A DNA stretch of 64,000 nucleotides from Desulfohalobium retbaense DSM 5692 (GTDB taxonomy: Bacteria > Desulfobacterota > Desulfovibrionia > Desulfovibrionales > Desulfohalobiaceae), in assembly GCF_000024325.1 (NCBI RefSeq), contig NC_013223.1, positions 744,001 through 808,000 on the forward strand, written 5' to 3'. A model generated the notes under the pieces. It was not told the DNA's origin. It made no database searches and was given only the letters and a program-made list of their open reading frames with translations. A program made the position numbers and the translations under genes. This document shows, piece by piece, positions 1 through 64,000 of this stretch (position 1 is its first letter; each line of letters opens with the position of its first letter).

Positions 1-266
1 ATAATCAAGGCGTGGCCTTGCGCTACGTCTGGCCTAAACCAGGTAGAGTTGTGTCCATTGAGGGCTTTGAAGAGGCGCGTTCCATTCCCGGGGTTGATTT
101 TGTCCAGTTAGAACCCCGCTGGCGCAATCTTTCAATGGGTACAGTCATTCCTGCCCCGACCTTCATGGGCGAAAGGATCGCCAGCGTAATGGCCTTTGCC
201 GATACCAGGGATGAGGCTGTGGCTATAGCTGAAAAGGCTGTGAGTACAGTAAAGATTCGTACATGA
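1..266 (+). CDS. ATP-grasp family protein, C-terminal fragment (cut by window edge)
   Basis: The open frame enters from the left edge and stops at 264-266, so only about the last 87 residues are visible. They read as the C-terminal lid region of an ATP-grasp enzyme of the carbamoyl-phosphate-synthase/biotin-carboxylase-like type: a glycine/proline segment, then an acidic-aromatic strand (FVQLEPRW), then the usual closing helix rich in alanine and glutamate (DEAVAIAEKA). The substrate cannot be told from this fragment. It lies 31 bases before a PseF-like gene, and such ATP-grasp genes are common in flagellin-glycan and surface-sugar loci, so a role in making or modifying that sugar is an inference from position only. 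The first GTG at 12 is internal, not the real start. Confidence 0.6.
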   Translation, partial: NQGVALRYVWPKPGRVVSIEGFEEARSIPGVDFVQLEPRWRNLSMGTVIPAPTFMGERIASVMAFADTRDEAVAIAEKAVSTVKIRT

Positions 267-297
267 AAACATCTAACTGTTTTTTTTGCTGAAAAAT

Positions 298-1020
298 ATG
301 ACCGACAGCCAAAACACGGAAAATCCACAAACAGTCTGCATTATACCCGCTCGAAGCGGCAGCAAAAGGATTCCAGACAAAAATATCCGTCTTTTTTTGG
401 GCAAGCCGGTTATCTGGTATCCGATTCAGGCGGCCAGGGACTCAAACCTTTTTGACCGGATTATCGTTTCCACAGACTCCGAGAAAATTGCTGCCATAGC
501 CCGCGAGACCGGTGCCGAAACCCCTTTTCTCCGCCCACAAGAATTGGCGGATGATTTTACACCGGTGACAAATGTCTTTCAGCATGTAGTGCAATGGATG
601 CGTAATAATCAAATGGATCCCAAGTTCATATGCGGCATGTATGCAACAGCCCTTTTTGTTCAAAAAGAACATTTGGTCCAAGGGTATGATATGATTCGCA
701 AAGGTAAATCTGAAAGGGCTTTTACAGTTGCTCCTTTCCCCTCACCCATCTTTCGGGCTTTAAAAATTAACAGGAAAGGACATCTGGAAATGATATGGCC
801 GGAAAATTTCAAAACTCGATCCCAGGATTTTTTCCAAGTATACTACAACGCCGGACAGTTTCACTGGTATCATGTAGATTCCTTGATGGAACCAAGTCAT
901 AACACTGAATCAGTTTCCCCTATTATTATTTCAAAATATTTAGCTATAGATATTGATACACAGGAGGACTGGGAACAAGCTGAAATGACTTATTGGGGTA
1001 TACTCAACTTTCGGAGATAG
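298..1020 (+). CDS. pseF: CMP-pseudaminic acid synthase (acylneuraminate cytidylyltransferase family)
   Basis: The protein of about 240 residues opens with the nucleotide-binding signature of NeuA/PseF/KdsB enzymes: IIPARSGSKRIPDKN near residues 15-29, followed by a FDRIIVSTDSEKI strand-helix and a late DIDTQEDW motif that carries the metal-binding aspartates. The pattern fits the PseF branch, which activates pseudaminic acid with CTP; legionaminic or sialic acid synthetases are less likely alternatives. The product would be the donor used by the Maf transferase encoded at 11211. I start it at ATG 298; a TTG at 286 would add four residues, and neither has a good ribosome-binding site. The last six codons and the stop lie inside a 74-bp inverted repeat, so the original C terminus may have been slightly altered by insertion. 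Confidence 0.82.
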   Translation: MTDSQNTENPQTVCIIPARSGSKRIPDKNIRLFLGKPVIWYPIQAARDSNLFDRIIVSTDSEKIAAIARETGAETPFLRPQELADDFTPVTNVFQHVVQWMRNNQMDPKFICGMYATALFVQKEHLVQGYDMIRKGKSERAFTVAPFPSPIFRALKINRKGHLEMIWPENFKTRSQDFFQVYYNAGQFHWYHVDSLMEPSHNTESVSPIIISKYLAIDIDTQEDWEQAEMTYWGILNFRR

Positions 1021-1076
1021 CCTTGTTGTCATAACGCTCTAAATTTTCTGCACATTATCGGGGTTCAATCCCAAAA
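1003..1076 (+). repeat. Left arm of 74-bp inverted repeat framing a 9.5 kb mobile region
   Basis: These 74 bases, beginning in the last codons of pseF, match the reverse complement of 10571-10644 with about six mismatches. Both copies share the blocks TCGGAGATAGCCTT and ATAACGCTCTAAATTTTCTG. Everything between the copies is mobile-element DNA or its remains. I do not recognise the repeat as the terminus of a known family. Confidence 0.85.
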
Positions 1077-1087
1077 GCTGGATTGAA

Positions 1088-1165
1088 GAGCCTGCTGTAA
1101 AACTCGATTAGCCCAAAAATCAGTGAACAGGTATTTAGGGTCCCAAGATCGAGCTTTGACTTTAA
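1088..1165 (-). mobile_element. Orphan terminus of an IS1182-family element
   Basis: This stretch is the reverse complement, with about five mismatches, of the right end of the intact IS1182-family copy (7377-7454); both contain GAACAGGTATTTAGGGTCCC. It is a detached end in the opposite orientation. Just inside it, 1161-1190 matches the reverse complement of 10331-10360 at 29 of 30 positions. From 1088 to 1182 the two edges (GAGCCTGCTGTAAAACTCGA and TCGACTTTAGCAGGTC) are loosely complementary, so the piece may be an internally deleted, MITE-like derivative. The rest of 1021-1345 holds no gene; two copies of TGTAAGACCC (1238 and 1316) probably belong to the IS1634 left end. Confidence 0.7.
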
Positions 1166-1345
1166 CTCGACTTTAGCAGGTCAGCCCGGATTTTTCGAGA
1201 AATCGTCGTTATTTCAAAATGTTACACTGTCGCGAGATGTAAGACCCTAATTTAAAGCCTTGCTTTTATCTTTTTTCTCATGCCAGGTAACAAAATTAGG
1301 GCAAATCGGTTGACTTGTAAGACCCTTTTGGCTTAACCGGAAGCC

Positions 1346-3073
1346 ATGGCACACCTGCATAAAAAAGTTAAACAGGGCAAGCCTTACTACTATATCCGGG
1401 AGATGGCCCGGGTGAACGGGAAGCCCAAAGTCGTTAACCAGATCTATCTGGGGTCTGTTGAGCGCATCATGGAAATGGCCATGGGCCAGGAAAAAGCTGA
1501 CCTGAGCAGAATCCAAGTCCAGGAGTTCGGTTCTCTTTTTCTGGCTAACCTCATGGAAAAACAAATTGGGATCGTGGAGATTATCGATTCAGTCATCCCG
1601 CCAGATCCCAGGGATTCAGGTCCGAGTTTGGGAGAATTTTTTCTGTATGCGGCCTTTAACCGTATGATCGACCCTTGCTCCAAGCATAGCCTTTCGGATT
1701 GGTTGAAAGATTTCGCTGTCCATCAGATTCGACCCGTGGATACCAGTGCCTTGACTTCTCAGCGATATTGGAAGCGTTGGGAGCGTGTTGATCAGGAGTC
1801 TATTGAAGATATTTCCAAAGCTTTATTCAAAAAAGTTAGTGAATTAGATCCCATTAAATCGGATTGTTTTCTTTTCGATACCACCAACTACTTCAACTAC
1901 ATGGACAGCAAGACTTCGTCCCAGCTAGCCCAGCGGGGGCGGAACAAAGACGGCAAAAATTGGCTCCGACAGGTCGGCTTGGCGTTGCTTGTCTCAAGGG
2001 GCTCGCAGTTGCCTCTTTTTTATAAAGAATACGAGGGCAACTGCCACGACTCCAAGCTGTTTAACCGGCTACTGGGAAACATTTTCGCCTCCTTGGAGGA
2101 CCTGGGCCGAGGAACCGATTCGTTGACCGTGGTCGTCGACAAGGGGATGAATTCCGAGGCGAATATGCAGGCTATCGACAAACAAGCGAAAGTGGACTTT
2201 GTGACCACCTATTCTCCTGCCTTCGCTGAGGATTTAGCCCAAACCGACCTGGAAAATTTTGCTCCTGTTGATACCCGGAAAAACCGCGAACTCGCTGCAA
2301 GGGGTCGCCAAGACGATCAGATGGTGGCTTGGCGAACCACTGGGTTCTTCTGGGGCGCCACCCGAACAGTGGTGGTTACCTACAACCCCAGGACAGCGGC
2401 AAAACAGCGGTATCGCTTCGATCAAAAACTCGGCAAGCTCCAAAATGGTCTTTTCGAGCTACGCGCTCGAGTCCGGGCAGGCAATAAGGCCTTGAAAAGC
2501 AAAGAGCAGGTTAAAGCCAGGTACAAAGACCTTTGCGAATCGCTATATCTTCCCAAGAATCTTTACAAAATCGAATTTGTGACCACTGGCAAACAGCTGA
2601 AAATGTATTTTCGCAAGGATCACTATCAAATCAGCAAACATGTCAAACGCTTCGGGAAAAATATCATCATTACGTCACATGATGACTGGGATAAAGAGGC
2701 CATTGTACAGGCCAGCCTGGATCGTTACCAAGTCGAAAATGCCTTTCGCCAATCCAAGGGCAATGAATTCGGAAATTTTCGTCCCGTATGGCATTGGACG
2801 GATGGCAAGATCCGTTGCCACTTGTTCGCCTGCCTTATCGCACAGACCTATTTGCAGTTGATCGCCTTGCACCTGAAAAAAGCTGGACTGAATTATTCCG
2901 TAGATCAAGCAATGAAATCAATGCGCAATCTTTCCAGCTGCTTATGCTGGAGCAAGGGCAAGCGGAAGCCAACTCGAATCATTGAAGAACCCAGTGAGGA
3001 GCAAGCGGCGATATTGAAGTCTTTTGGCTACAAAATTCGCAATGGGGTCTTAGAGCGCCGGTCACACCGGTAA
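1346..3073 (+). CDS. IS1634-family (IS4 superfamily) DDE transposase
   Basis: The 575-residue protein begins MAHLHKKVKQGKPYYYIRE, the usual opening of IS1634-type transposases, and shows the three DDE regions: LFDTTNYFNYMD near residue 175, VVDKGMNSEAN near 265, and the YQVENAFRQSKG signature near 460, where the glutamate sits in the Y(2)R-x-E block. Length is normal for the family. The ATG at 1346 follows a short non-coding left end. The stop is only a few bases from the first sequence of a group II intron, so the extreme C terminus may be read from intron sequence. It appears complete and could be active. Confidence 0.85.
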   Translation: MAHLHKKVKQGKPYYYIREMARVNGKPKVVNQIYLGSVERIMEMAMGQEKADLSRIQVQEFGSLFLANLMEKQIGIVEIIDSVIPPDPRDSGPSLGEFFLYAAFNRMIDPCSKHSLSDWLKDFAVHQIRPVDTSALTSQRYWKRWERVDQESIEDISKALFKKVSELDPIKSDCFLFDTTNYFNYMDSKTSSQLAQRGRNKDGKNWLRQVGLALLVSRGSQLPLFYKEYEGNCHDSKLFNRLLGNIFASLEDLGRGTDSLTVVVDKGMNSEANMQAIDKQAKVDFVTTYSPAFAEDLAQTDLENFAPVDTRKNRELAARGRQDDQMVAWRTTGFFWGATRTVVVTYNPRTAAKQRYRFDQKLGKLQNGLFELRARVRAGNKALKSKEQVKARYKDLCESLYLPKNLYKIEFVTTGKQLKMYFRKDHYQISKHVKRFGKNIIITSHDDWDKEAIVQASLDRYQVENAFRQSKGNEFGNFRPVWHWTDGKIRCHLFACLIAQTYLQLIALHLKKAGLNYSVDQAMKSMRNLSSCLCWSKGKRKPTRIIEEPSEEQAAILKSFGYKIRNGVLERRSHR

Positions 3074-4969
3074 GGAGTTGAGGATGAAAGAGCCTTACGG
3101 TGAAGGGTTAGCGCCCCACACCGACCCCGAGTCATGCGTTGACGGCCGTAAGGTCGGCGGCGAAGCGTTGACAGGGGCACGCACGGGCCAGCCATTGAGC
3201 TGCGAAATAAAATGGTCCGGGACGCCGACGCTGTTAAGACAAGCGGAAGGCAACACCAAGGATGGCGATATGCGCGAGCCGTCCGAGGGTCCCGCGCAGT
3301 CGAAGACCCTGTGCACGTGCGGAAACTCCTTGCGCGGGAACCGGGAGGTCCCGGGAACTCCTTCTCCTGATGGTGGAGATGGACGGTCGGGGAAGGCTGG
3401 TGGCCAGAAGCCCGACAAACATGTTTCTGGGAAGTCGGATGGCTGCATAGTACCGGGAAAGCCGTTGAACAAGGGCATGGGAAGCCTGTCTGCGGAGGCG
3501 GTGGAGGGAAGGCGGCCAACCAAGGGGAACGCGAGGCAGGCGGTCGCAGTCCGGACACAGAGCCGGACAGCTGCGTCAATCGGACTGCAACGCGTGCGAG
3601 ATATGGCTCGCAAGGATAAGGATGCACGGTTCACTGCGCTTTTGCACCATGTGAGTATTGATATGCTCGGCCAAAGTTTCCGCGAACTGAAGCGAGAAGC
3701 AACTCCGGGCGTTGATGGTCTCACCTGTGCAGAATATGAGGATGGCCTCCGCGAAGGGCTGAAAGAATTGCATGCGAGGGTGCATAGGGGTTCGTATCGA
3801 GCACAACCCTCAAAGCGAATCCATATTCCGAAACCCGATGGGCACAAACGTCCAATTGGGATCGCGGCGCTGGAAGACAAGATCGTACAGCACGCAGTTG
3901 GAAAGGTGCTTTCAGCTATCTACGAAGAGGATTTTCTCGGCTTTTCCTATGGGTTCCGGCCAAGGCGAGGGGCGCATGACGCCCTGGACGCCCTAAATGT
4001 CGGATTGACCCACAGGAAGGTGAGCTGGGTGCTTGATGCGGACATTCAGGGATTCTTTGATACCATCTCCCATGAATGGATGATCCGTTTCCTTGAGCAC
4101 CGGATTGCCGATCCTCGGATACTTCGCTTGGTGCGCAAATGGCTCCGGGTTGGGGTATCGGAGGACGGTGTATGGTCCCAGACAAGTATGGGCACTCCCC
4201 AAGGAGCGGTGATCTCGCCGATTCTGGGGAACATCTATCTCCATTACGTCCTGGACCAATGGGTACACCACAGGCGAAGACACGCCCGTGGTGACATAAT
4301 CATCGTGCGGTATGCCGATGATTATGTCTTGGGATTCCAGTACCGCCACGAAGCAGAGCGCTTCCTCACTGATCTCAAAGCACGACTAGATCGTTTCGGC
4401 CTGTCCCTGCATCCTGAAAAGACCCGGCTTATCGAATTCGGTCGATTTGCTACCGAGAGTCGGCGCAAACGGGGACAGGGCAAACCGGAGACATTCGATT
4501 TTCTGGGATTTACCCATATGTGTGGGATAACCAGGATACGAAAGAGGTTCCTCGTGCGCCGCAAGACGGTGAAGAAACGGCTACGGGCGGCACTGAAAAG
4601 GGTTAAGACGATTCTACGTAGCCGGATGCATGATCCCATCAACGACGTAGGTGAGTGGCTGCAGCGCGTTTTGCTCGGCTATTATAGATACCACGCTGTT
4701 CCGGGAAATCTTGATGCTATGAGAGCCTTCCGTGATGATCTCGTCCGCTATTGGTATAAGGTGCTACGGCGACGGGGCCAGAAGCGGCGAATCAACTGGA
4801 GGGGCTACGGTCCGATCGTGAAAAGGTGGATATCCAGACCCAGAGTCATGCATCCGTATCCAAACGAGCGTTTCTACGCTAAATACCCGAGGTAGGAGCC
4901 CAGTGCGGTAGTTCCGCACGCTGGGATCTGTGCGGGGGGCCGCCCGAAAGGGCGGTTCCTATCGCGACC
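3050..4969 (+). mobile_element. Group II intron (intron 1) at the 3' end of the IS1634 transposase gene
   Basis: A domain V hairpin of 34 nt is visible at 4896-4929, starting with the catalytic GAGC right after the reverse transcriptase stop codon and pairing GCCCAGTGCGG with CCGCACGCTGGG. A domain VI-like hairpin follows (CCGCCCGAAAGGGCGG) and the 3' end is most likely at ATCGCGACC, near 4969. The 5' end is not resolved; it must lie between about 3030 and 3080, because sequence typical of domain I begins there. The open frame runs back through domain I to 3078, a known habit of this intron class, but the protein itself probably starts later. Total size of about 1.9 kb is normal. Confidence 0.75.
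3477..4895 (+). CDS. ltrA: Group II intron-encoded reverse transcriptase/maturase (intron 1)
   Basis: This is the intron-encoded protein that binds its own RNA, helps it splice and copies it into DNA. Reverse transcriptase blocks appear in order: TPGVDGLT, the PKPDGHKRPIGI finger motif, FSYGFRPRRGAHDAL, the GTPQGAVISPIL block and the catalytic VRYADDYVL with both aspartates present. A maturase (X) region and the closing YYRYHAVPGN...RRGQKRRINW segment follow; there is no C-terminal HNH endonuclease. I choose ATG 3477 because homologues begin near this point (EGRRPTKGNARQ); the frame is open to 3078 but that part looks like translated domain I RNA. It appears intact. Confidence 0.85.
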   Translation: MGSLSAEAVEGRRPTKGNARQAVAVRTQSRTAASIGLQRVRDMARKDKDARFTALLHHVSIDMLGQSFRELKREATPGVDGLTCAEYEDGLREGLKELHARVHRGSYRAQPSKRIHIPKPDGHKRPIGIAALEDKIVQHAVGKVLSAIYEEDFLGFSYGFRPRRGAHDALDALNVGLTHRKVSWVLDADIQGFFDTISHEWMIRFLEHRIADPRILRLVRKWLRVGVSEDGVWSQTSMGTPQGAVISPILGNIYLHYVLDQWVHHRRRHARGDIIIVRYADDYVLGFQYRHEAERFLTDLKARLDRFGLSLHPEKTRLIEFGRFATESRRKRGQGKPETFDFLGFTHMCGITRIRKRFLVRRKTVKKRLRAALKRVKTILRSRMHDPINDVGEWLQRVLLGYYRYHAVPGNLDAMRAFRDDLVRYWYKVLRRRGQKRRINWRGYGPIVKRWISRPRVMHPYPNERFYAKYPR

Positions 4970-5088
4970 AGGGCCTATCGAAATAACAAGCTGGTATTAT
5001 TGCGCTTTTAAGAAAAAAATCGGCTGACCGGTTAAAGTCCAGTCTAAATCGCTGGATCAAAAATGCAAAAAACTCAGGAGCCCCTGGC

Positions 5089-5415
5089 ATGGCCCAGAAA
5101 GAAAAGCGCCCCAAAGATTGGACCAGGGAAGAGCGACTCAATGCCCTTCTCGAAGCGGCTAAGCTCTCTGATGAAGAATTGGGGGCGTGGTGTAGGCAAA
5201 AAGGACTACACACCCACCATCTGGAAAAATGGCGCAAAGAACTTGCCCAAGAACAACCTAGCGCCGAAAAGGCAACATCCAAACAACTGAAAAAAGAGAT
5301 CAAAGAACTCAAAAGCGAATTAAATCGAAAAGATAAGGCCCTTGCTGAAACCAGCGCCTTGTTGGTGCTGAAAAAAAAAGCCGATGCAATCTGGGGGGAC
5401 AACGAGGACGATTGA
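5089..5415 (+). CDS. IS3-family transposase OrfA (helix-turn-helix subunit)
   Basis: The 108-residue protein has an N-terminal helix-turn-helix (WTREERLNALLEAAKLSDEELGAWCRQKGLHTHHLEKW) followed by a lysine/glutamate-rich coiled coil (QLKKEIKELKSELNRKDKALAE) and ends LLVLKKKADAIWGDNEDD, the typical end of OrfA in one IS3 subgroup. It overlaps orfB by four bases (ATGA-type, 5412-5415), as expected for translational coupling or frameshifting. Its partner orfB is broken, so the element cannot move by itself. The ATG at 5089 is chosen because homologues start at MAQKEKRP. Confidence 0.8.
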   Translation: MAQKEKRPKDWTREERLNALLEAAKLSDEELGAWCRQKGLHTHHLEKWRKELAQEQPSAEKATSKQLKKEIKELKSELNRKDKALAETSALLVLKKKADAIWGDNEDD

Positions 5416-5840
5416 TACCCCCTGAAATGAAGAAGTATGCGATTACCTTGATAGACGAGGCTTGTAGGGCTGGAGCCAGAATGAAAAAAGCCTGTGAAAT
5501 ATTAGGCATTTCAGTCAGGTCTCTCCAGCGCTGGCGGCAGCCTGAAACAATCGAGGACAAGCGTAAAGGCTCCATATATTCCCAAGCAATAAGATCAGCG
5601 AAATAGAGCGGCAAAGGATCTTAAAAGTTCTGAGCAGTGCAGAATTCAGGGATAAAACACCTCACCAGATTGTTGCCGAGCTGGCGGATCAAGGAAAATA
5701 CCTTGCTTCTGAGGCCTCCATGTACCGCATATTAAAAGAAGTCGGCCAAAATACACATAGGCAAGACGCAAGCCCCAAGAAGCATCAAAAGCCAACAGAG
5801 CTTGTTGCTACAGATGCTAATCAGATCTGGACTTGGGACA
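5412..5840 (+). pseudogene. IS3-family transposase orfB, 5' part (frameshifted, interrupted by intron 2)
   Basis: The first frame (from 5412, or ATG 5427) encodes MKKYAITLIDEACRAGARMKK and the HTH-like SVRSLQRWRQPE, then stops at 5604-5606. A second frame picks up with PSNKISEIERQRILKVL and continues to TDANQIWTWD, so a frameshift lies near 5570-5585. The reading then runs into a group II intron at 5841. The missing catalytic half (ITYLPSATKG onward) is found at 9289-9905. Removing the intron would join GAC-A to TC-ACG-TAT and give the conserved WDITYL of IS3 OrfB proteins. Confidence 0.85.
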
Positions 5841-5904
5841 GTGTGCCGTAGAAGCAAAAGCGGAGAGGTCTGCGTAGACTTTTCGGCTGGAGCTGCAAGC
5901 TTAG

Positions 5905-7454
5905 GAGTCTGTCGCAATACCCATAGATTAATTCTTGCTTTAAATACAGTTATTTGCTAATGAATAATGTAATTTCAATGCAAATTACATTACAACTTGG
6001 AGCTAAAAATGGCTAGAGGGTTCATTAAAGGGCATCGAGATCAACTCTACCTGTTGCCACCTTCGATTGATGACTGGATATCAAAAAACCACAGTGTCAG
6101 GTTGATCGATTCTTGTGTAGAAAATATTGATTTATCAATTTTTTATGAAAGCTACTCTCACGAGGGGAAGCCGCCTTATGACCCTGCTATGATGATTCGT
6201 ATTCTTATTTATGCATACAGCAAAGGAATACGCTCTTCTCGGAAGATATCTGCTTTATGCGAAGAAGATATTGCTTTCCGGTGGCTTACTGGAAATATAA
6301 TCCCTGATCATTCTGCTATTTGCCGCTTCCGCGCTAAGCATAAAGAAAATTTTAAGCAGCTTTTCCGAGAAACAATCTGTTTGGCCGCTGAATCCGGTGC
6401 GTTAAAAATAGGCAGTCTTTTTCTTGATGGAACTAAGGTGAAAGGCTCGGCTTCCTTGGAAGCCAATCGTAATCTCGAGCATATTAAGCAAGACATTGAA
6501 CGCATCGTGGACGAAGCTGAGGCAGTCGATGCCAGTGAGGATAAGCAGCTTGGCGAAGATAACCGGGATGATGTTTTGCCCCCTGAGCTTGCTGATCCCA
6601 AATCCCGGTTGGAGCGACTCAAGGCTGCCAAGGCCAGGCTGGAAGCTGAAAAAGAGGCTGCGGCGAAAGAGTCTCGAGATGACGACGACTCAAATGGTCC
6701 TGGAGCTGGTACCGGTGATGAAAAAACGGCCACTGGCAACAAAGAAAAAGCAAATATCACCGATCCTGACAGCAGAATAATGAAAACACGGAACGGCTGG
6801 GTGCAAGGGTATAATTGCCAAGGAGTTTCAGACGAAAATCAGTTTATTGTCGCCAACGCGGTTACTCAAGACTGCAATGACGCCCACCAACTCGAACCAA
6901 TGCTCCAAGCGGCTCAAGGCAACTTGTCCAAGATAGAGACAGGCCAGAACACCGAAACCTTCTCGGCAGATGCCGGTTACTGGGCTGAGAAACTTGATAT
7001 TTCAAAGATCGAGAGCAATGGCCCAGAGGTGATTATGGCTACCCGCAAAGGCTGGAAGCAGCGAAAACAAAACCGTGAAAAATCCCCACCTCGAGGGCGG
7101 ATCCCCAAAGGGTTATCCCAGCGGGAGTTGATGGAACGAAAGCTACTGACCCAAAGAGGCCAGCGGATCTATGCCAAGCGCGGACAAACGATAGAAGCTA
7201 TTTTCGGTCAACTCAAGGAATGCCTTGGATACAGGAATTTTCTATTGCGTAGCCTCAAAAAAGTTCAGGGTGAATGGGACCTCCAATGTGCAGTGAGCAA
7301 TATGCTCAAGCTGCTTCGGTTGTCAGGGGCCACCACCAGTCAGTAGGTTCCCAAAGATAGGGGAAAAGCGCACCCCTTAAAGTCAAAGCTCGATCTTGGG
7401 ACCCTAAATACCTGTTCACTACTTTTTGGGTTAGTCGAGTTTTACAACAGGCTC
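5905..7454 (+). mobile_element. IS1182-family insertion sequence inside intron 2
   Basis: The element starts GAGTCTGTCGCAATAC at 5905 and ends GTTTTACAACAGGCTC at 7454; the ends are imperfect inverted repeats. A four-base direct repeat TTAG (5901-5904 and 7455-7458) flanks it, as expected for a target duplication. It interrupts domain I of intron 2 about 64 bases after the splice site. Its right end also exists as an orphan copy at 1088-1165. Confidence 0.8.
6009..7346 (+). CDS. IS1182-family transposase
   Basis: The 445-residue protein starts MARGFIKGHRDQLYLLPPSI, has the DUF772-type N-terminal domain (HEGKPPYDPAMMIRILIYAYSKG, SSRKISALCEEDIAFRWLTG, IIPDHSAICRFRAKH) and a DDE catalytic domain with LFLDGTKVKGSAS near residue 140, a charged spacer insert near 180-240 and a late IEAIFGQLKECLGYRNFLLR block carrying the glutamate. 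Length is normal. ATG 6009 is preceded by GGAG at a good distance; a TTG at 5997 is an alternative. The gene seems intact. Confidence 0.85.
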   Translation: MARGFIKGHRDQLYLLPPSIDDWISKNHSVRLIDSCVENIDLSIFYESYSHEGKPPYDPAMMIRILIYAYSKGIRSSRKISALCEEDIAFRWLTGNIIPDHSAICRFRAKHKENFKQLFRETICLAAESGALKIGSLFLDGTKVKGSASLEANRNLEHIKQDIERIVDEAEAVDASEDKQLGEDNRDDVLPPELADPKSRLERLKAAKARLEAEKEAAAKESRDDDDSNGPGAGTGDEKTATGNKEKANITDPDSRIMKTRNGWVQGYNCQGVSDENQFIVANAVTQDCNDAHQLEPMLQAAQGNLSKIETGQNTETFSADAGYWAEKLDISKIESNGPEVIMATRKGWKQRKQNREKSPPRGRIPKGLSQRELMERKLLTQRGQRIYAKRGQTIEAIFGQLKECLGYRNFLLRSLKKVQGEWDLQCAVSNMLKLLRLSGATTSQ

Positions 7455-7885
7455 TTAGGAAGAGATGGAGGTAGGCCCTCCGGAGTCTGCTGTCGGAAGC
7501 CGGCTTCAAACCAACCCAAGCTGCGCGTGTTAAGAGCACGGGTGGTGAGCGTTGGGTGAGAAGGTAGCGCTAAACGTTATCAGGTGAGATATCGAGAGAC
7601 GAGGATCTCCGAACCCATGTTGACGTGTCGAGAACCAGATTTGGCATCAAAAGCGGAGGCGTGTCCCATCTCCGTGATAAGTCTGCGGGTGAATTCCGAA
7701 TGCTGCGCAGGCGGTGCCCGGCATAAAGGTGGGCGTGACTCGGTATCAGGCTCTTCCTGGGAACTACGGGAACCAGTCATCATGATACCAAGGGAGAAGG
7801 TGCAAGCGGCGATCACCGCGAGACCGAGAGTACCGATGCATGATACTGGGGCGGAGCTGCCTGTAGTAGTGCGGAAGCGTTTGTA

Positions 7886-9211
7886 ATGAACGTGGAGCGA
7901 AGGGGCAGCATCAAGCAGCTGGAGCCATCCTCTCAACTGAGCGAGGCTCAGGAGGAAGGGGGTGGAAAGGCAAAACCATTCAACATCGACAAGTGGCGAT
8001 TGGTCGAGGCGTACCGTCGTGTAAAGGCCAACGCTGGCTCAGCAGGCGTTGATCGCCAATCCTTGGAGGACTTCGAGAAGGACCTCAAGAACAATCTTTA
8101 CAAACTCTGGAATCGGATGTCCTCGGGAAGCTACATGCCCCCGCTGGTTAAGGGGGTGGAAATCCCGAAGAAATCAGGCGGAACGCGTTTGCTCGGGGTA
8201 CCTGCGGTCAGCGACCGCATTGCCCAGATGGCGGCCAGGCTGGAATTCGAGGCCCAAGTGGAACCGCATTTCCTGCCGGACTCGTATGGCTACCGGCCCA
8301 AGAAGTCGGCCCGACAAGCCATCGATGTCACGCGTAAGCGGTGTTGGGACCAAGATTGGGTGCTGGAATTCGATATCAAGGGCCTGTTCGACAACATAGA
8401 CCATGATCTGCTGATGAAGGCCGTGGAAAAGCACACCGACAATCCGTGGGTGCGCTTATACATTAGGCGTTGGCTGAAGGCGCCAATGCAATTGGAAAGC
8501 GGCGAGTTGGTGGATCGTGACAAGGGCACCCCGCAAGGTGGCGTGATTAGCCCAGTCCTGGCCAACCTATTCCTGCACTATGTCTTTGATGCGTGGTTGA
8601 CGAAGCATTATCCCCGCGTCAAATGGTGCCGGTACGCTGACGATGGTTTGGTGCATTGCGAAAGCGAGGCCCAAGCTCGTTTCCTTTTGGAAGCGCTTCG
8701 TCAGCGATTCAAGGAATGCGGCCTGGAACTGCATCCAGAGAAGACAAAGATTGTTTACTGCAAGGATGGACGACGAACCGGGGACTATCCCCAAACTTCC
8801 TTTGACTTTCTGGGTTATACTTTCCGGCGGCGAAGCGGTCGAGACCGTAGAACAGGCCAGATGTTTCTGGGTTTTATGCCGGCGGCAAGCGCAACTTCAA
8901 TGAAGGCAATGCGTCAGAAGATTCGGAAGATGCGTATTCGGAGTCATACAGAGATATCTCTGGAGGAGATTGCAGCCAGGATCAACCCGGTGTTGTGGGG
9001 TTGGTTGGAATATCATGGTGCATTCTACCGTTCGGAGATGTACCGGTTGGTCCGGTATGTTAACCAAACTCTGGTACGTTGGGCGATGCGGAAGTTCAAG
9101 CATCTCCGTGGGAAGAAGACCCGGGCCATGCAGGTCTTGGAACGCGTGGCCAAGCTGAGGCCGTACTTGTTTGCTCATTGGAAGCAAGGGATGTTGGGTG
9201 CGTTTGCTTGA
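7886..9211 (+). CDS. ltrA: Group II intron-encoded reverse transcriptase/maturase (intron 2)
   Basis: The 441-residue protein has the standard reverse transcriptase order: AGSAGVDRQSL, the IPKKSGGTRLLGVPAVSDRIAQ finger block, DSYGYRPKKSARQA, FDIKGLFDNIDH with the first catalytic aspartate, DKGTPQGGVISPVLANL and CRYADDGLVH with the YADD pair. The X/maturase region follows (LWGWLEYHGAFYRSEMYRL) and there is no HNH domain. The gene is intact although the surrounding intron RNA is split by an IS1182 element, so cis splicing is probably lost while the protein could still act on related introns. The ATG at 7886 is the natural start after domain III. Confidence 0.87.
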   Translation: MNVERRGSIKQLEPSSQLSEAQEEGGGKAKPFNIDKWRLVEAYRRVKANAGSAGVDRQSLEDFEKDLKNNLYKLWNRMSSGSYMPPLVKGVEIPKKSGGTRLLGVPAVSDRIAQMAARLEFEAQVEPHFLPDSYGYRPKKSARQAIDVTRKRCWDQDWVLEFDIKGLFDNIDHDLLMKAVEKHTDNPWVRLYIRRWLKAPMQLESGELVDRDKGTPQGGVISPVLANLFLHYVFDAWLTKHYPRVKWCRYADDGLVHCESEAQARFLLEALRQRFKECGLELHPEKTKIVYCKDGRRTGDYPQTSFDFLGYTFRRRSGRDRRTGQMFLGFMPAASATSMKAMRQKIRKMRIRSHTEISLEEIAARINPVLWGWLEYHGAFYRSEMYRLVRYVNQTLVRWAMRKFKHLRGKKTRAMQVLERVAKLRPYLFAHWKQGMLGAFA

Positions 9212-9288
9212 TGGGAGCGGTATGAGCCGAGAGGCTCACGTACCGTTCTGCGAGAGGCTGACGGTGAGATTCCGTTGGTCTACTCACC

Positions 9289-9905
9289 TCACGTATTTAC
9301 CAAGTGCAACCAAGGGCAGCTTTTTCTATCTCTACATGGTCATGGACCTTTACAGCAGAAAAGTCGTAGCCTGGCAGGTGCATGACAGAGAGGATGCGAC
9401 ACTTGCTAGCGAAGTGATTCGCGAAGCTTGCTACCAGGAAGGCGTGGCCCGGGAACAGCTTGTTCTGCACTCGGACAACGGCTCGCCCATGAAAGGGGCC
9501 ACGATGTTGGCCACCTTGCAGCAACTGGGCGTCATGCCCTCGTTTTCCAGGCCCCACGTTAGCAATGACAACCCCTATTCGGAATCTTTGTTCAAGACCC
9601 TGAAATATCGTCCCTGGTATCCCCACAGGCCGTTTCAATGCGTGAGCGAGGCCAGAGAATGGGTAGAAGGCTTTGTGCAGTGGTATAACTTTGAACACCG
9701 GCACAGTAAGCTGGAATATGTGACTCCAAACGAGCGGCATACAGGGCAGGACAAAGCCATTCTGGCCAATCGTCGGGCCGTATATCAAAGAGCAAGGCAA
9801 AAACAGCCTGAGAGGTGGTCTGGACAGACCAGGCAATGGGCTACGACGGTAGCGGTCACCCTAAATAAACACAGAACCTCTAAAGCGGAAAAGTCTGCAG
9901 CCTAG
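9289..9905 (+). pseudogene. IS3-family transposase orfB, 3' part (catalytic domain)
   Basis: This is the second half of the orfB that begins at 5412. It carries the rve integrase core: MVMDLYSRKVVAW, the LHSDNGSPM block with the second aspartate, SFSRPHVSNDNPYSESLFKTLKY with the glutamate, and the FVQWYNFEHRHSKLEYVTP closing motif. The first catalytic aspartate is encoded in the upstream part (WTWD). The reading frame is open without damage to its stop at 9905. An apparent start at 9171 is inside the intron and not meaningful. Confidence 0.87.
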
Positions 9906-10119
9906 AAGCGACAACTTCCTTGAAATTTACCGCATACGGCTCAAACGCTCAGGAGCTTGGTGGAAAGTCGACCTGGCTAACAATATCCTGGCTTTGCGCT
10001 GTTCGAGGTACAACAAATCCATCGATCGCTTCTTTGCCGCCTATGAAAAAAGCCAGCGGCAGGACTTAGGGTCGGCTCAGCCCCACTTATCGCTTTGTCA
10101 AGGTGGCCGTCGCAAGTAG
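9904..10119 (+). pseudogene. C-terminal remnant of an ISKra4-like transposase
   Basis: A short open frame without a start encodes about 70 residues including IYRIRLKRSGAWWKVDLANNILALR and YNKSIDRFFAAYEK. The KRSG-WW...N-LALR pattern is the usual end of ISKra4-type transposases. The rest of the gene is missing, cut by the end of the IS3 element. Identification rests on this one motif. Confidence 0.5.
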
Positions 10120-10331
10120 CGAATGCACCCATGCTCATGGGCTAGCCGGCGAAAGATCCGCCTCGCGGTATGCCGCTGTTTTGGAGGCCTTTGCTTGTCC
10201 TGCTCAAGCCAAGAATCGATGACCCCCGCAAAGCCCTCTAATGCCGGCATCGGTTGCTGCTTCCTGGTGGCATAGCCGCTGTGCTCGTTGCGTAGGACCT
10301 TGCGTATCGTGTTTCGTGAGTGCCCGGTTTT
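10100..10331 (-). pseudogene. N-terminal remnant of an IS21-family istA gene
   Basis: On the minus strand the text KTGHSRNTIRKVLRNEHSGY, QQPMPALEGF and VIDSWLEQDK appears, followed after a frameshift by HEHGCIRYLRRPP. This is the helix-turn-helix start of IstA from a different IS21 subgroup than the intact copy at 19879. It is cut at KTGHS by the 30-bp sequence at 10331-10360 that also occurs inverted at 1161-1190. Confidence 0.6.
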
Positions 10332-10438
10332 CCGGGCTGACCTGCTAAAGTCGAGTCAAATTGTTCCACCTTCAGCATACCTCCTTTCCTCCATCTTGGA
10401 TTGAGTTGGCTTTCCCAAGATGAAGGGGGTGCTGGAGG

Positions 10439-10494
10439 TGGTCAAATTTCGGTGATCACACCCCGGGCTACCTGGTCAGTTTTGGATTATCACA
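10439..10494 (-). repeat. Terminal repeats of the IS21-like remnant
   Basis: Two related 22-bp direct repeats, TGGTCAAATTTCGGTGATCA at 10439 and TGGTCAGTTTTGGATTATCA at 10473, lie upstream of the istA remnant. Multiple repeated termini of this kind are typical for IS21-family ends. The surrounding 10332-10668 holds no gene apart from the start of the AT-rich TPR gene. Confidence 0.5.
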
Positions 10495-10570
10495 ATCATT
10501 GTGTAGTGTCTGCGGGAAATTCCACAGCTTGTGCCGAAGAACTTATATTCGGGGCTTCAATCAAGTTTGT

Positions 10571-10644
10571 TTTTTGGATTAAACCTCGATAATATGCAGA
10601 AAATTTAGAGCGTTATGGCAATAAGGCTATCTCCGAAAGTTGAG
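10571..10644 (-). repeat. Right arm of 74-bp inverted repeat framing the mobile region
   Basis: Reverse complement of 1003-1076 with about six mismatches. It ends 24 bases before the start codon of the TPR gene at 10669, so it marks the boundary between mobile DNA and the AT-rich glycosylation genes. Confidence 0.85.
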
Positions 10645-10668
10645 GTAGATACAAGGAGAAAATCAATA

Positions 10669-11175
10669 ATGGAAAAGAGTTTAAGAAATTTATTTATTGA
10701 TTTTATTGATAAAAATGAAAATTCAGATGTTGATTCGTTTTTTAAAAAAATGCTTACTTTGGCCGAAGAAAGTCAAGATCCTGCTCAAGTCCACAATATT
10801 ATTGGTAAGGAGTTTTTCTCGCGAGGCTATATTGAGCAAGCACTTATTCATTTCGAACAATCTGTAAAGTATGATTCAAAAGAAAAAGAATATTTAGAAA
10901 ATTTAGGGTTATCATATTACAGCTTGCAAATGATAGAAAAGGCTTATAGTTATTTTTATCGCGTTTATAAATTAGATGTAAATGATTTAAATGCTGTTCA
11001 AAATTTAGCTTTGTTGTCCAATGAAATGGGTTTTCATCATCAATCAGCATTTTATTTAGAAAAGCTGCTTATAGAAACATCAGAAGCCGGTAGCGAATTG
11101 TTGAATTTATATATAAATACATTATATATATTAGATCCGAGTTTTGTTTCTGAGGATTTGCTTCTTTGTGTTTAA
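10669..11175 (+). CDS. Small TPR protein upstream of maf
   Basis: The 168-residue protein is made of helical repeats of the tetratricopeptide type: ...AEESQDPAQVHNIIGKEFFSRG, YIEQALIHFEQSVKYDSKEKEY, LENLGLSYYSLQMIEKAYSYF and YKLDVNDLNAVQNLALL. TPR proteins usually bind partner proteins; here a role in flagellin glycosylation is inferred from the maf gene 35 bases downstream. I use ATG 10669, which has a good ribosome-binding site (AAGGAG), rather than the upstream ATG 10615, which falls in the inverted repeat. The gene is far more AT-rich than the rest of the window, as is maf, suggesting the pair came together by transfer. Confidence 0.7.
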   Translation: MEKSLRNLFIDFIDKNENSDVDSFFKKMLTLAEESQDPAQVHNIIGKEFFSRGYIEQALIHFEQSVKYDSKEKEYLENLGLSYYSLQMIEKAYSYFYRVYKLDVNDLNAVQNLALLSNEMGFHHQSAFYLEKLLIETSEAGSELLNLYINTLYILDPSFVSEDLLLCV

Positions 11176-11210
11176 AATGAAAATTTATAGCCTTATTAGG
11201 TGATTATATA

Positions 11211-13148
11211 ATGATCGATGTTAAGCAAAATGTTTTTTTTAATGCAAGGTATAAGCGTAATATTTCAGTATTAAAGACAAAATTTTTTGATTTGTATTCT
11301 AAAATATTAAATTGCGATAGCGATAAATTGAGTATATATTCATCAAATAATTATGTCCAAGTATTTAAAAAAAACAAACTAATATTTGAAGGAAGTATTG
11401 AAAAAAAACTTTCAAATCTTTTTCAAGATAATTTAAAATTGACAGCCTTGAAGCCCGCTCAGCAAAGTTTGAAAGGAGAGTTTTTAAAAAGGAATCCCTT
11501 GTTTGCAAAATATTATAATCAATTGCATTGTCTTGCTGACGAATATGCAAACACTGAAAATGTTTTTCAAGTGGCAAAAAAAGATATTGGATTAATATAT
11601 GTGTACGGTGTTATTGGCGGTCAGCAAATTATAGACCTATTAGAAAATTTCAATATACGCCACTTAGTGTTTATAGAAAGAAGTATAGATATTATTGAAG
11701 CGTCACTTTATTTTATTGATTGGGTTGGAGTGTTGGACTTAATTGAGCAAAAGAATACTCATTTAAATGTTGTAATTGATAATGATACGCAAAGGCTTTT
11801 TAGAGAAACATTAGATACTGCATTAAAATCTAATCCTGTTTTTATTTACTCATCTATGCATTTATTTCAATATAAGTGTAATGATTTTGAGTCATGTTAT
11901 AACAAACTATCTTTAGAAAGTGGAAAACTTTTCGAAATGCGAGTTGTTGATACGGAGCTACGAATATGTAAAAATACGGCTTTTAATATGTCAAAACCTC
12001 GTCAAGTCTTGCAAAAAAGATATTTTTGTAAAAAAAGCACAAAAGATAGTAGTATTTTTGCGGCGGCAATCGTAGGTTCTGGTCCTTCTTTAGATGAAAG
12101 TATAAAATATTTGAAAGATCATAAAAATAATTTTACAATTTTTTCTTGCGGATCTTCTCTTCTTTCACTCTATGAAAATAATGTTTTGCCTGACTATCAT
12201 GTCGATATTGAGCGTCAGCACAATATTCAGCCCTATATTAATTATATTGATAAAGAATATTTAAACAATGTTCATGTATTGTATCCAATCTATTTCAAAG
12301 AAAGATATGAGTATGCCGATTTGTTTAAATCGAAAACATACTTTCATGTACAAAATAACTATGATTTGTTTTTTGCTAATGTGGCCGAGGGCGATTTGCT
12401 TTTAAGCGGAGGATTGACAGTAACGAGTTATGCTTTAGAACTCGCCTTGCAAGCAACTTTTAATGTTGTTTACCTGTTTGGGTGTGACTTGGGGTATTTT
12501 AATACTCAAAATCATCATGCTAAGGGGCATGTTCATTACAAATATACATATAAATATGATGCGATTAATATGCAGGTAGTACCCGGTAATTTTAAAAACC
12601 ATGTTTGCTCTGACGGAGTTCTTTACCATGAAATAGAAACTTATGAAACTATTTTAAAAAATTACAATAAATCATGTGTTTTGAATACAAGTAATGGCGC
12701 AAAGGTGTGTAATACTTTCCCTATTCCATCTAAATATATATATACAAATTATTATATTAAAAATAACTTATATAGTATTAAACGCACAAATGAAATTAAT
12801 GATCAAGTTTTTTTTGATTTATGTTATTTATATTATGCGCTGATAAAAGATTTTAAAAGTATGCTGTTTCAGAAAATTTATAGTTTCAGTACATTCATCG
12901 ATTTATATATGGATTTGCATTCTTATTTGCAAAATAATTTGCAGGATAATTCACCTGCTTTGTTTAATATTATCAATTATACGCTATTGCAGTATATGCA
13001 TATTGTTTTTTCTAATGCGTATAGCATTGTTGACGAAGATTTAACGATAGAATTTGTGGAAAAGGCTAACCGTATACTGTATGACTTTTTGTGTGATCTT
13101 GAGCCCGAGCTCGCTGAGTTAGCAGAGGCAGTTAATGAAGCGCGCTAG
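11211..13148 (+). CDS. maf: Motility accessory factor (Maf) flagellin glycosyltransferase, DUF115/MptE-like
   Basis: The 645-residue protein belongs to the Maf family that transfers nonulosonic acids such as pseudaminic acid to flagellin in the cytoplasm. The central domain starts near residue 283 with AAIVGSGPSLDESIKYLKDH, followed by IFSCGSSLLSLYENNVLPDYHVDIE and LLLSGGLTVTSYALELALQ...VYLFGCDLGY near residue 425, which are the family signature. The N-terminal 270 residues are a variable domain and the C terminus is helical. The gene sits before two flagellin genes, and the matching donor-sugar gene pseF lies across the mobile region, so the two probably formed one locus. Its very low GC content contrasts with the flagellin and chemotaxis genes. 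Confidence 0.85.
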   Translation: MIDVKQNVFFNARYKRNISVLKTKFFDLYSKILNCDSDKLSIYSSNNYVQVFKKNKLIFEGSIEKKLSNLFQDNLKLTALKPAQQSLKGEFLKRNPLFAKYYNQLHCLADEYANTENVFQVAKKDIGLIYVYGVIGGQQIIDLLENFNIRHLVFIERSIDIIEASLYFIDWVGVLDLIEQKNTHLNVVIDNDTQRLFRETLDTALKSNPVFIYSSMHLFQYKCNDFESCYNKLSLESGKLFEMRVVDTELRICKNTAFNMSKPRQVLQKRYFCKKSTKDSSIFAAAIVGSGPSLDESIKYLKDHKNNFTIFSCGSSLLSLYENNVLPDYHVDIERQHNIQPYINYIDKEYLNNVHVLYPIYFKERYEYADLFKSKTYFHVQNNYDLFFANVAEGDLLLSGGLTVTSYALELALQATFNVVYLFGCDLGYFNTQNHHAKGHVHYKYTYKYDAINMQVVPGNFKNHVCSDGVLYHEIETYETILKNYNKSCVLNTSNGAKVCNTFPIPSKYIYTNYYIKNNLYSIKRTNEINDQVFFDLCYLYYALIKDFKSMLFQKIYSFSTFIDLYMDLHSYLQNNLQDNSPALFNIINYTLLQYMHIVFSNAYSIVDEDLTIEFVEKANRILYDFLCDLEPELAELAEAVNEAR

Positions 13149-13309
13149 CTGTCCTAGATTCAATTGAATAACTTGGGTTCAAAAATTGCTAGATGGGATA
13201 AAAATCGGAAAAATATGATTTTCATTAATTACTTGAAATTTAAAACTTTTTTGTGTTTTTGAAGTTTGCTGTTTATGGCTCTCGATATTTGGAATGAGAA
13301 AATTTGGGC

Positions 13310-13336
13310 TAAAGGAATGTGGTCGAAATCCGATAA
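13310..13336 (+). promoter_or_regulatory. Sigma-28 (FliA)-type flagellin promoter
   Basis: TAAA at 13310-13313 and CCGATAA at 13330-13336 are separated by 16 bases, the exact layout of the consensus TAAA-N15-GCCGATAA with one mismatch (T for the G). It lies 119 bases before the first flagellin ATG. The rest of 13149-13454 shows no gene. Confidence 0.85.
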
Positions 13337-13420
13337 AAAGAGCAATAGCAGTAAAAACCTAAAGGCTACAACAAAGGAGGTTTGGTCAAAGTATTTTTTA
13401 TTTCAGTATGTTGGATGAAG

Positions 13421-13449
13421 GCAAGGAAGCTAAAAACATTTCAAGGAGG
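13421..13449 (+). promoter_or_regulatory. Flagellin 1 leader with two GGA sites (possible CsrA/FliW control)
   Basis: The leader holds GCAAGGAAGCTA at 13421 and the ribosome-binding site CAAGGAGG just before ATG 13455. The same pair recurs before flagellin 2. Two GGA motifs, one overlapping the ribosome-binding site, are the layout of CsrA-repressed flagellin mRNAs; csrA and fliW are not in this window. Confidence 0.45.
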
Positions 13450-13454
13450 AACGC

Positions 13455-14300
13455 ATGGCACTTTCGATTAACACCAATATGGCGTCGCTTCAGTCGCAGA
13501 TGTCTTTGGCGAACAGCACTCAGGCGTTGGAGCAAAACCAGCAAAGGTTGGCCACTGGTCTGCGTATTAATTCTGCAGCTGATGATGCAGCCGGACTGAC
13601 AATTACGGATGGAATGACTTCCCAGATTCGGGGAATGAATCAAGCTGTCCGAAATGCTAATGATGGTATCTCAATGGCCCAAACCGCTGAAGGTGGGGCT
13701 AAAGAGATTACCAATATGCTTCAGCGCATGCGTGAGTTGGCAGTTCAGGCAGCAAACGATACCAATACTAATGCTGATAAAAAGGCACTGCAACAAGAAT
13801 TCGACGAATTGGCCTCTGAAATAAGCCGCGTGGGTGAAGCAACACAGTTCAATACGAAAAATCTCCTTACTGGTACGGAAGGTTCATCAGTAGCTATACA
13901 GGTTGGGCCTAACAATACTGGTAATGATACTATTAATATCGATCTAAGTGAAAACTTGCGCGCTTCTGCTGCAGGCCTCGCTGTTGATAGTTTAACTATA
14001 GGAAGTGGTTCAACCTTATCTGATATTCAAGCAGCCATTTCAGGTATTGATACAGCTATCGGGACAGTCGATGAGTTTCGCTCCGAGCTTGGTGCTACTC
14101 AAAACCGACTTCAGTCGAGTATTTCGAATCTCGAAAATGCTGCACAAAATCTTACTGAATCCCGCTCTCGGATTATGGATGCGGATATCGCTAAAGAATC
14201 CGCGGAAATGACCCAGAATAATGTCCGCCAGCAGGCCTCAGCCGCTGTGTTGGCGCAAGCGAATCAGCAGCCACAACTTGCTTTACAGTTGTTAGGTTAA
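13455..14300 (+). CDS. fliC: Flagellin (copy 1)
   Basis: The 281-residue protein is a short flagellin made almost only of the conserved D0/D1 rods. The N terminus MALSINTNMASLQSQMSLAN and INSAADDAAGLTITDGMTSQ carry the usual assembly sequence; the C terminus ends with SRIMDADIAKESAEMT and QANQQPQLALQLLG, including the terminal arginine-rich/glutamine region used by FliS and export. Only about residues 110-215 differ from copy 2. It is exported by the flagellar type III system and forms the filament, and is the expected target of the Maf transferase. The sigma-28 promoter and strong ribosome-binding site (AAGGAGG) indicate high late expression. Confidence 0.95.
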   Translation: MALSINTNMASLQSQMSLANSTQALEQNQQRLATGLRINSAADDAAGLTITDGMTSQIRGMNQAVRNANDGISMAQTAEGGAKEITNMLQRMRELAVQAANDTNTNADKKALQQEFDELASEISRVGEATQFNTKNLLTGTEGSSVAIQVGPNNTGNDTINIDLSENLRASAAGLAVDSLTIGSGSTLSDIQAAISGIDTAIGTVDEFRSELGATQNRLQSSISNLENAAQNLTESRSRIMDADIAKESAEMTQNNVRQQASAAVLAQANQQPQLALQLLG

Positions 14301-14311
14301 GTTTTTCTAAA

Positions 14312-14343
14312 CTAGCAAGGAAGCTAGAAACAAATCAAGGAGG
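14312..14343 (+). promoter_or_regulatory. Flagellin 2 leader hairpin with GGA in the loop
   Basis: CTAGC-AAGGAA-GCTAG (14312-14327) forms a five-base-pair hairpin exposing GGA in a six-base loop, the preferred CsrA target shape; a second GGA is in the ribosome-binding site AAGGAGG a few bases later. The spacing and flanks (AAACA, CAAGGAGG) match the leader of flagellin 1. Confidence 0.5.
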
Positions 14344-14348
14344 ATCAC

Positions 14349-15194
14349 ATGGCACTTTCGATCAACACCAATATGGCGTCGCTTCAGTCGCAGATGTCTT
14401 TGGCAAATAGCACTCAGGCGTTGGAGCAAAACCAACAAAGGTTGGCCACTGGTCTGCGTATTAATTCTGCAGCTGATGATGCCGCCGGACTGACAATCAC
14501 GGATGGAATGACCTCCCAGATTCGGGGCATGAATCAAGCTGTTCGAAATGCCAATGATGGTATCTCAATGGCCCAAACTGCTGAAGGTGGAGCTAAAGAG
14601 ATTACCAATATGCTTCAGCGCATGCGTGAGTTGGCAGTTCAGGCAGCAAACGATACCAATACTGATGCTGATAAAAAGGCATTGCAACAAGAATTCAATG
14701 AATTGACTGCTGAGATTACTCGTGTTGGTAATTCAACCCAGTTTAATAAGGAAAATCTTCTTACAGGTTCTGCTGGGGCAAGTGTTAATATTCAAGTAGG
14801 TCCAAATAACACAAGTGATGATACGATTAATATTGATCTTAGCCAAGATCTGCGTGCCGCAACAGGTGCTCTTGGTGTTAACGGCTTAAATATCGGGAGT
14901 GGTTCGTCTTTAACTCAGATACAAACTGCAATTTCAGATATTGATGACGCTATCGGGACAGTCGATGAGTTTCGCTCCGAGCTTGGTGCTACTCAAAATC
15001 GACTTCAGTCGAGTATTTCGAATCTCGAAAATGCTGCACAAAATCTTACTGAATCCCGCTCTCGGATTATGGATGCGGATATCGCTAAAGAATCCGCGGA
15101 AATGACCCAGAATAATGTCCGCCAGCAGGCCTCAGCCGCTGTGTTGGCGCAAGCGAATCAGCAGCCGCAGCTTGCGTTGCAGTTGCTCGGGTAA
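14349..15194 (+). CDS. fliC: Flagellin (copy 2)
   Basis: A second 281-residue flagellin whose first ~105 and last ~65 residues are identical or nearly identical to copy 1, with long stretches of identical DNA, pointing to recent duplication or gene conversion. The middle (about residues 105-215, for example NELTAEITRVGNSTQFNKEN and GALGVNGLNIGSGS) has diverged by substitution without length change. It starts 48 bases after copy 1, shares its promoter and has its own strong ribosome-binding site. Filaments may therefore be mixed. No separate variable outer domain is present. Confidence 0.95.
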   Translation: MALSINTNMASLQSQMSLANSTQALEQNQQRLATGLRINSAADDAAGLTITDGMTSQIRGMNQAVRNANDGISMAQTAEGGAKEITNMLQRMRELAVQAANDTNTDADKKALQQEFNELTAEITRVGNSTQFNKENLLTGSAGASVNIQVGPNNTSDDTINIDLSQDLRAATGALGVNGLNIGSGSSLTQIQTAISDIDDAIGTVDEFRSELGATQNRLQSSISNLENAAQNLTESRSRIMDADIAKESAEMTQNNVRQQASAAVLAQANQQPQLALQLLG

Positions 15195-15216
15195 TTTGGG
15201 ATTTAAGCTGTTATAA

Positions 15217-15261
15217 AAAGGGCAGGGTGGAGGGATGTGCCCTTCCCCTGCCCTTTTTTTA
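15217..15261 (+). terminator. Rho-independent terminator after the flagellin genes
   Basis: AAAGGGCAGGG pairs with CCCTGCCCTTT around a short loop and is followed by a run of T. It lies only 14 bases before flaG and no separate promoter is evident, so flaG-fliD-fliS may be fed by partial read-through. Confidence 0.8.
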
Positions 15262-15274
15262 GGGGAGAAAGATT

Positions 15275-15700
15275 ATGGCGATACAGAATATTTCCAATAC
15301 CCGAGGATTAGGTGGTGAGCAGCTCGAGCAGGCTCAGCCCAGCATGCCCGCTCAGCGGCATAAAGCCGGAGACCCTGCTGCACCTTTCGATCAACCCGGG
15401 GTGCAGGGAAAAGACGGGCGCTCCAGTGTATCTCGAGATACGGGTGCCCAGCCTGCTGAGCCAGGCAAAGAGTATACCTCAGATGAGCTTGAGGATGTGC
15501 GGCAGGCCATTAACGAGACCTTAAAAGACATCCGCGTGCAGTTGGAATTCAGCCAAGCGGAAGAGACCGAAGACCTTATCGTCAAGGTTGTGAACCCTGA
15601 AACAGAAGAAATCATCCGTCAGATCCCCCCGGAAGCTATGGTTCGTATGGCGAAACGTATGGAAGAAATGACCGGTTTGCTTATCAGTGAATGGGGATAA
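15275..15700 (+). CDS. flaG: FlaG family flagellar protein
   Basis: The 141-residue protein has a disordered, proline/glutamine-rich first half and the conserved FlaG domain in the second: VRQAINETLKDIRVQLEFSQAEETEDLIVKVVNPETEEIIRQIPPEAMVRMAKRMEEMTGLLISEWG. FlaG proteins influence filament length and stability; the exact mechanism is unclear. The gene sits between flagellins and fliD as in many Gram-negative bacteria. ATG 15275 follows GGGGAGAAAG, a fair ribosome-binding site. Confidence 0.9.
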   Translation: MAIQNISNTRGLGGEQLEQAQPSMPAQRHKAGDPAAPFDQPGVQGKDGRSSVSRDTGAQPAEPGKEYTSDELEDVRQAINETLKDIRVQLEFSQAEETEDLIVKVVNPETEEIIRQIPPEAMVRMAKRMEEMTGLLISEWG

Positions 15701-15748
15701 CCGTTTGCGGGGCGTGGGATTGCAATTTCATGAAAAAGGGAGGCGGCT

Positions 15749-17152
15749 ATGGCGTTAGGGAGTGTGAGCGGTGTCTATTTAGGAGGACGGCCGAGTGGTC
15801 TTCCGGATAATCTGGTCGAGCAATTAGTGAGTGCCCGGCAACAGCAAAAAATTACGCCCATTAATCAGGATATTAATGAAGTTGACGACCGAATTTCGTT
15901 ATTCCAGTCACTTGAGTCCAAGGTGGCTTCCTTGGAAGACACGCTCGGTGACCTCCAAGATTCGTCGGATTTTGAGGAGGCCAAGGTAAGCTCCTCTAAT
16001 GACCAAGCCCTTTCAGTTGCTCAGAATGGGGCTCCCCAAAGCGGTTCCTATACCGTAGAAGTGGATACCCTTGCCCAGGCAGACGTGCAACTTGTTGGCT
16101 TGGATGACGGGACCACGACCGGTGTGGACACCGGGATTGCTGATACGACCGACGCGAGTTTGGTTGAGGATGTCACCTTCGAGTTTGACCACAATGGCAG
16201 CACCCACTCGTTTGATACCACAGGAAAATCATTACAGGCCCTGGCAGATGAGATTAACGCCTCTGATGCTGGGGTTCAGGCCTATACTGCCAATATTGGC
16301 ACCCAAGATGACCCGGAATATGCCCTGTCCTTAAAAAGTGATACTCCGGGTGGTGGCGTTGATGATCTCATCAGTAATATAAGCGGTAATCTTTTTGGGA
16401 CGAGTACCACCACCGAAAATTCTATGGCTGGACAAGACGCCGCCTTTTCGGTTGATGGCGTTTCGTATACGCGGTCCAGTAATACGATTGAGGACGTCAT
16501 TCCCGGTGTGAGTATGACCTTAAATGAAAATTTTGCCGGGCAGGTTTCCGTGGGCGTGGAAAAGGACACCGAAGCCATTGAGAAGAAAGTCAGTGCCTTT
16601 GTCTCTGCTTTTAATGATGTCCGGTCGTTTATTTCTTCAAAATCGAGCTACTCTGAGGACGATGACACAGCTGGGGGGCTTTTGGGGAGTTCGTTAGCTG
16701 GGCGTCTGGAAATGTCCATGGCCAATCTCGCTATTGATTCTTTTGCTGCGCTATCCGGAAATACCTATGACCGGTTGCCGGAAATCGGTGTGGAGCTCCA
16801 GCGGGATGGGACACTGGCCCTTGATTCTGCCAAATTTCAAGAGGCTATGGAAACCAATGGGCAGGATGTCGCTTCCTTGTTTACTGAGGACGGTGGTGTC
16901 GCCGATAAGATGCAATCCTTGTTGGGCGGATATACTGATTCAATAGACGGATCTTTAACCTACAAGCTTGAGTCCCTGAATAACCAGATGTCGCGTTTGG
17001 AAGACGATAAACAAGATGCGTATAATTCTATTGAATCGTATCGAGACCGTTTGGTAGACAAGTATACCGCTATGGAAACTCAAATTCGACAATACCAGCA
17101 GATGCAAGAGTCTATAACTAGCCTTACTTTAAGTTTCAACAAAGACGGTTAA
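15749..17152 (+). CDS. fliD: Flagellar filament cap protein FliD (hook-associated protein 2)
   Basis: The 467-residue protein has the FliD N-terminal domain (LPDNLVEQLVSARQQQKITPINQDINEVDDRISLFQSLESKV), a central domain with the SYTVEVDTLAQADVQ strand typical of FliD, and the FliD C-terminal domain from about residue 225 (AGQDAAFSVDGVSYTRSSNTIEDVIPGVSMTL) ending in a coiled coil (QMSRLEDDKQDAYNSIESYRDRLVDKYTAMETQIRQYQQMQESITSLT). It caps the growing filament and guides flagellin folding. It is followed 15 bases later by its usual partner fliS. Length is normal. Confidence 0.93.
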   Translation: MALGSVSGVYLGGRPSGLPDNLVEQLVSARQQQKITPINQDINEVDDRISLFQSLESKVASLEDTLGDLQDSSDFEEAKVSSSNDQALSVAQNGAPQSGSYTVEVDTLAQADVQLVGLDDGTTTGVDTGIADTTDASLVEDVTFEFDHNGSTHSFDTTGKSLQALADEINASDAGVQAYTANIGTQDDPEYALSLKSDTPGGGVDDLISNISGNLFGTSTTTENSMAGQDAAFSVDGVSYTRSSNTIEDVIPGVSMTLNENFAGQVSVGVEKDTEAIEKKVSAFVSAFNDVRSFISSKSSYSEDDDTAGGLLGSSLAGRLEMSMANLAIDSFAALSGNTYDRLPEIGVELQRDGTLALDSAKFQEAMETNGQDVASLFTEDGGVADKMQSLLGGYTDSIDGSLTYKLESLNNQMSRLEDDKQDAYNSIESYRDRLVDKYTAMETQIRQYQQMQESITSLTLSFNKDG

Positions 17153-17167
17153 TATTGGAGATGTATT

Positions 17168-17626
17168 ATGCAACCAGTGAATCCCTACCAGCAAAATCAA
17201 GTGCATACAGCACCCCGTGAAGATATCCTGCTCCAACTTTTTGAAGGGGCGATTATTCGCCTCAAACAAGCCCAAGATTACAAAATAAAAAACCAGATCG
17301 GAAAAGCCCGTGAGCAACGAATAAAAGCGTTTGACATTATAAGTTATCTGGACGCCACCCTAGATGCGAATGCCGATCAGGAACTGGTCGATTCCCTGCA
17401 CAGTCTGTATGATTTTATGCTCCGGGAAATTACCCAGGCTTCGCTCAATGACGATTTTGAACGCCTTGATAATGTGGTGGATGTGCTCAGTACCCTTTTT
17501 GAGGGCTGGAAGGATGCTGTGGCTGAGTACAAGAAGTCACAGCATCAGCACAAGCCGCTGGGTGGACCGAGTTACGGGCAGGCGGAGAATTATGGAGATA
17601 TGCGGAGCTACGAAGGCTCTCGGTGA
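17168..17626 (+). CDS. fliS: Flagellin export chaperone FliS
   Basis: The 152-residue protein is all-helical. It starts with the conserved NPYQQNQVHTAPREDILLQLFEGAIIRLKQA segment in which the PYQ motif and LLQLFEGAI helix bind the flagellin C terminus, and contains the DIISYLDATLDANADQELVDSLHSLYDFMLREI core. The last 30 residues (QHQHKPLGGPSYGQ) are a flexible tail. FliS keeps flagellin unfolded and delivers it to the FlhA export gate. It is translated from an ATG with a GGAG site 8 bases upstream and belongs to the flaG-fliD-fliS unit. Confidence 0.93.
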   Translation: MQPVNPYQQNQVHTAPREDILLQLFEGAIIRLKQAQDYKIKNQIGKAREQRIKAFDIISYLDATLDANADQELVDSLHSLYDFMLREITQASLNDDFERLDNVVDVLSTLFEGWKDAVAEYKKSQHQHKPLGGPSYGQAENYGDMRSYEGSR

Positions 17627-17757
17627 TGTGGGTACCGGAGAATCGGTGTATATCAAGAACATGTATTCAGTGCGCCATCTGAACGATGATGTGACGGGCC
17701 CTTTCGTGCCGTATTCTATTCTTGTGATTCAGCCCGATAGCGCGTACAGTCTTTTAT

Positions 17758-18450
17758 ATGCCAGAACTTGAATCATTGTACGCCATTACCTCCCCCCGGC
17801 GGGCTAGGTTGATCGCGCCACTTCGTGATGGAGGCACGGCCGAAGTGCATGGGCGCGTTATCGCCTTTGCTACTGAAGAGCCTCCAGTGTTGCGCTTTAC
17901 CTGCGATGGGACTAGCCGCCGGGACCGCCCTTCGGCCATGAATTTCGCGCCTGATGAAAACTATGAACTTCTCACCGGGGTCGATTTCCGCTCCATTACC
18001 CTCCAGGCCAGGCTCCATGGCGTTGAATCCGAGGATAAAGTTTTGCTCCGGGCGCAAGAAATTACGAAATCCGAACAGCGCCGGGAATATTTTCGGGTCC
18101 GTGCTGATTTTACTGTCCAGGTTATGCCGGCCGAGGCGCATCCGAACCGCCACGTTGCGCAAGTGGTCTGTGCTCGGGATATCAGTGGTGGGGGCATGCG
18201 TATGTGGACTCGAGTCCCTTTACGTCCGGGCACGAAACTTCGCCTGAATTTCGATTTGGCTGAATTCGCCCGCCAACCCATCCAATGCTATGCTATTGTG
18301 GTGCGCTGTAAATCACCCGGGGAAGGGTATGACGTAGCCGTGACCTTTGAAGATCTCGACGGGGAGTATCACGACGCGATCATGGCTTTTTGTTTTGCCA
18401 AGCAGCGCGAGCAATTGCGAAACCAGGTCCGCGTGCGTGATTTTGAGTGA
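17758..18450 (+). CDS. PilZ-domain protein, YcgR-like (cyclic-di-GMP effector)
   Basis: The 230-residue protein has an N-terminal domain of about 105 residues like the YcgR/FlgZ N domain and a C-terminal PilZ domain. The two c-di-GMP-binding motifs are visible: EQRREYFRVRA (RxxxR) near residue 120 and ARDISGGGMRM (D/NxSxxG) near 145. Such proteins slow or bias the flagellar motor when c-di-GMP is high. It follows fliS after 131 bases of non-coding DNA and its ATG at 17758 has no clear ribosome-binding site. Nine bases after its stop begins the first 8-bp array. Confidence 0.85.
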   Translation: MPELESLYAITSPRRARLIAPLRDGGTAEVHGRVIAFATEEPPVLRFTCDGTSRRDRPSAMNFAPDENYELLTGVDFRSITLQARLHGVESEDKVLLRAQEITKSEQRREYFRVRADFTVQVMPAEAHPNRHVAQVVCARDISGGGMRMWTRVPLRPGTKLRLNFDLAEFARQPIQCYAIVVRCKSPGEGYDVAVTFEDLDGEYHDAIMAFCFAKQREQLRNQVRVRDFE

Positions 18451-18458
18451 TTGTTGTT

Positions 18459-18580
18459 GGGGAATTGAAGAATTTAGGGATTGAGGAATTGGGGAATTCA
18501 GGAATTCAGGAATTGAAGAATTTGGAATAAAGAGATTGAAGAATTTAGAGATTCAAGAATTCAAGCATTGAAGAATGAAA
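18459..18580 (+). repeat. 8-bp-phased purine-rich array A1 (left boundary of unit 1)
   Basis: About 15 consecutive units fit an 8-base frame with consensus GARGAATT, for example GGGGAATT GAAGAATT TAGGGATT GAGGAATT GGGGAATT. Units vary at most positions but the phase is kept. It starts nine bases after the PilZ stop. Confidence 0.9.
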
Positions 18581-18581
18581 A

Positions 18582-18909
18582 ATACATCTTTTGAATAAGA
18601 CAAAAAAAGTTTTAGGTTTTAGGTATTAAGTTTTAGGGAAGAACGAAGATGGAATTTGCGTTTCCAAGTCGGGATCGCTATCGGGATCCAAATCGTTTTT
18701 TGAAAATCAAGAAAGCGCAATTTATTGTGTAGGTCGGCTCCAGCGAAGCTGAAGCCGACACAGATTTTCAGTCTTTGCATTTTACTGGCATCCACTGCAA
18801 TAGCAAAATACACGATTTTGAATTTGCTGTCTTTTGTCCATAGTCCTCTGTCTTCATTCTTTGGACCGCCAGGCGCCTGCCTGGCTTTGCAGTGATGCAG
18901 TTTCTGGTT
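18582..18909 (-). repeat. Non-coding core of unit 1 with strong hairpin
   Basis: No gene is visible here. Read on the minus strand it matches 30157-30472 over most of its length: a CAGGCGCCTG palindrome, a 27-base hairpin (18733-18759, arms GTCGGCTYCAGC and GCTGRAGCCGAC), GATCCCGATAGCGATCCCGA, a TTAAAACTTAA/CCTAAAACC block and CTTATTCAAAAGATGTATTT. The IS21 element interrupts it at 18910. Confidence 0.85.
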
Positions 18910-18972
18910 TGTCAATATCCACCCCAATGGAGCCACCCTTGACCACCCTAAAGGAGCCACTCTATGTCCGCC

Positions 18973-19800
18973 CTAATGGAGCCACTTTGAGTAGCCATTT
19001 TTGCGGTTGCGAACCCCCCATTTTTTAGGCCGTTTTGGTGTTTTGGGTGGTGCTTTTTTTACGCTTTGGTTGGGTTTCGGGGTCCTGTAGCTCGGCCCGT
19101 CCAAGTAGACTAGGTGTGCGTCATGACGGAGCCTGTCGATGGTGGCTGACCCCAGGAGCTTATTCTCAAACGCCCGGTCCCATTCCAGAAAGTCGAGGTT
19201 GCTGGTGATGATGGTGGCCGCGTGTTCGTATCTGTGGGCCACGAGCTCATGCAGATCCTCATCGTGCGGGGGCCGGACCGGCTTGAGCCCAAAATCGTCG
19301 ATAACCAGGAGCGGGACCTGTGCCAGGGCCTTGAACTTTTTGGCATACGTCTGCGTGGCCCTGGCGCCGTGCAGAGTGGACAGCAGCTTGGTCTGGGTGA
19401 TGAAGCGCACATCAAAGCCCCGTCGTATGGCGTAGTGGCCCAGAGCCTGGGCTATATGGCTCTTGCCGGTACCACAGGGGCCTGTCATGAGCACGCAGGC
19501 CTTTTCATGGATGAACTGACAGGTGGCCAAGTCGTAGAGTTGGTTTCTGTCGATCTTGGGGTTGAAGTCAAAATCGAATTCTTCCAATGTCTTACTGCTT
19601 TTAAAGCCCGCCTTGCGCATCCGGGAGGTGAACTTCTTCTGGTCCCGGCGGGCGACTTCGTCACTCAAAAGCAGCGACAGGAACTCGGTATAGGGCATCT
19701 TTTCTGAAATCGCCTGTTTATTCCGGACCTCCAGTGAGTCCAACATACCGGAAAGGCGCAGTTTTTTGAGTAAAGGGGTTATGTCTGGTTTGGGCTGCAT
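18973..19800 (-). CDS. istB: IS21-family transposition helper ATPase IstB
   Basis: The 275-residue protein is an AAA+ ATPase of the DnaA/DnaC-like type that helps IstA select and strain target DNA. It shows the N-terminal helical region (LLKKLRLSGMLDSLEVRNKQ), Walker A GPCGTGKSHIAQALG near residue 105, Walker B PLLVIDDFGL near 165 and sensor TSNLDFLEWDRAF. The C-terminal tail is basic (KKAPPKTPKRPKKWG). The start is placed at MQPKPDIT; upstream codons to 19863 are in frame but lie in the istA-istB spacer. It looks intact. Confidence 0.9.
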   Translation of the reverse strand: MQPKPDITPLLKKLRLSGMLDSLEVRNKQAISEKMPYTEFLSLLLSDEVARRDQKKFTSRMRKAGFKSSKTLEEFDFDFNPKIDRNQLYDLATCQFIHEKACVLMTGPCGTGKSHIAQALGHYAIRRGFDVRFITQTKLLSTLHGARATQTYAKKFKALAQVPLLVIDDFGLKPVRPPHDEDLHELVAHRYEHAATIITSNLDFLEWDRAFENKLLGSATIDRLRHDAHLVYLDGPSYRTPKPNQSVKKAPPKTPKRPKKWGVRNRKNGYSKWLH

Positions 19801-19878
19801 ACAATGACTCCCTGATAATGGTGGTGCGATGGATCGCCCCGGGCAAGGACACGCCCGGGGCACGACGAGAGCCGGCCA

Positions 19879-21414
19879 TTATTGGAACATATCAGTTGGG
19901 GGTCGGGTATGCTTGCCTTTACCGGTATACACCTCATCCAGCGGCAACTGGGTTTGGGTTTCAATGGGCTCCTGCTCCAGACCTTGTTTAAGAATGCTCT
20001 TTACAGTGCGGTATGTAGGGCTCAGATAGGCTACGGCACGTTTGCAGGCCAGTTCCAGGGATTTGGCCCCATACGCCTTCTTGAGGCTTATGAGCCCCTG
20101 GGCTGCACGCAGATTGTGCAGGACCCTGTCGGCGAAGAGCGCGTCAATCACCGCCCGACAGGACGGGCCGATCTTCTCTGCTTGGGCCACGCACCACTGG
20201 GGATCGCGCATTAGATAGGCCTGGGCCTCTGGCGGATAATGGTCCTTGTTGGTGGATTGCTGACCTGGCTTAAACAGTCGGGGGTGCGCCGCCACCAACT
20301 GGTGGTCTTTGTAGATGGCGACGGTCTTCTCCAGGGTTTTGACCCAGAGAGTTTGATTGGCATAGATGTAGGGCGCTGAATAAAAACACTTTTTTAGGCA
20401 GATGTGACAGTCTCCGTGGAGCTTGCATTGCTGCCACACCGCCAGCTCTGGCGCGATAGCGGGCAAGGGCTGCAACACAAAACGCTCGGTGTGCTCAAAC
20501 CGTTCCAGGGGCTTTTCATGAGTGGTGCCGTGGATGCGATTGCCAGCCACATCCATGATCCATACCAAGAGCTGACGGTTGCTTTCCGCCATGCTCCGAT
20601 GCCTGCGCAAGGGGACAAAGGTATTTTTGACGTATTTGACCCCTGACTCCACCCGGCCCTTTTTTTGTGGGTCCTGGACGGGACAGGGATCGATCTTGAA
20701 GCCGTAGCCAAGCGCCAGATCCTCATACGAACGCTGTACTTTCGGCTCATAGTAGCTGGCACTGGTGATGGCGGATTTGAGGTTGTCGATGCGTACCTGG
20801 GTTGGAACGCCGTTGAAAAACTCGAAGGCCCGCCGGTGGCAGCCCAGCCAGGTTTCGATAGTTTGATCGGGCACAATCTCAGCATACATGTGCCGACTCC
20901 AGGCCAGGGTCATAACGAAGATCCAGCTTTTAACGGGGCTGCCGGTATGGGGATCGTTAAAATCAGGTCCTTTACCGAAGTCCACCTGGGCGGATTCCCC
21001 GGGTTTAAAGATGAGCCGAACCGTCGTTTTTGGTTCCTTGTTCTTGAGGGTCTTGAGGTAGCGGCGCACACAGGAATACGCTCCGGTGAAGCCGTGATCG
21101 CGGCGCAAGGCGTTATGGATGGTAGAACCCTGGATACCCTGTGCATACCAGCGTGCGACCCTCTCTTTGTGCGGTTCGAGCTTTGACATCGCGGTTGCTG
21201 CGGATTGGGAGCCAAAAGTCGCTTGCAGGTCCGCCTCTTGCGGAATGGGGCACGCAGGGTCAAGCCAACCCTGCTCTCGAGCCTTCTGTCTGACGGTAGC
21301 CGCCTTGCGGCGCCCCATGAGCCCAGCTTTCTGGATCTGCCGGTCAGAATCGCCCAAGCGCATCCGGTGCAAAACATGCTGATACTGATACATTTCGAAC
21401 CTCCTGTTTGCCAT
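19879..21414 (-). CDS. istA: IS21-family transposase IstA
   Basis: The roughly 511-residue transposase has an N-terminal helix-turn-helix segment (HRMRLGDSDRQIQKAGLMGRRKAA), a second DNA-binding region, and an integrase core with the acidic triad: QVDFGKGP near 150, VRIDNLKSAI near 225 and KGRVESGVKYVKN near 270. The C-terminal region ends in a TGKGKHTRPPTDMF tail that may contact IstB. Start is MANRRFEM at 21414 behind a GGGG site; MYQYQHVL at 21393 with AGGAGG is equally possible. The gene is intact, so the element may be active. Confidence 0.9.
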   Translation of the reverse strand: MANRRFEMYQYQHVLHRMRLGDSDRQIQKAGLMGRRKAATVRQKAREQGWLDPACPIPQEADLQATFGSQSAATAMSKLEPHKERVARWYAQGIQGSTIHNALRRDHGFTGAYSCVRRYLKTLKNKEPKTTVRLIFKPGESAQVDFGKGPDFNDPHTGSPVKSWIFVMTLAWSRHMYAEIVPDQTIETWLGCHRRAFEFFNGVPTQVRIDNLKSAITSASYYEPKVQRSYEDLALGYGFKIDPCPVQDPQKKGRVESGVKYVKNTFVPLRRHRSMAESNRQLLVWIMDVAGNRIHGTTHEKPLERFEHTERFVLQPLPAIAPELAVWQQCKLHGDCHICLKKCFYSAPYIYANQTLWVKTLEKTVAIYKDHQLVAAHPRLFKPGQQSTNKDHYPPEAQAYLMRDPQWCVAQAEKIGPSCRAVIDALFADRVLHNLRAAQGLISLKKAYGAKSLELACKRAVAYLSPTYRTVKSILKQGLEQEPIETQTQLPLDEVYTGKGKHTRPPTDMFQ

Positions 21415-21656
21415 TGTACCCCCCTGGAATGTTGGTGTTTCCAAGGAGGTATATTGAATGCGGGAGGTTCGAAACCTTCAAAATGGCTACATGGCCGATC
21501 CCAAGGTGGCGCCATTAGACCGGTCAAAGGGTGGCTCCATTACGCCGATCATGACCTGGCTCCATTAGGGTGGACATCATGTGGATCCATTAGGTGGACA
21601 TGGACTGGCCCCATTAGCGTGGACATGGAGTGGATCCATTAGCGCGGTCACTGACA

Positions 21657-21752
21657 CTGTTTTGCCTTTCCAGTTCAAAATTTTAAGAAAGCACAATTGT
21701 TAGGCTTTTTTATTGTTGAAATCTTTAAATGCAATTTTCTACAGTTCTTTAT
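21657..21752. other. Remainder of unit 1 after the IS21 insertion
   Basis: About 95 bases of AT-rich non-coding DNA between the IS21 right end and array A2. I see no gene, hairpin or promoter in it. Confidence 0.6.
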
Positions 21753-21872
21753 GAATCTTTCAATTTCTTAATTCCTCAATTTGGTAATATTTTAGCTTTT
21801 CAATTGCTTTAATTCTCCAATCTTACAATCCCTCAATCCCTCAATCCCATAATTCCTGAATTTTCCAATTTA
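21753..21872 (-). repeat. 8-bp-phased pyrimidine-rich array A2 (right boundary of unit 1)
   Basis: Fifteen 8-base units, for example ACAATCCC TCAATCCC TCAATCCC ATAATTCC, the complement of the GARGRATT pattern. It ends ten bases before the FliK-like start codon, which has no ribosome-binding site. Confidence 0.9.
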
Positions 21873-21882
21873 GTAAAAAATT

Positions 21883-22947
21883 ATGCAACTCCCTGCTGCG
21901 CCCCCGCCGGGGGTCTCCATTACCCTCCAGCCGGCTGCCCAGCAGCAGCCCGTGCCGACCAACGTCCAGCAGGACGTCCAACTCCTTGATCTCAAGCCCT
22001 ATCAGATCGTGCTCGCCTCCGTGGTCCGTGGCGGTATGGACAAGGCCGAACTCGAACTCGGCCGGCAACGCTTCACTGCCGTGACCCGAGTGCCGCTGAC
22101 CACCGGCCAGCGTATCCAGGCCGAAGTGGTGCGCACCTCCCCGTTTATCGAGCTCCGTCTTGTGGATCAGACCGCGCTCAAAAATCTTTTCCAAGCCTTG
22201 CACCATCTGCAAAGTAAGTTCGATCTGAGTGGCTTTCTGGGCCTGGACAAGCTCAGCAGCTTGTTGCAGGGCCATTCCCGCGGTGCCGAGATGGAGTCCA
22301 CCTTGCAACAGGCTGGGACGCTCTTGGGTCTGGGCGGCAGCCCAGACGCCAACGTACTTAGCAGTCTGCTCAGGCTGCTCGGCCTGGACACCGAGCACCG
22401 TTTGGCCCAGGGGCAGGCGGATCGGGCTATGGCCACACTCAAGGCGACCTTGCACACTTTGGCGCAGGCCGGGCAGGGCCAGGAGGCTGGAGACCGGGCG
22501 GAAAAGCTGGTGGACCAGTTGGAGCTCTTTCAGCTCTGCCGAGTCCGGTTGGCCCAGCTGGGTAAGGAGTGGCTGCCGTTGCCGCTGCCGTTTCTCGACC
22601 AAGGCTATCTTGTGGCCGAGCGCGGCGCTGACCAATCGGGCCAGGAGCAGCAGGGTCAAGAGGATGACATCGAGCCCTGGACTGTGGGGCTGTTTTTGCA
22701 GCTTCAGGAACTTGGCGCGCTGAATATCCACGTGGTCAGTCAGGGTGGCGGGATCAACGTCCGGGTGCTCTGCGAGACCCGCGAAGCAGCCCACCAGTTC
22801 GAAACCGCTCGTCAGGAATTAGTGGACACCGTTCAGGCTTTGCCGGTGAAGAAGTTGCAGATCGGGATCGGGGCAGAAGATCCGAGTCAGCACTTGCTGC
22901 GGCTCATTGTGCCGGAGGGGGAGCGGTCGTTTGAGGCGTGGGTGTAG
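21883..22947 (+). CDS. FliK-like (hook-length control, C-terminal domain) protein
   Basis: The 354-residue protein has a proline/glutamine-rich start, a first domain of about 80 residues, a long leucine/glutamine-rich helical middle, and a C-terminal domain resembling the FliK/YlqG substrate-switch domain: LGALNIHVVSQGGGINVRVLCETREAAHQFETARQELVDTVQALPVKKLQI near residues 270-325. It is not a canonical FliK because the order of the middle is different. The nearest functional partner is the FlhB-like switch domain at 29796, as in the Bacillus ylqG-ylqH pair; here 7 kb of mobile DNA and inverted orientation separate them. The start codon lacks a ribosome-binding site, and the TAG stop lies at the beginning of array A3. 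Confidence 0.6.
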   Translation: MQLPAAPPPGVSITLQPAAQQQPVPTNVQQDVQLLDLKPYQIVLASVVRGGMDKAELELGRQRFTAVTRVPLTTGQRIQAEVVRTSPFIELRLVDQTALKNLFQALHHLQSKFDLSGFLGLDKLSSLLQGHSRGAEMESTLQQAGTLLGLGGSPDANVLSSLLRLLGLDTEHRLAQGQADRAMATLKATLHTLAQAGQGQEAGDRAEKLVDQLELFQLCRVRLAQLGKEWLPLPLPFLDQGYLVAERGADQSGQEQQGQEDDIEPWTVGLFLQLQELGALNIHVVSQGGGINVRVLCETREAAHQFETARQELVDTVQALPVKKLQIGIGAEDPSQHLLRLIVPEGERSFEAWV

Positions 22948-22982
22948 GATTGCAGGATTGAAGATTGCACGATTGAGGTAGG
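22946..22982 (+). repeat. 8-bp-phased array A3, first part (interrupted by IS110)
   Basis: Four to five units (AGGATTGC AGGATTGA AGATTGCA CGATTGAG) begin inside the stop codon of the FliK-like gene. The array continues at 26931 beyond the IS110 element, which therefore inserted into it. Confidence 0.75.
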
Positions 22983-23073
22983 ATGAGAAGGCTGGACCAC
23001 CTGACGAGCTATAGCTTAGAGCTATGCTCACCAAAACAACGCAGTCATATGCTGCAAACCAGGAGGCCCAGCC

Positions 23074-23357
23074 ATGAAGTGCCATTTAGCAAATCATACC
23101 ATCGGTGTCGATCTCGGTGACAAGCAGAACGTCGTATGCGTGTTGGACTGGAACGGGGACATTGCCACCACCTTTAAGGTGACCAATACCAAGACTGCGA
23201 TGCGTAAACGGTTTGCTGCCTACTCAGGAGCCTTTGTTGCCATTGAGGCGGGGACACACTCTGCCTGGATCAGCCGCCTGCTCAAAGAGCTTGGTTGCGC
23301 AGTTGTCGTCGGCAACCCTCGCAAACTCCGCTGCATTTGGCAGGAGCCGATCAAAAC
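23074..23357 (+). pseudogene. IS110-family transposase, N-terminal part
   Basis: The first 94 residues carry the RuvC-like DEDD start: TIGVDLGDKQNVVCVLDWNG with the first aspartate, and FVAIEAGTHSAWI with the glutamate. The frame reaches GNPRKLRCIWQEPIK and then meets a TAA supplied by the first bases of IS66. It has a good ribosome-binding site (AGGAGG) before ATG 23074. The rest is at 25832-26631 in a compatible frame. Confidence 0.87.
23339..23357 (+). repeat. 19-bp direct repeat at the left side of IS66
   Basis: GGCAGGAGCCGATCAAAAC here is identical to 25832-25850. IS66 elements normally duplicate 8 bp, so 19 bp is unusually long. Confidence 0.9.
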
Positions 23358-23463
23358 GTAAGCGTCCAATTAACCCCACATGGTAGAGGGGAGCAGGAAA
23401 TGGTAAGGCCCGCTTGGTAGGTGCTACCAAGCGGGCCTGGTTGGGACGAAGTCGGTTGTTGGG

Positions 23464-25014
23464 CTAGCCTGCGGAAGGCGTTTGGATCAGGGCGGGATCG
23501 ATGTGCTGGGGCAGGAGTGCTTGAACATCCTGCTCATCCTGAGCCCGGGGCAGGTGCTCAAAGAGATGGCACAGATAGGCATAGGGCTCCAGGCCGTTTA
23601 GCTTGGCGGTTTCCATCAAGGAGAAAAACAGGGCTCCGGCGTGGGCGCCATTGGGATGGCCGGCGAACAGCCAGTTCTTCCGGCCCAGGGCAAAGGGTCG
23701 GATGGCATTTTCAACAAGGTTGTTGTCCGGCCTGATCCTACCGTGTTCCACATAACGCACCACGCGGTCCCACTGGTTCAGGGCATACGCGATGGCCTTG
23801 CCCAACTGGCTTTTGGGAGGAGTGCTCAGCGATCCTTGGTCCAGGATTGATTTGATTTCATCCAGTATGGGGACAGCATATTGTTCCCGCTGCTCTTTGA
23901 TCCGACCCGGTTCCAGTTTTTGCTGGGCCAGCGTCTGCTCCAGGTTGTAGAGTTGGGCGATGCGATCGAGGACCTCCTGGGCAACGCCGCCTTTGGCCTT
24001 TGCCCGTTTGGAGATCTTGATAACATCCATAAATTTGCGACGGACATGGGCCAGGCAGCCCACATGGGTGATCCCCGGCCGTTCGCCCAGGGCTTCGTAG
24101 GCGGCATACCCATCGGTTTGGATATATCCAGTAAAGTTCTGGAGGAAGTCCAGCGCCTTGCCGCTGCGGCTGGGATGGTATTGATACAACACGGTGGGGC
24201 GCTCAGCCGATCCGCCCAGAAAGACCCACATGTAGGATTTGGTGGTGTTGGCTTTGCCCGATTCGTTGAGTACTTGCACCGGGGTTTCGTCGATGCCCAG
24301 GAAGTGATCAGCCAGCAGATCTTTTTTAAACAAGCCGAGCAAGGGCTCACAGGCCCTGGCTGCAGACATGGCCCACGCCACCATGGTGGAGCGGGAGAGA
24401 TCGACGCCCAGTCTGGCAAACTGTTTCTCCTGGCGATAAAACGGCAAGGCGTCCACAAACTTGGCCACCAGGATGTGCGCCAGCAAGCTGGGGGTGGCAA
24501 TCCCCTGCGGGATCAGCTGGGCCGGCATGGGCGCGGTGACCACAGCTCCCTGCTGGCTTTCGACGCCCTCACAGCCCCGACAGGCGTATTTGCGGCGGAT
24601 ATGCTTGTGCACACAAAGGCGTGAGGGCACATAGTGCAGCTTTTCGCTGACTTCCTGGCCGATACAAGTCAGTGAGGTACCGCAAGCGCAGACCTTGTCT
24701 TCCTCAGAGATGTCGTGGACGATCTCCTCGCGAGGCAGATCAGGGGGAAGAGGCTTTCTGCCGCGTTTTTGGCGGGTATGCTCGGGAACGGTAACGCTGT
24801 GCTGTTCTTTGGATTCGGGCTCTGCCATCTCAAAACCAGGCAAAGGCAGGTGGTTTTCCAAAGATTGTGCATTCGAGCTTTTTTCAGACTTCGTGCCAAA
24901 TATCGCTTTTTGCAGAAGGTCAATTTTCTCTTTTAAATACGATACGTGGTACTGATAGTCAGAAATGATTTTTTTCAGCTCTTGTGTGTCGTTGGGAAGG
25001 TCTTTCGTGTTCAT
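23464..25014 (-). CDS. tnpC: IS66-family transposase TnpC
   Basis: The roughly 516-residue protein has the IS66 order: an N-terminal coiled coil (ELKKIISDYQYHVSYLKEKIDLLQKAIFGTKSEK), a zinc-finger-like segment with CACGTSL and CRGCEG, then the DDE core with FLGIDETPVQVL, YIQTDGYAAYEAL, GCLAHVRRKF and finally RPDNNLVENAIRPFALGRKNWLF with the glutamate. The C-terminal IS66 tail (AHAGALFFSLMETAKLNGLEPYAYL) is present. I start it at MNTKDL (25014); a start at 25044 would add ten residues. Confidence 0.92.
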   Translation of the reverse strand: MNTKDLPNDTQELKKIISDYQYHVSYLKEKIDLLQKAIFGTKSEKSSNAQSLENHLPLPGFEMAEPESKEQHSVTVPEHTRQKRGRKPLPPDLPREEIVHDISEEDKVCACGTSLTCIGQEVSEKLHYVPSRLCVHKHIRRKYACRGCEGVESQQGAVVTAPMPAQLIPQGIATPSLLAHILVAKFVDALPFYRQEKQFARLGVDLSRSTMVAWAMSAARACEPLLGLFKKDLLADHFLGIDETPVQVLNESGKANTTKSYMWVFLGGSAERPTVLYQYHPSRSGKALDFLQNFTGYIQTDGYAAYEALGERPGITHVGCLAHVRRKFMDVIKISKRAKAKGGVAQEVLDRIAQLYNLEQTLAQQKLEPGRIKEQREQYAVPILDEIKSILDQGSLSTPPKSQLGKAIAYALNQWDRVVRYVEHGRIRPDNNLVENAIRPFALGRKNWLFAGHPNGAHAGALFFSLMETAKLNGLEPYAYLCHLFEHLPRAQDEQDVQALLPQHIDPALIQTPSAG

Positions 25015-25063
25015 GGCTGCGTATACATATATGCAAAGATGCACCAGATGACAAGGGTTGCAA

Positions 25064-25417
25064 TTAGAATAATGTGTTGTAGTTGAGTCTGTTATGGCCT
25101 TTTGTTTTTGCCAGGTCTAGCCCGTCCAGAAGCCAGAGAAGTTCGCGTTTCCGAACCGCTAAGACCTCTTTTTCCGACTGAGGCCATTGGAAGATGTGTT
25201 TTTCGAGCTTTTTTTGCCATAAACAAAAGCCATTGAGATCCCAGTAAAGGATTTTAATCATGGTTTGTTTACGGTTGCAAAAGACAAAGAGATGGCCAGA
25301 AAAAGGATCGTGTTCCAGTTGGGCCTGGACCATTATGGAGAGACCGTTGATGGCCTTGCGCATGTCCGTGTAGCCAGTGACCAGATAGACATTGGCCTGG
25401 CTCTGCCCCAAGATCAC
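25064..25417 (-). CDS. tnpB: IS66-family accessory protein TnpB
   Basis: The 117-residue protein matches the IS66 Orf2 family: VYLVTGYTDMRKAINGLS, FSGHLFVFCNRKQTMIKILYWDLNGFCLWQKKLEKHIFQWP and LLWLLDGLDL. Its exact biochemical role in transposition is not established. It overlaps tnpA by four bases (ATGA), which indicates coupled translation. Confidence 0.92.
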   Translation of the reverse strand: MILGQSQANVYLVTGYTDMRKAINGLSIMVQAQLEHDPFSGHLFVFCNRKQTMIKILYWDLNGFCLWQKKLEKHIFQWPQSEKEVLAVRKRELLWLLDGLDLAKTKGHNRLNYNTLF

Positions 25418-25755
25418 GGCATCTGCTCCAGGGTCTGGATGAGCTTTTGCAAAACAGGCGGGTGGAAATCCCCTCCCACGGCGACGTGGAAGCGTTCACC
25501 AACGGTGATCGTCAGGCTGGAGCGGCTCGAGACGAGATCGCTGGCTTGAAACGGCAAGGCAACGGCGGTGCCCTCTTCTGGGGCAACTCGCTGGAGCCGC
25601 TGGCAACGGTAGTAGAACCTATGCTTGGTTAATTCATTTTGCCGGCAGTATTCGGCCTTGCTCAAGCCGCTTTCCTTCCACTTGCGAATGTGCTCCAGCC
25701 AGTACTCGGCCGTGCTGGATACGTTTTGCTTATCGCCCTGGGAATGGTCGTCCAT
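25414..25755 (-). CDS. tnpA: IS66-family TnpA
   Basis: The 113-residue protein has the IS66 TnpA helix-turn-helix: WLEHIRKWKESGLSKAEYCRQNELTKHRFYYRCQRLQR, followed by a short C-terminal domain (LTITVGERFHVAVGGDFHPPVLQKLIQTLEQM). It is the first gene of the tnpA-tnpB-tnpC set. Confidence 0.9.
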   Translation of the reverse strand: MDDHSQGDKQNVSSTAEYWLEHIRKWKESGLSKAEYCRQNELTKHRFYYRCQRLQRVAPEEGTAVALPFQASDLVSSRSSLTITVGERFHVAVGGDFHPPVLQKLIQTLEQMP

Positions 25756-25831
25756 AAAGGCCTCCTTGGTTTGAAGGAGACCTTTACCATATGGGGAAAA
25801 TAGCGAAAGATGGGTTTAATTGGACGCTTAC

Positions 25832-26631
25832 GGCAGGAGCCGATCAAAACAGACTTTCGCGACGCTGAGATGTTGGCCCGGGTGGCCAAGATGGATCCCA
25901 AACTCTTGCGCCCCATTGAGCACCGAAGCGCAGATGCACAAGCCAGGCTGGCCATCCTGCAAGCCCGTGATGCGCTGGTAAAAAGCAGGACCTCTCTTAT
26001 CAACCACGTTCGAGGGACCGTAAAATGCGCCGGGGAACGCCTGCCGAAATGCAGCGCCGCCAGCTTCCACAAAAAAGCACCGGAGCATATCCCCAGTGAA
26101 CTCAAAGCAGCCCTGCTGCCGTTGATAGAACAAATTGCCAATTTCACTGAAGGGATAAAAAAATACGAGCACGAAGTGACACACCTCAGCCGCACCCACT
26201 ACCCTGAGACAGAAGTGTTGCGACAAGTCCCCGGCGTTGGGCCGATCACAGCCTTGGCGTTCGTTTTGACGCTCGAAGATAAGGACCGTTTCACCAAGAG
26301 CCGAGATGTAGGGCCATTTCTAGGCTTGGTTCCCAAAAGGGACCAATCCGGGGATACCGACAAGCAGCTACGCATCACGAAATGCGGTAACTCCCAGTTG
26401 CGCACCTTGCTGGTCAATGTCGCTCACTACGTCCTGGGCCCATTTGGGGCTGATAGTGAGCTGCGACGATTCGGGCAGCGCATTGCCGCGAGAGGGGGCA
26501 CGATCGCCAAGAAACGGGCTGTGGTAGCTGTGGCGCGCAAACTGGCGGTTTTGCTCCACCGACTGTGGGTGACGGGGGAGGAGTATCACCCCTTTTATTG
26601 CCACAAGGATTCCACCGTCGAAGCTGCATAA
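25832..26631 (+). pseudogene. IS110-family transposase, C-terminal part (with second 19-bp repeat)
   Basis: After the second copy of the 19-bp repeat (25832-25850) the frame continues TDFRDAEMLARVAKMDPKLL, which supplies the remaining RuvC aspartates, through a helical linker to the transposase_20 domain: LRQVPGVGPITALAFVLTLED and LVPKRDQSGDTDKQLRITKCGNSQLRTLLVNVAHYVL with the catalytic serine region. Joining it to the N-terminal part after clean loss of IS66 and one repeat would give an intact protein of about 355 residues. Confidence 0.87.
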
Positions 26632-26634
26632 CGC

Positions 26635-26919
26635 TTCACCACGTAGAAATAAATTTTCCAGGGGGCCCAGCAACGGCCTCGTGGTCAACCACCGCTAGCA
26701 CCAAATAAAGTCCCATTCGGAAGACTGCGGCAAATTCCTAGGCCTCTTTGCTTGCCGGCAAAACCACACAAGGCCGCAATTGAGGTGGCAGCTTCCACCA
26801 AGCGAATAGTACTGAGACACCGGATCAAATGGCAACGATCCTCGAAGAGTGCGTATGGAAGTGCGACTTGCTTGGGACTATAGGGCAATACGGTGGTCCG
26901 CCACGTCGGACGTTGACAT
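26635..26919 (+). ncRNA. Candidate bridge-RNA region of the IS110 element
   Basis: About 285 bases without an ORF lie between the transposase stop and the right inverted repeat. In the IS1111 group the long non-coding end is on the transposase 3' side and is the expected place of the bridge RNA that pairs with donor and target. I have not folded it; the call is from position. Confidence 0.35.
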
Positions 26920-26930
26920 GCCTTCTCATG

Positions 26931-27030
26931 GAAGGAATTGAGGTATTGAAGATTTTAGAAATTGAGGGATTGAAAGATTGAGGAGTTGAAGAATTAAAGA
27001 GCTGAAGAATTGAAAGGTTGAAGAAGTAAA
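26931..27030 (+). repeat. 8-bp-phased purine-rich array A3, main part (left boundary of unit 2)
   Basis: Twelve units in strict 8-base phase, for example TGAGGGAT TGAAAGAT TGAGGAGT TGAAGAAT. With 22946-22982 it formed one array before the IS110 insertion. It ends about 40 bases before the four-helix-bundle gene. Confidence 0.9.
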
Positions 27031-27072
27031 ATGTTTTTGGATATGGGTTTACGAAGGAACTAAGGGTCAAAT

Positions 27073-27339
27073 ATGCGGTATCATCAGTTTGAAGAGCTGC
27101 CATGTTGGCCAGAAGCACGGAGTTTGTGTCAGGCAGTGAGTGATATCGTGTATACAACAAAGTTGCGAGAAGATTTTAGTCTAAAGGATCAGATCAGACG
27201 GTCGTCAGGATATGTCATGGATAATATTGCCGAAGGGTTTGATGACGGATCAGCCAAGGAATTTATACGATTTCTGGGTTATGCTCAACGCTCTTGTGGC
27301 GAAGTTCAATCGCAGCTCTACCGGGCCTATGATTTTTCA
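27073..27339 (+). pseudogene. Four-helix-bundle (S23 / Avd-like) protein, N-terminal part, split by ISL3
   Basis: The frame encodes FEELPCWPEARSLCQAVSDIVY, LKDQIRRSSGYVMDNIAEGFD and GSAKEFIRFLGYAQRSCGEVQSQLYRAYDF, the signature of the small four-helix-bundle family known from 23S rRNA intervening sequences and related to the Avd protein of diversity-generating retroelements. These proteins are basic pentamers or bundles that bind nucleic acid; the function of stand-alone copies is not known. At TCA the reading is interrupted by an ISL3 element; the C-terminal part is at 28721-28825. The gene lies inside a unit bounded by inverted 8-bp arrays. Confidence 0.87.
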
Positions 27340-28712
27340 GGTTCCTCACACAAATCTGTGCCTGACTTGAGGCCAAAAACTTGAAAAGCATGAGCCCTCT
27401 CGGGTAGTTAGGTAGTTACCACACAAACCTATCACCCAGGAGGAACTCATGCTCGTGTCCCAGTTAACCAAATTGACGCTGGATATTCAAGGATTTCGTG
27501 TCGGTCGGGTTCAGGGTGATACGAGCGGGATCACCGTAGATATAGCCCCAGACCGGCGTCATCTGCTCTTTTGCAGCCGCTGCGGTGGCGCTGCCAAGTA
27601 TCGGGATACCCTTACAATTCGCTATTTTCGCCATGTCCCTCTTTGGGGGATCCCTGTATGGCTCCGGTACAGCCCCCGCAGAGTTCGGTGCGGACATTGC
27701 GGCGTCAAGGTGGAGTATTTCCCCTGGAGCACTGGCAAACATCGGTTCACAACGGCTTTTGCCCACTTCCTGGCTTCGTGGGCCCGGTTACTGCCCTGGA
27801 AACATGTAGCACAGCTTTTTGGTTGCTCCTGGGGTACCGTGGCCGCTGCTGTTGACCAGATTGTCGAGTATGGTCTGGCCCATCAAGATCTCTCGAATCT
27901 GACGCACATTGGGATTGACGAAATCTCCCGAGAAAAGGGCCAAGTATACCTAACCAATGTCTACGACCTGAATACCTCCAGACTCGTATGGAGCGGGGAA
28001 AAACGGACAAAGGCAACAATCACCAACTTCTTCACTTCGCTAGGTCCTAGCAAGACCGATAAGCTTGAAGGGGTCTGTTGCGACATGTGGGAGCCGTATA
28101 CCCAGGTCGTTCAAGACAAGGCCCCGAAAGCGACGATGGTCTTCGACAAATTCCACATTGTCCGGCATCTCAATGAAGCCGTTGACCAGGTCCGTAGAGA
28201 CGAGATCCGGGAAAAGGGCCAAAAGCACAAGGATCTGGTTAAAGACACCCGATATATCTGGCTCAAGAACCCGTGGAACCTGACTGACAAGCAGGCATCT
28301 CGGTTGAGTGCACTGGAAAAACTCAATCTCAAAATCAACAGGGCGTATTTACTCAAGGAATCATTTCGCCAGTTCTGGTCGTATGAGTGCAGGACTTCAG
28401 CCAAAGATTTCCTCGACAAGTGGTTCTGGTGGGCGACGCATTCCAGGCTGAAGCCAATGCGAAATTTTGCTTGGATGCTGCGCCGCAAAGAAGAAAATAT
28501 TCTCAGTTATTTCGATATGCCCATCAGCAATGGCTCGGTGGAAGGCCTCAACAATAAGGCTAAAGTCATTAGTCACAGAGCATACGGGTTCAGGTCGGCC
28601 AAGAACTACATCCGGAATCTGTACCATTGCATGGGCGGGCTACCTGAACCCCAAATTATGCACAGATTTGTGTGAGGAACCCCAAATTATGCACAGATTT
28701 GTGTGAGGAACC
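27340..28712 (+). mobile_element. ISL3-family insertion sequence
   Basis: Perfect 22-bp inverted repeats start GGTTCCTCACACAAATCTG at both ends. An eight-base target duplication ATTTTTCA is present at 27332-27339 and 28713-28720, the length expected for ISL3. The right end is doubled: the last 31-32 bases occur twice in tandem (28650-28681 and 28681-28712). Confidence 0.93.
27449..28675 (+). CDS. ISL3-family transposase
   Basis: The 408-residue protein has the N-terminal zinc-binding part (CSRCGGAAKY and VRCGHCGVKVEYFPW), a helix-turn-helix region (FGCSWGTVAAAVDQIVEYGL) and the DDE_Tnp_ISL3 core with IGIDEISREKGQVYLTNVYDL, GVCCDMWEPYTQVVQDKAP, FDKFHIVRHLNEAVDQVRR and the closing SNGSVEGLNNKAKVISHRAYGFR with the glutamate. 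It starts at ATG 27449 behind AGGAGG and ends inside the inner copy of the right inverted repeat. Confidence 0.93.
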   Translation: MLVSQLTKLTLDIQGFRVGRVQGDTSGITVDIAPDRRHLLFCSRCGGAAKYRDTLTIRYFRHVPLWGIPVWLRYSPRRVRCGHCGVKVEYFPWSTGKHRFTTAFAHFLASWARLLPWKHVAQLFGCSWGTVAAAVDQIVEYGLAHQDLSNLTHIGIDEISREKGQVYLTNVYDLNTSRLVWSGEKRTKATITNFFTSLGPSKTDKLEGVCCDMWEPYTQVVQDKAPKATMVFDKFHIVRHLNEAVDQVRRDEIREKGQKHKDLVKDTRYIWLKNPWNLTDKQASRLSALEKLNLKINRAYLLKESFRQFWSYECRTSAKDFLDKWFWWATHSRLKPMRNFAWMLRRKEENILSYFDMPISNGSVEGLNNKAKVISHRAYGFRSAKNYIRNLYHCMGGLPEPQIMHRFV

Positions 28713-28720
28713 ATTTTTCA

Positions 28721-28825
28721 TATATAGATGTTGAGCAAGTCAATGCTATCTATGGGCTGGCAGCATTATGCCGAAAGCAGATCAAAGGTTTGCGAAGGTA
28801 TTTGCGCAACTGCGATTATATATAA
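28721..28825 (+). pseudogene. Four-helix-bundle protein, C-terminal part
   Basis: Directly after the target duplication the frame continues YIDVEQVNAIYGLAALCRKQIKGLRRYLRNCDYI and stops at 28823-28825. Joined to 27073-27339 with one copy of the duplication it gives a normal-length protein of about 124 residues, so ISL3 is the only damage. Confidence 0.87.
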
Positions 28826-28913
28826 TTTTAAAGGTTTTTCAGTAACATTTTTTACTATTCAAGATTGAAATTTTTTTGTTTTCTTTGATTTTACAAATTC
28901 CCAGTTCTTGAAT

Positions 28914-28961
28914 GCAATAATTCTTCAATCCCTCAATTTCCAAATTCCCCAATCCCCCAAT
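28914..28961 (-). repeat. 8-bp-phased pyrimidine-rich array A4 (right boundary of unit 2)
   Basis: Six units: GCAATAAT TCTTCAAT CCCTCAAT TTCCAAAT TCCCCAAT CCCCCAAT. Its last base is the last base of the stop codon of the minus-strand gene 28961-29482. Confidence 0.88.
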
Positions 28962-29482
28962 TACATTCCACATATCCCTGAATCGAGCGCTTCGCTAGCG
29001 TCCATGAGCCCTTCCAGGCCGAAGGCCTGTTCTCTGACGGTCTGCAGGGAGCGATCCGGATGTTGAGGCCTGACTTTGACGGAGAGGACGAACCCCCGCA
29101 GCATTTCTTCAACCAGCGGTTGGGGTAAAATACAGCCGTTGGTTACGTTGGAGGCGGTAGTAGTGCGTGCGGGGTTGGTGTCGACCTGACACGTGATAGT
29201 CAAGTCCACCGGCTCCAGGGCAAACGCGCCCCATAGCAAGGGTTGGCCTTGCTCATTGATGCTCAGCTCCATCTTGTGCGGATCGTCGTAGGATTGTTTG
29301 AGGTAGCAGTCGGAGCGGCCGGGTTCTTTGATCACCAGCCAGTCCTTGTATTTGGCCACAGCGTGGTCCTGCTCCCAGTCAGACCATTGCTGGGCCGCCA
29401 GCGGTGCGGCTAGAACCAGAAAGAGGAGGCCAATACAGCCCCAGCGCAAGATCGGGGAATGGAGTTCGGTTTGATTGGTCAT
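28961..29482 (-). CDS. Secreted protein of unknown function
   Basis: The 173-residue protein starts with a short polar stretch and a signal peptide (LRWGCIGLLFLVLAAPLAAQ, cleavage probably after AAQ near residue 32). The mature part begins WSDWEQDHAVAKYKDWLVIKEPGRSDCYLKQSYDD and contains three cysteines (SDCYL, TCQVD, GCILP). It resembles invasion-associated-locus-B-like proteins in style (WLVI...DCYLKQ...MELSI) but the match is too weak for a name. Export to the periplasm is the firm part of the call. Its leader is formed by array A5 and there is only a weak ribosome-binding site. Confidence 0.65.
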   Translation of the reverse strand: MTNQTELHSPILRWGCIGLLFLVLAAPLAAQQWSDWEQDHAVAKYKDWLVIKEPGRSDCYLKQSYDDPHKMELSINEQGQPLLWGAFALEPVDLTITCQVDTNPARTTTASNVTNGCILPQPLVEEMLRGFVLSVKVRPQHPDRSLQTVREQAFGLEGLMDASEALDSGICGM

Positions 29483-29493
29483 GGTTCTTTAAT

Positions 29494-29597
29494 TAAGAAT
29501 TTAGGGATTTATTGATTGAGGGATTGAAGGATAAAGAAATTGAAAGCTGAAAAATTCAATAATTTAGGAATTAAAGAATTGCAGAAATTTAAAGAGG
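29494..29597 (+). repeat. 8-bp-phased purine-rich array A5 (left boundary of unit 3)
   Basis: Thirteen units, for example TAAGAATT TAGGGATT TATTGATT GAGGGATT GAAGGATA. It starts 12 bases upstream of the minus-strand start codon at 29482. Unit 3 (29494-29800) has a core of about 160 bases in which I see no gene or hairpin. Confidence 0.88.
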
Positions 29598-29760
29598 TGA
29601 AAAGGGCATTACGATCCATGAATTTGCTTTTGGGATGTAGCTTGTTACACAATTTTTGTTTGTAGCCATGAAGTTAAACTTACGATAAAAATGCTTGTGG
29701 GCTTGATGTGGCATGTTTATCATTTATAGATTGTATCTCTTGACTTTTTCTTAGGTCTTT

Positions 29761-29800
29761 GAATTCCTCAATTCCTCAATTTTGCAATCTTTCAATCACT
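29761..29800 (-). repeat. 8-bp-phased pyrimidine-rich array A6 (right boundary of unit 3)
   Basis: Five units: GAATTCCT CAATTCCT CAATTTTG CAATCTTT CAATCACT. The stop codon of the FlhB-like gene (complement of TCA, 29796-29798) is inside the last unit. Confidence 0.87.
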
Positions 29801-30065
29801 CTTGCCTCCCATTCAACCGGTAGACGAAGGCCAGGATTTCGGCCACGGCTTGGTACAGGTCTTCCGGGATTTCGTCGCCGACAGGGACCTGGGCCAGGAC
29901 TTCCAGCAGGTCCGGGTCTTCACGCAAGGGAACGTCGGCCTCCTCGGCTGTGGCGAGGATGCGTTCAGCAAGGCGACCCTGACCGCTGGCCACAACCCGT
30001 GGAGCATCGTCTTTACTGCGTTCGTATTTGAGGGCAACTGCGCCTTTGCGTTTGTCTTGGGTCAT
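29796..30065 (-). CDS. FlhB C-terminal-domain homologue (YlqH/FlhX-like export switch protein)
   Basis: The 89-residue protein corresponds to the cytoplasmic domain of FlhB/EscU without the membrane part: KRKGAVALKYERSKDDAPRVVASGQGRLAERILATAEEADVPLREDPDLLEVLAQVPVGDEIPEDLYQAVAEILAFVYRL. The autocleavage motif NPTH of real FlhB is absent (the segment starts after it), so it cannot be cleaved but can replace or assist the C-terminal half. Such small proteins often pair with FliK-like proteins. The start codon is preceded directly by array A7 and has no ribosome-binding site. Confidence 0.85.
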   Translation of the reverse strand: MTQDKRKGAVALKYERSKDDAPRVVASGQGRLAERILATAEEADVPLREDPDLLEVLAQVPVGDEIPEDLYQAVAEILAFVYRLNGRQE

Positions 30066-30068
30066 AGT

Positions 30069-30156
30069 TGGATTGAGAAATTGAGGGATTAAGGGATTGT
30101 AAGAATTAGAAAATTAGGAATTTAGCAATTGAAGAGTTGAAAGATTAAAGAATGAG
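30069..30156 (+). repeat. 8-bp-phased purine-rich array A7 (left boundary of unit 4)
   Basis: Eleven units, for example TGGATTGA GAAATTGA GGGATTAA GGGATTGT. It begins four bases upstream of the FlhB-like start codon (minus strand). Confidence 0.88.
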
Positions 30157-30472
30157 ATGCATCTATTATGCAAACCAGGCAGGCGCCTGGCAATCCGAAG
30201 ACAGAAGACAATAAATACACATCGTGTATATTCCTGTCGGAGTGGATATCAGTGCAATGCAAATACTGAAAATCAGTGTCGGCTTCAGCTTCGCTGGAGC
30301 CGACCTACGCAATAAACTACGCTTTTTTGATTTTCAAAATCGATTTCGATCCCGATAGCTATTTCAATTTCGATGTAAATTTGGATGATGGACTTAGTTC
30401 TTCTGTATTACTTAAAACTTAACACCTAAAACCTAACACTTTTTTTATCTTATTCAAAAGATGTATTTTTTT
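30157..30472 (+). repeat. Non-coding core of unit 4 with strong hairpin
   Basis: Matches the reverse complement of 18582-18909 along its length. The hairpin at 30278-30304 has 12-base arms around TTC (GTCGGCTTCAGC / GCTGGAGCCGAC), with a CAGGCGCCTG palindrome 75 bases before it and AACTTAACACCTAAAACC and CTTATTCAAAAGATGTATTT after it. No ORF. Confidence 0.87.
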
Positions 30473-30531
30473 CATTCTTGAATTCTTGAATTTTCTAATT
30501 CCTCAATCCTTCAATTCTTCAATCCCTCAAT
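30473..30531 (-). repeat. 8-bp-phased pyrimidine-rich array A8 (right boundary of unit 4)
   Basis: Seven to eight units: CATTCTTG AATTCTTG AATTTTCT AATTCCTC AATCCTTC AATTCTTC AATCCCTC. Confidence 0.9.
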
Positions 30532-30539
30532 TCAAAAGA

Positions 30540-30627
30540 CCGATCCTGATAGCGATCCCGATCCCGATTTGGAAATGCAGTTTCGCCTTTGCTCTTCCTT
30601 AAAACTTAACACCTAAAACCTAACACT
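30540..30627 (+). repeat. Partial third copy of the unit core
   Basis: GATAGCGATCCCGATCCCGA and AAAACTTAACACCTAAAACC repeat the second half of the cores at 18582 and 30157 without the hairpin. It ends about 17 bases from the CheC-like stop codon. Confidence 0.8.
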
Positions 30628-30643
30628 CTCTTCTTCCAGATAA

Positions 30644-32722
30644 TCAAGCCAACATATGCTGCTTCGCCTTGGCCTCGACGGTTTCCTTGTCCGTCGGGGT
30701 GACGATGATATCCTTGGCGCCATAGCTGACGGCTTTGATGACCATGGACCGGTCCCATTTGGGCGCGGCGACGATGATAGGGCAGCGTCCTTTGAGCAAA
30801 GAACGGATCTTGATCAGACTGGCCAAACTGTTTTCGTCAATATTCTTCATGACCAAAAAGACTCCGAGAATGTCGTAGGCGCGAAATTTTTCACGAAGAT
30901 TGTCGCGGAGTTTGGCTTGGCAGATCTCCACATTCTGTTCGCCGAGGAATTCGTTGATGGCCGCAAATTGCTTGGCGTCATCGGCGAGAACGGCGATGGC
31001 GGGATTGCCAGTATCCTCGCCAGCGATTTGGATGGTAGCGAAGCCGGGACCGCCGGAGGAGTCCTCTGTAGCCGTGACCGGCTTTTCTTTGAGTTCCTTG
31101 GCGTTTTGTTTGGTGATCCCCAACAGCTTGGGGGGAAAAAAGAGGTGGAACTCCTGCAATGGACGGCTGCCGAGGCGCATGGAGTAGGTGGCCAGGAAAT
31201 AGTCCCCGTCCGGGAAGGGCTCTTCAGCGGTGACGTCGACCTTGGTCGGAGCGACCGTGGTCATTCGGTCTTTTTTGAGCCGCAGATTCTTGGGGAAGTA
31301 GTCACCGAAGGCCGCGGAATAGGCACCAGCAAAAATATTAATGACTTCGCCAAAGGCGTCGGATTCGTCCTCGCGGAAGTGGCCGTTGCGGATCTTGCGG
31401 TTGATCTCCTCGGTGGGAAGCATGATCAGCGTCGCGCCGAGGAAGATGGCGTCGTCCAGAGCCACGGCGGTAAAGGCCTCGCCGTAGGTGTCGCCGGAAA
31501 TGGCCATATTGGTGACGACGATCTTGCCTTGAAATCGCTTCAGCAGTTCGCGCTTGGTTATGACCCGCCCGACGTAGTCGTAGAGCTCCAGCGGTTCACC
31601 GAAAAAAGCCTTGAGCTCCTCGTCGATATGGTACGATGCCTGAAGCAGGGTGGTGTGCACGGCGTGCATGTCCACGGCCTGATCCTCAGGGACGTCATCT
31701 TCCTCCTCTTGAGCCGCTTTCTCTTTATCGTCGGCCTTCTTGTCCTCATCGGCTTCTGATCCGTTGCCATCGTCTTCGAAGTGCTGAGGATCGACATCAT
31801 TGTCGTCATCGCCGATGAGCGCGGCCATTTCCTCCGGCCTCAAAACGCCGCTGTGGGAATCGCTATCATCGTTTTCCCCAGCTTCGAGATCGCCTTCCTC
31901 CGTCTTTTCCTCTTCAGATGACGGCGCCAGTGTTTCCTCTGGCTCAGAGGATGCGGAACTCGCTTCGTCCCCCTCCGTCGTTTCTCCCGCTTCGTGTTTT
32001 TCTGCGTTCGCCGCAGTCTCCTGGAGGTCGTCTTGAGAAGGGGATTGCGGCCCTGTGATGGTTTCTTCCTGAGGCTCGTCGTCGAAAGGGGCATCGGCCA
32101 TTTCCTGCATCACAGCGGCGGGAACCAGGATGTGGACATCACCTAGTCGTGTTTCTGCGGCATGGAGAGCAGCGGTGGTCTCCAGGACGCCTTTGTCGCC
32201 GCTTTCTGGAGCAAGATAGGATTGTAGCTGGTCGCTCCTTTCAAAACGGTCCCGGTCGCTGACCACCATATCCGCGATTTCGCCTGTGGCCTCGCTGACC
32301 TGGGCGGCGGCCAGCGAGGCAAGGGAGCTAAGGAGGGACTCAATGGCCTGCCCCCGGGCCTCGTCGAGCTGTCCGCTGGGGTTTTCCGGGGCCTCAGCGC
32401 CAAGAAGGGAGTCGGCAATGGCGATGGCCGTAACCTCGGGAAAGACAACGGTAACGGTTCCGGCGTAGGTCCCTGTCAGTGAGAGTCCAACGACCAAAAG
32501 CGGCGCAGTGGTCACCTCGGCCAGTGCTTCGGTGGCAAGAGTCCGAGTGTCGCCGACATCGATGGTGACATCCTGGCCTATGGAGGAGGATACCGTTTCT
32601 GCCAACGTGTCGGCCAGGGCGCTCGCTTGCTTTTGCCACCCCTTGGGCTGCAGTGAAGCAAGGGAGGAGGGCGAAGAAGTGCCGGTTTCGGTGGGTTCCT
32701 GTCCGGTTTCGGAGGGTGTCAT
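30644..32722 (-). CDS. CheC/CheX-type protein fused to an acidic linker and a degenerate receiver domain
   Basis: The 692-residue protein has four parts. Residues 30-210 resemble a CheC/FliY domain (GTYAGTVTVVFPEVTAIAIADSLLG) without a clear ExxN site. Residues 212-350 are a very acidic, disordered linker that contains SGVLRPEEMAALIG at 291-304, similar to the CheY-binding start of FliM (LSQxEIDALL). Residues 352-545 form a second CheX-like domain with the phosphatase motif EVIN (E459, N462). Residues 565-690 have a receiver fold (IAVLADDAKQF, IIVAAPKW, AKDIIVTPTD) but lack the phospho-acceptor aspartate after strand 3 and the lysine near the end. It probably removes phosphate from CheY at or near the motor. 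It overlaps cheX by one base in a cheY-cheX operon. Confidence 0.75.
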   Translation of the reverse strand: MTPSETGQEPTETGTSSPSSLASLQPKGWQKQASALADTLAETVSSSIGQDVTIDVGDTRTLATEALAEVTTAPLLVVGLSLTGTYAGTVTVVFPEVTAIAIADSLLGAEAPENPSGQLDEARGQAIESLLSSLASLAAAQVSEATGEIADMVVSDRDRFERSDQLQSYLAPESGDKGVLETTAALHAAETRLGDVHILVPAAVMQEMADAPFDDEPQEETITGPQSPSQDDLQETAANAEKHEAGETTEGDEASSASSEPEETLAPSSEEEKTEEGDLEAGENDDSDSHSGVLRPEEMAALIGDDDNDVDPQHFEDDGNGSEADEDKKADDKEKAAQEEEDDVPEDQAVDMHAVHTTLLQASYHIDEELKAFFGEPLELYDYVGRVITKRELLKRFQGKIVVTNMAISGDTYGEAFTAVALDDAIFLGATLIMLPTEEINRKIRNGHFREDESDAFGEVINIFAGAYSAAFGDYFPKNLRLKKDRMTTVAPTKVDVTAEEPFPDGDYFLATYSMRLGSRPLQEFHLFFPPKLLGITKQNAKELKEKPVTATEDSSGGPGFATIQIAGEDTGNPAIAVLADDAKQFAAINEFLGEQNVEICQAKLRDNLREKFRAYDILGVFLVMKNIDENSLASLIKIRSLLKGRCPIIVAAPKWDRSMVIKAVSYGAKDIIVTPTDKETVEAKAKQHMLA

Positions 32723-33198
32723 TATTCAGTTTTTTTCAGCTGGAATTCAACCAGGAATTGGCCGGAGTTGATGATAAAGGGAACCATAGCCCAGTCAGCC
32801 TGGGAATAGTAATTGACGCTGTAATTTCCATGAAAAACAGACGGGATGGAGAGCTGGATGTCCTTGCCGTTAGCAGACAGCGCAGGTTTGACGGAACCGG
32901 CAATCATGTTGGCCAGTTCGCTTATGGCGTCTTTGACGTCCTCGTCGATGCTCTCGACCTCCACGCCGAGGAAATCAAAAGTGATACCCTTGGCGACCTC
33001 CTCCGGGGCGTGGATAGCCAGCATCCCCTGATGCGTACCAGCTAAACCAATGATGCCGGAGACATTGTGTTCGAATTTTTTAATCTGCTCAGGAAGGGGC
33101 TGCTTGGCCGTGATTTCAGCCATGATCATGGTTTCAAAGATTTCAGTGGTGGCCTCGACGATTTTTTGGCCCAGAAAGGCGGGGTCAAAATTGGACAC
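32722..33198 (-). CDS. cheX: CheX-type CheY-P phosphatase
   Basis: The 158-residue protein matches CheX: FLGQKIVEATTEIFETMIMAEI, GLAGTHQGMLAIHAPEEVAKGI and ISELANMIAGSVKPAL with the catalytic ExxN (ELAN) motif. CheX dimers dephosphorylate CheY. I use GTG 33198 because AGGAGG lies seven bases before it; the longer frame to 33312 begins with unlikely sequence. The stop overlaps the next gene (TAATG). It is 175 bases downstream of the cheY stop and in the same operon. Confidence 0.88.
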   Translation of the reverse strand: MSNFDPAFLGQKIVEATTEIFETMIMAEITAKQPLPEQIKKFEHNVSGIIGLAGTHQGMLAIHAPEEVAKGITFDFLGVEVESIDEDVKDAISELANMIAGSVKPALSANGKDIQLSIPSVFHGNYSVNYYSQADWAMVPFIINSGQFLVEFQLKKTE

Positions 33199-33373
33199 AG
33201 AACCTCCTTTTGGATGGTGTTTGCGATATACCTCGGGGCTTGCCATAGGAGTGGGCAAGCTCGGGTGTTCCTTGAGTCGGCGGCGTTTAAAACGCGTTTC
33301 TAAGCAACACAACTCGTAGAGAGAACAAGTTTATCATACAAACGAGTAAAGACGTTGCTGCGTTGTTGTCTGG

Positions 33374-33748
33374 CTAGACAAGTGGGGCGATAACGTCTTC
33401 GATTTGCTCGGCGTTAAAGGGCTTTTTTATGCTGGCCACGGCGCCCTTATCTTTGGCTTCCTGGACCACGTCTTCAGAGCCTCCCTCAGTGGTAATCATA
33501 ACTACGGGGATGTCTTTGATGGAAGCATCTTCAGATTTGTGTTGCAAAAAGGTCAACCCGTCCATATTGGGCATGTTGATGTCGCAGAGGATCAGGTCAG
33601 GCTTGGATTGGGCCAATTGATCCAGAGCCATTTGGCCATCGTCGGCCTCTTCAATGGTTTCGAAATTGACCCCAGCTTGGCGCAGAGTGCGGGTGATGAT
33701 TTTGCGCATAGTCTTTGAATCGTCAATGATGAGTACGGATTTGGACAT
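33374..33748 (-). CDS. cheY: CheY-type response regulator
   Basis: The 124-residue single receiver domain has all conserved residues: acidic pair in LIIDDSKTMRK, phospho-acceptor D56 in LILCDINMPNMDG, threonine in MITTEGG and K109 in SIKKPF. It is a free-standing output regulator that, when phosphorylated by CheA, binds the flagellar switch. It is the first gene of the minus-strand cheY-cheX-CheC-like operon and has a good ribosome-binding site (GAAGGAGCG). Confidence 0.93.
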   Translation of the reverse strand: MSKSVLIIDDSKTMRKIITRTLRQAGVNFETIEEADDGQMALDQLAQSKPDLILCDINMPNMDGLTFLQHKSEDASIKDIPVVMITTEGGSEDVVQEAKDKGAVASIKKPFNAEQIEDVIAPLV

Positions 33749-33811
33749 TCGTCGCTCCTTCGTGGTGGATTGCAGTCGCCCGTGTGCGGTGACTGAGTTT
33801 TTCGTATCGAT

Positions 33812-33827
33812 TGCAAAAAATTTGCCA
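33812..33827 (-). promoter_or_regulatory. Sigma-54-type promoter for the cheY operon
   Basis: On the minus strand TGGCAAATTTTTTGCA has GG and GC separated by exactly ten bases and fits TGGCACG-N4-TTGCW well. It lies 64 bases upstream of the cheY ATG. Confidence 0.75.
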
Positions 33828-33995
33828 GCGTAGATTAAGGCCGTGCGGTGGTGCCCCCTCTCGGGGTGGTCAAAAAAATGACGCCTTCAAAGGGCACACT
33901 CCCACCATTATTTGTCGGACAGGAACAGACAAGAGTTTATGGAGCGGACGAATACGGTAGCTGGAGCCGGTCGTCAATCGGGCACAGTGCGCTGT

Positions 33996-34013
33996 CTGGT
34001 TCGCATTTTGCAT
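33996..34013 (+). promoter_or_regulatory. Sigma-54-type promoter for the TPR-flgBC-fliE operon
   Basis: CTGGTTCGCATTTTGCAT has GG and GC ten bases apart. It is divergent from the promoter at 33812-33827 with about 170 bases between, room for shared upstream activator sites. The region 33749-34211 holds no gene. Confidence 0.65.
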
Positions 34014-34211
34014 AATCTTTAGCTCCTGCCGAGGGTGGTCAGCCTTAGCCGCACATGGTGCACAACGGCTTACTCCGGAATTCTCCGGTGGCTTGATGGA
34101 ACCGCGCAAGCGGCCCAATTTTTCAGTCCCCGGCTTCCTGCTAAGCTCGGTCTGGTCTTGCGTTTTTTTTCATGTATCCGTCAAACTTTTTTGTTCAGCA
34201 ATCAAGCAAGG

Positions 34212-36713
34212 ATGTTCATCATTGTGAGTGGAGACTCTGAGTCAGCAAAGCGACCACAACGGGGTTCTTCCCGATGCCACTCCCGAGGCCGGGCACTGTG
34301 CGCATTAGCGCTCTGGCTTCTTAGCGTGCTTATTTTTATCGCTACGGCGCCGTCTGAGGTGCAGGCTCAGGCGGCACATATCCTAGAACGTATGCAGCGA
34401 ATTCCTGGAGACCGGGAGACGGTGCTGCAATTCGAACTGGATTCCAAGACGCAATTTACGGTGAATGCCTTAGGTCAGCGAATACTGGTCCGCTTTGAGC
34501 GCACCGCCCCTGCCGAGGGGGTGAGTGGGGTCCAGGCTGGCGGGGATGTGGTGCAGAGTCGAGTGGCCCGTATCGGGCAACAGACCGAGGTGACCGTCAT
34601 TTTGCGACGAGCTCCGGAAGATGTCGAAACCCTGACATCATCGGATCAAAGCCTGGTCCGTGTGGCGCTTCGTTGGTCAGAGCAAGGGCGCTGGGTGCGG
34701 CCCGGGCTGACCAATAATCCCGGTGATCGCCTGACGATCGTCCGGGAAGGGGGGGCTGTCGGACGCTATCTTAGTTCAGAGTACAGCGGCCAGTGGGACA
34801 ATTTTTTTCAAACCTATTCAGCACCTGTTGCCCCCTGGGTGGATATGCAACTGACACTGGCACCTTACGCTGTCTTGGCCGGAGGATTGAATGTCGCTGA
34901 GATTGATGCCCTTGCGCTGCGAGCAGCAAAGCAGGGCAATTGGGAGGGGACCGTCAGCGCGTTGACACCACGTTACGCGAATGCCACCTCCCCTTCCCAG
35001 GACACGTTGGCCGCCCGCGGCTTGTTGGCCACAGGCGCCCCCCGTAATGCCTTGGCTCGCCTAGAACGCCTGCCACGCCACCTGCCTCCGAAGGGACCGT
35101 TGGATGTGCGAGTGCACTACCTGTACTTGCACTCTTTGATGGCACTTGATCGCCATTACCAGGCGTATACCGCATACCACGATATCACCTTGCCTGAGGG
35201 GATCTCCCCAGACATGCGCTTGTATTGGCGGGTGTTGGGCGCGGAATTGGGGTTGAAGACCGGGCAGCCGCAAGAGGCCCTTGCTGAGCTGGATCAACCG
35301 CCCCTGGCTGGAGTGGTCTCGGTTCGTTTAGTTGCCGCCCGTCGGGTGCAGGCTCTTTACGATCTTGGTCGCCGCGAAGAGGCGTGGCAAGTGAGCCGGA
35401 GAACCGAGCTGCCGTTGGACTTTCTTCGTCGCGTGCCGGCGGCGTTAGAGCGTTACGCCGATCTTCTTTATGGCCGGGGCAAATTTGCCGAGGCTATGCG
35501 CATCTACAACGCTCTAGCTGATTCATTGCTCACAACCGGGCCCAAGGCTATGGCCTTATGGCGTATGGGCATGAGTCTGCGCTACAGCGGGCGTCCACAA
35601 CGGTCCAAGCAGGTCATGTCCTTAATTTTGGACAAATGGCCGCACACGGCTGCCGGCTACCGTGCCCGCGTCGTTCGCAACGATATTGCCGTCATGGAGG
35701 AGATGGGCGAACTCAAACCCAGCCATGTCACTGCTTACGAGAAGGTCATGAGCCAATCACCTCAGCGTAAGGTCCGTGGCGAAGCAGCTTTTAAACGCAT
35801 TCTGGTCATGCGGGCCATGGGCGAGAAGAAACGGGCTGTGCGTTGGTTATCTGATTTTCTTGTCGCATTCGGCGCTGGCAACCTCCAGAATGAGGCTCGG
35901 GTGCTTATGGGGAGCATGCTCCCATCGGTGGTGCGGAGTTACTTGGACCAGGGCGATTATGTCCGAGGGTTGGCTCTTGTGGCCGAACACCGTGATATTC
36001 TCGTGCACACGGATATGCCCCACCCCTTTTTGGAAACAGTGGGGGACACCTTTGAAAGGCTCGGGTTATACGAACGCGCAGCTCGGGTTTTTTTGTACAT
36101 GTTAGCCCAGAGCAATGATCCCGGGCGACGGGAACTTTTATTGCCTCGAACAGTTCGGTTGTGGCGCCATGTTGGCGATCCTTTGCGCGCCGCCGAGTAT
36201 GCGGACATGTATTTGCAAGATTTCCCCAACGGGGACCAGGCCGGGGAAGTGATCGCTGAAACTGCAGCGACATTTCTGGACAATGACGAACCAGAAAAAG
36301 CTTTGGACTGGCTTTTGAGGCCGCAGCGTCCCTATAGTCGCCGCTTGGACGTTTTGACGGCCCGGGCGCTATACGCGTTGCAGGAATTCAACCGCATGGG
36401 GCGCTATCTGGAACGGGCTACACTGGCGGAGCATATGCTTTCACCGCGTACGCGGTACATCTGGGCCGACGGGTGCTACCAGTTGGGGCAATACGAACGG
36501 GTCCTGCCGCTGTGGCGGACGTTGTTCGACGATCCGATTTTTGGCACTCGGGCACTCTACAAGGCCGCAGATTCCTTGGCGCAGACCGGCAGGTATCGGG
36601 ACTCGGCTAAACTCTACACCCGTTTGGCCGATGAGACAGACAATCAGGTGTGGCGGAAAATGGCCGAGGAAAGTCGTGCCATGGGGCAGGTCCGCGCCAC
36701 ATTGGCGAACTAG
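34212..36713 (+). CDS. Large exported TPR-repeat protein upstream of flgB
   Basis: The 833-residue protein has an N-terminal hydrophobic segment (ALCALALWLLSVLIFIATAPSEVQA, residues about 28-52) that acts as signal peptide or anchor. Residues 55-180 form a beta-rich domain (VLQFELDSKTQFTVNALGQRILVRFER) like an AMIN-type domain. From about residue 225 to the end there are many tetratricopeptide-like helix pairs (KAMALWRMGMSLRYSGRPQRSKQ, ERLGLYERAARVFLYML, ADGCYQLGQYERVLPLWR, KAADSLAQTGRYRDSAKLY). Similar genes stand before flgB in Desulfovibrio-type genomes; a periplasmic scaffold role in flagellum assembly is inferred. ATG 34212 is chosen because it gives a proper signal sequence; the frame is open to 34035. 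Confidence 0.7.
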   Translation: MFIIVSGDSESAKRPQRGSSRCHSRGRALCALALWLLSVLIFIATAPSEVQAQAAHILERMQRIPGDRETVLQFELDSKTQFTVNALGQRILVRFERTAPAEGVSGVQAGGDVVQSRVARIGQQTEVTVILRRAPEDVETLTSSDQSLVRVALRWSEQGRWVRPGLTNNPGDRLTIVREGGAVGRYLSSEYSGQWDNFFQTYSAPVAPWVDMQLTLAPYAVLAGGLNVAEIDALALRAAKQGNWEGTVSALTPRYANATSPSQDTLAARGLLATGAPRNALARLERLPRHLPPKGPLDVRVHYLYLHSLMALDRHYQAYTAYHDITLPEGISPDMRLYWRVLGAELGLKTGQPQEALAELDQPPLAGVVSVRLVAARRVQALYDLGRREEAWQVSRRTELPLDFLRRVPAALERYADLLYGRGKFAEAMRIYNALADSLLTTGPKAMALWRMGMSLRYSGRPQRSKQVMSLILDKWPHTAAGYRARVVRNDIAVMEEMGELKPSHVTAYEKVMSQSPQRKVRGEAAFKRILVMRAMGEKKRAVRWLSDFLVAFGAGNLQNEARVLMGSMLPSVVRSYLDQGDYVRGLALVAEHRDILVHTDMPHPFLETVGDTFERLGLYERAARVFLYMLAQSNDPGRRELLLPRTVRLWRHVGDPLRAAEYADMYLQDFPNGDQAGEVIAETAATFLDNDEPEKALDWLLRPQRPYSRRLDVLTARALYALQEFNRMGRYLERATLAEHMLSPRTRYIWADGCYQLGQYERVLPLWRTLFDDPIFGTRALYKAADSLAQTGRYRDSAKLYTRLADETDNQVWRKMAEESRAMGQVRATLAN

Positions 36714-36940
36714 GTTTGAGAATGGCCCCTCGAGTTTGCCAGCCAGCCCGGTAGGGATGTTTTGCTCTCAGTCTGAAGAATTAGGGCTCAGGTGTTGCCT
36801 AAGCGTTTTTTATTCCCGGCGCTGTCACCGGCAAAGGGTAATTCGGGATCGAAGGTGCTTGAATGGAATGGTTTGCTGAAGCCGTAACCAAAGTCACGGG
36901 CCGCTGAAATCTCTTTGTGACCTAACCAGGAAAAAATGAC

Positions 36941-37351
36941 ATGTCGGATAACGTTTTATTTGGATCGACGATTGGCCTGTTGGAGCAGTCCCTGAACCTG
37001 CGAGCCCGAAATCACGAGATGTTGACGTCGAACATTGCCAACGCGGAAACTCCGGGGTATGCCTCGCAGCACTTGCAATTTGAAGAGCAATTGCGAGCCG
37101 CTTTTGACCCTGAGGCACAAAAGATGGAAGCCACGCACGAGGATCATTTCGGATTTGTCGATGACATCAATCAGGTTGATGGGGAAGTGATTTCGGATCC
37201 CGGCAAGGCCGTTTCCGACAATGGGGTGCGTATGGAACAGGAAATGGCCAGACTCTCGGAAAATCAGATCAAATATGAGACGGCGGCGCGGATTTTGTCG
37301 CGGAAATTCGCCTCCCTTGAATATGTGATTCAGGAAGCATCGAAATCCTAA
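36941..37351 (+). CDS. flgB: Flagellar basal-body rod protein FlgB
   Basis: The 136-residue protein carries the rod-family N terminus (LLEQSLNLRARNHEMLTSNIANAETPGYASQHLQFEEQL) with the conserved NIANAETPGY and a C-terminal helix (LSENQIKYETAARILSRKFASLEYVIQEA). It forms the proximal rod. It is exported by the flagellar system without a cleaved signal. The gap of 227 bases to the TPR gene shows no gene; flgB is followed closely by flgC and fliE in the standard order. Confidence 0.95.
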   Translation: MSDNVLFGSTIGLLEQSLNLRARNHEMLTSNIANAETPGYASQHLQFEEQLRAAFDPEAQKMEATHEDHFGFVDDINQVDGEVISDPGKAVSDNGVRMEQEMARLSENQIKYETAARILSRKFASLEYVIQEASKS

Positions 37352-37372
37352 GAAGGACCAGCGAGAAGAGCT

Positions 37373-37801
37373 ATGAATCTGTTTACCGCAATGGACATCA
37401 GCGCATCGGCTATGACCGCTCAATCGTTGCGTATGAACGCGGCCAGTTCCAATCTGGCCAACACGGAGACGACCAGGACTGCCTCAGGTGAGCCGTATTA
37501 CCGCAAATCGGTGGTCCTCAGTCCCAAGAATTCCTTTGACGACGAACTGGCTTCGCGCCTGCCCGAGGGGGTGGCTGGCGTGGAAGTGGCGGCGATCCGT
37601 CAGGACCAAGAGGCGTTGCGTGATGTCTATGATCCGGGCCATCCTGACGCCAACGGGGAGGGCTATGTGACTATGCCGGATATCAATGTCCTGGAGGAGA
37701 TGACTGATATCATGGCTGCGACCCGTGCCTATGAGGCCAATGTGACAAGCATCAAGGCCTCTCAGCGTATGGCGGTGAAAGCCTTGGAAATCGGAGGATA
37801 A
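37373..37801 (+). CDS. flgC: Flagellar basal-body rod protein FlgC
   Basis: The 142-residue protein begins MNLFTAMDISASAMTAQSLRMNAASSNLANTETTRT, the FlgC version of the rod signature, has the YVTMPDINVLEEMTDIMAATRAYEANVTSIKAS C-terminal motif and ends MAVKALEIG. It is part of the proximal rod with FlgB and FlgF. It lies 21 bases after flgB and 4 before fliE. Confidence 0.95.
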   Translation: MNLFTAMDISASAMTAQSLRMNAASSNLANTETTRTASGEPYYRKSVVLSPKNSFDDELASRLPEGVAGVEVAAIRQDQEALRDVYDPGHPDANGEGYVTMPDINVLEEMTDIMAATRAYEANVTSIKASQRMAVKALEIGG

Positions 37802-37805
37802 CCGT

Positions 37806-38117
37806 ATGCCAGTAATCGATCCCAGCCTCGCGGCCGGAGCGGCCAACTTTCTGGAACAAAGCGGCGCGGCCAACGCTGGCGGACAACAGACTCCGGTGGA
37901 GTCGTTTCGCGATACCTTATTGGAGGCGGTCCAGGAAGTAGATAGCCAGAAGAAAACTGCCAATACGGCTATTTTGGATAGCACCACAGGCGGAGGGACA
38001 TCTATACACGAAACCATGGTGGCCATGGAGAAGGCGGGCACGTCTATGAAACTCATGGTTCAGGTTCGTAACAAAGCTATGGACGCCTATAAGGAAATCA
38101 TGCGCATGCAAGTCTAG
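37806..38117 (+). CDS. fliE: Flagellar hook-basal body complex protein FliE
   Basis: The 103-residue protein has a variable start and the conserved FliE C-terminal half: FRDTLLEAVQEVDSQKKTANTAILDSTTGGGTSIHETMVAMEKAGTSMKLMVQVRNKAMDAYKEIMRMQV. FliE links the MS ring to the rod. It ends the operon as far as the sequence shows. Confidence 0.94.
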   Translation: MPVIDPSLAAGAANFLEQSGAANAGGQQTPVESFRDTLLEAVQEVDSQKKTANTAILDSTTGGGTSIHETMVAMEKAGTSMKLMVQVRNKAMDAYKEIMRMQV

Positions 38118-38443
38118 TGGGTTGTTGTAAGTCTCTCAATGAAAGCAAAGCTGCAAAAAATGCAAATTCGTACATGCGAATACGTATGCTTCGAGCTTGA
38201 ACGGTTTGTTGTCTCCACTTGGTATTTTTAAACGACCTGCAGTAGAAGAATTTTTTCATCAATTAGCTCACCGACTGGCGCAACGGCACTCGACCGGTAG
38301 CCTGCTGCGCTCCGGGGCCGTATTCAGCTGTGGATACCGTTTGGGCACTGTGTTGCCACATCCGTGTCACCGCAGCAGCATAGGCAAGGTGAGCCACATG
38401 CGCGTCTGTCCGGCCGGGAAATGGTCCGCAGGCAGCAAATCGG

Positions 38444-38475
38444 GACCGTGTCTGACACGGTCGTTTCTTTTTTTC
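38444..38475 (+). terminator. Rho-independent terminator before cheA
   Basis: GACCGTGT-CTG-ACACGGTC is a perfect eight-base-pair hairpin followed by GTTTCTTTTTTTC. It separates the fliE side from cheA. The rest of 38118-38509 has no gene and no promoter I can defend. Confidence 0.8.
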
Positions 38476-38509
38476 ATCCAAGAATCTTGAGCCCCCAGAC
38501 GGGAGAAGC

Positions 38510-41125
38510 ATGAGTACCGACACACAGCATGTTCAGGGCATAGTCGAAGCCTTTGCCGAACAACTGGTCCTGTTCGATCCCGAACAGCAAGCCGAAGTGG
38601 ACCGCTTGGCGCAGACCTTACAACAGCTGCGGGACAGTCTGAACGGCAGCTACCCCAGGTGCCGGGCCGCTGCCGACGCGGCGGCCGCGTTGGTCCGTGA
38701 AAAGCTGGGGGCGGAGTCGAGCGAGACCGATGAATCGCATCTGGCTGCCTTGCAAAAGCTGGCCCGGGCGTTCCAGGGGGCGATCATCGAGGGCAAGGAG
38801 GAAGAGATCCTCTCTTTTCCCGAACATCTCGATCCCGAGGGCAGCACGGGACCGGAGGGCGACGAACTGGCCGCCGGGGTGGATCAGGAGATTTTTGCCG
38901 CCTATATCGCCCAGCAGGAATCGGCCTTGGGGGATCTGGAAGAATATATTCTGGAGTATGAGAAGCACCACGACACCGACAATCTGGACGCTGTGCGTCG
39001 CCTGGTCCATACGGCCAAGGGCGAAGCCGGGGTCATGGGCCTGGGGTCGATAGCCGAGGTCTGCCACGGCCTTGAGGATTATATCCAGGACCAGGGACAA
39101 GCCATTTCCCCGGACACATTGCTGGCCTTCAAGGATTGGTTCCAAAGCGCGGTCGAGGCCTGCCGCCGGGATGCCCACCTTCCGGACACCGCGGCTGTAA
39201 TGGGCCTGTTTACAAACGAGGGGGAGGTGCAAGGGCCCAGCGCCGGGGCAGAGGGGGCTGCGTCCCCTGCCGCTCCCGCGGCAGAGGCCAGTGACGATCC
39301 TCTCCTGCAGCCCGTACCCATCAGCGATCCGGAAATCACCGGGGAATTCATTTCCGAGGCCCAGGAACATTTCGAGATCGCGGACGAGAATCTGCTGACC
39401 CTGGAAAGCGACCCGGACAATCTGGATGCCGTGGCCGCGGTTTTTCGCGCCTTTCACACCATCAAGGGGACCTGCGGCTTTCTCGATCTGACCCCGATCG
39501 CCGAATTGGCCCACAAGGCCGAAAACCTGCTCGATGAGGTCCGCAAAGAAAATTTGACCTTCCGCGGAGAAGTGGTCGACGCCACCTTCAGCGCCCTGGA
39601 CATGCTCAAAAAGATGGTCGGGCAGCTGGAGGAGGCCCTGGGAGCGGGGGCTGAATATGTCCCGGATCCCAGCCTGCGCCAAACGTTCGATTTTGTGAAC
39701 CGGATCCGACAGCAGCCCCAGGCGGCGGCACCGTCGGCTCCCAGCCCACAGGCCGCTCCGAGCACGCCGGAGCCGGCGTCCTCTGAACCGGAGAGCTCCG
39801 CACCGGCAGCTCCAGAACCGGCCCCGGCCGCTTCCGCTGGCGTTTCCCCTTCTCCGGAACCCTCTTCTGCCCAGCCAGAACCCGAGACCGCACCCGCCCA
39901 GGGCGAACCCCGCAAGAACGGGCAGAAAGGGATGCAGATCAAGCAGACCATGAAGATCGATGCGGACCGGATCGATCTGCTCCTGGACACCATCGGCGAG
40001 CTGGTGATCATCGAATCCATCGTCACCCAGGACGAGAAATTGAGTGATCTGGCCTCGCCGCAATTGGAGCGCAATCTGGCCCAGCTGACCAAGATCACCC
40101 GCAGTCTGCAGGATATGGGCATGTCCATGCGCATGGTGCCCATTGAGACGACTTTTCGGCGTATGGCCCGGCTGGTGCGGGACCTGGGCAAGAAATCCGG
40201 CAAGAAGGTCGAGCTGGAAATGGTCGGCAAGGAGACCGAGCTGGACAAGGCCATGGTCGAAAAGCTCGGCGATCCTCTGGTGCACATGATCCGCAACGCG
40301 GTCGACCACGGCATTGAGCCGACTCCGGAAGACCGGGTGGCCGCGGGGAAATCCGCAGAAGGCCGGATCTGGCTCAAGGCCTTCCACGAGGGCGGTAGCA
40401 TCCATATTGTCATTGAGGACGACGGGCGCGGGCTCAACCGGGAGGCTATCGCGGCCAAAGCCGTGGAGCGGGGCATCATCGAGTCCGCCAACGGCATGAG
40501 CGATGAGGAGATCTACGGCTTGATCTTCGCTCCGGGCTTTTCCACCGCGGCCCAGGTCACCGACGTCTCCGGCCGGGGTGTGGGCATGGACGTGGTCAAA
40601 AGCAATATCGAAAATCTGCGCGGCAATATCCGGATCCGCTCGACGCCCGGCGAAGGCACGACCTTCACCCTGGTCCTGCCGCTGACCATGGCCATTATCG
40701 ATGGCATGCAGATCAAGGTCGGCAGTGAGCGGTATATTTTGCCCTTGCTTTCGATCATCCAATCCTTTCAGCCGACCAAAGAGATGGTCGCCACCGTGGT
40801 CGGCAAGGGGGAAACCCTGCCCTTTCGCGGCCGGCTGCTGCCGCTTTTCCGGCTGAGTGAACTCTTCGGCGTCGACGATGCCGAGACCGACCCGACTCAG
40901 GCTATCGCCGTGGTGGTCGAGGACGGGGGGCGGCAGGTCGCCCTGCTCGTTGACGAATTGTTGGGGCAAAATCAGACCGTAATCAAGAGTTTGGGTGAGG
41001 CCATGGGCTCCATCCGCGGTGTCTCCGGGGCGAGCATTTTGTCCGACGGCACGCCCGGATTGATCATCGATGTCAACGGCGTGGTCCGGATGGCCACGAA
41101 TCAAGGAGGGGGACGCAGCACATAG
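38510..41125 (+). CDS. cheA: Chemotaxis histidine kinase CheA with two Hpt domains
   Basis: The 871-residue kinase has two phosphotransfer domains: Hpt1 with H167 in RLVHTAKGEAG and Hpt2 with H316 in FRAFHTIKGTCGF. A long proline/alanine linker (about 415-480) follows, then the dimerisation helices (DRIDLLLDTIGELVIIESI), the ATP-binding domain with HMIRNAVDHGIE (N box), EDDGRGLN (G1), FAPGFST (F) and GRGVGMDVV plus GEGTTFTL (G2), and a CheW-like domain at the end (YILPLLSIIQSF...VALLVDELLGQ). All ATP-site motifs are present. It phosphorylates CheY and CheB in the receptor array. There is no canonical P2 domain; the alanine/proline linker takes its place. Confidence 0.95.
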   Translation: MSTDTQHVQGIVEAFAEQLVLFDPEQQAEVDRLAQTLQQLRDSLNGSYPRCRAAADAAAALVREKLGAESSETDESHLAALQKLARAFQGAIIEGKEEEILSFPEHLDPEGSTGPEGDELAAGVDQEIFAAYIAQQESALGDLEEYILEYEKHHDTDNLDAVRRLVHTAKGEAGVMGLGSIAEVCHGLEDYIQDQGQAISPDTLLAFKDWFQSAVEACRRDAHLPDTAAVMGLFTNEGEVQGPSAGAEGAASPAAPAAEASDDPLLQPVPISDPEITGEFISEAQEHFEIADENLLTLESDPDNLDAVAAVFRAFHTIKGTCGFLDLTPIAELAHKAENLLDEVRKENLTFRGEVVDATFSALDMLKKMVGQLEEALGAGAEYVPDPSLRQTFDFVNRIRQQPQAAAPSAPSPQAAPSTPEPASSEPESSAPAAPEPAPAASAGVSPSPEPSSAQPEPETAPAQGEPRKNGQKGMQIKQTMKIDADRIDLLLDTIGELVIIESIVTQDEKLSDLASPQLERNLAQLTKITRSLQDMGMSMRMVPIETTFRRMARLVRDLGKKSGKKVELEMVGKETELDKAMVEKLGDPLVHMIRNAVDHGIEPTPEDRVAAGKSAEGRIWLKAFHEGGSIHIVIEDDGRGLNREAIAAKAVERGIIESANGMSDEEIYGLIFAPGFSTAAQVTDVSGRGVGMDVVKSNIENLRGNIRIRSTPGEGTTFTLVLPLTMAIIDGMQIKVGSERYILPLLSIIQSFQPTKEMVATVVGKGETLPFRGRLLPLFRLSELFGVDDAETDPTQAIAVVVEDGGRQVALLVDELLGQNQTVIKSLGEAMGSIRGVSGASILSDGTPGLIIDVNGVVRMATNQGGGRST

Positions 41126-41268
41126 CTTTGCGGCTCGCAATTCACGCACAAACGAGCAGGGCTTTATTGCCGGGCACACGGGCTGGGACGCGAGAAGACC
41201 GGATAGAGGAAATGAGCTGTTGGACGTCGCGCCTCTGATCGAGACGGGACAAGCGCAAAGGCAGAGGG

Positions 41269-43122
41269 ATGTTCAAAAACGCGCGGCTTGGAGTTCGGAT
41301 CGGCAGCGGGTTTGCTGCTGTGCTGGTGGTTACCGTGTTGGTTGGTGTTGTGGGGTATGTGGGCATGCAGCGCATGTCCGGGGCCGTGGACCTGGCCAAT
41401 CGTTCGGAGGCGATTATCGCCGAAGTCCTGCAGGCCCGGGAGTTGGACCGGGAATACGCCCTGGAGCCGGACCGGGAGGTGGCTGACCGGGTCCTGGAAT
41501 TGTTGGACGAGGTACAGGGCGAGGCCAAAGCGCTGCAAACGGCGATGCCCTCTGCGGCCCAACAAGAGCGGATGGGGGCCATTCAGGAGGGCGCAACCGC
41601 CTACGAAACGGCCATGCAGACCTATATCCGCCTTTCCCGGGACAAGGCCGAGGTCCAGAAACGGATGGAAAAGGCGGCCGCAGCCATTGAGACCGCGGGC
41701 AACGACATGCTCGATTTCAGCCATTCCGGTGATGAGGGTGGCGCCGAGGAAGCCGGCCAGCCGATGATGCTCAACGCGGACATGGCCAACCGATTTATTC
41801 GCGTGATTCGTCTGGCTCGGGTCCGGGAGAAGACCTTTGCCATGACCGGGGACGAGACCGCAGCGCTGGAGGCCTCGGAAGCCATCGACAATATTTTGGT
41901 CTTCGGCGATGTCATGCAGGCCTCGACCCACGCCACGGAGGCCGAACTGGGCAAACGGGTCGTTGACGCGGCCGAGACCTACCAACAGGCCTTTGATACC
42001 TTTTTGACCCTGCGTCGTGAACAGCACGAGGCGGACACCGCCCTGCAGACCGCGGCCCAGAAGGTCCAGAACGCAGCGGCCAAAGCGCAGTCCGCGCACC
42101 AGGAAGCCGCGGCCGCCATTGTCGGGCAGGCCAATTGGCTCATGCTCGGTGGGGTCGGCGGGGCCGTGGGTGTCGGCGGGCTGCTGGCTTTTTTCCTGAC
42201 CATGGGCATCACCCGGCCCATGCGGCGACAATTCCGGCATCTCTTTGCCACCGCCGACCAGGTCAACGCGGCTTCGGATCAGATCGCCTCTTCAAGCCAG
42301 GACATCGCCGAAGGGACCAACGAGCAGGCCTCGAGCCTGGAAGAGAGTTCCTCCTCGCTGGAGCAGCTGACCTCGCAGACCCGGCAGAATGCGGACAATG
42401 CCAAGCAGGCTATCGACTCCAGAGACCAAGCCTACAATACCCTGCAGGAAGCCAAGTCCTCCATGCAACAGACCACCAAGGCCATGGAACGGATCGCCAA
42501 AAGCGGTGACGAGATCAGTAAGATCATCAAGACCATCGACGATATCGCCTTTCAGACCAACCTCCTGGCCCTGAATGCCGCCGTGGAGGCGGCCCGGGCC
42601 GGCGAAGCAGGCAAGGGCTTTGCCGTGGTTGCCGAAGAGGTCCGGAGTCTGGCCCAGCGCTCGGCCGAGGCGGCCCAGAATACCCAGAACCTGATTGAAT
42701 CCACGGTGGCTGAAATCCAGAGCGGCGCGCAGTTGGTGGAAACGACCCGGGCGGCCTTTGAGCGTACCGAAGCAGAAAACACAAAGGTCGGCGCCCTGGT
42801 CGATGAGATAGCGGCCGCTTCCGAAGAGCAGGCCCAAGGCCTCAATGAAATCAACAGCGCGGTGGCGGAGATGGACAAGGTCGTCCAGCACAACGCCTCC
42901 GGAGCAGAGGCCTCAGCCAGCGCGGCCCAGGAACTGGCCGCCCAGGCCGAGGAGATGGAGCGTGCTGTCCGTGCCTTGATGCGCTCTGTCGGCGCTTCGC
43001 TGGATGAGACGCACCAGCAGGCGGAGCAGGGAAGCGAAGCGGTGAGCCAGGGGCACCAGGGGCAGGCTGAACTCGCCCAGACGGCCCGGCAGGCCTTGGG
43101 CAGCGGGGACAACCAGCGCTGA
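41269..43122 (+). CDS. Methyl-accepting chemotaxis protein 1
   Basis: The 617-residue receptor has a first membrane helix at about 9-31, a periplasmic helical domain of about 250 residues that looks like a helical-bimodular type sensor (two long helical bundles with [21 protein letters not shown] and [19 protein letters not shown]), a second membrane helix near 286-310 and a long cytoplasmic signalling coiled coil. The hairpin tip is [47 protein letters not shown]. Glutamine/glutamate methylation sites are in the [12 protein letters not shown] and [11 protein letters not shown] regions. No classical HAMP is clear. Unlike the other two receptors it lacks the DFRDF tail. Confidence 0.92.
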
Positions 43123-43238
43123 GGCCCGCGTGTTGTGAAGCGGCTTGTGATGTTTTTTGACGAATGCAGGATACGAATCAATGGGACCGGGACCCGTTCC
43201 CGGCCAGACCCAAGACAGTGTGAGCAAGGAGTACAACT

Positions 43239-43748
43239 ATGAGCGTAGCCGACGCCCAAGTTCACGAAAAGGACATGAGCGCCTTGGCCGGGAAATATTT
43301 GACGTTTTTCCTCGGCGACGAGGAGTACGGCCTGGAAATCCTCAAGGTGCAGGAAATCATCGAGATGATGGAAATCACCCGGGTGCCGCGGGTCCCGGAT
43401 TACGTCCGGGGGGTAATCAACCTGCGAGGCAAGGTCATTCCTGTGGTCGACCTGCGGGCCAAATTCGGTCTGGAAAAGGCCGAGGAATCCCGCAAGACCT
43501 GCATCATTGTCGTCAAAGTCCAGCGCGGCGATTCCAGTGTGGTCATGGGCACCATTGTCGACGAAGTCTCGGAAGTGGTGGAGATCAGCCCTGAAGAGAT
43601 CGAACCGGCTCCGGCCTTCGGGACCCAAGTGGATACGACCTTTATCCTGGGCATGTGCAAGACAAACGATTCGTTCAAGATCTTGCTGGATATCGACAAA
43701 GTCCTCTCCGAAGGCGATGTGGAGGCATTGGCCCGGACTGCAAGCTGA
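43239..43748 (+). CDS. cheW: Chemotaxis adaptor CheW
   Basis: The 169-residue protein is a single CheW domain: KYLTFFLGDEEYGLEILKVQEIIEMMEITRVPRVPDYVRGVINLRGKVIPVVDLRAKFGL and ILGMCKTNDSFKILLDIDKVL. The VRGVINLRG loop that contacts receptor and kinase is intact. It couples the nearby MCPs to CheA. It has a good ribosome-binding site (AAGGAG). Confidence 0.95.
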   Translation: MSVADAQVHEKDMSALAGKYLTFFLGDEEYGLEILKVQEIIEMMEITRVPRVPDYVRGVINLRGKVIPVVDLRAKFGLEKAEESRKTCIIVVKVQRGDSSVVMGTIVDEVSEVVEISPEEIEPAPAFGTQVDTTFILGMCKTNDSFKILLDIDKVLSEGDVEALARTAS

Positions 43749-43884
43749 CTGCTGGATTTGAACTGGAAGAACGCGCCCAGGCGTTTTGAACGGTATGTGC
43801 AATATATGCCGTCGTGCAGTGCTGCGCACGGTACGAGGAAAACCGTTCAACGATTCCGGGTGGCTCGTTTGGGGAATTGGGGAA

Positions 43885-43920
43885 CGTGCCCGCCGGCCTG
43901 CCGACGGGCACGCTTCTTTC
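43885..43920 (+). terminator. Probable terminator after cheW
   Basis: CGTGCCCG and CGGGCACG form an eight-base-pair stem with a 12-base loop, followed by CTTCTTTC. It lies in the 338-base gap between cheW and MCP 2, which shows no gene. Confidence 0.6.
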
Positions 43921-44086
43921 TGGCAAGAAAATCCCTCCAGATGAGGGAGGCGATTGGGTGCTGGTGACGGGTCTGCGCCGCTGCCCGTTCACCAGAAAAC
44001 TCTCTCGCCCAATGGCAGCGGAGTTGGTGCCTGGCCCGCCAGCCAAGGTGAGGACGGGTCGTGAGGAACGTAGCAAAGGAGATACA

Positions 44087-46483
44087 ATGGCTTCATCGTG
44101 GACAGTCGGGCGTCGGGTAGGAACGGGGTTTGCCCTGGTACTGTGTGTCTTGGTCGCAGTGGTCGTAGTCACGCTGGGCGGCGTGAGTGACCTGGCCGAT
44201 GATTCCGAGCACGTCATCTATGGCAATCAATTGGATTGCCGGCTGGCGGAGGTCGAAGTCGCCCACTTGAGCTGGATCAACGGACTGAGCCGCTACCTCA
44301 ACGACGACCAGGTCACCAGTCTGGAGGTCGAGACCGATCCGAGCCAATGTGTTCTGGGCAGTTTTCTGACCAGTCCGGCCCGGAGGAAGGCCGAAGCCAA
44401 TGTCGAGGGACTGGCCGAGATCTTCACTGCCCTGGAAGGCCCCCATGCCAGACTCCACGAATCCGCTGCAGCCATAGCTGCGCATTTTCAGGCGGTGGAC
44501 ACCAATTTACCCGGCATCCTTGCGGCCAAGCGGGCTGAACACCTGCAATGGGCCAATACGATCCGTGACGGCTTCCTGGCCAATGCCGAGCAGATCGATG
44601 TCCAGACTGAGGCGAGCCAATGCGCGCTGGGACGCTGGATGGCCAGCGAGGAGGGGCAAACCGCTTTTGCCCAAGGCGACGCTGGTTTCCAAAAGCAGTG
44701 GGAAACGCTCCAGACGGCGCACACCAAGCTCCATGACAGCGCCCTGGAGGTGGTTCAGGCCTATCGCCAGATCCACCCCGGCCTGAAGAACCGGCTCCAG
44801 AATCTGATCGCCATCCACGACTCTTGGGGAACGAAAATCCAGAGCGCCTTGCTGACCCGGCAGGACACGCTCCGGGTCCATGTCCGAGGCTCGTCATGCC
44901 CGCTGACCCAGTTTCTGCGTTCCGACGAGGCAGAGGAATTGGCCAAGGTCTTTCCGGCCTTTGCCGAGGCGGCGCAGTCCATTGCCAAACCCCACGAGGA
45001 TCTGCATTCGGCTGTGGCCCGGATCGAATTTTTGATCAAACAGGATCGCGATGCGGCCTTTGACAAGGCCAAGACCATTTTTTCCGAGGAAGGGCGACCG
45101 GCCCTGAAAAACGTCCAGAGCGGGCTCAAAGAGGTCCTGGCTGTGGAAGAGGAATTGCTCGCCGGTCGGCAGCAGGCCCACGCTGTGTTCAAGGACCAGA
45201 CCCAGCCGCTGCTTGATGATGTCCTGGGCGGATTGCAACACCTGCAGGACAAGGCGGAAGCGGCCCTGGACGAGAAGCGTCAGGCCATGGAGATCTACGC
45301 CACCCAGACCGTGCCGGCACTGACCGAGGTTCGGGACCATCTCGATGAGGCCCAGTCCGTGGTCGGGGCGAGTGTTATCAGCGAAACCGCGCTCTTGGGC
45401 AAAGTGACCCAGCTCAAGACCACTGTCCTGGTCTTGGGGGGTGTCGGGATCCTGCTCGGGTGTCTCCTGGCCTTCTTCATCGCCCGGAGCATGATTCGGA
45501 TGCTGAAGCGGTTTGCGGCCAGTCTGTCCCAAAGTTCGGAGCACACTTCGGTCGCGGCCAAACAGGTGGCCTCGACGAGCCAGTCTCTGGCTGAAGGCTC
45601 GAACCAGCAGGCCTCGAGCCTGGAGGAAACCTCTTCCTCGTTGGAGGAAATGGCCTCCCAGACGAAACAGACCGCGGACAATGCGGACCAGGCCGACAAG
45701 GCCATGCGCGAGAGCGCTGGCGAGGTCGAAGGCGGCGTTCAGGCCATGGGGGAAATGTCCGCGGCTATTGATGAGATCAAGCAGTCCTCCAGCGAGACGT
45801 CGAAGATTATCAGGACCATCGACGATATCGCTTTTCAGACCAATCTCTTAGCCCTGAATGCGGCCGTGGAGGCGGCCCGGGCCGGCGAGGCCGGCAAGGG
45901 ATTCGCCGTGGTCGCTGAAGAAGTCCGCAGCCTGGCCCAGCGCTCGGCTGAGGCGGCCCAGAATACTTCAGCGCTGATCGAGCAGTCCCAGACCAGTGCC
46001 GAGAAGGGCGTGGCCATGGCCGAAGGGGTCGCGTCACGCCTGAGCCGTATCCAGGACAGCGTCAGCCAGGTCAAACACCTGGTCGCCGAGATCGCGGCCG
46101 CGTCCAAGGAGCAGTCGCAAGGCATCGAGCAGGTCAATACTGCCGTGGCCGAGATGGACAAGGTCATCCAGCACACGGCCGCGGATGCCGAACAATCGGC
46201 CAGTGCCTCGGAGCAATTGACTTCACAGGCCGAAGAATTGACGCAGATGGTGACCGAACTCTCGGCCTTTATCGGCGGTAACCTGGATGCTGGGCAAGGC
46301 CGGGACTCGGCTGCCGCTCTGGACCGGGGCGACAGGGAGGCACAATCCCCGGCACAGGCCACAGCGAGCAGCACCAGGAGGTCGCAACACTCACGGGCCT
46401 CAAGTAACCACGCCCCCGGAGAACACGACCAGGATCCCGAAGAGATCATCCCCTTGGACGATCAGGATTTCCGGGATTTTTAA
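44087..46483 (+). CDS. Methyl-accepting chemotaxis protein 2 with three zinc-binding (CZB-like) domains
   Basis: The 798-residue receptor has a membrane helix at about 12-31 and then, in the region before the second membrane helix (near 455-475), three tandem segments with the CZB pattern His...Cys...HxxxH: H60-C88-H120/H124, H152-C179-H212/H216 and H244-C271-H303/H307. The spacings are almost equal, so they are three domain copies. CZB domains bind zinc and sense oxidants such as hypochlorite; usually there is one, cytoplasmic. The signalling hairpin ([37 protein letters not shown]) is complete. The end [12 protein letters not shown] has an aromatic-x-x-aromatic tail that fits a CheR/CheB tether. 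ATG 44087 follows AAAGGAG; the frame is open further up but without signal. Confidence 0.9.
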
Positions 46484-46561
46484 CCTATACAAGGACAGCG
46501 TCGCCTGAGTGTTTCGGACACGGACGCGTTTTTTGCTGATGCCAAACCCTGGAGGATACCT

Positions 46562-48589
46562 ATGGGTACGACACGATTGAAAATCGAGTACCGCCTTTTG
46601 TTGCCCGTTGTCCTCATCAGTTTTCTGTTTGCCGTGGCGCTGTATGTGGGGGGTGACAGGCTGGTCAACCAGCTCATTTCCACTGCCCTTGACACGCGAA
46701 TAGAAAACAAAATCGACGCGATCCGTGCCGCTGAAACCGACCGGGGGGCGAATATGCTCGCCCGGGCGGCGCTTTTCAGTCAGGCGGACCCTGTCCAGAA
46801 GGCCTATGAAAAGGCTCACGGCGGGGACATCAATACGGCGGAAAGCCCTTCGCTGGATGCGGCCCGCTCCGTACTCCGGGAGGAGATGGCCTCTTTTCGC
46901 AAGGGGTATCTGGAGGTGACCGGAGCGGAGCGGTTCCGGATCCACTTCCATCTCCGCTCAGCGCGCAGTCTGCTCCGGCTCTGGAAGCCGGAGCAGTCCG
47001 TGAGCGATGATTTGAGCGGGTTTCGCAACACCGTCCTGGATATCAGCCGGGGAAGCCATGAGCCGATTTCGGGGATCGAGATCGGGCGCGGCGGTTTCGC
47101 GATTCGGGGCATTGCCCCAATCCAATCGGACAGCGGCGGATATCGGGGCTCGGTGGAAGTCCTCTCCAGCTACGACCCCTTGGTGCAGTCCATGGCCACG
47201 GAAAACGAATACATCGCCGTGTACATGAACAAGGAATATCTGCCCACGGCGCACAAACTCCAGGACCGCCAAGCCCACCCCATTGAAGGGGGCGAGTTTG
47301 TCTTTGTCTCCTCCACGGAAAAACCGGTCACCGACTCCCTGGTCACCCCGGATCTCCTGAGCCAGGGCGCCCAGGGGGCGAATCAGGCCCGGAACGGAGA
47401 TTACGCCATCTCCACGTTTCCGATTCAGGACTACAGTGGAAAACAGATCGGGGTCATGCTGCTCGGCGTCGATGCCGGTGGATTGTATGCCACATTAGAG
47501 ACGATGCACATGGCGCTTGTGGGTGTCTGTGTGGCCTTTGTCCTTGGTGTCAGCGGATTTCTGTTCTGGCGGTTGTGCGTGGCCTGTGCTCCGCTGCGCC
47601 GGGTCATCGGCGGGATGGGGCAGACCTCCCAAGTCCTGAAGGACACGAGCGGACATCTGACCACGGCCAGCCAGTCGCAGGCCGAAAAAGCCAACGAACA
47701 GGCGGCGAGCCTGGAGGAATCGTCCTCGTCCCTGGAAGAAATGGCCTCGCAAACGCGGGCGAACGCGGACAATGCCGATCAGGCGGACAAGGCGATGCGT
47801 GAAAGCGCCGACGAGGTCAACGGCGGGGTCCAGGCCATGGAGGAGATGTCCTCGGCCATTGATGAGATCAAACAGTCGGCCAGTGAAACCTCGAAGATCA
47901 TCAAAACCATCGACGACATCGCCTTTCAGACCAATCTCTTGGCCCTGAACGCGGCCGTGGAAGCGGCCCGGGCCGGTGATGCGGGGAAAGGGTTTGCGGT
48001 GGTTGCCGAAGAGGTCCGCAGCCTGGCTCAACGCTCGGCTGAGGCGGCCCAGAACACTTCAGCCCTGATCGAACAATCGCAGAACAGCGCCAACAAGGGC
48101 GTCAATATGGCCGAAGGCGTTGCTGAACGGCTGGGGCGGATCCAGGAGAGTGTGAGCAAGGTCAACGCCTTGGTCGCCGAGATCGCAGCCGCGTCCAAGG
48201 AGCAGTCGCAGGGCATTGATCAGGTCAATACCGCTGTCTCCGAAATGGACAAGGTCGTTCAGGACACGGCGGCGGATTCTGAAGAGGCCGCGGGAGATGC
48301 TGAAGAACTTTCCGCCCGGGCCGTGGAACTCGACCGGATGGTCAGCGAACTCACGGTGATTGTGGGGGGCGCGCTCCAGGAGCACCAACACCAGGGTGCC
48401 ACTGCAAAAACGGCGGGGCGTAAAGATTCGGGACAGACCTCCCAGAAGAAATCCGCCGGAGCAGGGACGTCGAAAACCGGTTCAGGAAAACAGCGCCCCG
48501 CTGCACGGAGTCAAAACGTGCAGCGGAGCGAAAAAACGAATCCCGAAGATATCATCCCCTTGGACGATCAGGATTTCCGGGATTTTTAA
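46562..48589 (+). CDS. Methyl-accepting chemotaxis protein 3 (double-Cache-type sensor)
   Basis: The 675-residue receptor has a membrane helix at about 12-32, a periplasmic sensor of about 280 residues of the Cache type ([78 protein letters not shown]-like end), a second membrane helix near 315-337 and the cytoplasmic signalling domain with the conserved hairpin. It ends [12 protein letters not shown] like MCP 2. The ligand cannot be predicted. It lies 79 bases after MCP 2, and the last 16 residues are nearly identical. Confidence 0.92.
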
Positions 48590-48613
48590 ATCCAGACCAG
48601 AACAGCTATCCCT

Positions 48614-48645
48614 CCGGGATGGCCCCGCTTTCGGGGCCGTCCCGG
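48614..48645 (+). promoter_or_regulatory. Strong hairpin just before cheR
   Basis: CCGGGA-T-GGCCCCG and CGGGGCC-G-TCCCGG pair over 13 base pairs around CTTT, with no T run after it. It ends 13 bases before the GTG start of cheR and may restrain cheR translation or protect the upstream mRNA. Confidence 0.55.
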
Positions 48646-48658
48646 ATCAGGTGCCATT

Positions 48659-49474
48659 GTGACAGCCAATATCGATACCGCTACTTTTGAGCAATTCGTC
48701 AATCTCATCTACCAGCGCGCCGGGATTAAACTGGGGCCGCACAAACGGGCCCTGGTCTCTTCGCGGCTTGGCAAGCGGATGCGGGTGCTGGGCATCAGCG
48801 ATTACGACCAGTATTTCGATATTGTCCAAAACGACAGCACAGAGTCGGAATTGGTGGCGCTATTGGACGCCATTTCCACGAATGTGACCCATTTTTACCG
48901 CGAAGAGCGCCATTTCGACGTTCTGGCCGATCTGGTGCGCAACTGGGAGCAGGCCGGTCAGCGCCGCTTCCGCCTCTGGTGCGCCGCCGCCTCCACCGGC
49001 GAGGAACCCTACACCATCGGTATCACTCTGGCTGAAACCCTGCAGTCGCTCCAGGACACCAAGATCCTGGCCACGGATATCTCGACCAAAGTCCTGGAGA
49101 CCGCACGGCGCGGTGTCTACGACCAGCAGCGGGTCTCGAAGATTCCGCCCAAGATGCGGAGCAAATATTTTTCTTCGCTGCGGCAAAGCGACGGCACCGC
49201 TTTTCAGGTGGCCCCCCGGATCAAGGAGATGATCACCTTCGCCCGGCTCAATCTGGCCGAACCCCCGTTTCCCATGCGTGGGCCACTGGATGTGATTTTT
49301 TGCCGTAATGTTATGATTTATTTCGATAATCCTGTGCGGAAAAGGCTTTTGGATGAAATGTATCGCTTGCTCAAACCGGGCGGATATCTCATGGTCGGCC
49401 ATGCCGAAAGCCTTTCCGGGCTCTTGAGTGAGTTTCAAAGCGTGGCCCCGTCGATCTATACCAAACCGGGATGA
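48659..49474 (+). CDS. cheR: Chemotaxis protein methyltransferase CheR
   Basis: The 271-residue enzyme methylates receptor glutamates with S-adenosylmethionine. It has the helical N domain (FEQFVNLIYQRAGIKLGPHKRALVSSRLGKRMR), the NVTHFYREERHF motif, the SAM-binding WCAAASTGEEPYTIGI and ATDISTKVLETARRGVY motifs and the DVIFCRNVMIYFDNP end motif. The start is GTG 48659. A CheR of this size may bind the DFRDF tails of MCP 2 and 3, though the beta-subdomain residues cannot be judged by eye. Confidence 0.93.
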   Translation: MTANIDTATFEQFVNLIYQRAGIKLGPHKRALVSSRLGKRMRVLGISDYDQYFDIVQNDSTESELVALLDAISTNVTHFYREERHFDVLADLVRNWEQAGQRRFRLWCAAASTGEEPYTIGITLAETLQSLQDTKILATDISTKVLETARRGVYDQQRVSKIPPKMRSKYFSSLRQSDGTAFQVAPRIKEMITFARLNLAEPPFPMRGPLDVIFCRNVMIYFDNPVRKRLLDEMYRLLKPGGYLMVGHAESLSGLLSEFQSVAPSIYTKPG

Positions 49475-49653
49475 TGCTCGGGGATGAGGGACCGGTCCTG
49501 GACCCATGGACCGGTTCGCAGAATGGACGGTCATGGCTGCAGGTCCTGGTTTGAGGGAAGACGCTGGCCGTTCAGGCCGGCACAATCATACAAGCCAAGC
49601 GGAATTGCCCCGGCAACTCCGAAGCGAATACAGGTGAAACAACAGGGTCAAGT

Positions 49654-50145
49654 ATGCCCCAAGTGGTAGTTGATATAGCGCAGATGCAGGTGACGGAGAA
49701 TCCTGCCGATGTCCTGGTGACCTACTCTCTGGGATCCTGCCTCGGAATAACGGTCTATGATCCCCAGATCCAGGTTGCCGGCATGGTCCATTGTATGCTT
49801 CCGCTGTCCAAGGTGGACCCGAGCAAAGCCAAGGCCAGGCCGGGCATGTTTGTTGATACCGGCGTCTCGCTTTTGTTGACGACCCTGTTCAAAATGGGGG
49901 CCCGGAAGTCTCGGATCGTGATCAATGTCGCCGGTGGGGCCCATGTGCTCAATAACGAGAACAATATGTTCAAGATCGGGGAGCGCAATTTTACGGTCAT
50001 GCGCAAGATCTTATGGAAAAACGGACTCTTGATGCACGTCTCGGATGTCGGGGGGACCAATTCCCGGACCATCCGGCTACACAACGACAGCGGCTGTTTC
50101 GTGATCAAGACGCAGGGCAAGGAAACGGAATACGGTTTGCCGTAG
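49654..50145 (+). CDS. cheD: Chemoreceptor glutamine deamidase CheD (copy 1)
   Basis: The 163-residue protein has the CheD active-site residues C29 in TYSLGSCLGITVYD and H46 in AGMVHCMLP, plus the VNVAGGAHVLN and DVGGTNSRTIRL motifs. CheD deamidates receptor glutamines and in other bacteria binds CheC to adjust phosphatase activity. It lies 179 bases after cheR; no ORF of note lies between. A second CheD is at 54191. Confidence 0.93.
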   Translation: MPQVVVDIAQMQVTENPADVLVTYSLGSCLGITVYDPQIQVAGMVHCMLPLSKVDPSKAKARPGMFVDTGVSLLLTTLFKMGARKSRIVINVAGGAHVLNNENNMFKIGERNFTVMRKILWKNGLLMHVSDVGGTNSRTIRLHNDSGCFVIKTQGKETEYGLP

Positions 50146-50244
50146 CTGAGGCACAGCTCCGGGTTGCGACCAAGCGGGCAGGAATGGCCGGACCTGTGAC
50201 AAGGGCCGGTGTTCACGATCCGGGAGTGAAGAGAAGGAAAGGAT

Positions 50245-50630
50245 ATGGGATACGAAGTACTCGTCGTTGACGACTCCATGATCATCAGGAGCATGGTCGC
50301 CAAGACGCTGCGCATGTCCGGCCTGAAGCTGGGCACCATTTTGTTTGCCACCAACGGTCAGGAAGGACTGGACCAGTTGCGCAACAACCAGGTGGACATC
50401 GTCTTTGCGGACATCAACATGCCGGTCATGGACGGGGTGGAGATGGTCAATGCCATGGCCGAAGAAGGGTTCCTGGAGCGGGTGCCGGTGGTCATCGTGT
50501 CCACGGAACGCAGCACGACCCGCATCGAGGCCCTGAAGGCCAAGGGGGTCAATGCCTATCTCCAAAAGCCGTTTATGCCTGAGCAATTCAAGGAAACCGT
50601 TGACCGGCTCTTGCCCGGGAAGGAGGCGAC

Positions 50631-50634
<4 letters not shown>
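50245..50634 (+). CDS. CheY-type response regulator
   Basis: The 129-residue receiver has the acidic pair in VLVVDDSMIIRSM, D56 in IVFADINMPVMDG, T87 in VIVSTERS and K108 in YLQKPF. It is followed with a four-base overlap by a CheX-like gene, so the pair likely forms a regulator and its phosphatase, like cheY-cheX at 33 kb. Whether it acts on the motor or elsewhere is open. Confidence 0.9.
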
Positions 50635-52129
<1,495 letters not shown>

Positions 52130-52294
52130 CAGGATCGCGTCTATACGAGGATATGCGGCCGACATTCCCGTTCAGGCGTATGGCCCGAGACGCGGGTTTG
52201 TGGGCCGCCAGGACGGTTTTCAAGCCTGGGACCCTCGCGTACTTGGTCCCGGACCCTGAAAATTTTTTGACCATTGACTCCAGGGAGGCCAGCT

Positions 52295-52591
52295 ATGCCC
52301 ACGAACGCTGTTGTTGATATCCCGGAAATCGGCGAAGTATCCCTGACCGGGATCGTCAACCGGAACGAGCGGCGCGTCAGGGAGCAGTTGCCGCGCATTC
52401 TCAGTGAATACGAGGAATTTCCGCTTGACCGGCTCGCGGTGCAGGATGTCTATGCCCTGACCTTGAACTCTCTGTCTCCTCGGTATACGCAAGCCTTTTC
52501 CATCGTGCTCAAGGAACCTATTCAGGATGCCGAAATCGAGGAAGCGCTTCGAGCTGCCATCGACAAGGTCATTGCCTCCCCCAAACGCTAA
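52295..52591 (+). CDS. ComFB family protein
   Basis: The 98-residue protein matches the late-competence ComFB family: NRNERRVREQLPRILSEYEEFPLDRLAVQDVYALTLNSLSPRYTQAFSIVLKEPIQDAEIEEALRAAIDKVI. ComFB-domain proteins have recently been reported as cyclic-di-nucleotide receptors in cyanobacteria, so a link between second messengers and the chemotaxis cluster is possible here, but this is inference. ATG 52295 follows AGGGAGG; a TTG at 52274 is less likely. Confidence 0.82.
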   Translation: MPTNAVVDIPEIGEVSLTGIVNRNERRVREQLPRILSEYEEFPLDRLAVQDVYALTLNSLSPRYTQAFSIVLKEPIQDAEIEEALRAAIDKVIASPKR

Positions 52592-52609
52592 GCAAGATGG
52601 TGCCCGTGT

Positions 52610-53536
52610 ATGACACCCTCCGGTACTCGCTCCCAGGAAGATATGTTCAACCAAGCCGCCCAGACAGCTGACAGTGAGCGGTTTTGGAAACGCCTGGCGC
52701 GAATCGATCAATTGCCGACACTGCCCCTTATTGTGCAGCGTTTGCGCGATGCCGTGGAGAACCCCGCTTCAGATGCGCGGACGATTGCCGATCTTATTGA
52801 GAATGATCCGGCGATCATGGCCCGGATGATGAAGGTGGTGAATTCTGCTTTTTATCGGGGGTTTGGAGAAATCACTTCCCTTCAGGACGCGGTGGTCCGG
52901 CTGGGGATGCACACCGTTTTTAATATTGCGGTGTCCACCTCGGTCTTTTCAACCTTCCCGCCCAGGGAGGGAGTCGAATTCAACCGCTTCGCCTTCTGGA
53001 AACATTCCATTCAGGTGGCTGTGGGCACTGAGGTCCTGTCCAGCCATCTCGGGGTGCAGGACCGGAAGAATCTGCGGCGCGACGTGCTCCACCTGACCGG
53101 CTTGCTCCATGATATGGGCAAGATTATTTTCGAACAGTATTTCCATGATGAATTCACCGAGGCCTTGTTACTGAGCCGGCAGCAGGACATGCCCCTGCAC
53201 AGGGCCGAACGCCAGGTGATCGGGGCCGACCACGGCGCGGTGGGGGCCTGGCTTGGTGAACATTGGCAACTTCCGGCCGAGGTCTGGCACGCCATCCGCT
53301 GGCACCATGCCCCGGAGCAGACGCAGAGCACCCCGTATACGCTTCTCGGTTTGACCGCGGCTTCGAACGAAATCGTCAATTTCGGCGGCCTGAGTAGCGG
53401 CGGGGATATCAAGCCCGGCACGGTGTCCCACTCCGAGCGGCTCGGCCTCAACGAAGAAGATTGTCTTGCCCTGGCCGAGGCGATAGGCAGTGCCGCAGAG
53501 AAATCGTTTTTGATGCAGGAATTGCTTGACGAGTGA
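52610..53536 (+). CDS. HDOD domain protein 1
   Basis: The 308-residue protein is a HDOD (HD-related output) domain: LPTLPLIVQRLRDAVENPASDARTIADLIENDPAIMARMMKVVNSAFY, LQDAVVRLGMHTVFNIAVST and LTGLLHDMGKIIFEQYF with the HD pair kept, then GADHGAVGAWLGEHWQLPAEVWHAIRWHH. Such proteins are regulators whose catalytic activity is usually lost; in several bacteria they tune motility and c-di-GMP. It follows the ComFB gene closely. Confidence 0.87.
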   Translation: MTPSGTRSQEDMFNQAAQTADSERFWKRLARIDQLPTLPLIVQRLRDAVENPASDARTIADLIENDPAIMARMMKVVNSAFYRGFGEITSLQDAVVRLGMHTVFNIAVSTSVFSTFPPREGVEFNRFAFWKHSIQVAVGTEVLSSHLGVQDRKNLRRDVLHLTGLLHDMGKIIFEQYFHDEFTEALLLSRQQDMPLHRAERQVIGADHGAVGAWLGEHWQLPAEVWHAIRWHHAPEQTQSTPYTLLGLTAASNEIVNFGGLSSGGDIKPGTVSHSERLGLNEEDCLALAEAIGSAAEKSFLMQELLDE

Positions 53537-53610
53537 GCGGATGACCGGAGGGTGGTCGAGTGGTGGTCCCGGCCGCCATTCCGAGCACCAGGAGGAACAG
53601 GCGCACGGCC

Positions 53611-54102
53611 ATGACCCAACACGCCTTCTACGAAATCCTGACTCAAGTGCAGATTGACCACTACCTTTTTCAGGTGACGTGGAGCGTGGCCAGCGGAGAG
53701 AGCTGCATTCTGTGGATTTGCGACGAAACGTCGATGCAGGGGTTCGAAGCCCTGGGGCGGTTTTCGCATTTTGACAAACGTGACATCCTTGAATTCATTG
53801 TCCGCTATGTGAGCAATCCGTCATTGCAGGAAGAAATCAGCAAGCGGCGGTTTGAGCACCATCTGGAACATCTTCCGACCACGGTCTTCGAGGAGATCGA
53901 TCGCATGGATTTTCGCCAGAAAGAGGAGGCCTTCCGCAATCTCTTCAATCTGGACAGCGTGATCGATAAGGCGGTCGATCTGGGGTGGAAACGGAGGATC
54001 ATGGCCAAAAAATTTCATCCCGACAGCGGCGGCAGTCACAAGTCGATGACCATCATCAACGAAGGCTACGACCTGCTGTCATCAGGGAAAAAAACTAGCT
54101 GA
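53611..54102 (+). CDS. J-domain-like small protein in the chemotaxis cluster
   Basis: The 163-residue protein has an N-terminal segment of about 110 residues that I do not recognise (ILTQVQIDHYLFQVTWSVASGESCILWICDET) and a C-terminal J-like domain: VDLGWKRRIMAKKFHPDSGGSHKSMTIINEGYDLLSS, where the HPD triad is present. A canonical J domain would stimulate DnaK. It may help assemble the chemotaxis array or a linked complex; this is inferred from position. ATG 53611 is used; a GTG further upstream gives an unlikely basic start. Confidence 0.65.
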   Translation: MTQHAFYEILTQVQIDHYLFQVTWSVASGESCILWICDETSMQGFEALGRFSHFDKRDILEFIVRYVSNPSLQEEISKRRFEHHLEHLPTTVFEEIDRMDFRQKEEAFRNLFNLDSVIDKAVDLGWKRRIMAKKFHPDSGGSHKSMTIINEGYDLLSSGKKTS

Positions 54103-54190
54103 ATCGCGGGTCGGACTCCTGAGGAAACGCTCCATTCCGCCTTGATACGGGGCGGAGAGGTGGTGACGAACGGAACAATTTGGAGTAGCA

Positions 54191-54682
54191 ATGAGCGTCA
54201 AGGTTTTAGGAGTAGGGGATATGGCTGTCTCCCGATGCCCCAGCGATGTCCTGGCCACATATGCACTGGGGTCGTGTGTGGGGGTCGCCCTCGTCGATTC
54301 CTACCGTTGCATGGCGGGACTGGCCCATGTGGCCTTGCCGGATTCCCGGATCAATCCCCAGAAGGGGCAGGAGCAGCCGGGGTATTTCGCGGATACGGCA
54401 TTGGAGGCCTTGCTCAAGGAGATGGCCCCGGCTGATGCCCGCCTGCATCCGGCCACCTATGACGTCTATCTTGTTGGGGGAGCTGACCTGCGGCTGCCCA
54501 ACGATGTTTTTCAAATTGGCCGGGCCAACCTGAACCGGCTCGATGAACTGTTCAAATACTATGGAGTGCGTGTTGCCGCCCGGGATGTCGGCGGAACCCG
54601 CAGCCGGACCCTGAAGCTGTTCGTCGGAACCGGAACTCTTCATCTTTCGACCCCGGGGCTGCCTGTCCGGGCTTTGCAATAA
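54191..54682 (+). CDS. cheD: Chemoreceptor glutamine deamidase CheD (copy 2)
   Basis: This 163-residue CheD has C29 in TYALGSCVGVALVD and H46 in AGLAHVALP, VGGADLRL and ARDVGGTRSRTLKL. It is the same length as copy 1 with the active residues at the same positions but only moderate similarity, so it is an old paralogue. The two may serve different receptors, or one may work as a CheC/CheX regulator. It is 8 bases before the second HDOD gene. Confidence 0.92.
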   Translation: MSVKVLGVGDMAVSRCPSDVLATYALGSCVGVALVDSYRCMAGLAHVALPDSRINPQKGQEQPGYFADTALEALLKEMAPADARLHPATYDVYLVGGADLRLPNDVFQIGRANLNRLDELFKYYGVRVAARDVGGTRSRTLKLFVGTGTLHLSTPGLPVRALQ

Positions 54683-54689
54683 GGGTATT

Positions 54690-55553
54690 ATGGGGACGCA
54701 GGAGATCATCGCCCAATCGATACAGGATGTTCCAGCGCTGTCGCCCAGCGCGAGTTCGATTATCCGCCTCATCGCTCAGGAAGACTACGAGTTTGAGGAC
54801 ATTATCGATCTTGTGCGGGTGGATTCCGGGCTGACGACCCGCATCCTGCGTCTGGTCAATTCACCAGCCTATGGGTTGATGAAGCCGGTGCAGTCCATTG
54901 AACGGGCTGTCGTGCTGTTGGGGTCGCAGACTGTGGTCAGTCTGGCGCTGGTCAATCTCAACGCGCAATTGGTGGAGAAGGAACTCCAGGGCTACCATAG
55001 CGCTCGGGGGGTGTTCTGGAAGCACGAACTGCGAACCGCTTTGGCGGCCCGGGAGGTCGCCCGGCTGACGGATATCGGGGTGACGCCGGATCTGGCCTTC
55101 ACTGCCGGGCTTTTGCACGATATTGGCAAAGTCGCCATATCCCAGTACCAGACCCGGACCGGCCAGGATTTGATGCCTTATGTCATGGACAATGACGCAG
55201 TGGACTATCTGGAATTGGAACGGCGGCACCTGGGCACCGACCATTGCGCGGTGGGCGGCGAGATCGCCCGGCAATGGAACCTGCCGGGATCGCTGGAAAC
55301 CAGCATCCAATACCACCACGAGCCGCATAAGGCCCCGGCCGGCTACCGCCCCCTGGTGTACATGATCCACCTCGGCGATGTTCTGGCCATGATGTCGGGG
55401 TGGGGCACAGAGATCGATACGCTGAAATACACCCTGGACGAGGGCTACAGCTCCTATTTTGCGCTCTCATTTGATCAGATCGCCATGATCATGATGGAGG
55501 TCGATGACCAGTTCCGGAGTCTGGAAGAGGACAAGTCGATCCATCCGGAATGA
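54690..55553 (+). CDS. HDOD domain protein 2
   Basis: The 287-residue protein matches HDOD: VPALSPSASSIIRLIAQEDYEFEDIIDLVRVDSGLTTRILRLVNSPAYG, IERAVVLLGSQTVVSLALVN, FTAGLLHDIGKVAISQYQ and GTDHCAVGGEIARQWNLPGSLETSIQYHHEPH. The HD residues are in place. It is the last gene of the cluster, ahead of a strong terminator. Confidence 0.87.
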   Translation: MGTQEIIAQSIQDVPALSPSASSIIRLIAQEDYEFEDIIDLVRVDSGLTTRILRLVNSPAYGLMKPVQSIERAVVLLGSQTVVSLALVNLNAQLVEKELQGYHSARGVFWKHELRTALAAREVARLTDIGVTPDLAFTAGLLHDIGKVAISQYQTRTGQDLMPYVMDNDAVDYLELERRHLGTDHCAVGGEIARQWNLPGSLETSIQYHHEPHKAPAGYRPLVYMIHLGDVLAMMSGWGTEIDTLKYTLDEGYSSYFALSFDQIAMIMMEVDDQFRSLEEDKSIHPE

Positions 55554-55586
55554 GGTCCCGTGCTGTAGGGTACGATTTTTCGGTCC

Positions 55587-55624
55587 AAGGCCGGTGCGTG
55601 GGAGTCCACGCACCGGCCTTTTTT
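55587..55624 (+). terminator. Strong rho-independent terminator ending the chemotaxis cluster
   Basis: AAGGCCGGTGCGTGG and CCACGCACCGGCCTT form a perfect 15-base-pair stem around GAGT, followed by T residues. Confidence 0.92.
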
Positions 55625-55655
55625 GGTTCTTTGACGGATCCTATGGATTTTTGGA

Positions 55656-55892
55656 GTTTGCCGTCTCTTCTGTGTGCCCACTTTCGGCCCGGTATTTTCT
55701 AAATCCCGCCAAAGGGGGATCCTTGCCCCCTCCGGACTCTCAAGTAGAACAGAACTCCAGGTGTCGAAGATGGCCCTTGTTGCATCGGAATCCGCCAGGG
55801 AGCATTCAGTTCGCGGTCCGGTTTCCCCCTTTTGGCGGGACCAAGAAAATGTGCGGGCCTTTCGCTCGAAGCACACAGAAGAGACGGCAAAC
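55656..55892. repeat. Long imperfect inverted repeat (MITE-like or structured RNA)
   Basis: The first 22 bases (starting GTTTGCCGTCTCTTCTGTGT) are repeated exactly inverted at 55871-55892. The pairing continues with gaps for about 65 bases on each side, including CCCGCCAAA(A)GGGGGA opposite its complement. The central ~100 bases are unique. No ORF of note; it fills most of the 474-base gap. Confidence 0.8.
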
Positions 55893-56027
55893 TTTTGCGT
55901 CTGAAATTCCATGCCCTGTGACGAAGAGCCCCTTTTTTCTGTCTGGGCGCCCGCATTCCGTTGAAGCTAACCGGAAAAGAAGGGGCGAACCAGGTTGAAC
56001 CGCAAGAAGTCCGCAGGTGCGGGTGAG

Positions 56028-57530
56028 TTAATCCCCTTGGGAATCGGTACGGATCGGGGACCGCTCCAGGGAACTCGATTCGACTTGGGACAGGATAGCC
56101 ACCTGGACCGGCTCCTTTCTTCCGGAGACATCGCATTCTCCGGCGGATACCAGGGGAGACCCGTCCTGCAGGGTGGCGACCACGTCCCCGGATACGGCCA
56201 GACGTGTGCCCAATTGCCGGGTCAGGTTTTCCAACCGGGCGGCGACATTGACCGCATCCCCCATGACCGTGAATTCCATGCGTTCCGGACTCCCGATATT
56301 GCCGGCCATGACCATTCCGGTGTGGATGCCCACGGAATTGATAAGGAGAATATCTTTGTGCACCCCCATGGTCACATTGAGGGAGTCGCAGGCGGCGAGC
56401 ATGTCCTGGGCAGCGGCCAGGGCAGCATCCTGTTCCTGAGGCAAGGGTGTGGGGTGGCCGAAGACAGCCATGACCGCGTCGCCGATGAATTTGTCCACGA
56501 TGCCCCCGTGACGCTCCACAGCCTCGACCATGGCCGAGAAGTACTCGTTGAGCAGGTGGACCAGGAGCTTGGGGGGCAATTTTTCTGACAAGGCAGTGAA
56601 TCCGCGCAGGTCACAGAAGAGGACCGTGGTCTGCAGCACTTCTCCGCCCAATTCCAGGGATTCGTCCTGGATGCGCTGGACAACATTCTTGTTGACGACC
56701 TTGCCCATGTTGTTGACCAACCAGGCTTTTTGGCGCAGTTGCGTGACCATGGTGTTGAAATGGTTTGCCAATTGCCCGAACTCATCCTTGCGGTCGGTGT
56801 CCATGTGCACCGCATAATCCCCTTCCTGCACACGGGTCATGGCATTTTGCAGGCGGCGGACCGGGACCAGGGTCTGCCGGGCGAAATAGTAGGCAAGCAC
56901 GATGGCCAACGCGACGGCCATCCCGAGCGAAATCAGGCCGCCCTGGACAATGAGCGAGAGTTTGCGGTGGATCCGGCTGACATCCATGTCGATGCCCAAA
57001 AGCCCGACGCTGTCGCCCTGGCTGTTGTAGACGGGGGCGTATCCGGACATGGTCCGCCCCCATTGGTCGACATAGGGTTCGCTGTCGCTGCTGACCTGGG
57101 TGAAGCCTCTCCGCAGGCTTTGGGGGGCGCTTTCATAGGGCGTGCCGATGGGGGCGGGCATTTCTTCCTCGGAGATGGTGCCGTCACCGTTGTCGTCCGA
57201 GGGCGGGGTATCCACGACGAACTCCACGCCGCCGTCATCCAGGCGCATGGTGTAGACATAGAGATATTCCGGCGTGGCCTGGGCGACGCTGTGCAGGACC
57301 TCCTGGATGGTTCTGTGGGCCGGAGAACCGGCATCGTCAGGAGATCGCAGCTGTTGCAGGGCTTCGCCGTCAATGAGAGCAGCCGTGCTCGCGGCACTGG
57401 CTTCCAATTGTTGGCGGATACCCTGATACAATGCCATTTTGGCCTGGAGATAGAAATACGAGCCGGTGGCTCCGGAAGCGAGAAAAGCGATGCAGAAGAT
57501 ACCGACAAAGACCTTGATACGCATGGACAT
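56028..57530 (-). CDS. Membrane-bound class III adenylate/guanylate cyclase with EF-hand-like loop
   Basis: The 500-residue protein has a membrane helix at about 5-27, a periplasmic Cache-like sensor of about 165 residues, a second membrane helix near 195-217, a HAMP domain (RRLQNAMTRVQEGDYAVHMDTDRKDEFGQLANHFNTM) and a C-terminal cyclase domain with VLFCDLRGFTALSEKL, GGIVDKFIGDAVMAVFG and FTVMGDAVNVAARLE, which hold the metal-binding aspartates and the arginine. In the sensor, residues 112-123 (DDNGDGTISEEE) match the 12-residue EF-hand calcium loop at positions 1, 3, 5, 6, 8 and 12. The base specificity (ATP or GTP) cannot be settled by eye. Confidence 0.9.
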   Translation of the reverse strand: MSMRIKVFVGIFCIAFLASGATGSYFYLQAKMALYQGIRQQLEASAASTAALIDGEALQQLRSPDDAGSPAHRTIQEVLHSVAQATPEYLYVYTMRLDDGGVEFVVDTPPSDDNGDGTISEEEMPAPIGTPYESAPQSLRRGFTQVSSDSEPYVDQWGRTMSGYAPVYNSQGDSVGLLGIDMDVSRIHRKLSLIVQGGLISLGMAVALAIVLAYYFARQTLVPVRRLQNAMTRVQEGDYAVHMDTDRKDEFGQLANHFNTMVTQLRQKAWLVNNMGKVVNKNVVQRIQDESLELGGEVLQTTVLFCDLRGFTALSEKLPPKLLVHLLNEYFSAMVEAVERHGGIVDKFIGDAVMAVFGHPTPLPQEQDAALAAAQDMLAACDSLNVTMGVHKDILLINSVGIHTGMVMAGNIGSPERMEFTVMGDAVNVAARLENLTRQLGTRLAVSGDVVATLQDGSPLVSAGECDVSGRKEPVQVAILSQVESSSLERSPIRTDSQGD

Positions 57531-57621
57531 GGGACTTCCTTTTTCGGCCCCGGCGAATGCGGTGACCAGGTGAGGTTCGAGCGGTCAGAAGAGCGCCGTA
57601 GTGGATACACGACGCCGGGCA

Positions 57622-58416
57622 TCAATCACAAAAGATTTCGGGGACCTCGGGGCTGTGAGCCCGAAGGAATTGGGCGACGACGTTCCCTAGGGCGATGGGC
57701 AGGCGCCCCCGAACGACGCAGGCAATGTGCTCCGGGATGCCCCCATAGGCGGCCTCGGCCACGGCGCCGGCGATACAGGCCATGGTGTCGGCGTCTCCGC
57801 CGAGGGAAACGGCATTGCGCACCGCGTCTTCGTAGTCCGTGGATTCGAGGAAGGCGAGCAGGGATTCGGGGACCGAGCCTTGGCAGGAAACATCAAAGGT
57901 GTACTGCGGGCGGATTTCATCAAGGGAGCGGGAGAGGTCATAACCGAACCGGTCCTCAATTTCCTCGCGCAATGCCTCTTTGCTCGTTTTGGTCCGGGCT
58001 CGGAAGACAGCCAGTGCTGTGGCTTGAGCACCTTTGATCCCTTCGGGGTGGTTGTGGGTGACCATGGCTGTGGCTTTGGCTTCTTCCAATACGGTCTGGG
58101 AATCTGCAAAGGCCCAGCCGACCGGACTGACCCGCATGGCCGCCCCATTGCCCCAGCTGAAATAGGGCCGGGGCATCGGGCTTTGCAGCCAATGCCGAAA
58201 ACGGCCGCCATACCCGGCGTGGGGGTAGCGGCGCCCCCAGCTTTGCAATGTCAATGCATTGGGCAGCCCGTAAAGGATGGCTTCGGCCACAGCCACAGTC
58301 AGGACCGTATCGTCCGTATAGTGGTTGTGAGCAGTGAAAAGGGGAAAGGATTTCGATTTGTGAGGGTGGCCCTCAAATATGGATCCGATGATATCACCGG
58401 CAATGGCTCCGAGCAT
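57622..58416 (-). CDS. ADP-ribosylglycohydrolase family protein
   Basis: The 264-residue protein matches the DraG/ARH family: MLGAIAGDIIGSIFEG, YTDDTVLTVAVAEAIL with the metal-binding TDD, WGNGAAMRVSPVGWAF and AVSLGGDADTMACIAGAVAEAAYGGIP with the second GGDADT metal site. These enzymes remove ADP-ribose from proteins or small molecules using Mg2+. No matching transferase is visible in the window. It lies downstream of the B12/GGDEF divergent region, on the minus strand before the cyclase gene. Confidence 0.88.
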   Translation of the reverse strand: MLGAIAGDIIGSIFEGHPHKSKSFPLFTAHNHYTDDTVLTVAVAEAILYGLPNALTLQSWGRRYPHAGYGGRFRHWLQSPMPRPYFSWGNGAAMRVSPVGWAFADSQTVLEEAKATAMVTHNHPEGIKGAQATALAVFRARTKTSKEALREEIEDRFGYDLSRSLDEIRPQYTFDVSCQGSVPESLLAFLESTDYEDAVRNAVSLGGDADTMACIAGAVAEAAYGGIPEHIACVVRGRLPIALGNVVAQFLRAHSPEVPEIFCD

Positions 58417-59157
58417 ACGCAGTCTCCTGTCTCCAGTGGCGAAAAAAACAGGTTGCAGTGATCATGGAAAAAATGTGGTCGCGACCGAGTATAGACGAAT
58501 TGTGCGCTAAAATCCAGACGCAAAGTCGCAAAACCATGTTCACGGCTGATATCAGTTGTAAGAAAAAGAAAAATCAATAGCTTGAGATGACATTTTCCAT
58601 GATACATGGAGCAAAATCACGTCTGCGGTGAACGATGTGCGGGCGAGAATATCAAGAGGCTTGCCAGGGTGGAGCCTGTGGGATGGGGCAATGGAATTCA
58701 AGTCGCGTTTGGAGGTGGAAAATGGAGTGCAGCGATGGTTTGCTGCAGGGCCTCCAATGGGGGCCAACGCCGCGGGCATTTTTGTCGGCGGGCCAAACGC
58801 TTTTGTAGGCAATAAACCCGGAGCGGCGAATGGGGAAAAGCGGAATTTTCCTGGAAAGAGAAGAGCTTGGATATGAATTTTGGGTGCCACAGCCCTGATA
58901 TAGCGAAAAACGAGGAGAGAAAGGACACCATCCCCAGTCGGGTGGAGACGTCCCAACCCGTCAAGGACGGTGGGGCTCCTGCTTGGTATGGAATACCGCC
59001 CCAAGACCACTTCACACTGGCCTGGAATTGCCGTACAGACAGATGCAAGTGCAAAGCAACAAGGGCGACGGTGCTTCTTGTTCTGCTACGCTGGAGGCAA
59101 TGCAAATGCCATCGATTCCTTGCCCTCGATACAGCCCTTTAGCCAAAGAGAGCTTCT
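58417..59157. other. 741-base stretch without a recognised gene
   Basis: Only short frames exist. One plus-strand frame (58628-58876) encodes 82 residues including MEFKSRLEVENGVQRWFAAGPPMGANAAG, which might be a small or decayed gene; I do not recognise it. No clear promoter or terminator is seen. The upstream leader of the B12-binding gene must lie in its right part. Confidence 0.4.
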
Positions 59158-60207
59158 ATGCTCGATGACAGGAACGCTCTGTTTGAGGCCCTTTCCAGGC
59201 CAGATTCCTCCATTACCGAAGCAACGGTTCAATGTGTGCGGGAAGCCAGCGGATATTCGAAAGAAGAGCCCGATTCGTCTGCCATGCACTCCAATGTGAA
59301 TGAGCACCTCTTGTATCTCAGCGAGGCCGTGCGCTCCGGGGAAGTCGAATTGTTCACTGAGTATATGCACTGGGCGCAATCGCTGGAGGCCGAAGGGGGG
59401 TACAGCCAACACTATCTGGAAACAGTGCTGCAATGCCTGCAGAAGGTGTTGGGCTACCACTTGCCCGAGAGCCAGGCCCGGTTTGTCGATCCGTTTCTGG
59501 ACGCTGCGGTTGCCGCTTTGTATGACGACACGACTCCTCCGGCTTCGTATATTTCAGCCAAAAGCCCTCTGGCCGAACAAGCGCAGACCTATCTGGACGC
59601 GCTTTTGGCCGGAAAGCGCCATGACGCCTTGCAATTGATCCAGACGATGGCCCGCGGCGGGGCCCCGGTGCAGGATATCTATCTGGACGTCTTTCAGAGT
59701 GTGCAATACGAGATTGGGCGGCTGTGGCAGCTCAATCAGATCAGTGTCGCTCAGGAACATTTTTGTACGGCCGTGACCCAGATGGCCATGGCCCAACTCT
59801 ATCCGTATATTTTCGCCACCCGTCGCGTCGGCCGGACCCTTGTGGCTTCCTGCGTCGGGGGAGAACTCCACGAACTCGGGCCTCGTATGGTAGCTGATTT
59901 TTTTGAAATGGCCGGGTGGGATACGTACTACCTCGGGGCGAACACCCCCAGTGCAAGCGTGATCCAGACCGTTTTGGACCAACGGGCTGATGTGGTCGGG
60001 ATTTCAGTGACCATGACCTATTATGTGCATAAGGCCCAGGATCTCATTGCCGCCTTGCGAGACGAACTCGGGGACTCGGTCCGGATTCTGGTCGGAGGGT
60101 ATCCCTTTGTGATTTCGACCACCCTGGCCCGAGACATCGGCGCAGACGGCTCGGCACAAAATGCTCAGGATGCGGTGCGGCTCGCCGAACACCTGGTCGC
60201 CTCCTAG
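59158..60207 (+). CDS. Cobalamin-binding sensor-like protein (CarH/LitR-type B12 module without DNA-binding domain)
   Basis: The 349-residue protein has an N-terminal helical region of about 130 residues, a methionine-synthase-type four-helix cap (residues about 140-215) and a B12-binding Rossmann domain (about 225-345). The cap has W190-x9-E200-H201, the W-x9-EH motif found in the adenosylcobalamin light sensors CarH and LitR. The Rossmann domain has E236-L-H238-E-L-G241, the ExHxxG form whose histidine is the lower cobalt ligand, followed by VADFFEMAGWDTYYLGANTP, VVGISVTMTYYV and ILVGGYPF. There is no MerR domain, so the signal must go to a partner; the diguanylate cyclase 86 bases downstream is the obvious candidate. 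A B12-dependent methyl carrier is the alternative. Confidence 0.8.
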   Translation: MLDDRNALFEALSRPDSSITEATVQCVREASGYSKEEPDSSAMHSNVNEHLLYLSEAVRSGEVELFTEYMHWAQSLEAEGGYSQHYLETVLQCLQKVLGYHLPESQARFVDPFLDAAVAALYDDTTPPASYISAKSPLAEQAQTYLDALLAGKRHDALQLIQTMARGGAPVQDIYLDVFQSVQYEIGRLWQLNQISVAQEHFCTAVTQMAMAQLYPYIFATRRVGRTLVASCVGGELHELGPRMVADFFEMAGWDTYYLGANTPSASVIQTVLDQRADVVGISVTMTYYVHKAQDLIAALRDELGDSVRILVGGYPFVISTTLARDIGADGSAQNAQDAVRLAEHLVAS

Positions 60208-60293
60208 CAGTTCGTCCCAGATCTCCCGTTATTGGGGTGTGACCACACTCTTTGCCGGGACTCCCAGTGCAATATCTATCCAGGATCTGACCC

Positions 60294-61361
60294 ATGCCCT
60301 ATTCCTGCCAGGGGGGATTGGCCCTGTTTTGTTCCCCCACCGGTTCCGTCCTGGAAGTCATCCGGGATGAAACTGGCCTGATGGACCATCTCGGATCGCA
60401 ACCGCTGCTCTCGCGCATCATCTATAAGGATGACCGCCGTAAGCTGCTCAATTTTCTTCTTCGCGTCCGAAGCTATGGCAGCGCTTTTGATTGGGAGATA
60501 GCCGTGCGCTGCCAGGAGCAGGCGGTGCCCTTCTATTTCGCGGGAGTAGTGCATGAAGAAAAAATTCTCGTCGTCGCTTCTCATTCGCAGGACGGGGTTT
60601 ATTCCCTCTACGAAGAGCTCATGCTCATCAATAATGAACAGGTCAATCAGCTCCGCCATGTCCTTAAAGAAAAAGCCGAACGGCTGTATGACACCGGTGA
60701 CGAAGAGGACGGGTTGTGGAGTGATTTGACACAGATGAATAATGAACTCATCAATTTGCAGCGTGAACTGGCCAAAAAGAATGCGGCGTTGGAAGCGGCC
60801 AATACACGCATCAATGAGTTGTTGCGCACTGACCCGCTGACCGGTGTGGCCAACCGTCGCCATGTCGAGGACTTCCTTGGTCAGGCCGTGGCCCGCAGCG
60901 AGCGGCATGGTGTGCCTTTGTGCGTGGTCATGTGTGACCTGGACCGGTTCAAGGCAGTCAACGACACCTACGGCCACGCGGTTGGCGACCAGGCTCTGCA
61001 GGGATTTGCCTCGGTGTTACTGGAAAATTGCCGCACGGAAGATCTGGTGGGGCGGTTTGGCGGCGAAGAATTTCTGCTCGTGCTCCAGGATACGACCTTA
61101 GAAGCGGGCGGCTGCCTGGCCGACCGGATGCGGCAGAAGGTTGCCACAGCTGTGCTGGTTGCTGAAGGGGTGCAGCAAACAGCAAGTTTCGGTGTGGCCG
61201 CCTACCGTGCAGGAGAAGGGTCTGAATCGGTAATCCAACGCGCAGACAAAGCGATGTATGCGGCCAAGAACAAGGGCAGAGACAGAGTGGTTCTGGAAAA
61301 TGAGACCCAGCCTGACTCCTCTCTGTCCCCATGCGCAGAGGAGCGTGGGAAGGGGGCTTGA
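60294..61361 (+). CDS. Diguanylate cyclase (GGDEF domain)
   Basis: The 355-residue protein has an N-terminal PAS-like part (SPTGSVLEVIRDETGLMDHLGSQPLLSRII, residues about 10-110), a coiled coil (LTQMNNELINLQRELAKKNAALEAANTRINELL) and a GGDEF domain: TDPLTGVANRRHVEDFL, VVMCDLDRFKAVNDTYGHAVGDQAL and the active GGEEF. An inhibitory RxxD site (RTED) sits five residues before GGEEF. It is soluble, without membrane helices. It should make c-di-GMP, with the PilZ protein at 17758 as a possible receiver. It follows the B12-binding gene in the same direction. Confidence 0.9.
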   Translation: MPYSCQGGLALFCSPTGSVLEVIRDETGLMDHLGSQPLLSRIIYKDDRRKLLNFLLRVRSYGSAFDWEIAVRCQEQAVPFYFAGVVHEEKILVVASHSQDGVYSLYEELMLINNEQVNQLRHVLKEKAERLYDTGDEEDGLWSDLTQMNNELINLQRELAKKNAALEAANTRINELLRTDPLTGVANRRHVEDFLGQAVARSERHGVPLCVVMCDLDRFKAVNDTYGHAVGDQALQGFASVLLENCRTEDLVGRFGGEEFLLVLQDTTLEAGGCLADRMRQKVATAVLVAEGVQQTASFGVAAYRAGEGSESVIQRADKAMYAAKNKGRDRVVLENETQPDSSLSPCAEERGKGA

Positions 61362-61389
61362 ATTCGGGATTTTACCGGTGTGTGATAAA

Positions 61390-61419
61390 AAAGGCTTGAG
61401 GACGCGTCCTCAAGCCTTT
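61390..61419. terminator. Bidirectional terminator between GGDEF gene and tRNA-Leu
   Basis: A perfect 30-base palindrome with arms AAAGGCTTGAGGACG and CGTCCTCAAGCCTTT; A residues precede and T residues end the stem, so it could stop transcription from both sides (GGDEF gene on plus, tRNA on minus). Confidence 0.8.
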
Positions 61420-61427
61420 GTCGTCGG

Positions 61428-61516
61428 TGGTGCCCGGGGCCGGACTTGAACCGGCACGGAGCATTGCTCCAAGGGATTTTAAGTCCCTGGTGTCTACCAG
61501 ATTCCACCACCCGGGC
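61428..61516 (-). tRNA. tRNA-Leu(UAA)
   Basis: On the minus strand the acceptor GCCCGGG pairs with CCCGGGC, followed by discriminator A and an encoded CCA. The anticodon stem-loop AGGGACTTAAAATCCCT presents TAA, there is a long variable arm (TGGAGCAATGCTCCG) typical of class II tRNA, and the T loop is GGTTCAAGTCC. Total 86 nt plus CCA. Confidence 0.95.
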
Positions 61517-61692
61517 GAGAGGCGACACCATAGCCCCGGCCTGTCAAGGCGTCAATAGCTCGCCTGGGCTTCAGGGCCCAGGGACCTCCGTGTCACCCGC
61601 GGGCTGATTGCGTACTTCGCCATGCCGTTGTCGCCCAGGCTCTGGCCACGTGCCGGCTGACAAACGCGCCGACTCTTGCTATCCTCCCCAAA

Positions 61693-63009
61693 ATGAACGG
61701 TTTACACCATCGACCCCGTTGTGTGGTTCTCGGATTGGACGGTCTACCGTTGTCTCTGGCCCAGCGGCTGAGCCGCCAAGGCGTGACTCCCAATCTGGCG
61801 ACCCTGGCTCTGGATCCCCGGGCGGGGGAACTCCAGGCTGAGGCACCGGAACTCTCTCCTGTGAACTGGACCTCCTTCTCCACAGCCAGTGGCCCGGAAA
61901 CTCACGGTATTTTCGGTTTTGTGGAAATGGACCGTCGTGACTACCGCTTACGGATGGTCAACGGCGACGATGTGCAGTCGCCGAGCGTCTTCCAGCGCTT
62001 GGGCGAGCAGGGGCTGACCAGCAAGGCCCTCAATCTGCCCAATACCTATCCGGCGCGGTCCTTTCCCGGCATGCTGGTGGCTGGTTTTGTGGCCCCGGAG
62101 TTGTCCCGGGCCGTCTTTCCCCGGGTCCTGGCCGGCCCCCTTCAGGACGCCGGATATATTTTGGAGGCCGACACCGTGCGCGGTAAGGCTGACCCGGATT
62201 TTTTGCTGGGCGCACTCCACCAGACCCTGGCCGGGCGGGAACGAGCCCTGGACCTGCTCTGGCCGGACCTGGCCTGGGATCTGTTCGTCTTTGTGCTCAC
62301 CGAAACCGACCGGCTCGGCCATTTTCTGTTCGCCGCCCTGGACAATCCCGAAGATCCGCGCCACGAGGCCTGCTTGGATTTCATGCGCGAGTGGGACCGC
62401 TGTCTGGGCCGGTTCCTGGAGCGCTATGCAGCCCTGCCGGAACCCAAGCGGTTGCTCAGTCTGGCGGACCACGGCTTCACTTGCTTGAAAACGGAAGTGG
62501 ATCTCAATGTCTGGCTTCAGCAGCGCGGCTATCTGCACCTGCAGGGCGTGCCGAGCGATGAATTGGACGCTTCGGTGATCGGCCCGGGCACCACAGCCTT
62601 CGCGCTTGACCCGGGCCGGATATATCTGCACAGCCGCGAGGCCTTTGCCCGTGGCACAGTCTCTCGCCGGGAACTGGACGGGATGCGTCACCGACTCCGC
62701 GACGAGTTGCTCCAATTGCGCTTTGACGGGCAGCCGGTGCTGGAGGATGTGCATCTGGGTGACGAACTCTACCCCCAAAGTCCGTTTTCCAATACGCCGG
62801 ACCTTGTCTGCGAGGCGCGACCCGGGTATGAACTGAAGGCCAAATTTGATCGAACCGCTATTTTCGGCCACTTCGGGCGATACGGAACCCACACCAGAGG
62901 CGACGCCTTTTTGTACGACAGCGAAGGGGAGCGTCCCAGACGGGTCCGTGATGTCGGTCAGGCGGTCCTGGATTTTTTCCACCGCCCGCGGATCCTCACA
63001 GCCTCCTGA
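61693..63009 (+). CDS. Alkaline-phosphatase-superfamily hydrolase (type I phosphodiesterase/nucleotide pyrophosphatase)
   Basis: The 438-residue protein has the metal sites of the superfamily in order: VVLGLDGLPLSLAQRL with the first aspartate near residue 15, SPVNWTSFSTASGPETHGIFGF with the catalytic threonine or serine, FVLTETDRLGHFLF with the D...H pair, LSLADHGF with the DH pair, and GHFGRYGTHTRGDAFL with the last histidine. The substrate is not evident; family members hydrolyse phosphodiesters, nucleotides or phosphonates. No signal peptide is seen. The start ATG at 61693 fits the family N terminus. Confidence 0.85.
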   Translation: MNGLHHRPRCVVLGLDGLPLSLAQRLSRQGVTPNLATLALDPRAGELQAEAPELSPVNWTSFSTASGPETHGIFGFVEMDRRDYRLRMVNGDDVQSPSVFQRLGEQGLTSKALNLPNTYPARSFPGMLVAGFVAPELSRAVFPRVLAGPLQDAGYILEADTVRGKADPDFLLGALHQTLAGRERALDLLWPDLAWDLFVFVLTETDRLGHFLFAALDNPEDPRHEACLDFMREWDRCLGRFLERYAALPEPKRLLSLADHGFTCLKTEVDLNVWLQQRGYLHLQGVPSDELDASVIGPGTTAFALDPGRIYLHSREAFARGTVSRRELDGMRHRLRDELLQLRFDGQPVLEDVHLGDELYPQSPFSNTPDLVCEARPGYELKAKFDRTAIFGHFGRYGTHTRGDAFLYDSEGERPRRVRDVGQAVLDFFHRPRILTAS

Positions 63010-63216
63010 GGCGGGGGGTGTGTTTTTGTCGCGCCCTGCAGAGGACAGGGGGCACATGGCTCAGCAGCGAATCCCTTGCAGACCCGACGTGTCATGCAGG
63101 CGAAAGCAGAATCTTTGGCAGGGCTGTATTGAACGAACATCCGTGAGATCGTCCCGGATCGCAAAGGACAGCGGCGCAATGGGCGCACTGCATTGGACGA
63201 CGGAGAAAGGAAGACC

Positions 63217-63987
63217 ATGCTGCAACTTTTTGGGGCCCTAGGGGCCGGCACGATGCGCGGCTTGCAGCAGATGGGGCAGATGGCCCTGTTGCTGGGAAGC
63301 GCCTGCGGGTGGCTGCTCCGCCGTCCATTCAGGATCCGTCTTTTTTTCAAGCAGATGGAGTTTGTGGGGGTCCATTCCGGGTTCGTGGTTATCTTGACCG
63401 GCCTGTTTACAGGTATGGTCCTGGCCTTACAGACCTATTACGCGTTCCGGATGTTTTCTGCGGAGAGCCTGGTCGGAGCCACGGTGGCCCTGTCCATGAC
63501 CCGGGAATTGGGCCCGGTGATCACCGCGTTGATGGTCACCGGCCGGGCGGGATCGGCCATGGCTGCGGAAATCGGGACCATGCGGGTCACCGAACAGGTC
63601 GATGCCCTGGAAGTCATGGCCATCAACCCTGTGCAGTACCTGGTTACCCCGCGCTTGCTGGCGGGGATGGTCATGTTGCCGCTTTTGACCGTGATCAGTG
63701 ATTTCGTGGGCATAGCCGGTGGCTATCTGGTCGGGGTGAAGATGCTCGGCATCAACAGCAGCATGTTCATGAACAAGATCTACGATCTTCTGGAATTGTC
63801 CGATATCTACAACGGGCTGACCAAGGCCGTGGTCTTCGGCCTGATCCTGACCCTGGTCGGGTGCTATAAAGGATTTTACACTTCCGGCGGGGCCGAAGGG
63901 GTCGGCCGTTCCACGACCCAGGCCGTCGTTCTGGCTTCGGTGCTAATTCTCATGAGTGATTATATTTTGACCGCCTTGATGTTCTAG
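63217..63987 (+). CDS. mlaE: MlaE/YrbE-type ABC transporter permease
   Basis: The 256-residue membrane protein is the permease of the Mla lipid-transport system: VHSGFVVILTGLFTGMVLALQTYYAF, LVGATVALSMTRELGPVITALMVTGRAGSAMAAEIGTMRVTEQVDALEVMAINPVQYLVTPRLLAGMVMLPLLTVISDFVGIAGGYLV, which is the family core with its coupling helix (EIGTMRVTEQVDAL). It would work with an MlaF ATPase and an MCE-domain MlaD protein, expected just beyond the right edge. I use ATG 63217 behind AAAGGAAG. The 207 bases before it show no gene. Confidence 0.92.
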   Translation: MLQLFGALGAGTMRGLQQMGQMALLLGSACGWLLRRPFRIRLFFKQMEFVGVHSGFVVILTGLFTGMVLALQTYYAFRMFSAESLVGATVALSMTRELGPVITALMVTGRAGSAMAAEIGTMRVTEQVDALEVMAINPVQYLVTPRLLAGMVMLPLLTVISDFVGIAGGYLVGVKMLGINSSMFMNKIYDLLELSDIYNGLTKAVVFGLILTLVGCYKGFYTSGGAEGVGRSTTQAVVLASVLILMSDYILTALMF

Positions 63988-64000
63988 GTCAGGCAAAGGC

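Follow-up and report, generated by a model that had tools for sequence, protein, structure and literature searches.

The stretch of the Desulfohalobium retbaense DSM 5692 genome analysed here (64 kb, hereafter the window) contains two tandem, near-identical flagellin genes (13455–14300 and 14349–15194), followed by FlaG-, FliD- and FliS-like genes. Three group II intron matches (Rfam; 3087–3309, 7467–7585 and 9213–9288) are clustered upstream of the flagellin genes and are a possible source of reverse transcriptase; nothing in the analysis links them to the array elements described below, and no rRNA was detected in the window by Rfam. Further downstream lie a PilZ-domain gene (17758–18450), a FliK-like gene (21883–22947) and, on the reverse strand, a gene at 28961–29482 and an FlhB-tail gene (29796–30065), and the spacers around them are occupied by tandem arrays of a degenerate 8-bp unit, GAATTGAR, or its complement.

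A scan of the window with a cyclic 8-position profile, scored in bits, recovered nine array pieces at 18457–30533 (25–144 bits each), the rest of the 64 kb scoring at most 21.3 bits. The first-pass annotation had located the arrays correctly, had arranged them as four inverted pairs with none in the remaining 50 kb, and had given approximately correct spans for the pairs after removal of insertion sequence (IS) elements (roughly 690, 760, 311 and 464 bp); the purine-rich arm of the second pair is split by an IS element. The 8-base phase that it described is evident in the full arrays as autocorrelation of about 0.5–0.7 at lags of 8, 16 and 24, compared with about 0.2–0.3 at lags more than one base off any multiple of 8, and in the short piece at 22946 it holds solely at lag 8. 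The units do not, as had been supposed, vary freely: among 632 units, positions 3–4 (AT) are fixed in 93–94%, and variation at positions 1, 2, 7 and 8 is almost only between A and G. The head-to-tail arrangement of 8-bp units, with spacers absent, excludes a CRISPR array, and the array structure excludes a simple microsatellite or IS ends, in line with the initial description.

Table 1. Arrays, mobile elements and the IVP gene at 18457–30533 of the window.
Feature	Position	Strand	Remarks
Pair 1 purine-rich arm, (GAATTGAR)n	18457–18583	+	144 bits
IS21-type element in pair 1 core	18918–21645	-	istB-like 18973–19863, istA-like 19879–21444
Pair 1 complementary arm	21748–21870	-	99.6 bits
Pair 2 purine-rich arm, outer piece	22943–22978	+	25 bits, weak
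IS110-type element between pair 2 arm pieces	22990–26925		outer limits approximate, by eye
Pair 2 purine-rich arm, inner piece	26933–27025	+	101.7 bits
23S-rRNA-IVP gene, pair 2 core	27073–27384	+	3' end cut off by ISL3-type element
ISL3-type element inside IVP gene	27390–28712	+	transposase 27449–28675; limits approximate
Pair 2 complementary arm	28881–28962	-	69.3 bits
Phased array piece	29491–29595	+	85.1 bits
Pair 3 complementary arm	29748–29801	-	50.2 bits
Pair 4 purine-rich arm	30070–30153	+	83.5 bits
Pair 4 core	30154–30467		hexamer array 30331–30386 and hairpin GTCGGCTTCAGC..GAGCCGAC
Pair 4 complementary arm	30468–30533	-	79.9 bits

The window arrays lie a few bases from stop codons and 5–9 bases from two start codons (Table 1). 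The purine-rich arm of pair 1 comes after the stop codon (18448–18450) of the PilZ-domain gene, and the FliK-like gene starts 12 bases past the complementary arm; the outer arm piece of pair 2 has its first base at the FliK-like stop codon, and its complementary arm directly adjoins the 28961–29482 gene at the stop codon. The complementary arm of pair 3 overlaps the stop codon of the FlhB-tail gene, the start codon of which lies 5 bases from the purine-rich arm of pair 4, positioned upstream of it. The arms of pair 4 form a single long predicted stem (folding z −7.6), and the enclosed core matches that of pair 1 (18584–18838) in reverse, at 80% over 267 bp. The IS21-type element has end repeats at 18918–18986 and 21557–21644, and the IS110-type transposase is present in two pieces (23074–23361 and 25810–26631) split by an IS66-type element (23464–25755). 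All four IS types at 18918–28712 (IS21, IS110, IS66 and ISL3) reside within array-bounded spacers, with none in the adjoining genes.

Apart from IS elements, the core of pair 2 contains only a 23S-rRNA-IVP (hereafter IVP) gene, which matches PF05635 (E 9e-23), TIGR02436 (E 1.4e-21) and 2GSC (E 1.6e-5). The PF05635/TIGR02436 proteins constitute a ring-forming four-helix-bundle family for which a crystal structure exists, and we know of no established function for PF05635 proteins. IVP is homologous to Avd of diversity-generating retroelements (PMC10053308).

The arrays had been considered confined to a single 12-kb region, which is correct within the window and incorrect for the genome: a pattern of three units, allowing at most 3 mismatches, gave 96 + 103 = 199 matches, in about ten clusters, in the 2.9-Mb genome, compared with 0 for the reversed pattern, and was present in 9 of 61 genomes (D. 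retbaense and 60 of the same order). The 438 kb sampled were chosen mostly around these matches, so that array densities in them do not represent genome averages; they contain 103 arrays, none of which overlaps coding sequence (predicted with a simple gene caller of our own) by more than 20 bases, in agreement with the intergenic location first reported. Phased stretches were intergenic in 138 of 141 cases. The arrays occupy spacers of every gene orientation, and for 87 of the 103 the closer neighbouring gene is the one that the purine-rich strand points away from (outward orientation); in the spacers holding both orientations the order is + then − in 22 of 22, and never the reverse. Other phased modules share these spacers, among them about 50 hexamers of the GATCCC/GATAGC/GATTTC type, and 7-mers (for example, GGTATCA, AAGTTTT and CCGTCTT). 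Degenerate hexamer arrays, including that of pair 4, occur in many spacers, are as numerous as the octamers and are always arranged in the same order and direction with respect to them. In 70 spacers a core of at least 100 bp is similar to that of another spacer, and the stems of 20 array pairs have a median folding z of −4.9. No preference of arms for pairing with their own partner was found within the genome (p 0.81).

Because an IVP gene lies inside pair 2, arrays were sought around IVP genes elsewhere, using a detector of phased arrays of period 6–9 that made 0 calls on shuffled sequence; an array within 400 bp of the gene was counted, and IVP loci were taken in order of score, best first. 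Across five phyla (several phylum labels come from metagenome-assembled genomes), arms and IVP genes co-occur much more often than expected by chance, with an array at 65 of 92 IVP genes and at 8 of 120 controls (Fisher p 1e-23, odds ratio 34). The frequency was 39/51 in the order of D. retbaense, 17/29 in six genomes from outside that order (Mesorhizobium, Saprospiraceae, Lewinella, Flavobacteriaceae, Chlamydiota and Desulfobacterales) and 9/12 on cyanobacterial plasmids, and among controls it was 4/30 for SmpB genes, 2/40 for random windows, and 0/30 and 2/20 for ParE genes. The arms at IVP loci are phased arrays with a common, locus-specific unit and are mostly inverted: arrays on both sides have the same period in 32 of 34 loci, unit similarity is 0.83 to the own partner versus 0.44 to other loci (p 6e-17), and flanking arrays are inverted in 23 of 32 cases and direct in 9. 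Left arms are purine-rich in 45 of 61 cases and right arms are not purine-rich in 44 of 57, which is the outward rule of D. retbaense and of the published Xanthomonas and Nostoc heptamers (PMC4692102).

On 12 cyanobacterial plasmids the IVP genes are flanked by heptamers, mostly inverted (10 by the detector, 2 by eye). On plasmids of Pseudanabaena galeata (L371) and Anabaena sp. 90 (L372), the array-flanked IVP gene is located in a CRISPR locus, with cas6 on one side and cas4 on the other; an association of IVP with CRISPR has been reported (PMC3936711, PMC10910872) and may reflect insertion and not function. IVP proteins of a Chlamydiota metagenome-assembled genome (L281) and of a member of D. 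retbaense's order (L136) are 79% identical, which points to inter-phylum transfer, binning errors being possible. The unit and period agree with IVP lineage between genomes (Mantel p 0.0005) and only weakly between phyla (p 0.13), with signal only at IVPs at least 60% identical, and we rejected the idea that lineage sets them across phyla. All-frame stop codons were likewise discarded as a general reason for unit and orientation, given hexamer units without stops and a modest bias across IVP loci (34 versus 19 left arms); GAATTGAR does contain TGA, and certain Mesorhizobium genes terminate within arrays. At L102 (526–1422, − strand) the final codons and stop of a DMT transporter (..GRTVELRN*) come from array sequence.

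Presence and absence at single sites can be followed in Mesorhizobium. Exact GAATTGAR arrays occur in four orthologous spacers; those examined lie between convergent genes and have an arm–loop–arm structure, and at one of them element-free species have nearly abutting genes. The spacer between DMT-transporter and YihY genes is a slot used by two unrelated hairpin elements, a Rhizobiales palindrome (CATGATCCCGAAAA..TTTTCGG..ATCATGC) replacing the array hairpin in L265, L266, L272 and L274. The spacer between glutamine-synthetase-like (GS) and oxidoreductase genes, termed GS-DAO, was compared in 27 species: 6 have an empty site of exactly 6 bp, 8 have arrays only, as hairpins of the 7-mer GAATAGC or GAATAGT (2 of the 8 degenerate and recognized by eye), and 13 have an IVP gene flanked by GGGAGTAG-type arms. 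The tolB-pal spacer carries IVP with arms in 13 of 29 species, and array remnants in 2 of the 16 lacking IVP. Species differ in having or lacking the entire element, with the 6-bp empty site as the extreme case, and units come and go whole between species; 10 (GS-DAO) and 9 (tolB-pal) state changes fall on a 25-species tree, in which gain is not distinguishable from loss.

Two IVP lineages occupy the GS-DAO site, each with its own unit. Among intact IVPs, one lineage (L338, L342, L343, L353, L357 and L363) has GGGGAGTA/GGGGAATA-type units and the other (L344, L348, L352 and L358) has GGGCAGTA-type units, which are also present in L350, whose IVP was set aside owing to a gap or stop. The GS genes and flanks of L338 and L344 are 96% identical (dS 0.17) and their IVPs are 70% identical (dS saturated), so that near relatives hold, in one slot, different lineages with their own repeats. 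The dN/dS of about 0.06 for GS-DAO IVPs indicates that the protein is used and under purifying selection. The stems of 18 Mesorhizobium array pairs have a median folding z of −6.2.

The arrays might be ordinary slippage-born repeats, similar to those of Cyanobacteria, that pile up in unconstrained spacers, with IVP genes nearby through shared tolerance. Perfect stretches of variable length in one arm of Mesorhizobium orthologues look recent, as slippage would have it, and arrays also exist far from IVP genes. ParE genes, however, are likewise mobile and spacer-dwelling and are nearly array-free, and slippage can yield neither inverted partners of the same unit nor a strict + before − order; it also leaves unexplained a 6-bp empty site alongside array-only and array-plus-IVP states. 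We regard this explanation as unlikely.

Slightly less probable still are selected regulatory hairpins, acting as two-way terminators or RNA-stability stems, in which phase would be kept for arm pairing. The predicted stems are strong, the four exact-array spacers of Mesorhizobium, as far as examined, separate convergent genes, and convergent spacers are enriched in D. retbaense (17 of 63 with arrays versus 24 of 168 without). Against such a role, D. retbaense arrays occur irrespective of gene orientation and sister species lack the hairpin at the same spacer, and neither the invariable precedence of the purine-rich arm nor the IVP gene is explained.

The outward orientation, irrespective of gene direction, would also result if the arrays were scars of end-joining or break repair, in which 3' ends at a spacer break gain repeats by telomere-like addition or template switching and are then joined. 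Such scars would account for spacers with a single arm (21 + and 12 − among 63) and for arrays reaching the coding edge, whereas an IVP gene between the arms and the inheritance of units with IVP lineage at GS-DAO are not predicted; the explanation is very unlikely for the element as a whole, and break repair could nonetheless be a means of arm renewal. Least credible of all are G-quadruplex or protein-binding arrays for chromosome structure, as proposed for the Xanthomonas and Nostoc GGGAATC heptamers, since GAATTGAR lacks a run of three G and single sites differ in presence between sister species, even though the outward rule is the same as that published (PMC4692102).

The arrays are a real family within a larger phenomenon and, in the best reading, are probably the two arms of a stem-loop intergenic insertion element of the intervening sequence (IVS)/IVP type. 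Its plan would be 5'-(purine-rich unit)n–core–(complementary unit)n-3', filling the intergenic gap, often from the stop codon, with the IVP gene optional within the core. The arms may grow and shrink by whole units through slippage and be copied onto one another by fold-back synthesis, any register still pairing, which would explain how drifting arms keep their phase. Like the 23S rRNA IVSs (PMC4990558), the transcript could form a long stem open to RNase III cleavage, and by that analogy insertion between operon genes would be tolerable. IVP would serve the spread or maintenance of the element by acting on the arms that belong to it, and gene-free copies, nearly all of those in the D. retbaense genome, would be non-autonomous. 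Conceivable routes of movement are recombination, fold-back repair and reverse transcription with a borrowed enzyme, the last suggested by the homology of IVP to Avd (PMC10053308).

Several observations count against the stem-loop element. D. retbaense has 2 IVP genes for about a hundred arrays, one of them array-free; the arms there show no own-partner preference; 9 of the 32 IVP loci are direct; and unit agreement across phyla is weak. No clear target-site duplication was seen by eye at element junctions, and no mobility enzyme or transposase was identified; homologous recombination of a spacer would mimic mobility. The interpretation offered with the first-pass annotation is partly supported, having overlooked the IVP gene, the period 6 and 7 modules and the spread across phyla; its suggestion that a repeating protein might bind nucleic acid here was reasonable, given that the arrays are tied to genes of a ring-forming family.

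Short phased arrays in bacterial spacers, termed STRRs, have been described since 1990, and we are aware of no agreed cause for arrays of this type. Their link to the IVP family would connect bacterial repeats that have long lacked an explanation with a single protein family, and makes both testable, with respect to which IVP binds which unit and to element entry into a 6-bp operon gap. The outward rule in a unit without a three-G run also removes G-quadruplexes as its general reason. The elements could plausibly bring several unexplained families of repeats under one explanation. More tentatively, and with rather less than even confidence, IVP (Avd-like) proteins may belong to an unrecognized mobile-element class, with ends that are self-renewing phased microsatellites and a protein that acts on its own unit, of which many of the unexplained intergenic 6–9-bp arrays in Cyanobacteria, Bacteroidota, Xanthomonas, Beggiatoaceae and Desulfobacterota would be arms or relics. 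In the open-access literature we found neither a printed octamer array nor a connection between IVP genes and arrays, although an earlier account of STRRs on either side of S23 genes may exist.

Among known systems, 23S rRNA IVSs carry an S23/IVP ORF in Coxiella and Leptospira and are ORF-less in Salmonella. In Coxiella the IVS is an RNase III substrate, and variable heptamer repeats lie next to its S23 ORF (PMC4990558). The elements described here resemble these IVSs in their complementary ends forming a stem, optional IVP ORF in the core and small size, and differ in lying between protein genes and not in an rRNA helix, in having stems made of phased arrays of 6–9-bp units, and in that RNase III excision is putative. 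As tandem 6–9-bp units in the spacers of many loci they are of the STRR type, and they share with the GGGAATC/GGGGAYT arrays of Xanthomonas and Nostoc, for which the outward rule was published (PMC4692102), the TAACTGA arrays of Beggiatoaceae (PMC4679880) and their kin a degenerate, phased, gene-abutting and outward-oriented character; unlike the STRR heptamers, the unit here is AT-rich with period 8, and neighbouring modules have periods 6 and 7. The open text of those heptamer reports (PMC4692102, PMC4679880) makes no link between these repeats and IVP genes. Similar to MITEs, BIMEs and Rhizobiales palindromic repeats, the elements are small, dispersed and intergenic with inverted ends, and, as with MITEs, they are present or absent between relatives; the arms, however, are variable phased arrays instead of fixed terminal repeats. 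The diversity-generating retroelement system shares with them the homology of IVP to Avd (PMC10053308), whereas in the window the core of pair 2 contains only the IVP gene and IS elements, with neither template and variable repeats nor an adjacent reverse transcriptase.
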